NCBI GenBank assembly: GCA_029260495.1
Contig: JAJDDD010000011.1
Span: 1-48,218 of the forward strand
Direction of reading: 5' to 3'
Length of the DNA: 48,218 nt
Source of the DNA: Phycisphaerales bacterium
GTDB lineage: Bacteria > Planctomycetota > Phycisphaerae > Phycisphaerales > UBA1924
Below are positions 1 to 48,218 of the stretch, piece after piece; the stretch's first letter is position 1; every line of letters begins with the position of its first letter. Made by a program: the position numbers and the translations under genes. The notes under the pieces are model-generated. The model was not told the origin of the DNA, made no database searches, and saw nothing but the letters and a program-made list of their open reading frames with translations.

Positions 1-1
1 C

Positions 2-58
2 GTGCGTTTAAAATGCGCCGCCGCCCCCGCCGGCATTCTGATTGAGGGGGCCGCCTGA
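2..58 (+). CDS. C-terminal end of an upstream phage-like gene (partial)
   Basis: An open frame enters from the left edge and stops at TGA 56-58. It shows only 18 C-terminal residues, too few to identify a family. The stop overlaps the ATG of the next gene (ATGA), the same translational coupling seen along the whole tail cluster, so this is very probably a member of the same operon. In siphophage gene order the gene before an HK97-gp10-like protein is usually a head-tail connector or head-closure protein, but that is inference from position only. Confidence 0.6.
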   Translation: MRLKCAAAPAGILIEGAA

Positions 59-405
59 TGCCGGGCCAAGCAAAGTTTGACACCGCCCCGCTCACGGCGG
101 CATTGAATCGCCTGCGCCGCGAAGAGGTCACTGTGCGGCGCCGGACATTGGAGCTCTCGGCGGAGGCGATCGTGGGCGAGGCTCAGTTTGATGCGCCCGT
201 CGATACGGGCCTTCTGAAGTCTCAGCACATCGTCGATGACTCCAATCCTGACAAGATCCAGATCGGCGCCAACACCAAATACGCCGCTGCGGTGCATGAG
301 CGGCATCCAACCAAGAGCCAGTGGTTTTTAAAAGTCATGCTGCAGCGCGGCGCCAACATCATGCGCAAGGCGCTCACCAAGGCACTTGAGGAGTCGCACG
401 GATGA
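58..405 (+). CDS. HK97 gp10-like tail completion protein
   Basis: This 115-residue protein has the features of the HK97-gp10/tail-completion family: a helical N-terminus, the motif DAPVDTGLLKSQH at about residues 46-58, a following beta segment, NTKYAAAVHE at about 72-81 (family: Y-A-x-x-V-E-x-G), and an aromatic WFLKVML segment near the C-terminus. In phages of this type the protein sits at the head-tail junction and helps finish the neck or tail. The length is typical. The start ATG overlaps the previous stop and the stop overlaps the next ATG. Family assignment is from motif memory; function is inferred from family and position. Confidence 0.72.
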   Translation: MPGQAKFDTAPLTAALNRLRREEVTVRRRTLELSAEAIVGEAQFDAPVDTGLLKSQHIVDDSNPDKIQIGANTKYAAAVHERHPTKSQWFLKVMLQRGANIMRKALTKALEESHG

Positions 406-1259
406 GCACGATCACGATGGCGCCCAGCCTGATCGGTGTCTGCCAGCAGCTTGGCCGGTATTGGTCGGCCCGCACGCTTCTGGCCGGCGGTCTGGTCTTT
501 GTCGAGGAGCTTGACGCCACCCCGGGGCACATCTATGCGGCGCCGCTGCCCGATCAGGGGGCTCGGGCTGCGGGGGCTGCGTGTTCACTGACGGTGGGGC
601 CAGGGGCGGGTCAGCAGGCGGCTGAGCCCTTTGAAGTGATCCCGGTGAACGTGCGCATCGAGGCGGCGACTGTCAACGCCGCCATGCTTCTAGCCGCTGA
701 TCTTCATGCGGTCTTGAAGCCCGACCAGCGCATCGCGGATTTCGCAGCTGACAATGGCGGCGTCATCGGCGCTCCTTTACTGGGGCCCGGGTCTGAGGTT
801 GCGATGTGGCGCTTCATTCGGGCCGACATCATCGCCCCGGCTCAGGCGCTCACCATCGCCGCCAGTGAGGCCAGCGCCGCCGGCGGCCAGGCGGCTGTGG
901 CCATGACCGTCGCCTTCTACGTGATTCCGGTGACGGTGTTCAGCGCATTTGAGCTCTATGGCGATGATGCCGTGTTCACAGAGCTCGCCAATGTCAGCGT
1001 CGATATGTCAACCCTGACGCTTCGCTCTGAGACTGTCCCAGCCGCCGGCATTGTCACGACGCCCTTTGATCTTCGCACGCGAACCATTCAAGAGTTGCAC
1101 GACGACATCGACGCGCTGGCCGGGTGGGCAGTGTCGCCGGTGGACGCCAAGTGGGCGCCGGTGAGCGCCAGCGCCATGCTGATGACGGCCCAGGTGGGCA
1201 CGTTCGTTGACGTGCAGGGTGTCACGAAACAAATCTCACTGCTGGCGGCTCAGGGATAA
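402..1259 (+). CDS. Phage tail-cluster protein, tail terminator position
   Basis: A 285-residue protein I cannot assign firmly. It lies between a gp10-like gene and a probable tube protein, where siphophages encode the tail terminator. It is about twice the size of a usual terminator. The middle (about residues 75-110) has an alternating strand/helix pattern (IPVNVRIEA, then a helix ending in LHAVLKPDQRIADF) that fits part of a terminator-like fold. The C-terminal third (FYVIPVTVFSAFELYG onward) could be an added domain. There is no signal peptide or membrane segment. The start overlaps the previous gene by 4 bases (ATGA). 'Tail terminator-like' rests on position and weak pattern only. Confidence 0.5.
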   Translation: MSTITMAPSLIGVCQQLGRYWSARTLLAGGLVFVEELDATPGHIYAAPLPDQGARAAGAACSLTVGPGAGQQAAEPFEVIPVNVRIEAATVNAAMLLAADLHAVLKPDQRIADFAADNGGVIGAPLLGPGSEVAMWRFIRADIIAPAQALTIAASEASAAGGQAAVAMTVAFYVIPVTVFSAFELYGDDAVFTELANVSVDMSTLTLRSETVPAAGIVTTPFDLRTRTIQELHDDIDALAGWAVSPVDAKWAPVSASAMLMTAQVGTFVDVQGVTKQISLLAAQG

Positions 1260-1269
1260 AGGAACAACG

Positions 1270-1743
1270 ATGGCTGATCAGAACGACAAAACCAAAATCA
1301 TCATCGACATCTTTGAGGTGACCATCGGCGGCGATCGGGCGCCGTGGGAGGCCAAAGTCAGCTTCGGCCTGTTGCCTGACATTCACAAGGTGTCGGCCAT
1401 GCGCACCGGATCGAACGTGCTCACCAGCATTGTGCAGGGCCATCCGATCACGGGAGAGATCGAGTTCCTCCAGTATGGCGCCTATGTCCTTGAGACTCTG
1501 CTGGGGGTGGGCTCTTCGGCGCCGCGCGTGCAGCCGGCTCTGGGCGTTCAGATTCCAACCTTTGCGGTTGATCTTCATCCCAAGGGCGTCGCAGGCGATG
1601 CGCTTGACATCCATCTGCTGGCCACCGTCTTTGACGGCATGCGCATTGATTCTGACGGGCAGGGCGAGCTGCGGCCCGTCTTCCCCTTCCACTGTCAGGT
1701 GGACGCTTCCGAAAACGTCTACAGGGTTGGACCGACGCCATGA
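1270..1743 (+). CDS. Probable major tail (tube) protein
   Basis: I chose the ATG at 1270, which follows the purine-rich AAAGGAAC by a normal spacing, rather than the upstream in-frame start at 1207 that would overlap the previous gene deeply. The 157-residue product is beta-rich and acidic: an N-terminal KIIIDIFEVTIGG strand pair, then APWEAKVSFGLLPD and FDGMRIDSDGQGELRPVFPFHC, a pattern resembling tail-tube subunits. It sits directly before a chaperone-like gene and the tape measure, which is the canonical place of the tube protein. I see no diagnostic motif, so the call depends on gene order and size. Confidence 0.5.
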   Translation: MADQNDKTKIIIDIFEVTIGGDRAPWEAKVSFGLLPDIHKVSAMRTGSNVLTSIVQGHPITGEIEFLQYGAYVLETLLGVGSSAPRVQPALGVQIPTFAVDLHPKGVAGDALDIHLLATVFDGMRIDSDGQGELRPVFPFHCQVDASENVYRVGPTP

Positions 1744-2318
1744 GAATCGACCTTGACCATGCGAATGTGCCCTGGGACGAGACGATCGTGCTGCGCGGGT
1801 ATGAGATTCCGCTGGTCGCGCCCAGGGATGTTCCTGACACAACGCCGCTGTGCACGCGCGGGGCTCTCGGGCTGGCGATCCGTCTCTGGCGCCGCCTGGT
1901 CGGCAAGGTGTTGGGCGTCGATCTGCTGCATGAATATCAGAGCCAGTGCGCCGCCTTCATGCCGCCAGAGCTTCACCCGGTGGCCCGGCGCCTGACCGGG
2001 GCCGAGTGTCTGCAGGTGATCAGCGTGTACACAGCGCTGCAGCAGCAGTGGCTGTTGAAGTTCGCGGCGCTGGCCAACCCCGAGCCGGGGAGTCTGTCTG
2101 CTTCGGGGGGTGTGGGGGTTTCCGGGGGTGTGGCGGATTCCGGGGGTGTGGGGCAGGGATCACAGCTCTCGGGCGACGTGCATATCAACTCGCAGGGCCG
2201 TTCGATGACGAGGCTGGCTGTCGGGGCTCACCTGCCCGCATCGCTGGGTGGCGGCTTCTATGGACCGCAGAGCGCGAACGGATCGGCGGCGATCATGGAT
2301 GAGGAGCGAAAAGCCTGA
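1740..2318 (+). CDS. Tail assembly chaperone-like protein with glycine repeats
   Basis: A 192-residue protein overlapping the tube gene by 4 bases and the tape measure by 1 base. The first 120 residues are mainly helical. A short repeat follows (SGGVGVSGGVADSGGVG, about residues 121-137) encoded by G-rich DNA at 2104-2155, and then a polar tail. Siphophages place the tail assembly chaperone immediately before the tape measure, and its products help coat the tape measure before tube polymerisation. No family motif is recognised, so the role is inferred from position. The G-runs could support frameshifting, as in many chaperone genes, but this is untested. Confidence 0.45.
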   Translation: MRIDLDHANVPWDETIVLRGYEIPLVAPRDVPDTTPLCTRGALGLAIRLWRRLVGKVLGVDLLHEYQSQCAAFMPPELHPVARRLTGAECLQVISVYTALQQQWLLKFAALANPEPGSLSASGGVGVSGGVADSGGVGQGSQLSGDVHINSQGRSMTRLAVGAHLPASLGGGFYGPQSANGSAAIMDEERKA

Positions 2319-3379
2319 TGGCGTTTCTGATTGGATCATTCAATGCGATTCTCGGGATAGACAGCTCCGGCTATCGGAGGGGGATCATTGAATCCAATGC
2401 GCTCACGCAGGTCTTTGGCTCGACCTTCGCCACCTTCGTCACCAACCCGCTGCTGGGCGGGGCTCAACTCTTTGGCAATCTGGCCCGGGGCGCGATCAGC
2501 AGCGCCAAGGAGATTCTGGCGACCGCCGAAGCGGTGGATCGTCTGAGTCAGCAGACGGGCATCGCCGCCAGCACCATCGAAGCCCTGCGGGCGAAGTTTC
2601 GCCAGGCCGGCTTTGCCGAGGCTCAGGCGGACCTGAATCTGATTCAGTTCACCAGGCGGCTGGGAGAAGTGGAGTCCAAGGGCGGCGAGGCCGCAGCGGC
2701 GTTTGATCGGTTCAACATCAGTCTCGAAGGTGTGGGCTCAACTGATGAGGCTCTGAACAGAACCCTCGACGCCATTGATAATCTCGAAACGGCGACCGAG
2801 CGAACAGACGCCGCCATGCAGCTCTTCAGCGCTCGCGGCGGCTCGCAGCTCATCAACGCTGTCGGCGGCGGGAGCGAAGCGCTGCAGGAGCTGGTGGAGT
2901 TCATGGGGCGCCTCGGTCTGGTGACGCGCGATGATGGCGTGGCGGCGCTGGCCGCACTGAATACACAGGTCGGCGTGCTGCAGCAGGGCATTGAAGGCGT
3001 GAAGCGCACGGCCATTGCGGAGTTTCTCATCGGCATCGCAAGCGAGCTGACCGGCACAGAAGATGTCGTCGCCAATATTGCCGGTGAGCTTATCGATCGC
3101 ATCGCGCCGGTCAGCCGTGACATTGGTCAAACGGTCGGCGGCATACTCAACGACGTCAAAGAGATTCTTGAAGATGTTGAACGCACTTCCAACATCATTG
3201 ATGGTTTGTTCACCGGCGTTGCGATCGCGTCGGACAGCCTGGTCGGAAGTCCGCGTGCGATTAACACAATCCGACACATTGAGCGCCTCAATCAGCAGGC
3301 AGGAACCACATCCATTGATGACAGCCTTGGAGTTCCAATCCCCGGCGTCAACAGCGCTTCGCCGAGGATTGCGCGATGA
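2318..3379 (+). CDS. Short tail tape measure protein
   Basis: A 353-residue protein with classical tape-measure features. It begins with MAFLIGSFNAILGIDSSGY, then has a hydrophobic stretch (about 32-60) and a helical segment, ATAEAVDRLSQQTGIA (about 69-84), where 'LSxxTGxxxxxIxxL' is a hallmark of tape measure N-terminal domains. Long amphipathic helices rich in A, E and L follow. Tape measure length sets tail length at roughly 0.15 nm per residue (general rule), so this predicts a tail near 50 nm, short for a siphophage and in the range of gene transfer agents. The 1-base TGATG overlap with the chaperone gene indicates coupled translation. Confidence 0.75.
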   Translation: MAFLIGSFNAILGIDSSGYRRGIIESNALTQVFGSTFATFVTNPLLGGAQLFGNLARGAISSAKEILATAEAVDRLSQQTGIAASTIEALRAKFRQAGFAEAQADLNLIQFTRRLGEVESKGGEAAAAFDRFNISLEGVGSTDEALNRTLDAIDNLETATERTDAAMQLFSARGGSQLINAVGGGSEALQELVEFMGRLGLVTRDDGVAALAALNTQVGVLQQGIEGVKRTAIAEFLIGIASELTGTEDVVANIAGELIDRIAPVSRDIGQTVGGILNDVKEILEDVERTSNIIDGLFTGVAIASDSLVGSPRAINTIRHIERLNQQAGTTSIDDSLGVPIPGVNSASPRIAR

Positions 3380-4659
3380 CGCTCCAAACCGACATCAACG
3401 CGAAGGTGGGCTGGTTCACTGTCGAGGGCAGTGGGTTGTTTCCTGTCCTGTCCATTGATGAGTCCGTCGAGCGCGTCGCCAGCGATCAGAAGACGGGCGA
3501 GGCCATGACGCATCGCACCTGGACCATCGCCAGCTTCGCCGTCGCCGCCTCGGTCGCTGCGATCCCGGCGCTGCAGACGCAGCTCAGCGATGAGCTGGCC
3601 CGGCGCGGCCAGACGGTGCGCGTCTTCGACAAAAACGGCGTTGAGCGAGCCATGCTGGAGCCCGGCGCCGCAGGATCGCCCGACGCCATCGCCGGCTACC
3701 CCAGAGTCTCACTGCGCCTGATCGCCAGCGGCTCGGTGGGTCCGATTCAGAACTTTGAAGTCACCGCCGAGACCTTTGAGCCCATCATCCAGTCCGTCGA
3801 AGCCGGCTTCAACGTCGTCGAGCATACGTTCAACACCACGACTACATTTGATGAGGTCGGCGTTCAAACCTTCGAGCAGCGCGGCGAGGCTCGTGTCGGC
3901 GCCGGGCAATCGGGGCGCTCCTACATCGCCGCCACAGTGGTCCTGCTGCAGCAGGCCATCGCCAGCGGCAACAACGAAGTCGTCATCCAGCGCTTTGAAG
4001 AGGGACCGGACCTCACCTTCGTGCGCTACACCATCACGCGGCGCCAGCCGGCAAGCGGGGGCGGCGGGTTTGGCGAGCCCGATGTCACCGATGGCCAGGT
4101 GATTGATCGCACGCGCATCGAACGCGCGGGCCGGCGCGTGCGCAGCGTGTCGGGGTTCGCAGAGGGCGCCGGCGCCACCAACTTCGCTCTGGCTCAGCAG
4201 CCCAGCCCGGCGTCCAATGTTCTGATCAGGCAGGACATCTCTCAGCCGCGCGTGCCCGACGGGCGCGTGACCTTCACCTATGAAGCGCTCACCGGCATCA
4301 CCGGGCATCCGCTGTTTCCGCTGCTGACTGTGCTGAAGTTTGACGACAGCGTCTCGCCGGTGTCGGGCGGGCCCCAGATTGAGGCCATCGTCTATGACTT
4401 CGCGCTTCCCAAGCTCTTCACCGGGCCCGACCAGCCCTACATCTTTCAGCAGCGCACGTCTTTGGAGTTTTTGGGCGACTTCGCTGACGCGGTGATCCCG
4501 CCGCTGGCCGGCTTTGAGAACGCGCTGCAAAGAGAGCAGCGTTTTTCCCGCCAGACCCGCGACGGCGTGAAGCGTCTGGATGTGCAGACCATTTATATCT
4601 TCGCCCAGAAGCCCGCCGCCGATCCCATGCCGCTTGAAGTGGGGGAGGACTTCTCATGA
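3376..4659 (+). CDS. Phage tail-tip protein after the tape measure (distal-tail position)
   Basis: A 427-residue protein with no recognised motif. It overlaps its neighbours by 4 bases on both sides. Its position directly after the tape measure is where siphophages encode the distal tail protein that starts the tail tip. The sequence alternates beta strands and short loops, with no membrane segment. A glycine-rich hinge (about residue 228) divides it into two halves of similar size. The larger than usual length and lack of motif leave the exact role open; a baseplate component is inferred. Confidence 0.45.
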   Translation: MTLQTDINAKVGWFTVEGSGLFPVLSIDESVERVASDQKTGEAMTHRTWTIASFAVAASVAAIPALQTQLSDELARRGQTVRVFDKNGVERAMLEPGAAGSPDAIAGYPRVSLRLIASGSVGPIQNFEVTAETFEPIIQSVEAGFNVVEHTFNTTTTFDEVGVQTFEQRGEARVGAGQSGRSYIAATVVLLQQAIASGNNEVVIQRFEEGPDLTFVRYTITRRQPASGGGGFGEPDVTDGQVIDRTRIERAGRRVRSVSGFAEGAGATNFALAQQPSPASNVLIRQDISQPRVPDGRVTFTYEALTGITGHPLFPLLTVLKFDDSVSPVSGGPQIEAIVYDFALPKLFTGPDQPYIFQQRTSLEFLGDFADAVIPPLAGFENALQREQRFSRQTRDGVKRLDVQTIYIFAQKPAADPMPLEVGEDFS

Positions 4660-6998
4660 GCGCTCCCCAGACCATCACACTTCTCAGCGCTCTGAACTTT
4701 GGCTCGCGGCCTGTGACGCCCATCGGACCCATCACGCGCAGCGTGGGCTTTGCCCCCAGCGAGCTGCGCGTGCGCATTAAGCGCGAGGACTGGGAGGGCG
4801 CCGGCGGCGATCGCACCGAGCGCGGGCGCTGGAAGATCACCATCGGCGACACCGTCAGCATCTTCGATCTTGAAGACTATGTCCTGCGCCAGGTGACGGC
4901 GGTGACGCGAGGCCGCGATTATCCCGGCGGCGCCACGGTGCGGGCTCAGGAGTTTGAGCTGCTCTTTGAAACCGTCCCCGCGCTGTGGCGCGAAGGGCGC
5001 GGCGGCGTGCTGGCGCAGGGCGTTCTCAATCCGGTCGATGAAGACGGGGTGGCGCTGTCGCTGGCGGACAATCCGCAGCGCAAGGAAAACACGCAGCTCG
5101 CCACTCTTTGCCTGGGGCGCCTGGACAACGCCTTCAACCTTCCTCCGGCGTCGCTTGATCTTCTCGCGCCGCCCGGGCCGCTTGACTGGTCCAACGCCCG
5201 GGCCCCGCAGGAGCTCGCCGATCTGCTCAAGCGAACATCGCATGATCTGGCCATTCACAACAATGGCCGCATCAACATCTTCAAGCAGTTTGTGGCCGGC
5301 GATCCGCTCATCCTCCCGCCGGCCATCGCCGACGCCGCCGCTCCTGATGGGATCAATCTGCAGCCGGCCCTGCGGGCCAGCACACTGCTCATCACCAGCG
5401 GGCGCTCGCGGTCGATCGTTCTGAAGCAGCTCACCGCCGATGACATTGAGTGGGTCTGGTTTGACGATCGCCTGGGCCAGTGGCTCAACACGACTGAGAC
5501 CGAAACGCTCTACCCCGGCGAAACCACGCCCACCGATCTGGGCGCCCTGCGCCTCGGTCCCGGCAAGACCAACGAGGAGAAGAACGCCTTCTCTCGTCTG
5601 TTCCGGGCGGCGCGTTTGATCGGCGCCAATGCCGGGGCCCGCTTCGCGGATCTTCCCCACAAGGCGGCCATCGGCGGCTTTGAAGTGTCGGGGGTCTCGG
5701 CGGTGGCGATCTCTGACGCTGCCTTCATCACCGGGCCGGGGCAGTTCAACAACGCGCCGGGCCTTGAGCGCGTCGAAAGCGTCAATGTGGATGTGAACGC
5801 CGGCGTGATCTCATTCAACAAACTGATGGTCAAGGTGGACTCCGCCTCCGGGAATCTGGTGGGCTCGGGCGTGGGCGGCTTCGCCGAGCTGCGCGAGCTG
5901 ACCACCAATGAGCTGACGCTGATCGTCGCGCTGGAGTCTGACTCGGGCGATCTGCGCACCGATCATTATGTGGCGGCCTTCAATCTCGACGCCGGCGGGC
6001 AGGTGCAGCGCCTGACCAACGAGGGCGAGATCACACTCGCCATCAATGACGCCTCGACGGTGGCGGTGGACGGTCCCTTCCTTGTGCGCGTGTTGCGCGA
6101 TGAGGGCGCAGGAACGCTGACGCCCCTCAATGACGCCGGGCTTGACGCAGCGGCCCTTTCACTCGCCAAAGCTCGCATCAGCGCCGAAGAGCTGGAGTCG
6201 GGCGTTCTGGAGCTGGCGGGTCTGGTGGAGGTTGAGCCCGGTGATTTTAATGGCGCCGCCACCAGCGTGACCTATGACGTTGAGCGCAAGCGCACACTGA
6301 TTTCGATCGGGTCGTCGGATCTGCCCGCCTCGATCTTTGACGCCATCGCCGCCGGGGCTCGCCATTCGGTCGTCACGGGTCTGGCCCGTTTCAACTTGTC
6401 GGGATCATCGACGGGGCAATCTGACGTGACGGCCTCCGATCAGGGCTCCACCGCGCTGGGCCGGGCCCTTGCGGCTCGGCGCGGGGCGGAGCGAGCCTCG
6501 ACGCCGAGGATCACGCCCTCGATCACGCCGCGTCCGATTCCAGATTTGACGCCGCCGCGCTGGCTGGCTCGTCTGAAAAACCCATCGCCGCTCTCGGGCA
6601 ATCGGTGGACCTATGAGTGGGACGAGGTTGTGGCCCGAGGGCCCGGCGTTTTCGAGACGGTCGTGGGGGCGCGCGATCACACGACGCACGGACTGGCGTA
6701 TGTCGGCGCCGAAGCCTTCAACACCGGCGCCGGCGTCGAAGGTGACGGAATCGATCACGACGCCCTGCCCGGCGACTTCGCCATGCAGCCACTGGGTGAT
6801 CAGGTGGTCGAGATGATCGGACCGGTGGGCGATGCGGCGGATTCATGGTGTGTGATTCTCGGCCCTGTCAATAACGTCGACGGCGCCTGTGAAGATCCGG
6901 CGCCGCTGCAGCAGGTGACGGAGCCGCCGCCCCCGGGCGGAACCATCAGCGGCGCTGATGAAGTGATGGTGTTCGGACAACTGGCAGGAGCTGCGTGA
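4656..6998 (+). CDS. Large tail-tip/baseplate hub-like protein
   Basis: At 780 residues this is the largest protein of the module. It overlaps the previous gene by 4 bases (ATGA) and the next by 1 base (TGATG). The N-terminal 150 residues look like a beta-rich structural domain. The middle includes WVWFDDRLGQWLNT, and the region after about residue 615 is proline-rich (TPRITPSITPRPIP), a probable linker before a C-terminal domain with WTYEWDEV. Position after the distal-tail candidate suggests the hub or tail-associated protein. I see no peptidoglycan hydrolase signature, so a lytic role cannot be claimed. Confidence 0.45.
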   Translation: MSAPQTITLLSALNFGSRPVTPIGPITRSVGFAPSELRVRIKREDWEGAGGDRTERGRWKITIGDTVSIFDLEDYVLRQVTAVTRGRDYPGGATVRAQEFELLFETVPALWREGRGGVLAQGVLNPVDEDGVALSLADNPQRKENTQLATLCLGRLDNAFNLPPASLDLLAPPGPLDWSNARAPQELADLLKRTSHDLAIHNNGRINIFKQFVAGDPLILPPAIADAAAPDGINLQPALRASTLLITSGRSRSIVLKQLTADDIEWVWFDDRLGQWLNTTETETLYPGETTPTDLGALRLGPGKTNEEKNAFSRLFRAARLIGANAGARFADLPHKAAIGGFEVSGVSAVAISDAAFITGPGQFNNAPGLERVESVNVDVNAGVISFNKLMVKVDSASGNLVGSGVGGFAELRELTTNELTLIVALESDSGDLRTDHYVAAFNLDAGGQVQRLTNEGEITLAINDASTVAVDGPFLVRVLRDEGAGTLTPLNDAGLDAAALSLAKARISAEELESGVLELAGLVEVEPGDFNGAATSVTYDVERKRTLISIGSSDLPASIFDAIAAGARHSVVTGLARFNLSGSSTGQSDVTASDQGSTALGRALAARRGAERASTPRITPSITPRPIPDLTPPRWLARLKNPSPLSGNRWTYEWDEVVARGPGVFETVVGARDHTTHGLAYVGAEAFNTGAGVEGDGIDHDALPGDFAMQPLGDQVVEMIGPVGDAADSWCVILGPVNNVDGACEDPAPLQQVTEPPPPGGTISGADEVMVFGQLAGAA

Positions 6999-7333
6999 TG
7001 TCAAGTGAACTGAGGCACATCTCGGCGACGCCTGCTCAAGGCGTTCTGCATGAACTCTACCGCGTGCCGGAGGGTTGCAATGCGCTGCTGAGCTCGATCG
7101 AAGTCTGCAACCTGTCAAACGCCGGCGATGACGAGATTGATATCGCCGTCAGCAAGGGCGAGGCTGGCGAGGTCGTCCTGCAGGACTTTGTCAGGCGCAG
7201 TGGCGTCCTGTTCGCCGGAGCGCATGACCGGGCGCTGAGCGGCAAGACGCTCGGCTCCTGTGATGCGGTGTTCATTCAATCGGCGACCGGGCAGACGTCT
7301 TTCAGCGCCAATATTCAGGAGATCAAGGGGTGA
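6998..7333 (+). CDS. Small phage accessory protein
   Basis: A 111-residue beta-rich protein. I use the ATG at 6998, which overlaps the preceding stop by one base, rather than the GTG just before it. The sequence has repeated short strands (LLSSIEVCNLSNAG, DEIDIAVSKG, VVLQDF), like small head- or tail-decoration proteins and like bacterial 'stabilising' beta sandwiches. No family is recognised. A product acting at the tail tip is possible given the position among late structural genes. Confidence 0.5.
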   Translation: MSSELRHISATPAQGVLHELYRVPEGCNALLSSIEVCNLSNAGDDEIDIAVSKGEAGEVVLQDFVRRSGVLFAGAHDRALSGKTLGSCDAVFIQSATGQTSFSANIQEIKG

Positions 7334-7339
7334 TGCTCA

Positions 7340-7663
7340 ATGGACACGTCAATCATTCGAGGCGTCTTTGCGAGCGTCGATCTGAACGCGCTGGGATCGA
7401 CGGCCTCTGTCGACTGCTCGCATCGATCTGGCGTCGCCTCGGTTCATGTGCGCAGCCCGGCGGACACCGCCCAGATTCAAATCGAGGTGTCGATCGACAC
7501 CGGGCAGACGTTCACTCCGGCGCCTGGGGTTTCACTGCTCACCGAGTCGGCGCCGCTGGTGAGTTTTTCCATCGCCAACTACGACGCCTTTCGCGTCACG
7601 GTGACAACGGTTCAGGGAGCGCCCGCGACCAGCGACATCGCCTGGCGGCATTCGTCGCAGTAG
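7340..7663 (+). CDS. Small phage accessory beta-sandwich-like protein
   Basis: A 107-residue protein whose pattern (ASVHVRSPADTAQIQIEVSIDTGQ, then a sequence ending in SFSIANYDAFRVTV) suggests a single immunoglobulin- or carbohydrate-module-like beta sandwich. The start ATG at 7340 is preceded by AAGGGG. It follows the previous gene by six bases and its product has similar size and style, so the two may be related decoration proteins. Function unknown. Confidence 0.5.
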   Translation: MDTSIIRGVFASVDLNALGSTASVDCSHRSGVASVHVRSPADTAQIQIEVSIDTGQTFTPAPGVSLLTESAPLVSFSIANYDAFRVTVTTVQGAPATSDIAWRHSSQ

Positions 7664-7701
7664 CGATCGTGGGCGCCGGCGCCGCTTCAGGAGGGACGGC
7701 C

Positions 7702-8403
7702 ATGAGCCTCAAGCGCGGGTGTTGTTGCGACACTGCAATCCCTGACACCTGTTGTTTCGATAACAGTTTTTGTAAATGTGCGCATCACACGCCCGGAGTC
7801 TCGACCACACTTGTGTTGGATCTGAATATTGACACCAGCGCTGTCCAGTGCTGCGACGGCGTGCCTACTTCAATCGACAGCTTCACAATCAACGTTTCTG
7901 TTCCAATACCCGTCTCGGGCAATTCATGTAATTCGGGTTATGCCATAACCCAACTGGTTGTGGACTCCCGGCCTGTGGTGATTCCAGAGACGCCATGCCT
8001 GCCGCAAAGAAATGCAACGTACGAGACCACCATCAACGCGGTCAACTTCAGACCCAGCATAAATCTTTTCAACTTCCTCTTCCAGACCTCAACCAGTGTA
8101 TTTCCGATCGGTGGAGGTGTGTCAGGCGGCATCAGTTTTCAAAAGAATGCGTCTGGATGGTGCGGCGCATCGATGAGCTTTTCTGACGCCAGTGGGTTTG
8201 CGTGTCCGTCTCAGGGATTCTCTCTGCGGGTCACAAACACATGGAATGTGACAGCCGCCGTAAATCCGCAGTGTCTATTTTGTGCTGGTCAATCAGGCAT
8301 CACACTGCCCACACCCGCGCAGGTCGCCGATGTGCGCATGGGTAAAAAACCCTCCGGGTGCGGAAGCTGCGGCGACGAACTCACTGGCGGGGTGACGCTA
8401 TGA
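7702..8403 (+). CDS. Cysteine-rich phage-module protein
   Basis: I start at ATG 7702, behind CAGGAGGGACGG, and not at the far upstream in-frame start, which would overlap two other genes. The 233-residue product has 17 cysteines by my count: a CCC, CC, CxC and HH cluster in the first 30 residues (C7-9, C17-18, C24, C26), several in the body, and C-x2-C pairs near the C-terminus (PQCLFCAG, SGCGSCG). The middle is beta-rich. The DNA is visibly lower in GC than its neighbours, which suggests a separate origin. It overlaps the next, also cysteine-rich, gene by 4 bases. Function unknown; a disulfide- or metal-stabilised appendage is a guess. Confidence 0.55.
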   Translation: MSLKRGCCCDTAIPDTCCFDNSFCKCAHHTPGVSTTLVLDLNIDTSAVQCCDGVPTSIDSFTINVSVPIPVSGNSCNSGYAITQLVVDSRPVVIPETPCLPQRNATYETTINAVNFRPSINLFNFLFQTSTSVFPIGGGVSGGISFQKNASGWCGASMSFSDASGFACPSQGFSLRVTNTWNVTAAVNPQCLFCAGQSGITLPTPAQVADVRMGKKPSGCGSCGDELTGGVTL

Positions 8404-8774
8404 GCGCCTCCAATGTCGCCTGGGTCGGCGCCAGGGGCGCCCGCACATTCGCGCTGGCCGTGATTCAAGGCGATGTCGCCGGCGCCCGGGCAATCGCCGC
8501 GCGTCGATCCGCCTGTCTGAACTGCGACGCCCGCACGCGCGCGAGGGCGCCCGGCGCCAGTGAGCCAAGCGACTGGTGCGGCGATCCCTTCGTCGAGACG
8601 GAAACCTCGTGCGGATGTCTGCTCGCCGGGAAGATCGCGGTGGCCAGCGAAGAATGCCCGCGGCGCATCTGGTTGGCGGTCAGAAGAGCAAGGGGCCGCT
8701 GGGCCCGGCGCGTGACGCTGCTCGCCGAGCAGATGATGAACACACAACTCAAGGAGGCCACGGATGGCGATTAA
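8400..8774 (+). CDS. Small cysteine-motif phage protein
   Basis: A 124-residue protein translationally coupled (ATGA) to the preceding cysteine-rich gene. Residues 38-90 carry C-x2-C, then WCG, then SCGC followed by K, then ECPRRIW. The arrangement C-x2-C ... C-x-C ... K ... CPxxxW recurs, to my recollection, in small proteins of phage tail regions and looks like a zinc or metal knuckle. The C-terminus is basic and helical. Its job is not known. Conserved coupling with the upstream Cys-rich protein would support a joint role. Confidence 0.5.
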   Translation: MSASNVAWVGARGARTFALAVIQGDVAGARAIAARRSACLNCDARTRARAPGASEPSDWCGDPFVETETSCGCLLAGKIAVASEECPRRIWLAVRRARGRWARRVTLLAEQMMNTQLKEATDGD

Positions 8775-9567
8775 AACATATGCAGGCAACAGCGACGGCG
8801 CCCTCGACAACACATCCAACTACGCCGGCGGCGTTCTTCCTGTCTCTACGGACAGTCTGATTATTGAGAACACCATTCCCATCACCGCGCAGCTGGATTC
8901 ACTCGGCGCTGTCGCGCTCGATGATCTTGATGTGTACCAGACCTCGGTGGCTTCGATCGGAGCTGCGATTGAGCCTCTTGAGGTTGATGTCACAGGGCGG
9001 CTGCTCTACGACGGACGCGGGCCCGAGGCGTGGTTCAAGGGGGATATCGCGCGGGCCATCATCAAGAATACGGGCACCGGGACGGTGCATCTTGACACCG
9101 GCGCCGGCGAGCAGCTTGGGCCCATTGATGTGATCGGCTCGGCCCGCGTGAAGATCGAAGATGGGGCTGACATCAACGGCGACATCATCGTGGGCAGAGG
9201 GGCGACGCTTGAGATCGGGGCGGGGGTGACCTTCAGCGCTGGCGACCTGATCATGCGCGGCGGCACGGTGACCGCTTCTACGCTGCCGGCGAACATTCGC
9301 GGCAACTCGGGGAAGGTGATCGCTGCGGCTGGGGCGGGGGCCAGCGGGACGGTTGACCTTGACGGACTCACGCTTGAAGTTCGGGGCACAGGCGGGGCGT
9401 TTGGGGTGATCAACAACTCGCAGCCTGGGGTGAACGGGCTGATCGTTGATGGGCAGGGGGTGACCATCACAACGCTCAACACCTATTCAGGGGCGGGCGA
9501 CAACCTCGCCAGCAAGGGGTCGCAGGTCACGGTGAGCACCAGCAACACACTTCCCGATGACAGTTGA
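8764..9567 (+). CDS. Beta-solenoid-like tail fibre or surface protein
   Basis: A 267-residue protein with an excellent ribosome-binding site (AAGGAGG, 8752-8758) inside the previous gene. The N-terminus MAIKTYAGNSDGALDN is followed by many short, regularly spaced beta segments with G, D, N and V (for example DGADINGDIIVGRGATLEIGAG), the pattern of right-handed beta-helix or solenoid proteins such as phage fibres and autotransporter passengers. It is the last gene of the first operon and is followed at once by an intrinsic terminator, the usual place for a receptor-binding or fibre gene. Fibre function is inferred. Confidence 0.55.
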   Translation: MAIKTYAGNSDGALDNTSNYAGGVLPVSTDSLIIENTIPITAQLDSLGAVALDDLDVYQTSVASIGAAIEPLEVDVTGRLLYDGRGPEAWFKGDIARAIIKNTGTGTVHLDTGAGEQLGPIDVIGSARVKIEDGADINGDIIVGRGATLEIGAGVTFSAGDLIMRGGTVTASTLPANIRGNSGKVIAAAGAGASGTVDLDGLTLEVRGTGGAFGVINNSQPGVNGLIVDGQGVTITTLNTYSGAGDNLASKGSQVTVSTSNTLPDDS

Positions 9568-9578
9568 TTTTGCTGGTC

Positions 9579-9614
9579 GCCGCCTCGGAGTCTGACGACT
9601 CCGGTGGCGGTTTT
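9579..9614 (+). terminator. Intrinsic terminator ending the tail operon
   Basis: GCCGCCTCGGAGTC pairs with GACTCCGGTGGCGG across a TGAC loop (9579-9610), with only local mismatch, and is followed by TTTT. It lies 12 bases after the fibre-like gene and separates the tail operon from the regulator-terminase operon. Confidence 0.8.
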
Positions 9615-9670
9615 ACTTCGGTCTGTTGATAGAGACGCCCATAGGGCCGCGCGATGGTTGCGGACTGTGG

Positions 9671-9712
9671 GCGTTCCCGTTTTGTCTGCGCGTGTTCCCG
9701 TTTTGCTCGCGC
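9671..9712 (+). repeat. Tandem 21-bp repeat upstream of the regulator gene
   Basis: Two head-to-tail 21-bp units (9671-9691 and 9692-9712) share the exact 12-mer GTTCCCGTTTTG at 9673 and 9694. The spacing is two helical turns, so a bound protein would see both copies on one face of the helix. An imperfect inverted repeat GCCCATAG/CTGTGGGC (9637-9644 and 9665-9672) abuts the first copy. The site is just before the ribosome-binding site of the tandem-HTH gene, which suggests an operator, possibly autoregulatory. Confidence 0.55.
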
Positions 9713-9736
9713 ACTACGTAAACAGGAGTTGTAATA

Positions 9737-10156
9737 ATGGATTGCGCTGTCGCGAGTCAGCATGATGGGCTTGATTTGAGAAGGCGAAGAACGCGCGAGA
9801 TGGCGGAGGTGCTCGTCGGGCGGGCGGAATGGCTTGGCGATGAAGATCGCGCGATCGTTTCCGCGGTCTACCAGGACGGGATTTCCGCCAAGGATCTCGC
9901 CAACATCCGCGGGCAGAGCCCCCGGTGTGTCAGACGGCGGATTCACGCCCTTGTCCAGCGCATCACCAGCGACGAGTTCGCGTTTGTGCTGCGAGCCCGC
10001 GATCAGTGGCCCCCAACCCGCCGGCGCGTCGCGACCGCGTGCGTGCTTCGGGGCATGTCGCTGCGGGAGGCGGGCGACAAGCTCGGGCTGTCACTGCACG
10101 CGGTGCGCAAACACATGGACGCTGTGCGTGCGCTGCACAGCGCGGAGTTGCGATGA
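9737..10156 (+). CDS. Tandem helix-turn-helix regulator of the terminase operon
   Basis: A 139-residue basic protein with a good ribosome-binding site (CAGGAG). It contains two HTH-like segments: AIVSAVYQDGISAKDLANIRG with the recognition helix SPRCVRRRIHAL (about 40-73), which resembles sigma-70 region 4, and VATACVLRGMSLREAGDKLG with SLHAVRKHMDAV (about 97-130). No sigma region 2 is present, so it is not a complete sigma factor. It is the first gene of an operon coupled by ATGA overlap to the ABC-GNAT gene and then the terminase genes. A late-gene activator or small-terminase-like DNA-recognition role is plausible; regulation of its own operon through the tandem repeats is inferred. Confidence 0.6.
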   Translation: MDCAVASQHDGLDLRRRRTREMAEVLVGRAEWLGDEDRAIVSAVYQDGISAKDLANIRGQSPRCVRRRIHALVQRITSDEFAFVLRARDQWPPTRRRVATACVLRGMSLREAGDKLGLSLHAVRKHMDAVRALHSAELR

Positions 10157-11592
10157 CGAGATCCACAACACCGCCTGCTGCAGATGTTATCGAGGTGGCG
10201 CCCGCGGTCCGGCGACCATTAACGCCAAGCCGGCGCGCCTGTGAGGCTGCCTGCGCATTCGGGTTGAATCTGGAGCGAGAGTTCGGCAGCTTCGGCGGGG
10301 CTGATGAGAATCAAAGCGTGCGCATTCATGTGGCTGGCGGGCGGGTGGTTCTGGCGCTGGGGCCGAGCGGGTCGGGGAAGTCAACCTTCTTGAAAGGCGC
10401 GGCCGACGCGCTGGAGGAGAAGGGATGGCGATGCGTGCATCCGATGCGCCTGCGTCTGCGCGAGGCGCCGTTGGTTGATCTCTTCGCTGGCTCGCTTGAA
10501 GACGGGCTGCGATGTTTGGGGGCGGCGGGATTGGCAGAAGCAGCGATCTTCGTGAAAAGGCCGGGCGAGCTTTCTGACGGCGAGCGACACCGACTGCGCC
10601 TGGCGCTGGCGCTCGATCGGGCGACGCGCTCCAAGAGCAAGTGCGCTTTGATTCTGGATGAGTTCGGAGCAGTGCTCGACCGGGAGACAGCCCGCAGCGT
10701 GGCGCACACCATGAGACGCTCTCTCGCGAAGATGGAGCGCGTGTGCGCACTCGTCGCGACAGCGCATGACGACATTAAAGATGTGCTCTCACCGGACACG
10801 GTCATTCAGTTTTCCCTGGCGGGAGGGGCGCAGGTTGACTCCGGCGCACAGAATCGATCGAAGATAAAGCCGCCTGCGCGCCTGCGCGATGATGTGGCGC
10901 TCCGGCCCGGATCACTTCGTGAGCATCGTTCTTTGAGCGCCTGGCATTACCGGGCGGGCGATCCTGCGACGTGCGCGTATGTGCTGATTGCTGAGGCGTG
11001 CGCACGCGGGGAGATTGTTGGGTCATTGGTGGTTTCGATGCCGACACTGCATGGAGCGTGGCGAAAGCTGGCCTGGCCGGGACGGTACAACATTGCTGAT
11101 AAAAGATTGGCGATTGGGCGGTTGAATGAAGAGGTGCGGTGCATCTCACGGGTTGTTGTTGATCCGCGTTGGCGCGGGCGGGGGCTGGCGCAGCGGCTGG
11201 TGGCGACGTATCTGGCGCATCCACTTACAGTGCATACAGAAGCTGTTGCGGCGATGGGTCGCGTGAACGGGTTCTTTGAGCGAGCGGGGATGACCGCCTA
11301 CCGGTTGCCGACGGGGAAGACGGATTCCATATTTCTTGATGCGATGGAGCATGCGGGGGTGGAGGCGTGGCGCCTGGCGACGCCAAACGCGGCGATGACG
11401 CGGGCAAGAGCGCACGGGGGAGAGACGTTTGTAAAGAAAGCGGTGGAGGAGTGGGCGAGTCGGAGGCTGCGCACGGGGCGGGCCCATGGGATGACTTTGG
11501 AAGCGTTATTTGAATTGGCGTGCGCATCAGCGGGGGCGGCCCTGGTTGGGTATGCGCACACTGCGGAGCAGAGGGAGCTCGCCGTTGGGTAG
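10153..11592 (+). CDS. ABC-type ATPase fused to GNAT acetyltransferase (COG2401-like)
   Basis: A 479-residue two-domain protein. The N-terminal ATPase has Walker A GPSGSGKST (70-78), an ABC signature-like LSDGE (140-144), Walker B CALILDE (164-170) and the switch histidine in ATAHDD (205). It has no membrane segments and no adjacent permease. The C-terminal half has the GNAT acetyl-CoA motif A, RVVVDPRWRGRGLAQRLV (333-350). This architecture matches what I recall as COG2401, 'ABC-type ATPase fused to a predicted acetyltransferase', known in archaea, bacteria and phages but without an established function. The start ATG overlaps the regulator stop. Its place immediately before the terminase genes suggests a role linked to phage DNA or its packaging; that is inference. 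Confidence 0.8.
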   Translation: MTRSTTPPAADVIEVAPAVRRPLTPSRRACEAACAFGLNLEREFGSFGGADENQSVRIHVAGGRVVLALGPSGSGKSTFLKGAADALEEKGWRCVHPMRLRLREAPLVDLFAGSLEDGLRCLGAAGLAEAAIFVKRPGELSDGERHRLRLALALDRATRSKSKCALILDEFGAVLDRETARSVAHTMRRSLAKMERVCALVATAHDDIKDVLSPDTVIQFSLAGGAQVDSGAQNRSKIKPPARLRDDVALRPGSLREHRSLSAWHYRAGDPATCAYVLIAEACARGEIVGSLVVSMPTLHGAWRKLAWPGRYNIADKRLAIGRLNEEVRCISRVVVDPRWRGRGLAQRLVATYLAHPLTVHTEAVAAMGRVNGFFERAGMTAYRLPTGKTDSIFLDAMEHAGVEAWRLATPNAAMTRARAHGGETFVKKAVEEWASRRLRTGRAHGMTLEALFELACASAGAALVGYAHTAEQRELAVG

Positions 11593-11651
11593 GGGCTTAA
11601 GGAAATAAGAAAATCGCAGCGCGGGAAGAGATGGCGTGGAGATGTGCTGTG

Positions 11652-11885
11652 ATGAAGAGTTTGGAACACAGGAAGAGGACGGCGAGTTCTTCGCCGGCGC
11701 CAGCGCCGGAGGAGGGAGAACTTCCACATGCGCTGACGTTCTATCTGACGCACAGCCAGCGTGAGGCTGTGTTGGCGCGGCTGAAGGAGTTTGACCGGGC
11801 CCGTGCGCGGGCCTTGTGTCGGGCGCTGGGCGTACAAGTGGAAAACACGGCGCGTGGGACGAGGGGAAAGGGCGGTGCTGGATGA
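11652..11885 (+). CDS. Small orphan protein between ABC-GNAT and terminase
   Basis: A 77-residue protein. I use ATG 11652, preceded by GGAG at a normal distance; an in-frame ATG at 11631 would add seven residues. The product has a polar N-terminus and a helical middle (HALTFYLTHSQREAVLARLKEF) with a hydrophobic 'YLTHSQREAVL' patch, then a basic C-terminus, the look of a small DNA-binding or adaptor protein. Its stop overlaps the terminase small-subunit start (ATGA), so it belongs to the packaging operon. No family recognised. Confidence 0.55.
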   Translation: MKSLEHRKRTASSSPAPAPEEGELPHALTFYLTHSQREAVLARLKEFDRARARALCRALGVQVENTARGTRGKGGAG

Positions 11886-12463
11886 CTCAACCACCAATGA
11901 ACGGACGGGCAGGAAGCGGGTCGGCGGGCGATGAGACCGTTAAACGGCGGATTTGTGCGCCTGTGAATGCGCACAGCGAATCGCTGGACGAGGAGCTGGT
12001 CGAGGCGGTGTATCGCGGGCGACTTGGGCTACTCAGTTTGGCGGATCGATGCGGGGTGACGCTTGAAGAACTGGCGCGGCGTGCGTCGCGCTCTGAGATT
12101 GTGGAGGCGCTGGGTGAGATTCAGAAGCTGACCAATGCGCGAACGTCGATCGTGGTGAGCAAGGCGAGAACGGCGGCGGCGAGGTCTTTGCTTGAGCTGG
12201 CGCAGGATCGGGAGGCGAAGGAAACAGCGCGGAAGGCGTGCATGGATTTGCTCGGGCTGCGCGATGTGGCGCTGGATGAGGAGCGTGCGGAGGGGAATCG
12301 TCAAGAGGTTGGAGAGGAGGCGATGAGCGCGATTCATCGGCTGCTTGAACGGGTGGGAGCTGCGACGGCCGGTGAAGACAGCAGCGAGTGCGGCGCAACC
12401 AAGCCCAAGACAATGCCCGCGCGCCTCGAAAAGGTAGAAGAGATTGTGCAGGCTGCACCATGA
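11882..12463 (+). CDS. Probable terminase small subunit
   Basis: A 193-residue protein coupled by ATGA overlaps to the genes on both sides. It has an HTH-like segment near residues 48-70 (LSLADRCGVTLEELARRASRSEIVEAL), then long helices with many charged residues, and a C-terminal low-complexity tail. The position directly before the large terminase gene, the size, and the HTH-plus-helical layout fit a small terminase that recognises DNA for packaging. Sequence similarity to a named family is not evident, so the call is largely positional. Confidence 0.65.
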   Translation: MTQPPMNGRAGSGSAGDETVKRRICAPVNAHSESLDEELVEAVYRGRLGLLSLADRCGVTLEELARRASRSEIVEALGEIQKLTNARTSIVVSKARTAAARSLLELAQDREAKETARKACMDLLGLRDVALDEERAEGNRQEVGEEAMSAIHRLLERVGAATAGEDSSECGATKPKTMPARLEKVEEIVQAAP

Positions 12464-13953
12464 GCGTGCAGGTGTTGTCGGCTCTTGGGGCGGGTGATTT
12501 ATCCGATGACGAACGGCGGGCGCTGCGCGACGCGCGGCCTGCGTCGGCGAATGAACTTGATGCCTGGTTGCGGCTTGTGGTCGGTGTGCGCGTGCCTCGC
12601 GTGGCGCTGGCGCCCGGGAGCTCCCCGCCGTTTGCGTATTTGGAGCACGCGTTCCTTGAGCCCGAGGAAGCGGCACGGGGTGAGGTTTCGCAGCGTGATT
12701 GTGTGGTGTGGGCGTGCCGGGGAGGAGGGAAGACGTTCCTCGGCGCGACAGCGACGATGCTTGATCTTGTCTTCAAGCCGGGGATAGAGGTATTGATTCT
12801 GGGCGGGTCGCTGGAGCAGTCGCAGCGGATGCACGGACACTTGCGTTGGTTGTTTCGCAAGTCGCCCTTGGCAGCGTTGGTGGTGAAGCTGACGGAGCGG
12901 AAGGTGGAGCTTGTGAATGGTTCGTGCGCGCGGGTGTTGGCGCAGTCACAGACATCGGTGCGCGGGGCGAGGCCGCAAAAGCTGCGGTGTGACGAGGTGG
13001 AGCTCTTTGATTCGCGTGTGTGGGAGGCGGCGCAGCTTGTGACACGATCAAAGCGATGCGGAGATGTGTTTGCGCATGGCGCAATCGAAGTGTTCAGCAC
13101 GATGCATGAGCCGGCGGGGTTGATGGCGCGAATAGCAGCCGATGAAAGGAGGCGGCTATTTCGGTGGGGGATTGTTGACGTTCTTGAAAAGTGCGCGCCG
13201 GCGCGGGCATGTGAGCCTTGTCCATTGGTTGCCGAATGTGATGGTCGGGCGAAAGTTGCGCGGGGGCATGTTGGGATTGATGATGCGATCCGGATGAAAT
13301 CGCGGGCGAGCGAGGGAGCTTGGGCGGCGGAGATGCTGTGTGAGAGGCCGCGCATGGACCAGTTGGTGTATCCGGAGTTTGATGAGGGCGCGCATGTGGC
13401 GGATTTTGATGTTGGCGAGGTAGAGCGGGAGGGTTGGCGTTTTGTCGGCGGAATGGACTTTGGGATCGCGGGCGAAACGGTTGTGCTCTGGGCGGGGGTT
13501 GGGACAGATGGGACGCTGCGGATTGTGGATGAACGCAGTGTGAGCGGGGCGCGGCTTGGTGAACATATTGAGGCGATTCAGGGGGCGCGGTGGCCGGGGA
13601 TGGAGTGGATCGGCGTTGATCCTGCGGGTCGGCAGCGGAGCCACCAGACGGGGATCAGCGCGGTGACAGCGATGAGGCGGGCGGGTTTAAGCGTGCGCGA
13701 TCGGCGGGTTGGAGTTGTTGAAGGGATTGAGATGGTGCGGGCGAGGTTGAATCCGGCGGTTGGAGGGGCGCAGCTCGTGATTCACGCGCGGTGCGCGCGG
13801 TTGATTGAAGCGCTGTCGAAGTATCGGTGGGCGGATGACGCGCGGGGGGCGCCCTTGAAAGATGGCGCGGATCATGCAGCAGACGCGCTGCGGTATTTGA
13901 TTGTGAACCTGGATAGCGCGGCGCGGGAAGCGCGGGTGGTGAGTTATTTTTGA
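12460..13953 (+). CDS. Phage terminase large subunit
   Basis: A 497-residue packaging motor. The ATPase has Walker A ACRGGGKTF (85-93) and a Walker B region KLRCDEVELF (174-183) with the catalytic DE. The nuclease domain begins with GGMDFGIAGE (330-339) and ends with the metal-binding segment DHAADALRYLI (from 471). This is the ATPase-nuclease order of tailed-phage terminases, which translocate and cut DNA at the procapsid portal. A cluster of four cysteines (245, 251, 254, 260) between the two domains is unusual and could be a small zinc site. It is the last gene of the operon. In most phages the portal gene follows, but here host-type genes on the opposite strand begin after 240 bases. Confidence 0.92.
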   Translation: MSVQVLSALGAGDLSDDERRALRDARPASANELDAWLRLVVGVRVPRVALAPGSSPPFAYLEHAFLEPEEAARGEVSQRDCVVWACRGGGKTFLGATATMLDLVFKPGIEVLILGGSLEQSQRMHGHLRWLFRKSPLAALVVKLTERKVELVNGSCARVLAQSQTSVRGARPQKLRCDEVELFDSRVWEAAQLVTRSKRCGDVFAHGAIEVFSTMHEPAGLMARIAADERRRLFRWGIVDVLEKCAPARACEPCPLVAECDGRAKVARGHVGIDDAIRMKSRASEGAWAAEMLCERPRMDQLVYPEFDEGAHVADFDVGEVEREGWRFVGGMDFGIAGETVVLWAGVGTDGTLRIVDERSVSGARLGEHIEAIQGARWPGMEWIGVDPAGRQRSHQTGISAVTAMRRAGLSVRDRRVGVVEGIEMVRARLNPAVGGAQLVIHARCARLIEALSKYRWADDARGAPLKDGADHAADALRYLIVNLDSAAREARVVSYF

Positions 13954-14128
13954 AGTTGCGCTTACAGCAGTTGCTCAAACGCAACCGCAACGATGACTCG
14001 GGTGAGGAGCGATTCGTCGCGGTCGCGGATCAGAGAACTTGGGGGCCGGGCTGTTTCCAGTCGGTGTGTTGTTGAAACGGGGGAAGCTGGACTTTCGTTC
14101 AGCGCCCCGGAGATTCCAGATGAAGATC

Positions 14129-14152
14129 GGCGCGGGTGGTTTCACCCACGCC
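14129..14152. other. Hairpin between terminase and PDZ genes
   Basis: GGCGCGGGTG and CACCCACGCC form a 10-bp stem with one mismatch and a GTTT loop. It lies between two convergent genes. There is no clear T-run on either side, so it is only a weak terminator candidate. Nothing else stands out in 13954-14192. Confidence 0.35.
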
Positions 14153-14192
14153 GGGTGAATGGTTTGTCGTAAGACGTTGCCGTCTTGATTTC

Positions 14193-15521
14193 TTAGTCGG
14201 ATTCCTCGACGAGTCTTTCAAGGAGCTTTTCGAGTCGTTCGAAGCGCTCTTCCAGCCTGTCTAACCGGCGGTCGAGGTCGGGGTTGCTGGCATTGTTGCG
14301 CTGATTCAGGCGAGAGGCGTCCTTGGGGCCCTTGGCGTTGTCATTGTGAAAGAAGAGGACGTTGTTGTCGTCATCTTCGAGGATTTCGATTTCAGCCAGG
14401 CCGTCGAGACCGAGGGCGTTGAGATCGAATGTGAAGTTGGCGCCGGCCTCCTTGAGGGCCTTCTGGAGGAGTTCGGAGGCCTGATCGAGCTGTTTTCTGG
14501 TGTCGTCATCGAGGCCGTCCATGTGTGCCTTGAGTTCGACGATGACATTGTCACGGAGCTTGGAGGCGATGCCTTCCCATTCATTTTCGTTGGTGCGGTA
14601 GAGGCGTTTGAGCGAGTCTGCATGTTTGCCGGCTTCGCGTGCGCGCCCGATCCACTGCTGGAGTTTTTGGGGATCCTTGAGATCTTCAAGGTCTTTGAAG
14701 TCGAAGTTCATGTCGAACTTGAAGGCGTTGATGTCGCCGTCGCGACCTTCGAACTTGAGACCGTCGGGACCTTTGAAGCGGAAGACATTGCCCTGCTTGT
14801 TTGGTTGGCCATGCTTGTGGAGCCAGGCGGGGCCCTTGTCATCACGCTCTTCGGCGATGATGACAAACTTGCGATCCTTGCCCTGGCGGAGGACGCGGAG
14901 TTTGATTTCGTCACCTGGGGAGGCGGCGGCGACTTCTTTCTGGAGAAGTTCGATGGTGACGGGAGATTTGCCGTTGACCCCGGTGAGGATGTCGAAGCTC
15001 TTGAGGCCGGCTTTGGCGGCGGCGTGATCCTTCATGACATCACGAAGCATGATGACATGCGACTTGTCAATATCGAGATGGGCAGCGAGGGCGTCATCGA
15101 TGGGGCCGAGCGTAACGCCGATCATGACGCGGGGGTGGGCGTGGCCGGCGGCGCCCTTGTTGGCGGTGAAGACCTGAACGTCGTGATGGTCATCATCACC
15201 GACGCGGAAGTTGAAGTTTGAGGCGCCGTCCACATCGAAGGATAGGTCGATGGTGCGGAGTTTATTGCCGTCCTCGTCGAGGATGATGAGTTGATCGCCA
15301 GCGCGTTTGATGCGCGATGCGGGGATTTTTTCACCGTCGGCAATGACGGAGATGTCATTGTTGTTGATATTCACCTTGAGATCGTGGTTGTCTTCGTCGG
15401 AGACGACAAAGACTTGTTTCTCAACGACGACATCTCTTTCATCATGTTCATCATGATTGGCGAATGCCGCCGGGGCGGCGAAGGCGCCGACGAGAAAAAG
15501 TGTTGGGATGCGTGTGTTCAT
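14193..15521 (-). CDS. Secreted PDZ-domain protein with C-terminal coiled coil
   Basis: A 442-residue protein with an N-terminal signal peptide (hydrophobic LFLVGAFAAPAAFA, cleavage near residue 21). It has an acidic His/Asp-rich segment and then a PDZ-like domain at about 125-215 (PRVMIGVTLGPIDDALAAHL ... DVMKDHAAAKAGLKSFDILTGVNG). A linker with aromatic and charged repeats follows, and it ends in a coiled coil (DLDRRLDRLEERFERLEKLLERL). No protease catalytic triad is visible, so it is a scaffold or sensor rather than a DegP-type protease. It follows the sigma/anti-sigma pair on the same strand and may be part of, or controlled by, that envelope-stress-like circuit. Ribosome-binding GGAG precedes the ATG. 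Confidence 0.7.
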   Translation of the reverse strand: MNTRIPTLFLVGAFAAPAAFANHDEHDERDVVVEKQVFVVSDEDNHDLKVNINNNDISVIADGEKIPASRIKRAGDQLIILDEDGNKLRTIDLSFDVDGASNFNFRVGDDDHHDVQVFTANKGAAGHAHPRVMIGVTLGPIDDALAAHLDIDKSHVIMLRDVMKDHAAAKAGLKSFDILTGVNGKSPVTIELLQKEVAAASPGDEIKLRVLRQGKDRKFVIIAEERDDKGPAWLHKHGQPNKQGNVFRFKGPDGLKFEGRDGDINAFKFDMNFDFKDLEDLKDPQKLQQWIGRAREAGKHADSLKRLYRTNENEWEGIASKLRDNVIVELKAHMDGLDDDTRKQLDQASELLQKALKEAGANFTFDLNALGLDGLAEIEILEDDDNNVLFFHNDNAKGPKDASRLNQRNNASNPDLDRRLDRLEERFERLEKLLERLVEESD

Positions 15522-15584
15522 GGTTGATATTGCTCCAAAGGGCTGAATAAGGCGCGGCCAGGCGCCGGGTGTGTGAAACTTCAG

Positions 15585-15605
15585 CCGCTCCTGAGATCGG
15601 AGCGG
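15585..15605 (-). other. Hairpin between anti-sigma and PDZ genes
   Basis: CCGCTCC and GGAGCGG form a perfect 7-bp stem with a 7-base loop, just after the anti-sigma stop. On the - strand it is followed by CTGAAGTTT, a poor U-tract, so it may attenuate rather than end transcription before the PDZ gene. Confidence 0.4.
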
Positions 15606-15614
15606 GAAAGGTTT

Positions 15615-16241
15615 TTAGAACGGTTGGCTGGTGAACATGTTGCTTGCGGGCGTGAGGATGGGCGTGGGTTCGCCGAGCTCATTAACCTCGACTTCGACGA
15701 CGCCGTGGATGATGGTTCGTTCGTAAATTCTTCGGACGAATGTGATTTCGACGGAGACGCCGTCAGCGAGTGGGTTGGTGTTGATCATGAGTTTGGGAAG
15801 TTCGCCGAGCACGCGACCGTCGCTCTGGCCGGCGTCCATATAGCGCAAGAGGGCTTCCTCGGGGGTGGCGGCGGAGAGCAGGCCGGCTTGATTCGTTTGC
15901 GTTGTGCTTTGGTCGCGGGGGAGAATGCCCTGAACAGTGAGGAAGACAAGGCCGATCACTGCGGCGGCGGCCCAGCCTGACCAGGCGCGCAGGCGAATGT
16001 GAAAATCCCGGCCGGCGTGAGCAGCGTTTTCGTCGATCTCGATGTGGTCAGCGTTTGAGATGGCGTCATCAAAGCCGGCGCGGAGAAGATCCTGATCGCG
16101 CTTGGCCTGGGCGAGGCGTTTCCAGAGCGCAGGGTTCCTCTGGGCGAGTGTTTCGAGCTCAGCCCAATCGTCAGCGAGGGCTTCGTCGTCGAGGACTCTG
16201 CTGAGGAGGATTTCTTCGCGTTCGATGTGGTTTTCGGTCAT
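15615..16241 (-). CDS. Anti-sigma-factor-like membrane protein
   Basis: A 208-residue protein with a soluble N-terminal helical part (about 1-80), one membrane segment (WAAAAVIGLVFLTVQGI, about 90-106) and a C-terminal domain that would lie outside the cytoplasm. It is encoded 32 bases downstream of an ECF sigma factor. The topology and the pairing are those of anti-sigma factors. The zinc motif HxxxCxxC of the ZAS class is absent. Function as regulator of the upstream sigma factor is inferred from context. Confidence 0.6.
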   Translation of the reverse strand: MTENHIEREEILLSRVLDDEALADDWAELETLAQRNPALWKRLAQAKRDQDLLRAGFDDAISNADHIEIDENAAHAGRDFHIRLRAWSGWAAAAVIGLVFLTVQGILPRDQSTTQTNQAGLLSAATPEEALLRYMDAGQSDGRVLGELPKLMINTNPLADGVSVEITFVRRIYERTIIHGVVEVEVNELGEPTPILTPASNMFTSQPF

Positions 16242-16273
16242 GTTGAATCACCGGGCTTGCTCGCCACTGCTGA

Positions 16274-16861
16274 TTAGCTTGCTGCTTCTGAGGCGGGCTC
16301 GTTGGGGGCAGTCTTGGCTTCCTCTTCATCCAGACGCGCGCGGAGCATCTTTCTGGCACGGGCGAGGCGAGTTTCGATGGTTGTGACGGGAACGCCCATG
16401 GCGGCGGCGATCTGGCGGTAGGTCATGCCGTGTGTGCAGCGCATGAGGAGGGGTTCGGAGTAGTCAGCGTGGAGTTCTCGGGCGAGGGCGAGGGCGCGGT
16501 GGGCAAGTTCTCGGGTCTCGGGGGAGGCGGATTGGGGGGCAGAAACGCGGGATTCGTCGAGGGGTTCAGCCCCGACGAGGCGGAGGCGGACGTTGCGTTT
16601 TCTGGCGGCGGTGCGGGCGGTGTTCATAGCGATGGTGCGGAGCCAGGAGCGGAAAAGGCGAGGTTCGCGCAGGGCTGAGATATTGCGAAGGACCGCCATC
16701 GCGACCTCCTGGAGCAAATCGTCAACGTCGGCGTCCCGCGGCATGTGCGCAAGGAGGATGGCGGCGACCCAGCGACGGTGCTGGCGCCAAAGATCTCGAA
16801 TGGCGTCGGGATCGCCCTCGATCGCGCGGGCTGCCAGGCTGTGTGCCTCATCAGGCTGCAT
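16274..16861 (-). CDS. ECF-type RNA polymerase sigma factor
   Basis: A 195-residue sigma factor of the extracytoplasmic-function class. Region 2 includes WVAAILLAHMPRDADVDDLLQEVAMAVLRN (about 31-60), with the 'DxxDLLQEV' core, then FRSWLRTIAMNTARTAARKR. Region 4 has MTYRQIAAAMGVPVTTIETRLARARKML (about 145-172). There is no region 1 or 3. It would direct RNA polymerase to a small regulon. The downstream membrane protein is its likely anti-sigma partner and the PDZ protein a possible regulon member. Confidence 0.9.
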   Translation of the reverse strand: MQPDEAHSLAARAIEGDPDAIRDLWRQHRRWVAAILLAHMPRDADVDDLLQEVAMAVLRNISALREPRLFRSWLRTIAMNTARTAARKRNVRLRLVGAEPLDESRVSAPQSASPETRELAHRALALARELHADYSEPLLMRCTHGMTYRQIAAAMGVPVTTIETRLARARKMLRARLDEEEAKTAPNEPASEAAS

Positions 16862-16968
16862 TCATACCTCAAAGACGCATACCGGCGGCGGGGCTGTCGC
16901 GTTTTTGAGAATGGCAGTTTGAAGCTGGTAGAGGGCCGGATAACGGCGATTTCTCATGGACTGGCGAT

Positions 16969-17865
16969 TCACTTTGGGAAAGGGAGTTTGTCGAGAGCCT
17001 TCTCGATCTCCTTGCCGACATCGTCCACAGCTTTTTCCGCTTCCTTGCCAATGTCATCAAGGGCTTTTTCAGCTTCGCCGGTGATATCCTGGAGAAGTTT
17101 CTCCGCTTCGGCGCCGGCCTGGGTTGCGAACTCGACGCCCATGGAGCTGAGGCTTTCGAGATCACCCAGCGATGAAGTCAGGCTGTTGAGAAGCTCAGCC
17201 GGGATCAGACCGGCGCCAACGTCGGCGGCGGCCTGAAGGATCGCCTTGACGATGATGTCGATGAGTTCACCCATGAGGACGCCTTTGTCGGAGTCCGAGC
17301 CGACATCTTTGAGCTGAACGCGCTGGATGGGGAGCGTGATCTTGACGAGGTCGCCAACCTCGGGCGCCATATCGATGTGAACATCAATGTTGCGGATGTC
17401 GATTTCGTGGACGATGAAGCGTTTGCCGTTGCTGCTTGGCTCTTGCTTGGCGGCGTCATCTTTGGATTCAAAGCGTTTGAGATTGTCGAGGATGACGTCG
17501 AAGTTGGCTTTGCCATTTCGACGTTCGAGGCTGACATCAATATCACTGAGCTTGAAGAGGGGAAGTTCGACAGTTTCCTTGCGAAGTGATCCGAGGGTGA
17601 CAGCGACTTCGCCGTCGCCGAGCGCGAGGAAGTTTTTGCGATCGTAGCCGTCGGGATTGGCGACATGGAGGCCTGCGAGGGAGAACTCACCGGAAAGGAC
17701 GCCGACATCCGCGGAGTTGACGGTGGTGTTGACGCCGAGCGCGTATGTTCCGCCGCGCTCGATCGCAGCTTTGGCGATGGAGTCGATGTAGAAGAAGACG
17801 CCGGCGCCGGCGAGGAGGATGAGCGCGAGGGCGCCGATGAGGATGAAGAGGATGAGCTTTTTCAT
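16969..17865 (-). CDS. AsmA-like inner-membrane-anchored protein
   Basis: A 298-residue protein with a single N-terminal membrane segment (LILFILIGALALILLAGAGVFF) and a periplasmic body. The start of the body (IDSIAKAAIERGGTYALGVNTTVNSADVGVLSGEFSLAGLHVANPDGY) is the AsmA-family pattern, 'AIExxGxxxxGxxVxxxxVxxxxxxGxxxLxGLxVxNPxG'. AsmA-family proteins are tied to outer-membrane lipid transport or homeostasis. The last 70 residues are an amphipathic repeat of EAEKALDDIGKE type, which suggests a long helix. It is much shorter than E. coli AsmA. No operon partner is evident. Confidence 0.65.
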   Translation of the reverse strand: MKKLILFILIGALALILLAGAGVFFYIDSIAKAAIERGGTYALGVNTTVNSADVGVLSGEFSLAGLHVANPDGYDRKNFLALGDGEVAVTLGSLRKETVELPLFKLSDIDVSLERRNGKANFDVILDNLKRFESKDDAAKQEPSSNGKRFIVHEIDIRNIDVHIDMAPEVGDLVKITLPIQRVQLKDVGSDSDKGVLMGELIDIIVKAILQAAADVGAGLIPAELLNSLTSSLGDLESLSSMGVEFATQAGAEAEKLLQDITGEAEKALDDIGKEAEKAVDDVGKEIEKALDKLPFPK

Positions 17866-17931
17866 GGAGCGCCTCTTTGTGTTGTCAAAAGGGACGGGGA
17901 TGAGGTTCAGATGAATAGTGTAGGAGGAACA

Positions 17932-17994
17932 ATGGCGACAACGCAGACAAAACCCCGCCCGGGCGCCATCCTGGACAATCGAAGAAGGATTTAG
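17932..17994 (+). CDS. Possible 20-residue peptide ORF with strong SD
   Basis: ATG 17932 is preceded by GGAGGA at an ideal distance and opens a 20-codon frame (MATTQTKPRPGAILDNRRRI) that ends where pntB, on the other strand, ends. The product is basic and carries no recognised motif. A chance SD is possible in this GC-rich sequence. It is listed because the site is in an otherwise short non-coding gap. Confidence 0.25.
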   Translation: MATTQTKPRPGAILDNRRRI

Positions 17995-19439
17995 AGTTCC
18001 GCGAGGGCTGCGGTGATGGCGGTGATGGTTTTCTTGGCGTCGCCGAAGACCATGAGTGTGTTGTCGGCGAAGAAGAGTTCGTTCTGAACGCCCGCGTAGC
18101 CGGCGCCGAGCGAGCGCTTGAGGACGAAGACGGTGCGGGCTTTATCGACATCGAGGATAGGCATGCCATAGATCGGGCTGGCGGTGTCGGTGCGGGCAGC
18201 GGGGTTGACGACATCGTTGGCGCCGATGACGAGGACAGCGTCGGTGCGATCAAACTCGGGATTGGCTTGATCGAGGTCGAGCAGTTCGTCGTAGGGGACA
18301 TCCGCCTCGGCGAGCAAGACGTTCATGTGCCCGGGCATTCTTCCTGCGACAGGATGAATGGCGTACGCGACATTGACGCCGCGCTTGGTGAGTGCGTCAG
18401 CGAGTTCGCGGACAGCGTGCTGGGCCTGGGCGACGGCGAGCCCGTAGCCCGGCGCGATGATGACGCGCTGGGAGGCTTCGAGCATGATCGCGACATCATC
18501 AGGATCAGCGCGCTTGACGATGCGATCTTCAGCGGTTGTGCCGGCCGTTCCTGATGAGTCAGCCGTGCCGACTCCGGCGAAGAGGACGTTGGCGAGGGAG
18601 CGGTTCATGGCTTTGCACATGATCGCGGTGAGGATGAGCCCGGAGGCGCCGACGATAGCGCCGGCGACGATGAGGGCTTTATTGAAGATGAGAAAGCCAG
18701 CTGCGGAGGCAGCAAGCCCGGAGTAGCTGTTGAGCAGGGAGACCATGACGGGCATGTCGGCGCCGCCGATGGGAATGGTGAGCGTGACGCCGAGCGCGCT
18801 CGCAATAAGGATGACGAGAATGAGCGCCCAGAGCGCGCCGCCCGTGACAGGAAGCGCAACAATCAATGCGACAGCCACAGCGACGAGCGCGATGTTGACG
18901 AAAAGCCCTGCGGGGATGGGGATGGGTTTGCCTGAGATGGAGCCGTGAAGCTTGCCAGCAGCGACGATGGATCCAGTGAGTGTGGCGCAGCCGATGAGAG
19001 AGGCGATGCCGACGAGCGCAAGCGCGGATTGATCGCGCGGGCCTTCGAATGATGTGATCTTGATCCACTCAGCCGCAGCGACGATAGCGCTGGCGATTCC
19101 GCCGAATCCATTGAAAAGGGCGACCATTTGCGGCATCTGCGTCATCTGCACACGGACAGCCAGGAAGACGCCGACAATCGCGCCCAGGCCCATCGCGCTA
19201 AACGCCCAGATGAGAGCAGATGAGCCCGCGCCAGCGAGTGTGGCGATGATCGCGAGCAGCATGCCCAGCGCCGCAAGCCCGTTGCCTGCGCGCGCGGTGC
19301 GCGGGGAGGCGAGGCGCTTAATGCCAAGTATGAAGAGGATAGAGGCGACGAGATAGGTGAGATCACGCATGATGGCGATCGCGCCGGGAGCGACCGCGAG
19401 TGAGCAGTTCGATTCGAGTTGATGAAGAAAAGTGATCAT
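17991..19439 (-). CDS. pntB: NAD(P) transhydrogenase subunit beta
   Basis: A 482-residue membrane protein. The first 290 residues carry many membrane helices. The C-terminal domain III binds NADP(H): GYGLAVAQAQHAVREL (about 334-349), AGRMPGHMNVLLAEADVPY, GANDVVNPAA and the KRSLGAGYAG segment are all family signatures. With the alpha subunits it couples hydride transfer between NADH and NADP+ to proton movement across the inner membrane. Family alignment suggests the true N-terminus is Met24 (start at 19370), because MRDLTYLVASILFILG matches the usual start; 19439 is the outer limit. Neither start has a clear SD. It is third in the pntA1-pntA2-pntB operon. Confidence 0.93.
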   Translation of the reverse strand: MITFLHQLESNCSLAVAPGAIAIMRDLTYLVASILFILGIKRLASPRTARAGNGLAALGMLLAIIATLAGAGSSALIWAFSAMGLGAIVGVFLAVRVQMTQMPQMVALFNGFGGIASAIVAAAEWIKITSFEGPRDQSALALVGIASLIGCATLTGSIVAAGKLHGSISGKPIPIPAGLFVNIALVAVAVALIVALPVTGGALWALILVILIASALGVTLTIPIGGADMPVMVSLLNSYSGLAASAAGFLIFNKALIVAGAIVGASGLILTAIMCKAMNRSLANVLFAGVGTADSSGTAGTTAEDRIVKRADPDDVAIMLEASQRVIIAPGYGLAVAQAQHAVRELADALTKRGVNVAYAIHPVAGRMPGHMNVLLAEADVPYDELLDLDQANPEFDRTDAVLVIGANDVVNPAARTDTASPIYGMPILDVDKARTVFVLKRSLGAGYAGVQNELFFADNTLMVFGDAKKTITAITAALAEL

Positions 19440-19450
19440 GCGATAAAAAA

Positions 19451-19744
19451 TCAGTTGCGGCGTTTAAACATTTTGAGCATGCGATCGGTGACGAGGAAGC
19501 CACCGACAACGTTGATGGTTGCGAAAAAGATGGCCAGCGCCGCGAGGATGTGGGAGAAGGTGGAGGTGGAATCGCGCGTGATGACGATGATCGCGAGCGC
19601 GCCGACCACTGTCACGCCGGAGATGGCGTTAGAGCCCGACATGAGCGGCGTGTGCAGCGTTTGCGGCACCTTGCGGATGATTTCCACACCGACAAAGAGC
19701 GCGAGAACGAAGACGAAGATGCTGATGATGAGTTGGTCGGTCAT
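19451..19744 (-). CDS. pntA2: NAD(P) transhydrogenase subunit alpha part 2
   Basis: A 97-residue protein with three hydrophobic helices, containing the family segments ADQ-like N-terminus then FVLALFVGVEIIRKVPQTLHTPLMSGSNAISG and FFATINVVGGFLVTDRMLKMF. It is the membrane part of the alpha subunit, which in many bacteria is a separate polypeptide. Its start overlaps the end of pntA1 by 4 bases (ATGA on the - strand), and pntB starts 11 bases after its stop, so all three are one operon. Confidence 0.93.
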   Translation of the reverse strand: MTDQLIISIFVFVLALFVGVEIIRKVPQTLHTPLMSGSNAISGVTVVGALAIIVITRDSTSTFSHILAALAIFFATINVVGGFLVTDRMLKMFKRRN

Positions 19745-20931
19745 GCAGTCGTCTCTTGAGAGGTGGACATGCCGAGCGCAGCGCGGGTGGGTTCGTGGCG
19801 GACTTCCCCGGCATGCGTGACGACGGCGCCTGCGAGGACGTCATCTTCCAGATTGATTGAAAGTTCGCCGTCCTGGATAAGCAACTCCATGATGGCGGCG
19901 GCGTTGCGGCTGTACATCTGGCTGGCGTGGACGGGGAGGTCGGCGGCGAGGTTGGTGGGGCCGAGAATGGTGACGCCGGCGTTTGTCACTTCTTCATCGG
20001 GGCGCGAAAGCTCACAGTTGCCACCTGCTTCGGCGGCGAGGTCAATAAGCAGAGCGCCAGGCTTCATGCGCGCGACCATGTCGCTGGTGACAATGCGCGG
20101 CGCGGGCCGCCCGGGGACAAGCGCCGTCGTAATCACGACATCTGCGTCGGCGACGTGCTTGGCGAGCAGATCGCGCTGGCGGCGTTGCTCATCTTCAGTT
20201 TGCTCTCGGGCGTATCCCGCAGCGGTTTCCGCGTCTTGCGTTTGGGCGCCCTGATCCTTGGGAAGCTCGACGTAGCGCGCGCCAAGCGAGAGGGCCTGCT
20301 CTTTGGCTGCGGGGCGAATGTCGTAGGCTTCAACGGTTGCGCCAAGGCGCCGACAGGTGGCGATCGCTTGCAGCCCCGCGACGCCGACGCCGACGATCAG
20401 CACGCGGGCCGGTGTGATTGTGCCAGCAGCGGTCATCAGCATCGGGAAGAAGCGCGGGCAGCGCCGGGCAGCGAGCAGCGACGCGCAGTAGCCAGCGATC
20501 GTGCTCATTGACGAGAGCGCATCCATGGATTGAGCGCGGGTGATTCGGGGGATCGCGTCGAAGGCGATCGCTGAGATGCCTCCCTCGACGAGGGCGCGGG
20601 TGAGATCAAGGTTGGTGTTTGGCTTGAGGACTGTGAGCAGGGCGGCGCCTTCGCGCATCTGCTGAACCTGCTCGGGGGCGGGGGCGTTGACACAGACGAT
20701 GAGGTCAGCCTCGCGCCAGAGTGCATCCGCATCGTTTGTGATGAGCGCGCCCGCGTCGCGGTACGCGTCGTCGGAAAGAAAGGAGGCGGCGCCGGCGGAG
20801 GATTCGATCGCGACTTCGATGGGGGCAGCCGTGTCGGAGGCTGAGGAAGCGATGAGCTTGCGCACCGTTTCGGGAACGAGGGCGACGCGTGTTTCAGCGG
20901 GTCGGGATTCTTTGGGGACAGCAATACGCAT
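19741..20931 (-). CDS. pntA1: NAD(P) transhydrogenase subunit alpha part 1
   Basis: A 396-residue cytoplasmic domain I. I start at the ATG of MRIAVPKESRPAETRVALVPE (20931), the usual N-terminus of the family, which excludes a 46-residue upstream extension without similarity. The NAD-binding fold has VLIVGVGVAGLQAIATCRRLGA with GxGxxG, preceded by MSSMSTIAGY, and ends with ALLIDLAAEAGGNCE. It accepts NADH and works with the PntA2/PntB membrane complex. It is first in the operon, so the promoter should lie in 20932-21083, which also faces the tRNA gene; no strong - strand promoter was picked out. Confidence 0.93.
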   Translation of the reverse strand: MRIAVPKESRPAETRVALVPETVRKLIASSASDTAAPIEVAIESSAGAASFLSDDAYRDAGALITNDADALWREADLIVCVNAPAPEQVQQMREGAALLTVLKPNTNLDLTRALVEGGISAIAFDAIPRITRAQSMDALSSMSTIAGYCASLLAARRCPRFFPMLMTAAGTITPARVLIVGVGVAGLQAIATCRRLGATVEAYDIRPAAKEQALSLGARYVELPKDQGAQTQDAETAAGYAREQTEDEQRRQRDLLAKHVADADVVITTALVPGRPAPRIVTSDMVARMKPGALLIDLAAEAGGNCELSRPDEEVTNAGVTILGPTNLAADLPVHASQMYSRNAAAIMELLIQDGELSINLEDDVLAGAVVTHAGEVRHEPTRAALGMSTSQETTA

Positions 20932-21083
20932 GGTGAAGGACGGGGCTGAACGAATGGATCGAAATGGCCCAAGGCGGCAGCAGTCTAGCTGAGATTGGTT
21001 TGCTCGTGAAAAGATGGGAGATTCTGGCGCCAGCGGATGATGCGTTCGAACTGCGGGCGCCGGGAGCATGCGGGCCCGAGGCT

Positions 21084-21112
21084 TTGCTGGGGCGCGAAGC
21101 CGAGGCTAGACT
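21084..21112 (+). promoter_or_regulatory. Promoter of the tRNA gene
   Basis: TTGCTG (21084-21089) and TAGACT (21107-21112) are separated by 17 bases. The predicted start of transcription falls about 7 bases before the mature tRNA 5' end. This is a near-consensus sigma-70-type promoter in the right place. Confidence 0.6.
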
Positions 21113-21125
21113 TGGTGGCTATCGA

Positions 21126-21199
21126 GGCGACGTAGCTCAGCTGGCTAGAGCGGAGGATTCATAAACCTCAGGTCCCCGGTTCGAGTCCGGGCGTCGCCA
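21126..21199 (+). tRNA. tRNA-Met (anticodon CAU)
   Basis: The 74-base gene folds into a full cloverleaf: acceptor GGCGACG pairs perfectly with CGTCGCC, D-stem GCTC/GAGC, anticodon loop TTCATAA, T-stem CCCGG/CCGGG with loop TTCGAGT, and discriminator A. The anticodon is CAT. The paired first position (G1-C72) rules out a usual bacterial initiator, so it is elongator tRNA-Met, or tRNA-Ile2 if the C is lysidinylated. The base pair closing the anticodon stem (31-39) is A-A. CCA is not encoded. Confidence 0.93.
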
Positions 21200-21345
21200 T
21201 TTTCGCAGGCATTCAGATCATTTTATCAAAGATAGCGTCGTGCTTGACGACCCAGCTTGCTTTCGTTTCTTCGCGATCAATACATTCGATGGCGCGGTGG
21301 ACCGTCTTTGTGGCGTTCCGTCGTGCAGCACGCAACCAGGCATAG

Positions 21346-22656
<1,311 letters not shown>

Positions 22657-22692
22657 GCGGCAAAGAACGCGAGAGCGAGATGAAGGTTGTGC

Positions 22693-23751
22693 ATGGGTCA
22701 TATCGGATCGAGACATTCGGGCGCGACGCCAACCATCCTCGTCCAGGGCATCGGCGCGATGGGAGGCGTCGCTGCGGCCCGCCTGCTGCTCGCCGGGCTG
22801 AACCCGACTCTTGTCGCCGGCTCGCAGAAAAACGCCGAAGCGCTGAATGCCCGCGGCGTCACACTGATCTCGGGGGATGAAACAACGCGCGTTCCTGCGC
22901 GGGCCTTCGCCCGGGTGCAGGACATCCCGCCGGCTGAGCGCTTTGACATTGTTCTTCTCTTCACGAAAGCCGGCGTTGTCGAGGGCGCAGCGACCGAAAC
23001 CCTGCCGCGACTGCATGTCGACTCTGTTGTGCTGGGCATGCAGAACGGCGTCATCGAGCCAACGATCGCGCGCATTGTCGGTGAAGATCGTGTTGTGGCG
23101 TCAATTTGCAACTGGGCAGCGACAATGCGCGAGATGGGCGTCTATGAGCACACCGTGCAGACCCTCACAGTCTTGGGCGAGTTCTCCGGGCAGATCACGC
23201 CGCGCCTTCATGCGCTCGAAGCTGTCATTTCTCACATTGCGCCTGTTCAGCTTTCGCCAAATATCCTCGGAGCGCAGTGGTCCAAGCTCGCGATGAACTG
23301 CACGGTGACATCACTTGGCGCGGTCGCGGGATCGCCACTCTCTGACATTCTCACGACGCATGAAGGCCGGGCTGTCTTTCTCGCGGTCTATCTCGAGGTG
23401 TTGAAGGTTGCTCAGGCTGCGGGGATTCGCATTGAAAAGCTCGTCCTTGAACCATTCGTTCCGGTCGAGGGCTCGCCGGAAGAGATCGAAGCCTGGCTCG
23501 ACGAGGCTCTCGTTGTCTACGGCAAGAGCAAGCCGTCCATTTTGCAAGACCTCGAGCGAGGCAGGCGTACTGAAATCGATTTCATTGTCGGGCATGTCGT
23601 GCGAACTGCGGATGAAGTCAATATCGAGGCGCCGCTTTGCGCTGCGATCACGCGCATGATCCATGAGTGCGAACGAGGCGAACGAAGCTGGTGTTTGGGA
23701 AACATTGCTGAACTCGCTGCGATCGTCCGGGAAAACCAATCTCTTGTGTGA
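22693..23751 (+). CDS. 2-dehydropantoate 2-reductase-like (ApbA/PanE family)
   Basis: A 352-residue NADP-dependent reductase. I start at ATG 22693, preceded by AAGG six bases upstream. The N-terminal Rossmann motif is ILVQGIGAMGGVAAARLLLAG (GxGxxG). The family segments VVLGMQNGV (about 113-121) and WSKLAMNCTVTSLGAV (about 198-213) are present, with the catalytic lysine in WSKL. Family members reduce ketopantoate to pantoate in pantothenate synthesis, though many paralogues have other 2-oxo-acid substrates. No other pantothenate gene is nearby, so the substrate is uncertain. It lies 36 bases after eno and may be co-transcribed. Confidence 0.8.
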   Translation: MGHIGSRHSGATPTILVQGIGAMGGVAAARLLLAGLNPTLVAGSQKNAEALNARGVTLISGDETTRVPARAFARVQDIPPAERFDIVLLFTKAGVVEGAATETLPRLHVDSVVLGMQNGVIEPTIARIVGEDRVVASICNWAATMREMGVYEHTVQTLTVLGEFSGQITPRLHALEAVISHIAPVQLSPNILGAQWSKLAMNCTVTSLGAVAGSPLSDILTTHEGRAVFLAVYLEVLKVAQAAGIRIEKLVLEPFVPVEGSPEEIEAWLDEALVVYGKSKPSILQDLERGRRTEIDFIVGHVVRTADEVNIEAPLCAAITRMIHECERGERSWCLGNIAELAAIVRENQSLV

Positions 23752-23888
23752 CGGCCTGGGTAGCCATCTCATGAGAAGAAGAGGGTAGACTGGCGTTCGA
23801 ACATGAGCACGCAGGCGGATGTCTGTTGGGTGAGCACCGGGCGTGCGCAGCATCGAGTTTTACACTTGTTTAATAGGAAAATATAGCT

Positions 23889-24098
23889 ATGTCAGATTCA
23901 ATCGCCAAGATCACAGAGATCAGCGCCAGTTCGAAAAAGAGCTTCGAGGATGCGATCGAAACCGGGATTGAGCGGGCGTGCAAGACGCTGAGCGATGTCT
24001 CCGGCGCCTGGGTGAAGGAAATGAAGGTGGATGTCGAAGGCGGGAAAATCAAGCGGTATCGTGTCATCATGAAAGTGACATTCGTCCTCAAGGATTGA
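23889..24098 (+). CDS. Dodecin
   Basis: A 69-residue protein that matches the dodecin family along its whole length: SIAKITEISASSKKSFEDAI, then GIERACKTL, GAWVKEMKVDVEGGKI and YRVIMKVTFVLKD. Dodecins form hollow dodecamers that bind and store flavins; the tryptophan at about residue 41 is the conserved residue that stacks on the flavin ring. AGGA lies upstream of the ATG. It is 31 bases before the amidase gene, so the two are probably co-transcribed. Confidence 0.95.
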   Translation: MSDSIAKITEISASSKKSFEDAIETGIERACKTLSDVSGAWVKEMKVDVEGGKIKRYRVIMKVTFVLKD

Positions 24099-24129
24099 GC
24101 AGCAGCTCTTCACGAGAGAGGTGGCGCCT

Positions 24130-24969
24130 ATGCGCGCACATCTGGTGCAGCTTGATATCGCGTGGGAGGATCGAGAGGCCAACTTTGCGCGCACAGATGA
24201 GCTGATTTCGCGCACAACGGTGGCGCCTGGCGACCTTGTGCTTTTGCCCGAAATGTTCGATTCGGGATTTTCGCTCAACACAAGCAAAACCGCAGATCAG
24301 GACGGCGCCAGCGCCGGGTATCTGGCGCAGCTGGCTCGCCGGCTTGGGGCGTTTGTGCAGGGGGGCGTGACCGCTGCTGAGACGGGTGAGGAGAAGGCGC
24401 GGAATCGGGCGTTGGTTTTTTCGCCCGAGGGACGGGAGGCAGCGAGGTATGACAAGGTGCATCCCTTTTCCTTTGGGCGCGAGCCCGAGGCGTTTGCCTC
24501 AGGAGAGGAGCTGACGACCTATTGGTGGGGCGGGTCAGCAGATGAGGAGGCCGGGGGCGATGGGCAGGGGTTGCGCGTTTTTCCTGCGATCTGCTACGAC
24601 CTGCGGTTTCCCGAGTTGTTCCGGGCGGGGCTTTCGCTCGGGGCAGAGTGCATGGCGATTGGCGCCAACTGGCCCAGCGCTCGGGCGGAGCATTGGCGGG
24701 CGCTTTTGATTGCGCGGGCGATCGAGAATCAGGCGTTTGTGCTGGGCGTCAACCGGGCTGGGGCGGATCCGCATCTGGAATATGCTGGGGGGTCGATCGC
24801 GGTCTCGCCGCGCGGCGAAGTGTTGATTGAAGCGGGGGCTGAGGAAGGGGTGTTCAGCGTGGAGATCGACGCGAGCGAGGTGCGGGCGTGGCGAAAAGAG
24901 TTCGGCGCCTGGCGAGATCGCAAGAGTTGGCTGGGGCCTGAGGGCGAATCCGGGCCTTCCGGCGGGTGA
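24130..24969 (+). CDS. Carbon-nitrogen hydrolase, omega-amidase (Nit2)-like
   Basis: A 279-residue nitrilase-superfamily enzyme. The Glu-Lys-Cys triad is visible: E41 in LLPEMFDSGFS, K109 in YDKVHPFSFG, and C155 in FPAICYDLRFPELFR. These flanking residues fit the omega-amidase branch (YafV/Nit2), which hydrolyses alpha-ketoglutaramate and related amides in methionine salvage and glutamine metabolism. I use ATG 24130, preceded by AGAGAGG, rather than the GTG at 24121. The C-terminal EFGAWRDRK is also typical. The substrate is inferred. Confidence 0.85.
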   Translation: MRAHLVQLDIAWEDREANFARTDELISRTTVAPGDLVLLPEMFDSGFSLNTSKTADQDGASAGYLAQLARRLGAFVQGGVTAAETGEEKARNRALVFSPEGREAARYDKVHPFSFGREPEAFASGEELTTYWWGGSADEEAGGDGQGLRVFPAICYDLRFPELFRAGLSLGAECMAIGANWPSARAEHWRALLIARAIENQAFVLGVNRAGADPHLEYAGGSIAVSPRGEVLIEAGAEEGVFSVEIDASEVRAWRKEFGAWRDRKSWLGPEGESGPSGG

Positions 24970-25093
24970 TAAAAAATAGCAGTTTCAATGGGATAGGGGC
25001 GGTTTTTGAGGTGATGGGCGGGGTTTTCAGCTGGTGTGGTAGAATGGGGAATGCCGGCTGCGAAGAATAGGGAAATGTTGTGGATTTCGAGGG

Positions 25094-25121
25094 TTGACCC
25101 GGGCCTGACATCTGGTATGCT
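25094..25121 (+). promoter_or_regulatory. Candidate promoter for an intergenic RNA
   Basis: TTGACC (25094-25099) and TATGCT (25116-25121) are 16 bases apart. No protein gene follows; the next strong signal is the intrinsic terminator at 25344-25381. Confidence 0.5.
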
Positions 25122-25127
25122 GACAGG

Positions 25128-25381
25128 GTTGAGTTGAGTAATGCAGCCTGCACTGCTGTGTATATCTCCCGATAAGCACATGTGCGGGATGCGAACGTAG
25201 GGGAGCCTACGTGTAACAATGAGAGAGAGACCTGCGCCGTGTTGTTTGGTGCGTGGTTTTAATGAGCTGACTCCTCCGTGGTGACTGCTGAGTCTCAGCT
25301 TCGGCTGATTGATTCGGTTGTGGCAGCCACGGATTCCCTGTGCCCGCTTCACCGGTGTTAATTCGTCGGTGAAGCGGTTTT
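25128..25381 (+). ncRNA. Candidate structured non-coding RNA A
   Basis: The predicted transcript of about 250 bases runs from the promoter at 25094 to a strong terminator. It contains several local hairpins: GCAG/CTGC near the start, TCCCG/CGGGA around an internal GCACATGTGC palindrome, ACGTAGG/CCTACGT with a GGAG loop (25195-25212), and TCAGC/GCTGA with a UUCG loop. A 21-codon ORF (25219-25284, starting MRERPAPCC and ending PPW) lies behind the GGAG-loop hairpin and could be a leader peptide. I could not match it to RNase P, tmRNA, SRP or 6S RNA. Identity unknown; RNA status is inferred from promoter, terminator and structure. Confidence 0.45.
25344..25381 (+). terminator. Strong intrinsic terminator
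   Basis: CCGCTTCACC (25344-25353) pairs perfectly with GGTGAAGCGG (25368-25377), followed by TTTT. A 10-bp perfect stem plus U-tract in a gene-free region. Confidence 0.85.
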
Positions 25382-25510
25382 CCGCAGCTTGTTTTGCAGG
25401 CTGTGGCGGAGGAAAGGAAGCCCTCCGTAGGCCCTGATGTTGGATGTCGGGGCCGATAATGGCGTTTCGCCCGTGAGTAGCGCGGGGAGGAGACGCCGAA
25501 GTTGAGTAAG

Positions 25511-25533
25511 AGGCGATAAAGTCGCCTTGTTTT
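25511..25533 (+). terminator. Second intrinsic terminator in the gene-free stretch
   Basis: AGGCGA (25511-25516) pairs with TCGCCT (25522-25527) around TAAAG, followed by TGTTTT. The 130 bases before it (25382-25510) also hold hairpins (CCGCAGC/GCTGTGG, GGAGG/CCTCC, GGCCC/GGGCC) but no promoter I can defend, so it may end read-through from RNA A. Confidence 0.55.
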
Positions 25534-25546
25534 CGTGCGCTTTCTC

Positions 25547-25574
25547 TTGCATAAGGTCCGGACGATGCTATACT
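25547..25574 (+). promoter_or_regulatory. Candidate promoter for a second intergenic RNA
   Basis: TTGCAT (25547-25552) and TATACT (25569-25574) are 16 bases apart, close to sigma-70 consensus. The sequence just downstream folds strongly and ends at a terminator. Confidence 0.6.
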
Positions 25575-25581
25575 GCGTTCA

Positions 25582-25744
25582 GCGGTGCTTGCACAGGGTC
25601 ACCGCACCCCATCTTGGGTGGGTGACAGGCTGGTCTGGGCACGGACCTTCTCTGTTATTCGGACGAAAAAGTCCAACGAAACTGCCACACACCTTTTCGG
25701 AGGAGTAACGCCGCCGCCCGGGAAACCGGACGCCGGCGTTTTTT
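25582..25744 (+). ncRNA. Candidate structured non-coding RNA B
   Basis: A predicted transcript of about 163 bases. The 5' part offers two alternative stems: GCGGTG/CACCGC, or the larger GTCACC plus CACCC pairing with GGGTG plus GGTGAC. The middle has GGTC/GACC and GGAC/GTCC hairpins. The 3' end is an intrinsic terminator: AACGCCG (25707-25713) with CGGCGTT (25734-25740), an inner CCGG/CCGG stem with a GAAA loop, then six T. The mutually exclusive 5' stems would fit a switch, and the HNH gene begins 165 bases further on, so a leader or attenuator is an alternative to a free small RNA. Not matched to any RNA family I know. Confidence 0.5.
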
Positions 25745-25908
25745 ATGCGCGGCGGGTGGGGCCCTCGGGCTGGCGTGGCGAACGAGTCGATTCAACCAGG
25801 CGAATAACCTGCTTGCTAGGGCTTTCTAGACAATCGTGATCACATACATTGCGTTCGGGCCCGAAACTGATCTAGCTGCTAATGAACTGTTGCGAAGAGG
25901 TAGAAGAC

Positions 25909-26682
25909 ATGTCGATGCGCAGATCGACAGAAATGTGGCTCGTGGGCTACTTTCTTTCGAAATACGGAACACATGCCAAACAAGGTGCTATTGCGCCTCC
26001 TCCGCAACTGCAGGTTCAAGAGTGGAACCGTGCATATGCGATGTTCTACCGCCGACTCGGTGAAGGTCGAGCACTTTCGAGCTTTGCCAACAGTCTAAAG
26101 AATGCACGGGACACATTTGACGGACACGTCACTTTCAGCCGCGTCGGATGGCGTCGTGATACTGCAGGCCGAGCACCAGTCGAGCTTCCCAATGCCGCTG
26201 CGCAAGTACATCGGTCATGGGAACATCGCAGCGAGCATGAGCTTTGGGAAGTGGTTTCGCGGTACTGCGATGCTGGAGTGGCCGTCGTATCCAAGGAAAC
26301 TCTTTCGGATTTGTTTGCCGAGATTGAATCGGGATCCCGTGAGATCAAGGTGCGTACTGAGGGCGGGCAACGGGCCGTCATCATGAGAAGGATTGAGCGC
26401 GACCCATCGCTTCGACATGCCGCCCTGCGTATTCACGGCTATAGGTGCCAAGTCTGTGGATTCAGCTTCGAGGAGGCATACGGAAAATGGGGGCGCGGAT
26501 TCGCTGTCGTGCACCATCTTCGTATGCTCTCGGAAAACGCTGGGGTAAAACGTGAAACAAACCCGAACACCGACTTGGCGGTACTCTGCGCTAACTGCCA
26601 CTGCATGGTGCATCGACGTAGGAGTGTCGTACTGACTCTTGCCGAGCTCTCCGTCAAACTAGCCAAGAGATCGAGCGGCTAG
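25909..26682 (+). CDS. HNH endonuclease, McrA-like (putative defence nuclease)
   Basis: A 257-residue protein with a C-terminal HNH nuclease: YRCQVCGFSFEEAYG, then FAVVHHLRML and DLAVLCANCHCMVHR. The pairs CQVC and CANC are the zinc-binding cysteines, HH holds the catalytic histidine. The spacing and the YG...VVHH...LCxNCHxxxHR pattern match McrA-type and related restriction nucleases. The N-terminal 150 residues are not recognised and may read DNA. I use ATG 25909, eight bases after GAAGAGG; an upstream ATG at 25882 lacks an SD. Its GC content is visibly below that of the neighbours, which suggests transfer. It stands alone without a methyltransferase. Confidence 0.8.
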   Translation: MSMRRSTEMWLVGYFLSKYGTHAKQGAIAPPPQLQVQEWNRAYAMFYRRLGEGRALSSFANSLKNARDTFDGHVTFSRVGWRRDTAGRAPVELPNAAAQVHRSWEHRSEHELWEVVSRYCDAGVAVVSKETLSDLFAEIESGSREIKVRTEGGQRAVIMRRIERDPSLRHAALRIHGYRCQVCGFSFEEAYGKWGRGFAVVHHLRMLSENAGVKRETNPNTDLAVLCANCHCMVHRRRSVVLTLAELSVKLAKRSSG

Positions 26683-26781
26683 AGTGTCTTGCGTAATCAC
26701 ATTCTGTATCTACATGCTGCGAAGTTGTTGCTGTATTCCTGTTCTTCTATAGCGTTGAAGGCTTGGCCTGCCGCTTGCGTG

Positions 26782-27672
26782 TCAGCCCCTCAAGCGTGTC
26801 GTCAATCGCTCATAGAACGCAATGGCCGCACGGTTGAACTCTTCCGGGCGTTCGATCATGAGAAAGTGTGAGACATCCTCGATGGTGCGGTAGTCAAGAT
26901 CGGGCACGAGGTTGTGGACGAAGGTTTTGTAGTCTTCGGTCCAGAATGGTGAGTTGGCGTTGAGCATGAGCGTTGGCGCGAGGATTGGGTCTTCTTCCCA
27001 GATCGCTGGGTCGAGGCTTGCTTCCAGGCCGCCGATGACTGCGTCCTGGCGTTGGCGCATCGCCATGTTGCGCAGCGTGTCTTGCTGTTGATCGCTGAGT
27101 GTTGCGTGCGGCATCTGATCGATAAGGTCGCCGATCTTTTCTGCGTAGTCGTCGTTGGCGAATGTGTCGAGGAATGGCCTGGCGACTTCCGCCGGCAGAA
27201 GGGATCGCAGGGCGCCATCGACGAGAATCAGGCCGGCGGTTCGCTGGGGATATCGTCGATAGAACTGGCGCACGGCTGGCACGCCGTTGGAGTGGCCAAC
27301 GAGAATGGCGCGCTTGATATTCGCAGCATCCATCACAGCGGCGATGGCGTGCGCGAAGGCGTCCATCGAGTAGCCGTCAGCGGGCGGGTCGCTGGCGCCG
27401 TGGCCGGGAAGGTCGACGGCGAGCACCAGCGCCGATTTGGAAAGCGCGTCAATCTGTTCAGCCCAGACGCTGCGATCGCTGGCCCAGCCATGCACGAGGA
27501 CGAAGGCGGGGGAGTTTGGGGAGGCAGATTGTCCATCAACTGAGTATGCGATGTGTCTGCCTTTGAGAAGAGTTACCCCGTCGTGATGGACCGCACAGCC
27601 GGCGAAAAGGAAAACGGTCATAAACAGGCAAGCCATGATCGCTGACTGTGTTTTTCGTTGCAATATCATCAC
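26782..27672 (-). CDS. Alpha/beta hydrolase lipoprotein
   Basis: A 296-residue hydrolase with a lipoprotein signal (FLFAGC, lipid on C26). The alpha/beta hydrolase core shows the oxyanion HGW (61-63), DLPGHGASD (88-96), nucleophile S128 in LVGHSNG, and the catalytic histidine in VSHFLMIERPEEF near residue 275. It is thus a membrane-anchored, periplasm-facing esterase- or peptidase-like enzyme; the substrate is unknown. It is a single-gene unit. Two adjacent ATG codons at the start (27672 and 27669) make the exact first residue uncertain. Confidence 0.8.
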   Translation of the reverse strand: MMILQRKTQSAIMACLFMTVFLFAGCAVHHDGVTLLKGRHIAYSVDGQSASPNSPAFVLVHGWASDRSVWAEQIDALSKSALVLAVDLPGHGASDPPADGYSMDAFAHAIAAVMDAANIKRAILVGHSNGVPAVRQFYRRYPQRTAGLILVDGALRSLLPAEVARPFLDTFANDDYAEKIGDLIDQMPHATLSDQQQDTLRNMAMRQRQDAVIGGLEASLDPAIWEEDPILAPTLMLNANSPFWTEDYKTFVHNLVPDLDYRTIEDVSHFLMIERPEEFNRAAIAFYERLTTRLRG

Positions 27673-27763
27673 ATCTCATCTCCGTCGTCCTTGCCTTGAT
27701 ATGAATGCGTAGCTGACATCTTGGCGCCGGGTCACGACACCGCGAGCGGCATTGGCTGCAGAC

Positions 27764-27769
27764 TATAAT
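27764..27769 (+). promoter_or_regulatory. -10 box close to the next start codon
   Basis: A perfect TATAAT lies eight bases before ATG 27778. I see no convincing -35 box. If real, transcription would begin at or next to the ATG and the mRNA would be leaderless. Confidence 0.4.
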
Positions 27770-27777
27770 GGCTGAAG

Positions 27778-28278
27778 ATGTCTAGCGATTCAATGTCGTG
27801 GGAAAATGAAAAGTGGCGTCTTGGCGCGCTGCTGTGCAATTTGATTCTACTTATGCCATACGGTCTGTTTTCGGTGTGGGGCGGCATGAGCACAGATCAT
27901 GAAGCTCGCGCATGGATCGCGCTCGGGGCTTTGTCGCTTGTTCTTGGCGTTCTGAACGTCATTGCGATTTGGACTGGCCCCCTTGGCGCCAAGCGAGTTG
28001 CAATGACATTTGCCAACGCGAGTCTATTCGTTGTGTTCATTGTGTTTGCCTTGCTTCATTCCAGAGTTGATCTCGGTTTTGTCAACCCTGTGTCCCGGGC
28101 GCCCTTTATTGAGTTGGGGCCGCTTGCTATCACGCCGGCGACGACGGTCGTGGCGTTATGGAACGTGACCAAAGCGCGCGTTGCGAAGAATGGCCGGTGT
28201 CCGCGATGTGAGTATTGCCTGGAAGGGCTGCCTGCGATGCAGTGTCCGGAGTGCGGCTGGGAAGGCGATCAGTCATGA
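27778..28278 (+). CDS. Membrane protein with C-terminal zinc ribbon
   Basis: A 166-residue protein with about four hydrophobic helices (from LGALLCNLILLMPYGLFSVW to LGPLAITPATTVVALW) and a C-terminal zinc ribbon, CPRCEYCLEGLPAMQCPECGWEG. This ribbon is typical of many small planctomycete membrane proteins of unknown function. Its stop lies one base from the convergent SRPBCC gene. No SD precedes the ATG at 27778 and the TATAAT is only eight bases upstream. Confidence 0.7.
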   Translation: MSSDSMSWENEKWRLGALLCNLILLMPYGLFSVWGGMSTDHEARAWIALGALSLVLGVLNVIAIWTGPLGAKRVAMTFANASLFVVFIVFALLHSRVDLGFVNPVSRAPFIELGPLAITPATTVVALWNVTKARVAKNGRCPRCEYCLEGLPAMQCPECGWEGDQS

Positions 28279-28279
28279 A

Positions 28280-29125
28280 TCATGAACTAAAGAGTTTGTC
28301 GAGCATCTCTTGCCAGGTTTGTTGAATCGCGTCTGTCTTTGATTGGGGCTGGCCGAAGAGGGAAAGGAAGAGATTCAGCTCCGAGCGCGGCGTTGGTTTT
28401 TGCCAGCGATCGATTCGCATGCGCAGGAAGGCATTGTCCAGATTGGCGATGCGGGCGCAGAAATCCTTGGGCGGATTGATGTACGCGACGGCGCCTTCGA
28501 GCAGTTCGCCATTCGCTGTTGTGAGCGCACAAGAATTGTTGGCAGCGAGCGTGTTGATGTTTTGTTGTGGCGAGAGTCCTGCTGAACTGAAGAGTGTGTT
28601 CCACGCGTGTTCATAGGTGAAGTCGCCGTTCGCACGGGCGTGGGCGACGGTGCGCTGGCGCCCGCGGTGGTGTTCGAGGTAATGCTTGAGCCCGCGCAGC
28701 TCGTGGGCCCAGCCTCGAATGGTTCCGTCGTAGAGATCGTCCCATTCTGCTGATGAATCAAAGCCGGCATGCACGAGGCGGAGCATTGTATTGGCGCCAT
28801 TGGATTTGAGGAAGTAGTCCGTCGTGATGAGCGCGCCGGCGTATGGGTCTTCGGGGGGTTGGTCGCCAGCGGTGTGATCGAGCTTGGGGTAGGCGACGGC
28901 GAGATGTTGGTTGGGCTCCCAGATTTGGATTTTGCATTCGCCAGCGAACTCGGGGCCGAAACTTGACCAGATTTTTCCGCCGACGCCGGGCTCGACGCGG
29001 GCTTCCAGCGGGAACCAGTTGGTGAGCTCTTCCGCGGTCGTGAGCGCGGCCCATACCGCTTCGACGGGGGCGTTGATTTCGACATCGGTTTTGATGTCGC
29101 GCGTGTTTGTGTCTTGAGTTGTCAT
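28280..29125 (-). CDS. AHSA1/SRPBCC-domain protein, paralogue 1
   Basis: A 281-residue protein. The N-terminal half is an activator-of-Hsp90/START-like (AHSA1, SRPBCC) domain: VEINAPVEAVWAALTTAEEL, TNWFPLEARVEPGVGG and the C-terminal helix YDGTIRGWAHELRGLKHYLEHH. The domain binds hydrophobic ligands. The second half (about 165-281) is a divergent partner domain of similar size. It is paralogous to the next upstream gene (29164-29988) and shares its layout. It is the last gene of an ArsR-controlled operon. Confidence 0.8.
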   Translation of the reverse strand: MTTQDTNTRDIKTDVEINAPVEAVWAALTTAEELTNWFPLEARVEPGVGGKIWSSFGPEFAGECKIQIWEPNQHLAVAYPKLDHTAGDQPPEDPYAGALITTDYFLKSNGANTMLRLVHAGFDSSAEWDDLYDGTIRGWAHELRGLKHYLEHHRGRQRTVAHARANGDFTYEHAWNTLFSSAGLSPQQNINTLAANNSCALTTANGELLEGAVAYINPPKDFCARIANLDNAFLRMRIDRWQKPTPRSELNLFLSLFGQPQSKTDAIQQTWQEMLDKLFSS

Positions 29126-29163
29126 GGCTATTTAATCTTGGATGTGAGGCGGGCGCATTGAGA

Positions 29164-29988
29164 TTACACACGTGTTCCAGCATAGAGCTTGTTCAGCAGT
29201 GAGTTGAGCTTGTCTTTGAGTGCGCCGAGGCGCCCGGTGTCGACGCCCCAGGCGCTGATGAAGATCATCATCTGTTGTTCGCCGAAACAGGAGTGGACGC
29301 CGAGTCGGAAGATGGAATCGTTGAGTTCAGCGATGGTTCCCATGAAGTCCCGGTCGGAGGCAAGCAGGACGCGCCCTGTGAAGGCGCCTTCGCCGGGCGT
29401 TTGGAAGGAATAGGAGTCGTCCGTGAGGAGGTCTTCGGGGCGTTTGCTGAAGTTCAGGCCCTGCTTTCCGGTGAGCGCATCCCAGGCGGCGCGTTCGTCG
29501 GAAACCGCCTGGCCGATCATGGTGAGTTCGCGCTGCTTGTTGGAGTGGCGCTCAAGGAAGTGCTTCAAGCTATTGAGTTCACAACTCCAGCCGCGGCGGA
29601 TTCCGTCATACATGCTTTCCCATTCAGCGCCCTGGCCGAATCCGGAATGAACGAGGCGCAGGCGGGTGGCGTTATCACCGGCGGGCTCAAGAAAATAATC
29701 AACGTAAAGCATGATCGGGTTTGTTTCTCGCTGCTCTTGTGTCACGCCATCCGCCCAGCCTGTGCGCAGATGCTTGTTGGGCGTCCAGGTTTCGATGGAA
29801 CATGACATTTCGAGCTCCGGTTCCCAGCCGAGCCGAATCTCACCTCCCTCGCCGCTGGTGACGCTTGCGGTTGGCGGGAACCACCTTGTCAGTTCGTCCG
29901 CATCGGTGAGAGCGCTCCACACGCGATCGGGCGGGGCAGCGATATCGAGCGTCACTTCGATGGAGTCGGGCTTGGTGTTCACTTTCAT
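29164..29988 (-). CDS. AHSA1/SRPBCC-domain protein, paralogue 2
   Basis: A 274-residue paralogue of the downstream gene with the same two-part layout: VTLDIAAPPDRVWSALTDADELTRWFPP at the N-terminus, YDGIRRGWSCELNSLKHFLERH closing the first domain, and a diverged second half from about 160 to 274. AGGATCTCC precedes the ATG. ArsR regulators next to AHSA1 proteins are a familiar pair in bacteria, often with an unknown inducer. The tandem arrangement shows a gene duplication. Confidence 0.8.
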   Translation of the reverse strand: MKVNTKPDSIEVTLDIAAPPDRVWSALTDADELTRWFPPTASVTSGEGGEIRLGWEPELEMSCSIETWTPNKHLRTGWADGVTQEQRETNPIMLYVDYFLEPAGDNATRLRLVHSGFGQGAEWESMYDGIRRGWSCELNSLKHFLERHSNKQRELTMIGQAVSDERAAWDALTGKQGLNFSKRPEDLLTDDSYSFQTPGEGAFTGRVLLASDRDFMGTIAELNDSIFRLGVHSCFGEQQMMIFISAWGVDTGRLGALKDKLNSLLNKLYAGTRV

Positions 29989-30023
29989 TGCGGAGATCCT
30001 TTCATTGTGCGGAGATGACAGGG

Positions 30024-30701
30024 CTATGTGTTTTCGTTGTCCTGATGTTGGGCGGCGCGGGCTTCGGCATCCGCCTCTTCGTCGGTCTTGGTCACTTCGG
30101 GGTAAGCGCCAAGAAAGAAACGGAAGGAGCGCGCTTTGGAAGCAGCAGAGCCTTCGTCGGCGTTCTCAGATGATTGGTGTTTGGCTGCGAGGCGGGCGAA
30201 CTCATTCGAGAGCTCTTCGGTGAAAGCGTGCAGCGCGGCGGGAGAGTCAAAGCGGAGCGCTGTGTCGAGTGTAAATGTGGGCAGCTTCTTCTTGACGCTG
30301 TCTGCCCGGCGGCGCAGCGTGGCGAGATCCTGAACAGCTTTGGAGGCAATCGAAACAAGGTACGCCCAGCTGAACCGATCACGGATCGCTGCGGGGTCGG
30401 CGGCGAGATCGCCGAAGGCGCCGGGATCGATGAGATAGTGGCGCGCCGACGCCTGCACCACGCGCTCGATGCAGTTGCCTTTCCTGCGGTCCTCGACGTG
30501 ATCGACCAGCTTGAGGCGCTCAAGCTCGCGCAGGTGGTAGTTCACCTTCTGCCGGGGGAGTTCCAGCTTGCGCGCCAGCGCCGCAGCGGAGGCGGGCTCA
30601 CGCAGCTCGCGCAGGAGCGTCAGCCGAAGCGGGTGAAGAGCAGCAGCGGCCCGGGCGGGATTCGCGACGACTTCAAGGGCGTGGGCGGGGTGTGCGGACA
30701 T
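30024..30701 (-). CDS. ArsR-like winged-helix transcriptional regulator
   Basis: A 225-residue regulator. I start at MSAHPAHALEVV (30701), since the upstream 37 in-frame codons would begin inside the operator. The winged helix is LHPLRLTLLRELREPASAAALARKLELPRQKVNYHLRELERLKLVDHVED, of ArsR/HTH_20 type. The C-terminal part is longer than in a simple ArsR and ends in a charged tail (TDEEADAEARAAQ). There are no metal-binding cysteines, so it is not a metal sensor of ArsR/SmtB type. It is the first gene of the operon with two SRPBCC genes and probably represses it through the palindrome upstream. Confidence 0.8.
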   Translation of the reverse strand: MSAHPAHALEVVANPARAAAALHPLRLTLLRELREPASAAALARKLELPRQKVNYHLRELERLKLVDHVEDRRKGNCIERVVQASARHYLIDPGAFGDLAADPAAIRDRFSWAYLVSIASKAVQDLATLRRRADSVKKKLPTFTLDTALRFDSPAALHAFTEELSNEFARLAAKHQSSENADEGSAASKARSFRFFLGAYPEVTKTDEEADAEARAAQHQDNENT

Positions 30702-30783
30702 ATGAAAAAATGCCTGGGTTTCAGCGGGTGGACGCAGGTGAAAAAGAAACGGCAGAACGCACGTTTCGCAGTTTCCAGGGGGC

Positions 30784-30812
30784 AGTATCTCTTTGACAAA
30801 TATATTTGTCAA
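30784..30812 (-). promoter_or_regulatory. Palindromic operator overlapping the promoter of the ArsR-SRPBCC operon
   Basis: TTGACAAATATATTTGTCAA (30793-30812) is a perfect 20-bp palindrome. On the - strand it supplies a consensus -35 TTGACA (30812-30807), a 17-base spacer and -10 GATACT (30789-30784). A dimeric repressor on the palindrome would block the promoter. The + strand also starts with TTGACA and could drive divergent transcription. The binding protein is inferred to be the product of the adjacent regulator gene. Confidence 0.8.
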
Positions 30813-31040
30813 GAACTATTTTATCATATGGTGATGTTTTTCAAAGAGCGCTGGTGAAGAGGCCTGGGGCGCGGGCTTGGCTGCCGATTTGGCGGCTTGG
30901 GGGCCCTCGCTGGTCGCCGGTGTCAGGATTCCAAACTGGACCAGGCTTCAAAAACGCTGAAATCAGGCTGAGAACAGGCATTTTAGCCCGATTTCCGGAG
31001 CAGCGATCCTCGGCGCCAGCGTTGCAGTTCTGAGGGTGTC
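30813..31040. other. Gene-free stretch between operator and receiver gene
   Basis: About 230 bases with no credible gene or hairpin beyond the palindrome. The only longer open frame, on the + strand (30174-30857), runs antisense through the regulator and operator and is not a gene. Confidence 0.5.
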
Positions 31041-31592
31041 ATGGTTCCTATGCGCTCAGACAATCCGACTCCCGGCGCCTCCCGCGCCCGCTCCACTTCC
31101 CGGGCGGACTCGGATTCTGCCAGCTCTCCTGCGGGGGGGCGACTGAACATGATGCTGTCCTATGGCGGGTGGAAGGATGAATCGTGGGCGGATCGTCTGC
31201 CGCGACTGCTCGCTCCGCTGGGCGTGCGGACGTATCGGGTGAGCTCCGGCGCCGAGGCGACGCGCCTGCTGCAATCCGAAGACCCGATCCACCTGGCGAT
31301 TGTCGATCTGATGCTTCCGATCCAGCCGAGCGAGGGCGGGCGGGCGACGACTGAGGGTGAAGGCGGCCCGCGGCTATTGCAGCTTCTGGCGCGGCTTGAA
31401 TCTCCCCCCCCCACCATTGTTGTTCAGCGGGCAGGCGTATCGCGCGAAGCGGCGCAGCAGCTCGTCAAGGCGCTCGCTTTCGGCGCTTTCGCGTGTGTCG
31501 ATCGCCCGGTTGATCTTGAAGTGATGCTTGAAGTTTTCCGCCGCGCGTTGCGGCGTCATTACCAGGACCGCTGGCCGGATGATTGCTGTTAG
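31041..31592 (+). CDS. Degenerate response-regulator receiver protein
   Basis: A 183-residue protein: a Ser/Arg-rich N-terminal tail, then a receiver-like fold at about 35-175. The phospho-acceptor position is D89 in LAIVDLMLP. The usual acidic pair after strand 1 is absent (sequence LSYGGWKDE), and the conserved lysine is replaced by arginine (ACVDRP). A 20-residue insertion after D89 contains GGRATTEGEGG, a segment also found in ParB in this window. There is no output domain. The protein may bind partners without normal phosphorylation. GAGGG precedes the ATG. Confidence 0.65.
   Translation: MVPMRSDNPTPGASRARSTSRADSDSASSPAGGRLNMMLSYGGWKDESWADRLPRLLAPLGVRTYRVSSGAEATRLLQSEDPIHLAIVDLMLPIQPSEGGRATTEGEGGPRLLQLLARLESPPPTIVVQRAGVSREAAQQLVKALAFGAFACVDRPVDLEVMLEVFRRALRRHYQDRWPDDCC
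31335..31357 (+). repeat. In-frame repeat copy 1 (within receiver gene)
   Basis: GGCGGGCGGGCGACGAC followed by TGAGGG, matching 22 of 23 bases with 40835-40857 in parB. It is read in the same frame in both genes to give GGRATTEG (residues 99-106 here), within an insertion of the receiver fold. Confidence 0.6.
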
Positions 31593-31697
31593 GCGATCTG
31601 CCGGTCTTTCACGGTGTATTGAACTTTCTTGAACTGTTTCATCAACGCCCGGTTGAAGGGCGACACATCCAAAGAGAAGAGAACGGAGAATCCAGAC

Positions 31698-32027
31698 ATG
31701 GCAGCGACCAAGACGGCGCCGCGTAAGAAGATGACCACAGGCCTTCGCCCCCTCGGAGACAAGATCCTTGTCCTGCGCGATGAAGCAGAAGGGCGCACCG
31801 AGTCCGGCATCTATCTTCCTGAGCAGGCCAAAGACAAGCCGCAAACAGGCGTCGTGCAGGCGGTTGGCGACGGCGCCATCAACACCGACACCGGCGAGCG
31901 CATCCCGCTGACACTCAAGAAGGGCGACAAAGTCATCTTCACCAGCTACGCCGGGACCGAGATCAAGCTCGACGGCGTGGACCTCATGATTATGAACGAG
32001 AGCGAGATTCTCGCAGTCATCGATTGA
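31698..32027 (+). CDS. groES: Co-chaperonin GroES (Hsp10)
   Basis: A 109-residue co-chaperonin that caps GroEL. Family motifs: LRPLGDKILVLRDEAEG, then SGIYLPEQAKDKPQTGVVQAVGDG, a mobile loop region, KKGDKVIFTSYAGTEIKLDG and the C-terminal ESEILAVID. The N-terminus has a short basic extension (ATKTAPRKKMT). The ATG at 31698 follows CGGAG. No CIRCE (HrcA) element is seen upstream. CTTGAA at 31628 and CCCGGT at 31648 are 14 bases apart and only loosely recall a heat-shock sigma-32 promoter, so I do not annotate it. It is first of three genes ending in groEL. Confidence 0.96.
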   Translation: MAATKTAPRKKMTTGLRPLGDKILVLRDEAEGRTESGIYLPEQAKDKPQTGVVQAVGDGAINTDTGERIPLTLKKGDKVIFTSYAGTEIKLDGVDLMIMNESEILAVID

Positions 32028-32081
32028 TAACGCATGACACGTTTGAACCCTTCGCACGATGCGACTTCGGTCAGGATGACT

Positions 32082-32285
32082 ATGACACAAGATCAACTCA
32101 GAAAGGCGCTTGGCGAACTCAACGGCGAGCGCGATGCGCTCTTCATCTTTGACAACGCCCAGGAATGCCGGGCGCCCAATGCGATACTTATCCCCGATGA
32201 GCCGGACCATCTTGTGAAGGTTTCAGACGGAAAGCATGTCTACATCATCGACGCAGCCCGGGTGGCGTGGATCAAGATCGGATAA
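32082..32285 (+). CDS. Small protein between groES and groEL
   Basis: A 67-residue protein from ATG 32082 (MTQDQLRKALGELNGERDAL), preceded by CAGGA at five bases; ATG at 32034 and 32076 are alternatives. The sequence forms a helix then beta strands (ALFIFDNAQ, NAILIPDEPDHLVKV, KHVYIIDAARVAWIKI). No family is recognised. It lies 54 bases after groES and 105 before groEL and is probably transcribed with them. An RNA- or protein-binding role is only a guess. Confidence 0.55.
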   Translation: MTQDQLRKALGELNGERDALFIFDNAQECRAPNAILIPDEPDHLVKVSDGKHVYIIDAARVAWIKIG

Positions 32286-32390
32286 CGAACGCGGCGAGTA
32301 AGCCCGGCGCCTCGACACGGACAATCAGCAACAACACGCGCTCGGCGCCAAAACGCCGACAACGCATACAGAAACAAGGACAACAGACCA

Positions 32391-34022
32391 ATGGCAGCGA
32401 AACAGATTGCATATGACTCCGACGCCCGCGAGAAGATCCTCCGCGGCGTTCAAAAACTCGCCCGGGCAGTGAAAGTCACGCTCGGCCCCTCAGGACGCGT
32501 CGTCGTTCTCGAAAAATCCTTCGGCGCCCCCACCGTCACCAAGGACGGCGTCACCGTCGCGAAGGAAATTGAACTCGAAGACCCCTACGAGAACATCGGC
32601 GCCCAGCTCGTCAAGGAAGTCGCTTCCAAGACCAGCAAAGACGCCGGCGACGGCACCACCACCGCCACCATCATGGCAGAAGCCATCTATAAGGAAGGCC
32701 TCAAGAACATCACCGCCGGCGCCAACGCCAACGAAGTCAAGCGCGGCATCGAGCACGCCGTCGCCGCCATCGTCCGGGAACTGCACAGCAACAGCAAAAA
32801 GATTTCCAACTCCACCGAAATCGCACAGGTCGGCGCCTGCTCTGCCAATCAGGATCAGAACATCGGCGACATCATCGCGCAGGCGATGGACAAGGTCGGC
32901 AAGGACGGCGTCATCACCGTCGAGGAAGGCGCCTCACTTGAAACCGAAGTTGAGCTGCTCGAAGGCATGCAGTTTGATAAGGGCTACCTCTCGCCCCACT
33001 TCGTCACCGATCCCGCGGACATGGTCTGCGAGATGGAGGACACCTACGTCCTCATCCACGAGAAGAAGATCGAGAACGCCAAGGATCTTCTCCCGGTCCT
33101 CACCAAGATCGCGGAGACGGGCAAGAGCCTGCTCATCGTCGCGGAAGACCTCGGCTCCGAAGCCCTCGCGACGCTTGTTGTCAACCGTCTGCGCGGCGTG
33201 CTTAAGGTCTGCGCCGTCAAGGCGCCCGGCTTTGGCGATCGCCGCAAGGAGATGATGCAGGACATCGCCGTCCTCACCGGCGGCACCGCTGTCATGGAAG
33301 ACCTCGGCATGAGCCTCGAGACCATCACCCTCGCCGATCTCGGCCGGGCCAAGAAGATCACCGTCGATAAGGACAACACCACCATCGTCGAAGGCGCCGG
33401 CAAGTCGTCGGACATCAAGGGCCGGATCGAGCAGCTTCGCAATCAGATCGCTGCGACCGACTCCGACTACGACAGCGAGAAGCTCCAGGAGCGCCTCGCC
33501 AAGCTCGCCGGCGGCGTTGCTCAGATCAACGTCGGCGCTGCGACCGAAGTTGAGATGAAAGAGAAGAAGGCCCGCGTCGAAGATGCGCTCCACGCCTGCC
33601 GCGCTGCGGTGGAAGAGGGCGTCCTTCCCGGCGGCGGCGTCGCGCTGATCCGCGCTCGCAATGTGCTCGACGACCTGCGCAAGAAGGTCACCGGCGACGA
33701 GCGCGTTGGTGTGGATATCGTCCGCCGGGCCGTCACCGCGCCGATCAAGCAGATCGCTCAGAACTGCGGCCTCGATGGCTCCATCGTCGCATCCAAGGTC
33801 GAAGAGTCTTCACAAAAGAACTTCGGCTTCAACGCTGCGACGCAGGAGTACGGCGACCTCGTCAAGATGGGCGTCATCGTCCCGACCAAGGTCGAGCGCG
33901 TCGCGCTTCAGAACGCTGCTTCGATCGCAGGCCTGCTGCTGACAACGGACACACTCATCGTCGACAAGCCTGAGAAGAAGAAGGCGACTGTTGGCGCGGG
34001 TATGGATGATATGGATTACTGA
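32391..34022 (+). CDS. groEL: Chaperonin GroEL (Hsp60)
   Basis: A 543-residue chaperonin of normal length. Motifs in order: [15 protein letters not shown], the ATP site DGTTT (87-91), the equatorial/apical sections (TNKD-type [15 protein letters not shown] at about 196-210), [15 protein letters not shown] (about 275-289), [15 protein letters not shown] near 410-424, and [13 protein letters not shown]. The C-terminus ends GAGMDDMDY and lacks the GGM repeat of E. coli GroEL. It forms the double ring that folds proteins with GroES. AAGGA precedes the ATG. Confidence 0.98.
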
Positions 34023-34126
34023 TTAATGCAAATAGGCGTCGAACGGACCAGGACGGTCACAGACGACATCGACGACGGACCGCAAGACGCCGCCGAACAG
34101 TATCGGTGACAACGAAGTGAAGTGAC

Positions 34127-34157
34127 AACCGCTGCCTGAAAGGGCGGCGGTTGTTTT
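34127..34157 (+). terminator. Intrinsic terminator of the groE operon
   Basis: AACCGCTGCC (34127-34136) pairs with GGCGGCGGTT (34143-34152), one G-T pair, followed by GTTTT. Lies about 105 bases after groEL. The next ORF starts directly at its end. Confidence 0.8.
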
Positions 34158-35009
34158 ATGAACGAAGAAAAAGATCCTCGTACGTCGCACCGTTGTTTTC
34201 CTCAGCCGCCATCTACTTCCGAATCTGTATGGAGGTATATGAGCTTTCCGAAATTTGCGTCGCTGCTCGAAAAATCTGCACTCTACTGCTCACAGGTAGC
34301 AGAGCTAAGTGATCGCTTTGAGGGTTCGCTGCCCAAGATAGTGGCAAACATGTTGGAGAATTCCAACAAAAAGCTAGAAATGTCGAAGACTGATTTAGTC
34401 AGCACTGAGCCAGGGCTATATTCTTCAGGGCGCTATGATTGCTATGTGAGTTGTTGGTGCATTCAAGAAGATGAATCCAATGCCCTCTGGAGGATATACA
34501 CCAGCGGTGAAGGGGGAATTGCACTAAAAACGACTTATAAACGGCTTGTCAGCGCCGTACACCTTAAGTCGCTTGTCGGCTGCGTTAATTACATTGATTT
34601 TGCTACATATAATAATTTATTGCCGATATACAACACACTCGCCCCTGTAATGCTCAAACGTCGAGAGTATGAGTATGAGAAAGAGGTGAGAATAGCATTT
34701 GCGCTGCCGTTGCTCTTTAAGGGTGGCGATCGTGAAGGGTTGCAGGTTGTTGAAACACCTGGAAAAAAATACCCCGTTGGTCTTTATATGGATGTTGAAT
34801 TAGATGCTTTGATTTCAGAGGTGATAGTAAGCCCAAATGCAGCGCCATGGTATTTTGACTCAGTGACGTGGCTTGTTCAACAATCGGGGTTGCAGATACC
34901 AGTTCGATGGTCAAGAATGAGAGAAGAGCCTCGTCATCACGTTAAATCGTTGAACGGGACGTATGCTGAACACCTTCAGAACGTGTTTGATCGCGCGAAG
35001 GTTGAGTGA
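34158..35009 (+). CDS. DUF2971-like protein, AT-rich
   Basis: A 283-residue protein that resembles the DUF2971 family: near the N-terminus VWRYMSFPKFASLLEKSALYCSQVAELSDRFEGSLP, then CYVSCWCIQEDESNALWRIYTSG, GIALKTTYKRL, REYEYEKEVRIAF and EVIVSPNAAP. The 'Y-x-S...L...F-x-x...DxFEG' and 'ALWxxY' patterns are family features. Function is not established; the family recurs near mobile and defence genes. The DNA is clearly AT-richer than the flanks, which suggests recent acquisition. The ATG sits at the groE terminator's T-run with no SD, so the translation start and its promoter are uncertain. Confidence 0.7.
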   Translation: MNEEKDPRTSHRCFPQPPSTSESVWRYMSFPKFASLLEKSALYCSQVAELSDRFEGSLPKIVANMLENSNKKLEMSKTDLVSTEPGLYSSGRYDCYVSCWCIQEDESNALWRIYTSGEGGIALKTTYKRLVSAVHLKSLVGCVNYIDFATYNNLLPIYNTLAPVMLKRREYEYEKEVRIAFALPLLFKGGDREGLQVVETPGKKYPVGLYMDVELDALISEVIVSPNAAPWYFDSVTWLVQQSGLQIPVRWSRMREEPRHHVKSLNGTYAEHLQNVFDRAKVE

Positions 35010-35211
35010 GCAGAATGATGTACGTGCTGAAAAAGATGCGCAACGATGGTCACAATTGCTCCCGTGATCACCAACTCGCCTTCGCGACGCATATTATTGT
35101 TGGCGCTGAAAAGGCCCCCGCGAGATTATTCCTACCAGCGATTACTTACTCACGTCACTAATCCACATCTTCGCTATTTGACAGCACAATTGCATCGAAC
35201 GGCACAACGCC

Positions 35212-35526
35212 TCAAGCCGCCTCCTGATCCGGAATCAGCCGCAACTCAAGTCGCAAGTGCAGCGCCGACGCGATCCTGCGAATCATGCTCAGCGAATGCC
35301 CGTCATAGTCCGCGTCTTCGAGGCGGGCGATCGTCGGCTGGCTCGTTTCGATGAGCTCCGCCAGCTCCTGTTGCGTCAGATTCGCGCGGACGCGCGCATC
35401 ATAAATGAGCTGAGCGATTTCAGCGTTGTCTCGCTCCTCATCAATCAAAGCCCGCAGCTCAGCGTCATCGCCGACCATGCGATCGATCATGCGGAGCGCA
35501 TCAGTTGTCTTTCGTGGTTTAGCCAT
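35212..35526 (-). CDS. higA: HigA-like antitoxin (XRE family)
   Basis: A 104-residue DNA-binding antitoxin. The helix-turn-helix is NLTQQELAELIETSQPTIARLEDADYDGHSLSMIRRIASAL (about 49-89), XRE type. It is the second gene of a toxin-first pair, and its start overlaps the toxin end by 8 bases. In higBA modules the antitoxin binds the toxin and represses the promoter, here probably via the inverted repeat at 35910-35925. Fold and order are seen in the sequence; repression is from family knowledge. Confidence 0.85.
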   Translation of the reverse strand: MAKPRKTTDALRMIDRMVGDDAELRALIDEERDNAEIAQLIYDARVRANLTQQELAELIETSQPTIARLEDADYDGHSLSMIRRIASALHLRLELRLIPDQEAA

Positions 35527-35905
35527 CGTCGTCTTCCATGTAGGTGTGCTTCTGCGGGTTCTGTTCCAGCTGCTTCATTCGTTCAATCGCCCGGTCGATG
35601 TCAGCGTCCGGAATCTTGCTCTCCTTGGTCATGCCGTGGGCGAGGACGGCGACATCCTTCCCGTGGAAAAAATAGAGGATGCGGTAGTTGACATTGCCTT
35701 CACGCGCTCTGAGTTCATACACGCCATCGCGAAGATAGTCCGCGTGTGGCCGCCGAAGCTCATGCCCGAACGCCGCCAGACGCTGGATGCGTCCAACGCA
35801 CCGCGCGAAAGCCCGCCGGTTCTTCCGCTGCAGCTTTTTCAGCCATTCCTTGACCGGAACAGCGCCGTCGGCCTCCTGAAAGAAAATCAGCCGCGTTTCA
35901 GGCAT
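35519..35905 (-). CDS. higB: HigB-like toxin (RelE/Gp49 family)
   Basis: A 128-residue protein of the phage-derived Gp49/HigB branch: KEWLKKLQRKNRRAFARCVGRIQRLAAFGHELRRPHADYLRDGVYELRAREGNVNYRILYFFHGKDVAVLAHGMTK. The core 'LxDGVYELRxxxGxxxYRILYFF...LLHGFxKK' is the family signature. Members are ribosome-associated mRNA-cleaving RelE-like toxins; the charged residues needed for cleavage are plausibly here but not verified. It is the first gene of the operon, upstream of higA. Confidence 0.85.
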   Translation of the reverse strand: MPETRLIFFQEADGAVPVKEWLKKLQRKNRRAFARCVGRIQRLAAFGHELRRPHADYLRDGVYELRAREGNVNYRILYFFHGKDVAVLAHGMTKESKIPDADIDRAIERMKQLEQNPQKHTYMEDDDG

Positions 35906-35909
35906 ACGC

Positions 35910-35925
35910 TACACTCCCAAGTGTA
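35910..35925 (-). promoter_or_regulatory. Inverted-repeat operator before higBA
   Basis: TACACT-CCCA-AGTGTA is a 6-bp inverted repeat four bases before the toxin ATG. Just upstream on the - strand lie TATACA, partly overlapping the repeat, and TTGATT 15 bases away, a likely but short-spaced promoter. A second repeat, TTGAT/ATCAA, spans the -35 region. This fits HigA autorepression. Confidence 0.55.
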
Positions 35926-36022
35926 TACCAAAATTGATATGAAATCAACCCCCTACTTTTCGCTACGCTTTTCGCCATCAATATAGAGTTCCGACCCGTC
36001 GCCCACTTCTGGAGCCCCCGCC

Positions 36023-36520
36023 ATGCCCGCTCACGATCCCATTGAGATTCTTCTCGCCCACAATCGCTGGGCCAATCGGAAGGTCTTTGAAGCCTGCGCC
36101 GCTCTTTCGCATGAGCAGTTTCATCAACCCTTCGAGATGGGTCTCGGCTCCCTGCACGACACCGCGCTGCACATTCTCAGCGCCATGCACGGCTGGGGGG
36201 ATCTGCTCGCCCAGCGCGATCAGCAGCGGGCCGGCCTGGAGGAAGATGGCGAAAGAACACCCGCGCAGCTTGTCGAGCTGATGGATGAACTGAGTGACGA
36301 CATGGAGGCTTCCGCGAAAGCGCATGGGCCTGATGAAGATGTCACCGGCGAGCGCGGCGGCAACAGCTACACCTTCAAGCGCGGCGCCGTGCTCACGCAT
36401 GTCACCACGCACGGCCTGCACCATCGCGCACAAATGCTCAACATGCTCCGCCAACTCGGCGTGGAAGACCTCCCCAAACTCGGCGTCGCGATGTGGGTTC
36501 TGCAGGGCGAAGAGCGGTAA
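36023..36520 (+). CDS. DinB/YfiT-like metal-binding protein
   Basis: A 165-residue four-helix protein of the DinB superfamily. Features: LLAHNRWANRKVFEACAALS (N-terminal helix), GSLHDTALHILSAMHGWGDLL with candidate metal-binding histidines, and VLTHVTTHGLHHRAQMLNMLRQLG, the DinB C-terminal helix with HGxHHR. Members bind a divalent metal and many are thiol-dependent S-transferases (bacillithiol, mycothiol); the specific substrate is unknown. A good SD (GGAG) precedes the ATG. Monocistronic. Confidence 0.85.
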   Translation: MPAHDPIEILLAHNRWANRKVFEACAALSHEQFHQPFEMGLGSLHDTALHILSAMHGWGDLLAQRDQQRAGLEEDGERTPAQLVELMDELSDDMEASAKAHGPDEDVTGERGGNSYTFKRGAVLTHVTTHGLHHRAQMLNMLRQLGVEDLPKLGVAMWVLQGEER

Positions 36521-36558
36521 AGCTTCTTACCGGAGCGGAAATACATATCGCGCAGTCT

Positions 36559-37902
36559 TCACCGCGACAGCGCCGCCTGCTTGGCGCTCGCGCCAGGCAT
36601 ATTCCGGCGTTCGACTTTTAGGAGCTCCATCTCGCGCGATTCGGGGACAAGCTCGATGCCGAGCTGTTCGCGCAGAGCCTTCTTGAAGTTTCCTCGCTTC
36701 TTCGGATCCCAGCTGAGTGTGAAATCAAACTCCTGCGCCCCGGTTTCCGTTTCGTCAAACACCGCTTGATTCAACTCTTCAACCAGAAAAAACTCAAGCA
36801 CGCGCAGCGGAATCTTGGTGGCGAAGAAGTGTGAACCATCGCGCTGCAGGTTGGCTGTCTCCGCCGTGCTCACCTTCAGCCCCGGGCCCGGACCGTCGGG
36901 CAGGCGCATGACCAGCGCCTCCAGCTCCCCCACTTCCTTGCGCACATCAACCTGAAATGTTTCTTCAAGAAGCTGCTTCATCAACTCGGGCGATTCAGAC
37001 TCGCGCCCGTCGCCGGGAACAACATCAATATTGAACTTCGCGTTGAGCAGCATCGTGTCCGAAACGATTGACTGGTAATCCATGCCGTAGGCGATTGTGA
37101 ACGCCTCGCGCAAGGAAGCCCCGCGCAGGCGCACGCCGCCCAGATGATTCACCTTGCGCGGCGTTGACATTTCAACGGGAACCACACTCAATCGGCGCAG
37201 CGGCAACTGGTTTTCCGCCGCCGCTGCGTCTTGTTGTTGCTCAAACGCAAACTGCAGCGGTCGCGGCAGGGGGGGCAGCTCTGTATTCACTGCTTTGTTG
37301 TCAAGCGCGGCGTTGATAACCTCGGGAGACAGTTTCTGCGCGTGGAGGCGTGCGCACACCACGCCGTTGCCGTTCACAATCGTCACCATGGGCACGCCGG
37401 GAATGAAGTAGTCCGCGGTGACAGACATGTCTTCATCGAGGCCGATCCATGTCTTGACCTCAAACTTGTCTTTGAGAAACTCATCAACCTCCTCGCCGGT
37501 TTCGTTGAGGATGGAGAGGAAGACGACGGGTTCGTCTTTAAAGCGATGCGCGAGCGTATTCAAGCGGGGAATCACATCGGGGCAGGTCGGACACTCGGTG
37601 GACCAGAACGCGAGGACGACAACATTGCCGCGCAGGTCAGCAAGCGTCGCCTTGGCGCCGGGCGGCGCTTTGTGAAGCTTTTCGATTGTGAACTCAGGCG
37701 CCTGAGCGCCGACCCACGAGCCGTCAGGATTGTGCGCAGGCTCGGCGGCGGCCTCACCTTCTTGTGCGCTCGCTGTTGTGTCTTGTCCCGCTGCCGGCGG
37801 CGCGCTGGCGATTGAAAGCGCAACCCACAGAGGCGCGATGAACGCAAGCGCGCCCAGGACGTTGAAGGAATGATCAGAGCGACGAAGTCGCGGGAATGTC
37901 AT
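36559..37902 (-). CDS. TlpA-type thioredoxin domain fused to DUF3738-like domain
   Basis: A 447-residue exported protein. I start at MTFPRLRRS (37902) with GAGGTG upstream, not at a 34-codon upstream extension. After a signal anchor (about 12-38) comes a TlpA-like redoxin at about 64-215: the active site is ECPTCP (C104-x-x-C107), with the following VVFLSILNETGEEVDEFL and the cis-proline VPMVTIVN. The C-terminal half (about 240-447) is DUF3738-like (LRGASLREAFTIAYGM ... AKFNIDVVPGDG ... LLEETFQVDVRKEVGELEALVMRLPDGPGPGLK). The fusion, if confirmed, would join disulfide or redox chemistry to a domain otherwise known from acidobacteria and planctomycetes. Confidence 0.75.
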   Translation of the reverse strand: MTFPRLRRSDHSFNVLGALAFIAPLWVALSIASAPPAAGQDTTASAQEGEAAAEPAHNPDGSWVGAQAPEFTIEKLHKAPPGAKATLADLRGNVVVLAFWSTECPTCPDVIPRLNTLAHRFKDEPVVFLSILNETGEEVDEFLKDKFEVKTWIGLDEDMSVTADYFIPGVPMVTIVNGNGVVCARLHAQKLSPEVINAALDNKAVNTELPPLPRPLQFAFEQQQDAAAAENQLPLRRLSVVPVEMSTPRKVNHLGGVRLRGASLREAFTIAYGMDYQSIVSDTMLLNAKFNIDVVPGDGRESESPELMKQLLEETFQVDVRKEVGELEALVMRLPDGPGPGLKVSTAETANLQRDGSHFFATKIPLRVLEFFLVEELNQAVFDETETGAQEFDFTLSWDPKKRGNFKKALREQLGIELVPESREMELLKVERRNMPGASAKQAALSR

Positions 37903-38115
37903 CGGGGTCACCTCGAAAAAACACGGATATGAACAACCAGCGCAGGCAGAGGCTCGTAGGCCCTGGCGCACACAATCGCGCGTGCGGGCAGCGAACCCGC
38001 CCATCCGATCTTATACCCCCCTATCGACCAGGCGCGGCGCCTGCTGACGCGCGAAGCTTCGTGGCGTGAGCACACTTCACAAGACGCCATCCCCCCCTGC
38101 TACCCTTGGCGCCCT

Positions 38116-39192
38116 ATGACGACGCCGATTTCCATTGTGAATCTCGCCAAGCACTACAGCGAGGTTCGCGCGGTGGATGATTTCTCACTCGAAATCCAGC
38201 GGGGCGAGCTCTTTTTCATCCTCGGACCATCGGGATGCGGGAAGACGACGCTCCTGCGCATGATCGCGGGGTTTATCGAACCCAACGCGGGGGCGATTCA
38301 ATTTGGCGACCGGGATGTGACCAAACTCGCGCCAAATAAGCGAAATACGGGGATGGTCTTCCAAAGCTATGCGCTGTGGCCGCACATGACGGTGCATCAG
38401 AACGTGGCGTTTGGGCTGTCGATTCGCAAGATAAAGAAAATAGATCGTGAAAAACGCACTATAGAAGCACTGCGATCGGTGCATATGGAGCCGTATGCGC
38501 ATCGCAAACCGGGCGAGCTCTCGGGCGGTCAGCAGCAGCGGGTGGCGTTGGCGCGAGCGATGGTGGCGCAGCCCGATGTGCTCTTGCTCGATGAACCCCT
38601 TTCTAATCTGGACGCCAAGCTCCGATTAGAGATGAGGCATGAAATCAAGCGAATTTGCGACGATACGGGAATCACAACGATTTATGTGACGCACGATCAG
38701 CAGGAAGCCTTGAGCATGGCGGATCGGGTCGCGGTGATGCGCACGGGGAGGTTGGAACAGCTTGGCGGGCCGCGCGAGTTGTATGACAGGCCGACCAGCA
38801 GATTTGTGGCTGAGTTTCTCGGGGAGACAAACTTTATCGAAGCGAAGGTCGTGGGGATCGAAGGTGAGGTGTTGGCGCTCGAGACGCCAATCGGGAAGCT
38901 GCGCTCGACAGGGTTTGATCGAGCAGCCCCCCCACGGCAAGGGGGGGTGGTGACCTGTTCCATCAGGCCGGAAGCGATTCGATTAACAGCCGGCGATACT
39001 GGTGAAGGCGCGAATCACATTTCCGGGAGGCATGTGGAATCGACGTATCTCGGTGGGGAAGCCCAGCATGTGATCGAGCTGGCCGGAGCGGTGCGTGTTC
39101 GTGTGGCGGAGCTGAATCCGCCTCGGGACGGGCACGGGGAGGCCTGCCAGCTGAGCGTGAATCCCGAAGATGTGGTCGTGCTCGATCAGTGA
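38116..39192 (+). CDS. ABC transporter ATP-binding protein (PotA/FbpC-type)
   Basis: A 358-residue ATPase. Walker A is GPSGCGKTT (about 38-46), the Q-loop MVFQSYALWPHMTV, signature LSGGQQQR (about 135-142), Walker B VLLLDEP and the D-loop SNLDAKLR, H-loop VTHDQQEA. The C-terminal third is the TOBE/regulatory domain of the spermidine, iron and sugar importers. Solute type cannot be told from the ATPase. No permease or binding-protein gene lies next to it in the window, so its partners are elsewhere. Confidence 0.92.
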   Translation: MTTPISIVNLAKHYSEVRAVDDFSLEIQRGELFFILGPSGCGKTTLLRMIAGFIEPNAGAIQFGDRDVTKLAPNKRNTGMVFQSYALWPHMTVHQNVAFGLSIRKIKKIDREKRTIEALRSVHMEPYAHRKPGELSGGQQQRVALARAMVAQPDVLLLDEPLSNLDAKLRLEMRHEIKRICDDTGITTIYVTHDQQEALSMADRVAVMRTGRLEQLGGPRELYDRPTSRFVAEFLGETNFIEAKVVGIEGEVLALETPIGKLRSTGFDRAAPPRQGGVVTCSIRPEAIRLTAGDTGEGANHISGRHVESTYLGGEAQHVIELAGAVRVRVAELNPPRDGHGEACQLSVNPEDVVVLDQ

Positions 39193-39222
39193 GGCTGATC
39201 ACGCCCCCGCTGGCGCCAGCGT

Positions 39223-40071
39223 TCATGCAGCTCGTTTGCCGTCATTGGCGTCGGCAGCGGGGAGTGAGACTGTGAACGTTGTGCCTTGTTTGGGCGCGCT
39301 TTCGAGCGCGATGTTCCCGCCTGAGCGTTCAAGAAGTCGTTTGCAGATCGCCAAGCCGAGCCCGACATTGCCTGATTGTTGTGGTGTGCCGGGGTTTGCG
39401 GGAGTGTTGAAGGTGCGGAAAGGTCGGAAGAGGGCCTGCTGAACATCTTCGGGGATGCCGGGCCCGTTATCGTGGATAACGATTTGGACCGCCGGGACTG
39501 GGTGCTCATTGGTGTTCCCCGTGGAACATTGTGCTGTGATGCGCAGTGTTCCGCCGCCGTGAGACCGAAGAGCCCGGAGCGAGTTGAGCACGAGGTTGAG
39601 CAGCACCTGGAGCAGGGCGCCGGGAGGAATTGCAGCAAGGATGTTGCTTTCCGCGTTGATTGTGACTTTGACGCCATCCTTGGCCGGGCTTCGCGCGATG
39701 AGTGTCATGCACTGATCAATGACATGAGGAACATCTGCGATGGGTTCTTCGTCAGAGCTCAGCGACCCGAGCAGCGTTTCCGCGATGCGTCCAGCCTGCT
39801 CCGCCCCAGCGAGGGCGGTCTCAAGGGCTCGCTGGGTGAGCTTGACATCAGATGGAGAAGCAAGCGCAAGCTTGGCATAGCTGGCGACTGGCGTAAGAAG
39901 GTTGTTGAACTCATGGGCGAGGGCCCCAGCGAAGGCGCCAAGCGACGCGAGACGCTGAAGGCGATCGGTCTGGGCGTCAAGCTCAGCGACACGGTCTTCG
40001 AGCGCCATAATTTGCTGGAGGATTCGCTCGCCGTCAAGGTGGTCGCGATGTGTGTTTTTGTCTGTAGCCAT
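39223..40071 (-). CDS. Soluble sensor histidine kinase
   Basis: A 282-residue kinase without membrane segments. I start at MATDKNTHRD (40071). A short coiled coil (AELDAQTDRLQRL) precedes the H-box ALAHEFNNLLTP with the phospho-acceptor H53. The ATPase domain has the N-box LLNLVLNSLRAL, G1 HDNGPGIP and G2 NVGLGLAICKRLLERSGG. It contains no sensor domain, so input must come from a partner. A response regulator partner is not adjacent; the degenerate receiver at 31041 is the only one in the window. A parS-like site lies inside the gene at 39513. Confidence 0.87.
   Translation of the reverse strand: MATDKNTHRDHLDGERILQQIMALEDRVAELDAQTDRLQRLASLGAFAGALAHEFNNLLTPVASYAKLALASPSDVKLTQRALETALAGAEQAGRIAETLLGSLSSDEEPIADVPHVIDQCMTLIARSPAKDGVKVTINAESNILAAIPPGALLQVLLNLVLNSLRALRSHGGGTLRITAQCSTGNTNEHPVPAVQIVIHDNGPGIPEDVQQALFRPFRTFNTPANPGTPQQSGNVGLGLAICKRLLERSGGNIALESAPKQGTTFTVSLPAADANDGKRAA
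39513..39528. promoter_or_regulatory. parS: parS-like site with one mismatch
   Basis: TGTTCCCCGTGGAACA has one departure from the perfect palindrome TGTTCCACGTGGAACA. It lies inside the histidine kinase coding sequence, 1.2 kb before parB. ParB usually tolerates one change in parS (family knowledge). Confidence 0.7.
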
Positions 40072-40129
40072 GGCGATTCGGTCAATCTCCCACGGCGAAC
40101 ATCGGCTGGTTTGTTGGCTGGCTGGAGGG

Positions 40130-40588
40130 CTATTCCTGGACGCTGACGAACTGACAGCCGGCCTCATTCAGATCATCCCCCGCGACGAGCCACGCCTTGA
40201 TGCAGGCGGGGCGGAGGTCGAGATCTACAAACGCAGCCCGATCGATCCAATGAAAAGCGACGTGCGGTTCCAGACTGGCGATCGGATCAGGCAGTGGGGA
40301 GGCGCCAGCATGTTCCACGTGGAACACCATGTTGATTTCATGGCGCCGCTGCTCACCATCATGGAAGATATTCTCTGCGATCAATGCGCAATGGCCAATT
40401 TCAAGCAGCAGACCAGTCTCCTCGACAGCTTCACGCCGGGCAGCGTCCCGGGCGGATTCGCCGGGGTCAAGGTGGCCGCCGGGAAGGAAGTAATAGCCCC
40501 CAGCGACATCCTGGCACAGCAACAATGATGAGCCGCGCTGAAGAAGGATGCGGGCGATGATTTCGATGTGATCGTGTGTGGGGGCCAC
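40130..40588 (-). CDS. Nudix hydrolase
   Basis: A 152-residue hydrolase. I start at GTG 40588 because AGGAG stands six bases upstream and the predicted promoter is just beyond; the longer frame to 40702 would cross that promoter. The Nudix box runs GHLDPGESARDAARREAVEETGL (38-60), matching Gx5Ex7REUxEExGU. Members hydrolyse nucleoside diphosphates linked to other groups; the substrate is unknown. The segment VFHVEH is encoded by a perfect parS site, so the site sits in the reading frame. It shares the intergenic region with parB. Confidence 0.88.
   Translation of the reverse strand: MAPTHDHIEIIARILLQRGSSLLLCQDVAGGYYFLPGGHLDPGESARDAARREAVEETGLLLEIGHCALIAENIFHDGEQRRHEINMVFHVEHAGASPLPDPIASLEPHVAFHWIDRAAFVDLDLRPACIKAWLVAGDDLNEAGCQFVSVQE
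40311..40326. promoter_or_regulatory. parS: parS centromere-like site (perfect palindrome)
   Basis: TGTTCCACGTGGAACA is a perfect 16-bp palindrome differing from the consensus TGTTTCACGTGAAACA at two symmetric positions. It lies 0.4 kb from parB, within the Nudix gene. ParB loads as a sliding CTP-dependent clamp on such sites in chromosome segregation (family knowledge). Confidence 0.88.
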
Positions 40589-40605
40589 TTGGAACTCCTG
40601 AGGCC

Positions 40606-40633
40606 GATATACTCGACGCGATGGATGTGTCAA
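40606..40633 (-). promoter_or_regulatory. Promoter of the Nudix gene
   Basis: On the - strand TTGACA (40633-40628) and TATATC (40611-40606) are 16 bases apart. Transcription would begin just before the AGGAG ribosome-binding site of GTG 40588, supporting that short start. Confidence 0.65.
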
Positions 40634-40729
40634 CGTGAGGCAGATCGCCAGGCAGAGGCGAATGCCCAAATATATACCTAACATGATGACCGCCCCGTAC
40701 AATAGACAGCGGATATGGAGATCCGATTT

Positions 40730-41728
40730 ATGGCAAAGACAATGAAAGAAAAACCCCGTCGGCTTGGCAGGGGATTGAGCAGCCTGATTGGGGAGCCTGT
40801 GCGTGTGGATGACCCCGCAGCGACTCCTGCCGGTGGCGGGCGGGCGACGACGGAGGGGGCGCGGGTGGAGCGGACGCCTGAATCCCAGTCAGCGAGTCAA
40901 GATCAGCTTGTGCGTCTGAAGGTGGCGGACATTGAAGCAGGCACGCATCAGCCGCGCACGGAGTTTGATGAAGCGAGCTTGAGTGAGCTGGCGGCCTCGA
41001 TCAAACAGACCGGGGTGATGCAGCCGGTGCTTGTGCGCGCGAACAGTGGGGGGAATCGGGAGTCGGGCGCAAAGTGGGAACTAATCGCAGGTGAGCGGCG
41101 CTGGCGGGCGGCGGCGATCGCGGGCCTGACAAGTTTACCCGCGATCATCATGGAGTTATCAGACGTTGAAGCAGCGCAATGGTCCATCGTTGAAAATGTG
41201 CAACGGCAGGATCTGAACGCGATCGAACGCGCCCTGGCCTTTGGCAGGCTGATTAATGAGTTCGGGATGACGCAAGGCGAGGTGGCGAGGAAGGTCGGGC
41301 TTGATCGCTCGACGATCGCAAACATTGTTCGTCTGGCGGATTTGGAAGCTGAGCTTCAGGAGTTGATTGTTCAGGGGCGCCTTTCGCCAGGACATGGGAA
41401 AGCGCTCTTGGGCGTGGAGGACGCTGGCGAGCGCCTGCGGCTGGGGCGCGAGGCGGCGAAGCGCGGATGGTCGGTGCGGAAGCTCGAAGCCCAAACGCGG
41501 ATGCTTGCGCGAGAACACGGCGCCCAGAGCGGGACAGATGACCCCGCTGTCGGACGACGACTGGCGGCGCAGCAGGATTTGGAAAGGCGGCTGGAAGAAA
41601 AACTGGGCACACGCGTGCGAGTGCGCGCAGATAAATCAGGGACGCGCGGGAGCATCACGCTGGCGTTTTATGATTTGGATCAGCTTGATGGGCTGCTTGA
41701 AAAGCTCGACGTGAACACTTCCTCATAA
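40730..41728 (+). CDS. parB: Chromosome-partitioning protein ParB
   Basis: A 332-residue ParB/Spo0J. I start at ATG 40730, nine bases after GGAG, not at ATG 40715. N-terminal RRLGRGLSSLIGEP is the typical ParB beginning (ParA-interacting). A linker at 23-65 has GGRATTEG (36-43). The ParB/CTPase domain includes ADIEAGTHQPRTEFDEASLSELAASIKQTGVMQPVLVR and IAGERRWRAAAIAGLTSLPAI (the GERRxRA motif). The HTH for parS is MTQGEVARKVGLDRSTIANIVRL, then the C-terminal dimer domain. ParA is not adjacent in the window, which is unusual since parAB are normally paired. A TACAAT (40698-40703) may be the -10 box. Confidence 0.95.
   Translation: MAKTMKEKPRRLGRGLSSLIGEPVRVDDPAATPAGGGRATTEGARVERTPESQSASQDQLVRLKVADIEAGTHQPRTEFDEASLSELAASIKQTGVMQPVLVRANSGGNRESGAKWELIAGERRWRAAAIAGLTSLPAIIMELSDVEAAQWSIVENVQRQDLNAIERALAFGRLINEFGMTQGEVARKVGLDRSTIANIVRLADLEAELQELIVQGRLSPGHGKALLGVEDAGERLRLGREAAKRGWSVRKLEAQTRMLAREHGAQSGTDDPAVGRRLAAQQDLERRLEEKLGTRVRVRADKSGTRGSITLAFYDLDQLDGLLEKLDVNTSS
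40835..40857 (+). repeat. In-frame repeat copy 2 (within parB)
   Basis: Matches 31335-31357 at 22 of 23 bases and gives the same residues, GGRATTEG (36-43 of ParB), in the flexible linker after the N-terminal motif. Outside the core the two flanks are unrelated. Confidence 0.6.
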
Positions 41729-41880
41729 ACACATGCGACATTGATGCGAAAATATGTTCGTATTTAGTTGGGGGGAGAATATTGCTGGTAATTTGGCCTG
41801 TTCAGCGGTGTCTGGCTCAAATCAGTTGCTGACATTGCGATGTATTGTTAGATTGGCGCGTTCCGGCGTTCGGGACGTGT

Positions 41881-41903
41881 TTCGTTTCCAAGGTTGAAAC
41901 GAA
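41881..41903 (+). promoter_or_regulatory. Hairpin in the leader of the coiled-coil DNA-binding gene
   Basis: TTCGTTTC (41881-41888) and GAAACGAA (41896-41903) form a perfect 8-bp stem with a 7-base loop, 130 bases upstream of the start codon. There is no T-run, so it is more likely an operator or leader structure than a terminator. Nothing else is clear in 41729-42036. Confidence 0.4.
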
Positions 41904-42036
41904 GAACGGTCGGATGAGTCGCCGCGCTGGCGGTTTCACTCTGTCCGATTTGTTTTTCAAAATATGGTTCTCATATTGCGCCGCGAATGTGTGGGGCGGG
42001 GCCTGTAAGAACATTCAACTGAGGAAGGATATGACC

Positions 42037-42480
42037 ATGGCGAAGGCCAAGCTTGGAAATGTGACAACATCAGCGCTCCGGACGGAGCTTGACCGTCGGG
42101 CTCGCGGGCTGGATCGTCTTGAGACGAAACGTGAGAAGCTGCTTGAGCAGCTTGAAGATGTTGAGATTGAAATCGAAACGCTGAGCTCAGCGATCGGTGC
42201 GGGCGCGCCAACTGGCCGCAAGAAGAAGCGCGGAACGCGCCGCGGCGCTGGCGGGAGCAAAACGACGAGCCGGAAGCGCCCGCGCAATGATATGAATCTT
42301 GTCGACGCGCTGGCGAAAGTCTTGAAGACGAAGACCATGGGCGTAACGGAGGTTTCCGACGCCGTCCAGAAGGCCGGGTACAAGACAAGCTCGCCGAACT
42401 TCCGGACGATCGTGAATCAGACGCTGATTAATAGCGGCAAGTTCAAGCGCGTGTCGCGCGGTCAGTACACCGCGAAGTAA
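42037..42480 (+). CDS. Coiled-coil, basic-linker, winged-helix-like DNA-binding protein
   Basis: A 147-residue protein. I use ATG 42037, eight bases after GAGGAAGG; ATG 42031 is too close to it. Residues 10-55 form a coiled coil (LDRLETKREKLLEQLEDVEIEIETLSSAI). Residues 60-85 are a Lys/Arg/Gly-rich linker (GRKKKRGTRRG, TTSRKRPR). The C-terminal 60 residues (NLVDALAKVLKTKTMGVTEVSDAVQKAG ... FRTIVNQTLINSGKFKRVSRGQYTAK) match the general HARE-HTH-type winged helix. This build suggests a nucleoid-associated or regulatory DNA-binding protein. The link to ParB, immediately upstream on the same strand, is suggestive only. Confidence 0.6.
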   Translation: MAKAKLGNVTTSALRTELDRRARGLDRLETKREKLLEQLEDVEIEIETLSSAIGAGAPTGRKKKRGTRRGAGGSKTTSRKRPRNDMNLVDALAKVLKTKTMGVTEVSDAVQKAGYKTSSPNFRTIVNQTLINSGKFKRVSRGQYTAK

Positions 42481-42514
42481 TCGAAGGTATGTGTTCAGTG
42501 TGATGCTGATGGCG

Positions 42515-43888
42515 TCATTCAGCGCCGGCGGTTGTGGTTGCGCGCATGCGCCTGTCGAGGCGCAGGAAGAGAAGTCCGCCGGCGCCCGCGACAGCTGCGA
42601 GGACGATGAAGGTCCAGCCGGCGAGCCCGGGGATCGCGATGAGCGGCGCGCTGTCGGGTGAAGGCGCGATGAGGAGACCGCTGTAGATGAGGGCGCCGAC
42701 AAAGGGCGCGAAGACGCCGCGGACTCCGGTGAGCGTGACGTGAATGCCCATGTAGATGGTCGCCATCTGTTTGGAGGCGAAGTCATTGTGGCCGAGGTGC
42801 CACGCGAGCACGCCGCCGCCGAATGCGACGCCAAGAATAATGCGGGCAGCGAGGACAATTGGGAAGTTGTGCGTGAGCAGGCCGACGCCGGTGAGCGCCT
42901 GGGCAGCGACGAAGAACCAGGCGTGCCACACGCGGAAGCGCACGACATGGACGCGATCCATAAACCGGGCCCAGAGTGGGATGGTGAGGACGATCATGAG
43001 CAGGGGAGCGACCTGGGTGAGTGTGATGGAAAGCCGGTAGTCGAGGTTAAAGGAGTCTTCGAGCGCGATGATGAACGGCGCAAGGGCAGCGACATTGGCC
43101 ATGCCCAGCACAAACATCGCGATCATGTAGCCGCGGTAGAGATGGTCATCGCGAAGCACCTGAACCATTCCTTTGAGCGCGGAGTTGTTGTGAAGCTCCG
43201 CGGTTTCGACTTCGGAGTTCATGACGAAGCGCCGGCCGCGCCATCGCACATGTGAAAATGACCAGAGCCCGACAGCGCCGACGAGGGCCGCTGCAATGAA
43301 CATGACGCGGTAGGAAGTGACAGCCTGCGGGCCGGCGGCGTCCATCGCCCATGCGATCAGCAGTGAGCTTGCGCTAATGATGAGAGAAGCGACGATGGCA
43401 AGCGTGCCTGTGGCGCGGGCGCGATTGATTCGCTTGTAGTTGCCGCGCCAAATATCTGAGCGCGCGGTGATAATGCCCGCCTGAAAGGAGCGAGCAAGGA
43501 GGACGAAGACGGTGAGAATGACGACGCCGAGCGCGTTCATCGGGGCGATGGCGATCGCAATAACGCAGGCGATGAGCCCGAGCTGGAGCGCATTGACAGC
43601 GCGAACCCGATCGCGCCCGCGGATGGCGCGTGTCCAGAATGCGCTGGTGATGTTGGCGAACGCGGGGGCGGCGGCGAGCGTGGCGATGACAAAGTCCCCG
43701 GCGCCAAAGGCCTTTTGCGCAATGACGCCGATCACGCCTCCTTCGACGCAGGCGAGCGCGAAGGAAAAAAGCAATGCGCTATTGAGTTCCCATTGGTAGT
43801 TGCGCCGGCTCATGGGGGGCATGGCGCGAGGGAGCATTCCCGCGACCGAGTGGCGCGGAACGCTGACGAGCGTTTGCAGGAGCGTCAT
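42515..43888 (-). CDS. Major facilitator superfamily transporter
   Basis: A 457-residue membrane protein with about 12 predicted hydrophobic segments, beginning LLFSFALACVEGGVIGVIAQKAF after a short basic start. I start at MTLLQTLVSV (43888), since the 49 codons upstream are unlike the family. The layout is of an MFS-type exporter or importer of unknown substrate; the typical motif A (GxxxDRxGRR) is not clear. It is monocistronic and convergent with the DNA-binding gene. Confidence 0.72.
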   Translation of the reverse strand: MTLLQTLVSVPRHSVAGMLPRAMPPMSRRNYQWELNSALLFSFALACVEGGVIGVIAQKAFGAGDFVIATLAAAPAFANITSAFWTRAIRGRDRVRAVNALQLGLIACVIAIAIAPMNALGVVILTVFVLLARSFQAGIITARSDIWRGNYKRINRARATGTLAIVASLIISASSLLIAWAMDAAGPQAVTSYRVMFIAAALVGAVGLWSFSHVRWRGRRFVMNSEVETAELHNNSALKGMVQVLRDDHLYRGYMIAMFVLGMANVAALAPFIIALEDSFNLDYRLSITLTQVAPLLMIVLTIPLWARFMDRVHVVRFRVWHAWFFVAAQALTGVGLLTHNFPIVLAARIILGVAFGGGVLAWHLGHNDFASKQMATIYMGIHVTLTGVRGVFAPFVGALIYSGLLIAPSPDSAPLIAIPGLAGWTFIVLAAVAGAGGLLFLRLDRRMRATTTAGAE

Positions 43889-44110
43889 CGGGAGGCGCCC
43901 TCGTGGCGAAATGGCGCGCAGGGGCCGCTCATGGGGGCACAGCGCCTCCGGTGGAAAGTTGGACGCTTCGCGGCGAAAGTGAGCGCCGACAAATCGAAAA
44001 GTCGGCGCCGTGGGATAGCGCAGCGATGCGATCACACGAATGTCAAGAGTCGAACACTCGTCAGTCAGTTGAGGATAGGCAGGTTGTCAGACAGAGACTT
44101 GGTCGAAAAG

Positions 44111-44380
44111 TCAGTGAGGCATCATCTTGGGGCCAAGTCGGCTGGGGCGATCGAGCATGAGCAACCTGCCGAGATCGTCGGTCATGTTGCGGAAGTTCGT
44201 GTCGAACGTGATCGTCGTTTTGTTGGCGATCTCATCGTCGGTTTCGCCCATGTTGCGCGCTTCGGGGGAGGGGTCGAGGCGGTAGCCGTCAACCCTGCTG
44301 CATCCAACCATCGTGGTGGCTACGCAAAGCGCCGGGATAGTGAGGATGGCGAGAGAGCGAAGCGAGCGAGAGCGTTGCAT
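44111..44380 (-). CDS. Small secreted lipoprotein
   Basis: An 89-residue protein with an N-terminal signal and lipobox TTMVGC (lipidated Cys near residue 27). I start at MQRSRSLRSLAILTIP (44380); the longer frame to 44710 carries no similarity. The mature part is short, polar and acidic (SRVDGYRLDPSPEARNMGETDDE). No family is recognised and no neighbour on this strand overlaps it. Confidence 0.6.
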   Translation of the reverse strand: MQRSRSLRSLAILTIPALCVATTMVGCSRVDGYRLDPSPEARNMGETDDEIANKTTITFDTNFRNMTDDLGRLLMLDRPSRLGPKMMPH

Positions 44381-44939
44381 GGCGTGAACTCCTTGGGGTC
44401 TGAGGCAACGATATGTACGCAACTGAGGGCGGGAGGTCAATCGGGAAATGGGCCGGAAGCGCGGGATTGGCCTTTTTGCGCGTTGCTTTTGGGATGAACG
44501 ACGGGGTTTGTGCGGGTGGCAATGAGAAATTGGGGTTACTCCCTGGGATGCAGAAGGGGGCAACCAACGGGAGGCTAATTGTGTGTTGTAGCGAGGGTTT
44601 GGAAAGATGGGAGAAAATGTGAGGCGTTGTATCGACTCCGGTCCGATGGGGCTGTATGTTGAGTAAGAAGGTTCGTTTCGTCGCGCGAGTTCGATAGCGG
44701 CTGTTTTCATTGCTCGAACCTAATGAGATTACCCCTTTGGGAGCCGGTTGTTCGGACGACGATCAAGCCTCCTCCGAGTGGAAGATCCGGATCTGAGCCC
44801 AGGCGCCCCCTTTGAACAGGGGTTCGAGCAACGGACGGCCCGAACTCGCGGCCGGCGAAACGAGCCTTCATTCTTTTTTGACTCAGGTTGATTGGCTGAC
44901 TGCATCGCGCCGTTTGCGTATTCTGTCGCGTTACAAGCG
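44381..44939. other. Gene-free stretch with an 11-bp inverted repeat
   Basis: About 560 bases without a credible gene. An 11-bp inverted repeat pair is listed separately at 44710-44831. The only ORF of note (44413-44622) is not supported. No -35/-10 pair was convincing for cysE. Confidence 0.5.
44710..44831. repeat. 122-bp segment bounded by 11-bp inverted repeats
   Basis: TTGCTCGAACC (44710-44720) and GGTTCGAGCAA (44821-44831) are perfect inverted repeats enclosing 100 bases. Inside is a perfect 12-bp palindrome, AGATCCGGATCT (44783-44794). No flanking direct repeat is visible. This could be a small non-autonomous element or a long-distance operator pair. Confidence 0.4.
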
Positions 44940-45875
44940 ATGGGCACAGACACAAACAATCCGGCTGGCGCGGGCGCTTCCCAAGGGCGTGGGGGGGGTG
45001 ACGCCGACACCGTCGAGGGGCGGCTGGTCGAGTCGATCCTGGCGCATCCGGTGATCAGCCATGTGAGCGATGCGCCGCTGCCGGATCAGGCCCCGATTGC
45101 CGATCTTGTGCGCGCGTTGCGGCGGCTGATGTTTCCGGGGTTCTTCGGCCCCCGCGGGCTGACCGAGCAGAGCCTTCCGCCGCGCATTCACAAGTTGACC
45201 GGCGAGATTCGGGAACTGACGACGCAGCAGATTCGCGCGTCGCTGCGTTACGCCACACGCACGCGAAATGATGGCGCCGCCTGCGACGCGGAGGCCGAGC
45301 GCATCACCGAGGAGTTTCTTGAGCGCCTCGTCGGTGTGCGCGCCTTGCTTGCGCGAGATGTGCAGGCAGCCTTTGACGGCGACCCCGCTGCGACGCATAC
45401 GGATGAGACTATTTTCTGCTATCCCGGCGTGGACGCGGTTTTCGCGTATCGAGCGGCGCGGGCGCTGTATGAGCTGGGCGTGCCGCTCTTGCCGCGCATC
45501 ATCGCGGAGCAGGCCCACAGCAGGACGGGGATTGATATTCATCCTGGCGCGCAGATCGGGACGTCGTTCTTTATTGATCACGGCGCCGGCGTGGTGGTCG
45601 GGGAGACGACGGTGATCGGCGACCATGTGCGCATTTATCAGGATGTCACGCTCGGCGCCAAGAGTTTTGTGCGCGGAGAAAAGCGCCATCCGACGATTGG
45701 GGATCGTGTGACTATCTACGCGGGCGCTGTGATTCTTGGCGGGGACACGAAGATCGGCGACGACTGCATTATCTCAGGCGGGGTTTTTCTGACGGAGTCT
45801 GTCCCCGCGGGGCACATTGTGCGCCAGAAGAAGCCGGAGCTTGTGATGCGGGCGAATCGCGGCGCGGGCGACTAG
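44940..45875 (+). CDS. cysE: Serine O-acetyltransferase
   Basis: A 311-residue enzyme that acetylates L-serine with acetyl-CoA in cysteine synthesis. The N-terminal two thirds are helical; residues about 100-200 include YATRTRNDGAACDAEAERITEEFL. The left-handed hexapeptide repeats begin at HSRTGIDIHPGAQIGTSFFIDHGAGVVVGETTVIG and include DVTLGAKSF and RHPTIGDRVTIYAGAVILGG. Catalytic HD/H residues lie in the ID-IHPGA and FIDHG segments. It belongs to the longer SAT type with an N-terminal helical domain. ATG 44940 lacks a strong SD; an upstream start at 44892 is possible. Confidence 0.85.
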   Translation: MGTDTNNPAGAGASQGRGGGDADTVEGRLVESILAHPVISHVSDAPLPDQAPIADLVRALRRLMFPGFFGPRGLTEQSLPPRIHKLTGEIRELTTQQIRASLRYATRTRNDGAACDAEAERITEEFLERLVGVRALLARDVQAAFDGDPAATHTDETIFCYPGVDAVFAYRAARALYELGVPLLPRIIAEQAHSRTGIDIHPGAQIGTSFFIDHGAGVVVGETTVIGDHVRIYQDVTLGAKSFVRGEKRHPTIGDRVTIYAGAVILGGDTKIGDDCIISGGVFLTESVPAGHIVRQKKPELVMRANRGAGD

Positions 45876-45930
45876 CGTCGCGCCTCACGTTGTGCGAGCT
45901 GATGAAGCAGAGCAAATCGGGAGTTGACCC

Positions 45931-46338
45931 ATGAAGCACAAAACCTGGTTTCGGCTGGTCATCAAGGCAATTGGCGTGCTTTTGATTGGGTTTTCTTTTC
46001 CATACATAGTGGTAGCTATTTATGAGATCACGAGTGCGTGGTCACAGTACCGATCGATGTCGTTTAGCGGGGCAACGGCTGATTGGTTTGATTATTTTAT
46101 TTTGCCGCTGTTGAGCTCGGCAGGCACACTTTTGATGCTCGGCTTCGGCTTGTATTTGTTCTTTGGCGGTGAGTGGGTGGTGAACAGGTGCATTCCGTCC
46201 AACAGGCCGTACTGTCCGGAGTGCGGGTACGACCTTTCGAAGTCTGAAGAGGGCGAGCGGTGTCCGGAGTGTGGCGTTGGGCTCGCGGGTCGTGTGGTCG
46301 TCAATAAGGATCTGGGCGCAAACGCCGATAACAGTTGA
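45931..46338 (+). CDS. Membrane protein with C-terminal zinc ribbon
   Basis: A 135-residue protein with two membrane segments (AIGVLLIGFSFPYIVVAIY and LPLLSSAGTLLMLGFGLYLFF) and a C-terminal zinc ribbon, YCPECGYDLSKSEEGERCPECGVGL. This is the same architecture as the gene at 27778-28278. The four CPxC cysteines should bind zinc. Function unknown; such ribbons are abundant in planctomycetes. Confidence 0.7.
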   Translation: MKHKTWFRLVIKAIGVLLIGFSFPYIVVAIYEITSAWSQYRSMSFSGATADWFDYFILPLLSSAGTLLMLGFGLYLFFGGEWVVNRCIPSNRPYCPECGYDLSKSEEGERCPECGVGLAGRVVVNKDLGANADNS

Positions 46339-46619
46339 TAACTATTCACAGGCTTATCGGAGCCGGCTCTGCGCAGGGGGCAGCGTTCGCGGTTGCGGGT
46401 TATTGGGCGTTTGTTTTCCATTCCATCTGAGCGGGCTGGAAGAGTTCGTCGGCGGGGCGTGCTGATTGTGCTGTGTGGAGGGGGAGCGAGCTGCAAGTTG
46501 GCTGCGCAATGCAGACGCATGTATTCGATGATCTGTGTAGTGATGCCGGCTTGGCTGTGGGCGGGGGCGCAACCCCGGGCAGCGATGGGTTTGGCAGGGC
46601 ACGAACGGGGAACGAATCA

Positions 46620-47183
46620 ATGCGTTTTGCGCGCACAATAACGCGAGGGATGCGCACCGAGCGGGCAACTGCTCGACCGGCGCCGTTGCGCCGAGGCTTT
46701 TCGCTTCTTGAAGCGTTGATCGCGAGTGTGATTCTGGCGATCGCGGTGCTTGCGGTGGGGGCAGCGGTTTCTGCGGGACGAGCGCAGGCGCAGGAATCCG
46801 AGAAGGTCATTCTGGCGACGATTGCTGCGGATGACTTTCTCTCGGAGCTGACGACCGAATCTTATGCGGGGCTTGACGCCTACGACGGGATGGTTCAGCC
46901 GATAGGCGCGATGATGACCGTTGACGGCGCGAGCTATCCGGACACATTCTGGCTCGTGGGCCGGTCGGTGACTGTTGCGGAGCAAGATATCGCGACGGGC
47001 GAAGCGGGCGTGACGGTGCGCGGGAAGCGCGTGGTCGTGTCTGCTTTTGATGATATGCGCACGCTGGCGCAGCTTGAGACGTTTATCCCTGAGCCAGCGG
47101 CGGAGTCTGTTGATCCGCCCGCGCCGCCCCTGCCTCCTTTGGGTGGTCTTGGCGGTCTTCTTGGCGGGCTTGGGGGTCTGTAG
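46620..47183 (+). CDS. Type IV pilin-like pseudopilin (prepilin)
   Basis: A 187-residue prepilin. I start at ATG 46620; the 49 codons upstream have no typical features. After a basic leader (MRFARTITRGMRTERATARPAPLRRG) comes the prepilin cleavage and methylation motif GFSLLEALIASVILAIAVLAVG with the conserved E at +5. The body is beta-rich. The last 20 residues are a Pro/Gly tail (PPAPPLPPLGGLGGLLGGLGGL). It is the first of three secretion-pilus genes in a row. Confidence 0.85.
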   Translation: MRFARTITRGMRTERATARPAPLRRGFSLLEALIASVILAIAVLAVGAAVSAGRAQAQESEKVILATIAADDFLSELTTESYAGLDAYDGMVQPIGAMMTVDGASYPDTFWLVGRSVTVAEQDIATGEAGVTVRGKRVVVSAFDDMRTLAQLETFIPEPAAESVDPPAPPLPPLGGLGGLLGGLGGL

Positions 47184-47201
47184 CAGGTGTTGGAGAGACG
47201 A

Positions 47202-47837
47202 GTGACAGTTATGCGCACGAAACAAACATCTCGCGGCTTCACTGTGCTTGAGCTGCTGCTTGCGCTCACCGTGACGGCGTTTGTCGGGCTCGGCATCGCG
47301 TCGATGCTGGCGATGGTGCGGGCCGGGGCTGCGGGTGAGCTTGATCGGCGTTCGATTTTGCTGCGAGCCCACGCCGCGCAGCGCCGGCTGCGGGCGTATA
47401 TCTCACCGGCGCTGAATATTCCGCAGATGGATCCCGATCGCGGCGTCGTGCTGTGGCTTCACGATGAGAAGCCGATGAACAACATTCACATGACGGAGCT
47501 GCGTGTGGTGTGGTATGACGCCGGGAATGAGCTTATCACGGTGGAGCGCGTGAAGTTTCCCGAAGCGATGTCGCAGGTATTGAAGGATCAGCTTGATCTG
47601 CCCTACCCTGCGTCAACGGATTTCTTCACGCTGATGGAAGATCAGCGGGCGCTCGGATACACGACAACTGAGACACTGGTTGACGATGTCATGGGTATGG
47701 CGATCGAACTGAGCGACCCGACGCCGGCGAGCGCGACGCGTCTTTATCTGACGCTGACGCTGCGCGACTCGACGGATCAGGACTATGACGTTCTGCTCGC
47801 GACGGGTTTGTCGAATCACACTCAGCCTGCATTTTGA
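47202..47837 (+). CDS. Second pseudopilin (PilW/GspJ-like)
   Basis: A 211-residue prepilin. GTG 47202 has a GGAG at six bases; the ATG at 47211 and a GTG at 47187 are alternatives. The motif RGFTVLELLLALTVTAFVGLGIASML is the prepilin cleavage and N-methylation segment. The C-terminal part (about 60-211) is beta-rich and includes FFTLMEDQRALGYTTTETLVDDVMGMAIEL and LYLTLTLRDSTDQDY. The position between a GspH/I-like gene and a GspK/PilX-like gene suggests the minor pseudopilin PilW/GspJ, by order. It starts 18 bases after the preceding stop. Confidence 0.8.
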   Translation: MTVMRTKQTSRGFTVLELLLALTVTAFVGLGIASMLAMVRAGAAGELDRRSILLRAHAAQRRLRAYISPALNIPQMDPDRGVVLWLHDEKPMNNIHMTELRVVWYDAGNELITVERVKFPEAMSQVLKDQLDLPYPASTDFFTLMEDQRALGYTTTETLVDDVMGMAIELSDPTPASATRLYLTLTLRDSTDQDYDVLLATGLSNHTQPAF

Positions 47838-47870
47838 TTTCCCTGTTTGTTCCTGGAAGGGAGGCGCATT

Positions 47871-48218
47871 ATGACGCCGACTCGAAGTTCTTTCCGCGCA
47901 TCTGATTCTGCGTTCGCTGGTCGCGCTGATGGCCTTGGCGCCGATCAAAGAAGCGGTGTAGCGATGATGCTGGTGCTGGTGGCGCTGGGCGTTGCGGGGG
48001 CTGCGACGACGCTGTACCTCGTCGCGCAGGAGAATGCGCCGGACGCAGGAATGAATGTTGAACTGGCGGCGTCGGCGGATTGGGCGGCGCAGTCGGGCAC
48101 GGAGATTGCGCTGGCGGTGCTTCAAACGGAAGAGGACTGGATGACGTCTGCGACGGACGGCCGGCTGATCGACACGATCACGCTGGGCGGGGTTGATGTG
48201 ACGGTGATGGTGACCAAT
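47871..48218 (+). CDS. PilX/GspK-like minor pseudopilin (partial, runs off the window)
   Basis: A frame opens at ATG 47871 behind GGAAGGGAGG and has no stop before the window end (116 codons seen). After a long basic start (MTPTRSSFRASDSAFAGRADG) comes RSGVAMMLVLVALGVAGAATTLYLV, the bulky hydrophobic segment of PilX/GspK-type proteins, which often lack the processed E+5. The following residues are acidic and helical. It completes a three-gene minor-pseudopilin group and must continue beyond the window. Confidence 0.7.
   Translation, partial: MTPTRSSFRASDSAFAGRADGLGADQRSGVAMMLVLVALGVAGAATTLYLVAQENAPDAGMNVELAASADWAAQSGTEIALAVLQTEEDWMTSATDGRLIDTITLGGVDVTVMVTN

Follow-up and report, generated by a model that had tools for sequence, protein, structure and literature searches.

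The window analyzed, a stretch of 48,218 nt from a Phycisphaerales bacterium (UBA1924; assembly GCA_029260495.1, contig JAJDDD010000011.1, positions 1–48,218, forward strand), contains an operon on the plus strand that encodes, in this order, an HTH protein, an ABC-GNAT protein, an 84 aa protein, a TerS-like protein and the large terminase subunit, TerL. The first gene (positions 9,737–10,156) codes for a regulator with two HTH domains resembling sigma-70 region 4 (PF08281, 4.3e-07; PF04545, 1.7e-06), and its stop codon overlaps the ATG of the second gene in ATGA, in agreement with the coupling to a DNA-binding regulator proposed in the preliminary description. This second gene (10,153–11,592; coding to 11,589) specifies a 479 aa fusion of an ABC ATPase (approximately residues 8–235) and a GNAT domain (approximately residues 244–479). 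The 84 aa product of the third gene (11,631–11,885) has no assigned family, with no significant match in family searches, and is kept in part of the family (tblastn matches at 10 of 26 packaging loci). The fourth product, of 193 aa (11,882–12,463; tblastn matches at 8 of the 26 loci), likewise had no significant family match, HTH families included, and is designated TerS-like by its position only; the gene is absent from some loci, with approximately 130 bp (L044) and 32 bp (L053) between the ABC-GNAT and TerL genes. Thus, of the two terminase genes previously proposed to follow the fusion, the large one is confirmed (12,460–13,953; PHROGs phrog_2, 4.9e-20) and the small one stands by position. 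TerL residues G88, G90, K91 and T92 of Walker A, D178, E179 and D333 are conserved in 24/24 sequences, and D387, D471, H472 and D475 in 23/24, the remaining sequence being cut by a contig end.

The tail genes located 5′ of the operon (positions 1–9,567) are part of a different prophage that itself encodes a TerL; contig C2, which overlaps the start of the window by 141 bp, links them to it. The operon is part of an element common to the family of the host, and not of this adjoining prophage, a distinction overlooked in the preliminary description. The tape-measure protein of the window was discarded as a marker of the element, since it occurred in only 11 of 121 genomes and the tail genes are those of another prophage. 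Prophages occur in Phycisphaerales genomes, and one of them touches the operon of the window.

The fusion of both domains in a single protein was borne out by the 479 aa ORF, which contains the strings GPSGSGKST, LSDGE, CALILDE and RWRGRGLA, and by Pfam matches to ABC_tran (PF00005, 25.8 bits; cut-off 25) and Acetyltransf_1 (PF00583, 25.1 bits; cut-off 20.7). In an alignment of 62 sequences, comprising the window protein and 61 relatives with identities down to 19%, the ABC residues G70, S72, G73, G75 and K76 (Walker A), S141 and G143 (signature), and D169 and the catalytic E170 (Walker B) were invariant, as were H265, Y266 and R333 of the GNAT half, whereas G344 of motif A was present in at least 90%. 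Loss of the Walker B glutamate or of the acetyl-CoA motif across the family, which the preliminary description had named as evidence against its proposal, did not occur. The AlphaFold model consists of two domains (pLDDT 87.8). ABC cassettes filled the list of Foldseek matches to the full-length model, and the GNAT part was therefore modeled (pLDDT 93.5) and searched separately. The ABC half matched solved ABC cassettes with Z up to 18.5, the nearest being transporter cassettes; together with its Walker A, signature, Walker B with the catalytic Glu and PF00005 match, this places it in the ABC ATPase superfamily. The GNAT model matched solved GNATs with Z values of 11.8–12.9 among the 50 matches listed, and its predicted fold, conserved residues and acetyl-CoA motif A (PF00583) place it in the GNAT superfamily. 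COG2401, an ABC ATPase with a predicted acetyltransferase domain, has the same two-domain description as the window protein; our literature search found no paper with COG2401 as a term. Comparison with PADLOC defence proteins produced partial matches of the ABC-GNAT protein to mad3 and mad8, none of them near full length, one partial CARF match for the HTH protein, and zero matches for the other three operon proteins. Given that no match covered most of the protein, we abandoned its interpretation as part of an anti-phage defence system.

The general organization of the operon in relatives is HTH, ABC-GNAT (fused or split over two genes), ParB and the TerS-like gene (each present at some loci only), and TerL. 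An HTH profile matched upstream of ABC-GNAT in 64 of the 70 relatives with at least 2 kb of upstream sequence, and a divergent S24 gene was present at 48 of these 70 loci. Among 26 packaging loci chosen by place, TerL was found in 25 (the last one ends at a contig edge) and the divergent S24 gene in 23. TerL followed on the same strand and within 3.5 kb of the ABC-GNAT relatives in 58/66 testable genome loci, and adjoined them in at least 37 of 80 viral loci; the association with packaging genes proposed earlier therefore holds, leaving out capsid-less carriers outside the order (e.g., f32). A ParB gene often precedes ABC-GNAT in phages (41/80 viral loci), and was found at 12/80 genome loci; the TerL and ParB profiles used for the viral loci started from a small number of phage proteins and were extended iteratively, their hits being taken without individual checks. 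With viral contigs, a query with a single protein confirmed no relative, and a query with an alignment did find relatives. Relatives, or the same gene block, also occur in free phages and phage-plasmids, such as Gordonia phage NHagos, SSU5 and Pseudomonas ZY21.

A strong ABC-GNAT match was found in 107 of the 118 genomes of the window's family and in 48 of the 183 others of the order, such that the operon is missing from three quarters of the latter, and in 0/14 control genomes; the genomes surveyed were mostly metagenome assemblies. An SU10-type capsid showed a parallel distribution (95/118 and 40/183, respectively): both genes were present in 122 of the 301 genomes and neither in 133 (Fisher p 2e-37, relatedness ignored). 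The SU10-type capsid was missing in 33 of the 155 strong carriers, and 13 of the 135 capsid genomes lacked ABC-GNAT; counting any PF17236 match, these figures became 17 and 21. Outside the order, PF17236 matched in 10/10 carriers of the same class (9/10 at E < 1e-77) and in 13/13 of family f30 (12/13 at E < 1e-77), and 20 of the 45 carriers at E ≤ 1e-30 were without the capsid.

This capsid belongs to a head cluster that comprises genes for an SPP1-like portal, a scaffold-size protein, the SU10-type major capsid protein and further small genes. In 21 head loci, selected by their capsid, the order of portal, capsid and a protein of 212–233 aa was the same in 21/21, and the scaffold-size gene was present in 20/21; representative matches are PF05133 (4.9e-14) and PF17236 (4.6e-90) for the portal and capsid of L103, and phrog_64 (1.1e-25) and phrog_1328 (2.9e-78) for those of L095. 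A single PF17236 match was found in 126 of the 135 capsid genomes. The head cluster and the operon occupy separate sites in the chromosome, where few of the host flanks are shared; in G608 they are 5–6 kb apart on one strand. No tail genes were recognized in the head clusters of the window's own family (f1), whereas four of five f5/f6 head loci contained fibre- or tail-like genes (390, 287, 690 and 550 aa), with a family match for the 287 aa product only; the portal of G012 is truncated. Of the 36 PHROG families matched by the 111 ORFs flanking 20 loci (10 of the 26 packaging and 10 of the 21 head loci), the 25 listed comprise no integrase, terminase, portal or capsid, and none for integration or replication; a few ORFs matched tail-fibre or baseplate families, with one member apiece. 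HK97-type head genes were rejected as partners of the operon (PF05065 in 3 and PF04860 in 7 of 30 chosen genomes, with 5 over the cut-off), as was a cluster with a PF25209 capsid (G007, G040 and G059; L072–L074), which occurred in 94/301 genomes, often in several copies, and was assigned to ordinary prophages.

The operon usually lies behind a divergent repressor gene with a LexA/CI-type S24 domain (Peptidase_S24, 3.6e-18), whose product retains the Ala-Gly pair and the Ser in 24/25 sequences each, and the Lys in 23/25. We found no operator common to the HTH/S24 and portal upstream regions in 14 genomes, each compared with 200 controls: the longest word shared by the two regions was equalled by at least 42/200 controls in 13 genomes and by 16/200 in G290.

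Pairwise distances were correlated between TerL and capsid (r 0.84, n = 14), RpoB and TerL (r 0.76, n = 23), and RpoB and capsid (r 0.72, n = 17; p 0.0005 in each case), with a closer match between TerL and capsid than between either of them and RpoB; the correlation of RpoB with ABC was 0.40, and S24 distances tracked those of the other genes poorly (r 0.00–0.40). The trees were not fully congruent with that of RpoB; for example, G290 is placed elsewhere in both the TerL and capsid trees, so that their joint horizontal transfer is possible. Values of dN/dS were low for TerL (0.11–0.25), ABC (0.23–0.33), GNAT (0.23–0.34) and the capsid (0.15, one pair).

We favor, with about as much doubt as confidence, the interpretation that Phycisphaerales possess a domesticated element resembling a gene transfer agent (GTA), and that the ABC-GNAT protein belongs to its DNA-packaging operon. 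What appears to be new is that this operon is carried by most of the window's family and co-occurs with a separately sited SU10-type capsid and portal cluster. As in GTAs, a core structural cluster, the head cluster, is accompanied by accessory genes at another locus, the packaging operon. Inheritance may be vertical, given mostly one copy per genome and the correlations with RpoB in the comparison of distances, but some positions in the trees are discordant, and 13 plus 33 genomes have only one of the loci. According to the available text of PMC11841831, the element shares with RcGTA, CcGTA, BaGTA and others a chromosomal, clade-wide and mostly single-copy occurrence, the distribution of its genes over several loci, and low dN/dS; it may also share the lack of integration genes (none among the PHROG families listed for the flanking ORFs) and a TerS (here so named by position) in which no DNA-binding domain is detected. 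It would differ from those GTAs, as described there, in its SU10-type capsid, SPP1-type portal, ABC-GNAT protein and S24 repressor, in its phylum, and perhaps in its tail genes, which were not recognized in f1. We found no GTA described in Phycisphaerae in the part of the literature that was accessible, with subscription papers and preprints outside the scope of the search.

The same block in free phages, phage-plasmids and viral contigs, the prophages present in these genomes (one touching the operon itself), and the closer agreement of TerL with the capsid than with RpoB would also fit an ordinary prophage lineage, very widespread in Phycisphaerales and moving horizontally, for which ABC-GNAT would be a DNA-modification gene. 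We consider this unlikely, however, as the operon and the head cluster are separate in the chromosome, with mostly unshared flanks and about one copy per genome, and the flanking ORFs gave none of the four phage hallmarks among the PHROG families listed; conversely, the prophage-type PF25209 capsid has a scattered distribution in this order, often with several copies per genome. We judge it similarly improbable that the genes make up a domesticated system of capsid and packaging proteins that serves a purpose other than gene transfer, e.g., killing or the response to DNA damage, or an old prophage in slow decay. The f1 head clusters without recognized tail genes, the truncated portal of G012 and the carriers without the SU10-type capsid, in the order as well as outside, are consistent with these possibilities, but decay is at odds with the low dN/dS of TerL, ABC, GNAT and capsid and with the conserved motor and nuclease residues of TerL.

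For a GTA-like element, DNA damage would lead to self-cleavage of the S24 repressor and switch on the operon; with sequence-specific recognition by TerS weak or lost, host DNA would be loaded by TerL into SU10-like capsids. More tentatively, and with appreciably less confidence than for the element itself, the Planctomycetota (at least Phycisphaerae and f30, outside the class) could possess an ancient, independently domesticated GTA with an SU10-type capsid, an SPP1-type portal, an SOS-controlled operon and an ABC-GNAT protein that chemically marks the packaged DNA. If so, a GTA with a gene set unlike those described would occur in the majority of genomes of a planctomycete family and recur elsewhere in the phylum. 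Such domestication would then be commoner than thought, and this abundant, poorly tractable group would have a means of exchanging genes. It would also offer a chromosomal, non-infectious setting for finding the role of the unexplained phage ABC-GNAT proteins, as induction of the operon can be expected and packaged DNA can be searched for its product.

Concerning the enzymatic step, opening or dimerization of the ABC ATPase on DNA, at the expense of ATP, might allow the GNAT domain to acylate a base of DNA destined for packaging, or the packaging machinery there. The protein would then act in the manner of Mom, or of the ATPase-GNAT protein TmcA, a tRNA cytidine acetyltransferase, in placing an ATPase next to a nucleic-acid acyltransferase. 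TmcA combines both activities in one protein, its ATPase being helicase-like; among the Foldseek matches of the GNAT model, its structure (PDB 2zpa) ranked third (E 1.1e-4). This likeness concerns the GNAT model only; the ATPase of the window protein is of the ABC type. Phage Mu Mom (PDB 8bv8), a DNA-modifying GNAT, was second among solved structures (Z 12.7, rmsd 3.1, 141 residues), tied with dozens of GNATs that include many protein and small-molecule acetyltransferases. Mom shares the GNAT fold but has no ABC domain and no sequence-profile similarity to the window protein, and membership of the Mom family by sequence was rejected (profile comparison with a single Mu Mom sequence by hhalign, probability 0.5%). 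This negative comparison, the ties in Z and the proximity of the ABC half to transporter cassettes speak against DNA acylation.

Acylation of DNA bases by such proteins is not a new idea: the available text of PMC7824862 cites Iyer et al. for the prediction that phage proteins with a GNAT coupled with an ABC ATPase attach an acyl group to a base in DNA. The relatives from SSU5, ZY21, NHagos and viral contigs are probably the proteins meant in this prediction. As far as that text describes them, they resemble the window protein in the domain pair, encoded by one or two adjacent genes, the phage origin and a link to DNA handling; in contrast, the window gene lies in a chromosomal operon of most of a family, usually beside an S24 repressor, and its locus has no ParB neighbor. 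A possible, though doubtful, alternative for this step alone, compatible with the GTA-like element, is that the substrate acetylated by ABC-GNAT is not DNA but a protein (TerL, the portal or one of the host), the ABC domain serving as a switch that depends on ATP. Protein-acting phage GNATs are known (Rac), and the structural ties of the GNAT model include RimI, NatA and other protein N-acetyltransferases, but TerL aside, we saw no dedicated protein partner at these loci. The link to DNA handling suggested in the preliminary description is upheld as an inference, since the ParB neighbor at about half of the viral loci, and at some of the genome loci, points to DNA, as does, more loosely, the rank of Mom among the structural matches, which is tied with those of many other GNATs.

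The preliminary description was right to place an ABC-type ATPase and a GNAT motif in one protein: the ORF at 10153–11592 (plus strand) encodes 479 aa, in which the Pfam domains ABC_tran and Acetyltransf_1 both score above their own cut-off. Its PHROG matches are phrog_11143 (1e-18, unknown) and phrog_293 (2.8e-14, "ABC transporter"), and the GNAT part matches phrog_886 (1.2e-07). The DNA-binding regulator said to precede it is a two-HTH, sigma-70-region-4-like gene; the start codon of the ABC-GNAT gene lies inside the stop of this HTH gene (ATGA overlap), which makes the claimed translational coupling plausible. Downstream there are genes for an 84 aa protein, a TerS-like protein of 193 aa and TerL; the proposed large terminase gene was confirmed (phrog_2, 4.9e-20), with the small one assigned by position only. 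GC content is 0.633 in both this packaging operon (9737–13953) and the adjoining prophage part, and lower, 0.593, in the rest of the window.

The link of ABC-GNAT to packaging is also right. TerL follows it in 25 of 26 packaging loci taken by place, the remaining locus being cut by a contig end, and 23 of the 26 have a divergent S24-type repressor. In an independent set from genome_contigs, comprising the best 80 of 181 loci, 58 of the 66 loci with enough sequence have a same-strand TerL no more than 3.5 kb away, whilst HTH and divergent S24 genes occur in 64 and 48, respectively, of 70; profile tests indicated a fused ABC-GNAT in 46 of the 80 loci and a ParB gene in 12. These records are mostly titled Phycisphaerales, Phycisphaerae or Planctomycetota, with few otherwise (e.g., Cyanobacteria, Steroidobacter). 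ABC and GNAT are adjacent separate genes in families f2, f5, f6 and in part of f1, the family of the window, and tblastn located a ParB gene in six loci from f4–f6. The gene order in phage NHagos is ParB, ABC-GNAT, another gene and terminase, and in phages ZY21 and SSU5 it is ParB, ParB, ABC, a small gene and GNAT, then terminase (across record ends in SSU5); in phage Jace, a ParB-like gene precedes and the terminase small subunit is around 3 kb downstream. Among 80 of 224 viral contigs, at least 77 contain GNAT, at least 41 ParB within 4 kb and at least 37 TerL within 7 kb.

A broader result is that most of a bacterial family retains a capsid and packaging element split over two loci. The second locus, a separate head cluster, contains a SU10-type capsid gene (PF17236), which was matched in 159 of the 301 genomes analysed from the order vs. 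0 of 14 control genomes. Restricting the capsid type to E < 1e-78 dropped 24 weaker matches and left 135 genomes, of which 126 have only one PF17236 match; likewise, strong ABC-GNAT matches (E ≤ 1e-15; 29 weaker dropped) were found in 155 genomes. The capsid type is present in 122 of these 155 and absent in 33; a further 13 genomes carry the capsid but no strong ABC-GNAT match (over the 301 genomes, odds ratio 38 and p 2e-37, ignoring kinship between them). Counting any PF17236 match, 138 genomes have both, 17 ABC-GNAT without capsid and 21 the capsid alone. Within the family of the window (n = 118) there are 107 genomes with strong ABC-GNAT, 95 with the capsid type and 88 with both; the other 183 genomes of the order include 48 and 40 of the first two.

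The 21 head loci, picked via their capsid, all contain genes for an SPP1-like portal, a scaffold-size protein (20 of 21), the capsid and a 212–233 aa protein. These are followed in all 12 f1 head loci by two genes encoding around 140 and 130 aa, and in four of five f5/f6 loci by genes of 390, 287, 690 and 550 aa. At the cluster end (L103, 12906–13821, and corresponding positions elsewhere), a lipoprotein-like protein comes after a short coiled-coil protein that has a single hydrophobic stretch, and the two could form a spanin-like lysis pair. When capsid and operon share a contig, their separation as read from coordinates ranges from roughly 8 kb in G275 up to 300 kb in G290; in other genomes, including that of the window, they are on separate contigs. 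The flanks show local synteny, with genes named here by sequence reading: phosphoglucosamine-mutase-like in six loci of f1, f5 and f6, sigma-54-regulator-like in four of f6, and M16-peptidase-like in four of f2 and one of f1. In G608, from another order of the same class, both clusters are on one strand, 5–6 kb apart, separated by amtB-, glnB- and transposase-like genes (also by sequence reading). Three genomes (G007, G040, G059; loci L072, L073, L074) contain a highly conserved lambda-type head cluster with portal PF05136, capsid PF25209, cement and head-tail joining genes; no operon-type TerL was matched within the 20 kb analysed, and PF25209 often occurs in more than one copy per genome of the order.

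Correlations of distance matrices taken from trees were r 0.84 for both TerL-capsid (n = 14) and portal-TerL (n = 13), and RpoB correlated with TerL (0.76, n = 23), GNAT (0.71, n = 23), capsid (0.72, n = 17), ABC (0.40, n = 24) and S24 (0.35, n = 24), the latter being the least congruent gene (r 0.00–0.40). Within f1, the values were 0.88 for TerL-capsid (n = 13) and 0.64 for RpoB-TerL (n = 19). Because the TerL-capsid agreement exceeds that of either gene with RpoB, and some genomes, such as G290, shift jointly in both trees, it is possible that the two genes are occasionally transferred together. The dN/dS was 0.11–0.34 for TerL, ABC and GNAT (three genomes of one genus) and capsid (one pair), and 0.07–0.10 for RpoB; the motor and nuclease residues of TerL are conserved. 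Of the portal from G012 (L092), just the C-terminal part was found. The element is named a putative gene transfer agent, a label taken from genomic signs only.

The window begins at the first base of contig C11. Its positions 58–9567 encode, among other ORFs, a gp10-like protein and a tape measure (phrog_9483, 6.2e-15); 8 of 10 ORFs scanned there lack a PHROG match. The last 141 bases of contig C2 (8998 bp; L112) are identical to the first 141 of the window; C2 encodes the C-terminus of a different TerL (phrog_5909, 9.1e-19), a portal (phrog_533, 4.6e-16) and a minor head protein (phrog_4611), together with a second SU10-like capsid that is more distant (phrog_1328, 7.6e-27). Given this overlap and the TerL, portal and capsid of C2, window 1–9567 forms the right-hand portion of a distinct prophage, which has a terminase of its own and adjoins the HTH gene on the upstream side; the tail genes belong to this prophage and were therefore rejected as part of the packaging operon. 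The best relative, in the same genome, of the repressor usually found next to the HTH gene is at C17:85780–86622, with a methyltransferase-like ORF (by sequence reading) on its contig-end side. In G024, genes related to this prophage, which likewise include a separate TerL, stop next to an S24 gene, and the HTH gene of that genome lies close to the end of a different contig. This suggests, tentatively given the contig breaks, that prophage relatives entered the S24-HTH gap twice, in two families and in opposite orientations (the window's genome G000, L086–L089; G024, L083, L084, L113). Two copies of the word GTTCCCGTTTTG precede the HTH gene (9671–9705), and the C17 end has one direct and one inverted near-copy (L089, about 827 and 1966); the word is possibly a prophage end repeat or an operator, and no similar repeat was found at the equivalent place in the other genomes compared.

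The divergent repressor from L044 contains HTH and Peptidase_S24 domains, and of 25 sequences, 24 keep the Ala-Gly cleavage pair, 24 the Ser and 23 the Lys. LexA/CI proteins undergo RecA-stimulated self-cleavage, and conservation of these residues would imply the same for this repressor. An operator common to the packaging operon and the head cluster was searched for and not found.

The predicted structure of ABC-GNAT has two confident domains. The ABC part of the model is nearest to transporter cassettes (HrtBA, Z 18.5), a likeness that says nothing about function. The top match in a viral structure library was the "GNAT" protein from Leptospira phage LE4 (E 1.9e-15, 407 columns, TM-score 0.32/0.40). 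With the GNAT domain alone, Mom tied with RimI- and NatA-like enzymes, and TmcA was the third Foldseek match; sequence profiles retrieved no solved relative at E < 0.02. Residues H265-Y266 and R333 are invariant in the proteins compared, from Phycisphaerae through those of Gordonia, Rhodococcus, Salmonella and Pseudomonas phages. The acetylation proposed in the preliminary description is not new, and the activity is putative: an earlier prediction for such phage proteins was acyl modification of a DNA base (PMC7824862). A gene transfer agent that passes host DNA to kin would have less need than a phage to protect this DNA from restriction, so ABC-GNAT may instead mark DNA or the motor for packaging.

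In a phylum sample of 392 genomes, ABC-GNAT was present in 104 (E ≤ 1e-15) and the capsid family in 55. PF17236 was matched in all 10 carriers from the same class (9 at E < 1e-77) and in all 13 from family f30 (12 at E < 1e-77). Among the 45 carriers from outside the order at E ≤ 1e-30, the capsid is present in 25 and absent in 20, 16 of which belong to family f32. The f32 genomes, many of which are complete, contain ABC and GNAT genes without a SU10-type capsid; their ABC-GNAT is expected to have another partner, as part of something else, or a capsid of unrecognised type. In G437 (L307), GNAT is encoded some 1.2 kb away from the head cluster and ABC is matched on a different contig, probably representing the same gene set split differently.
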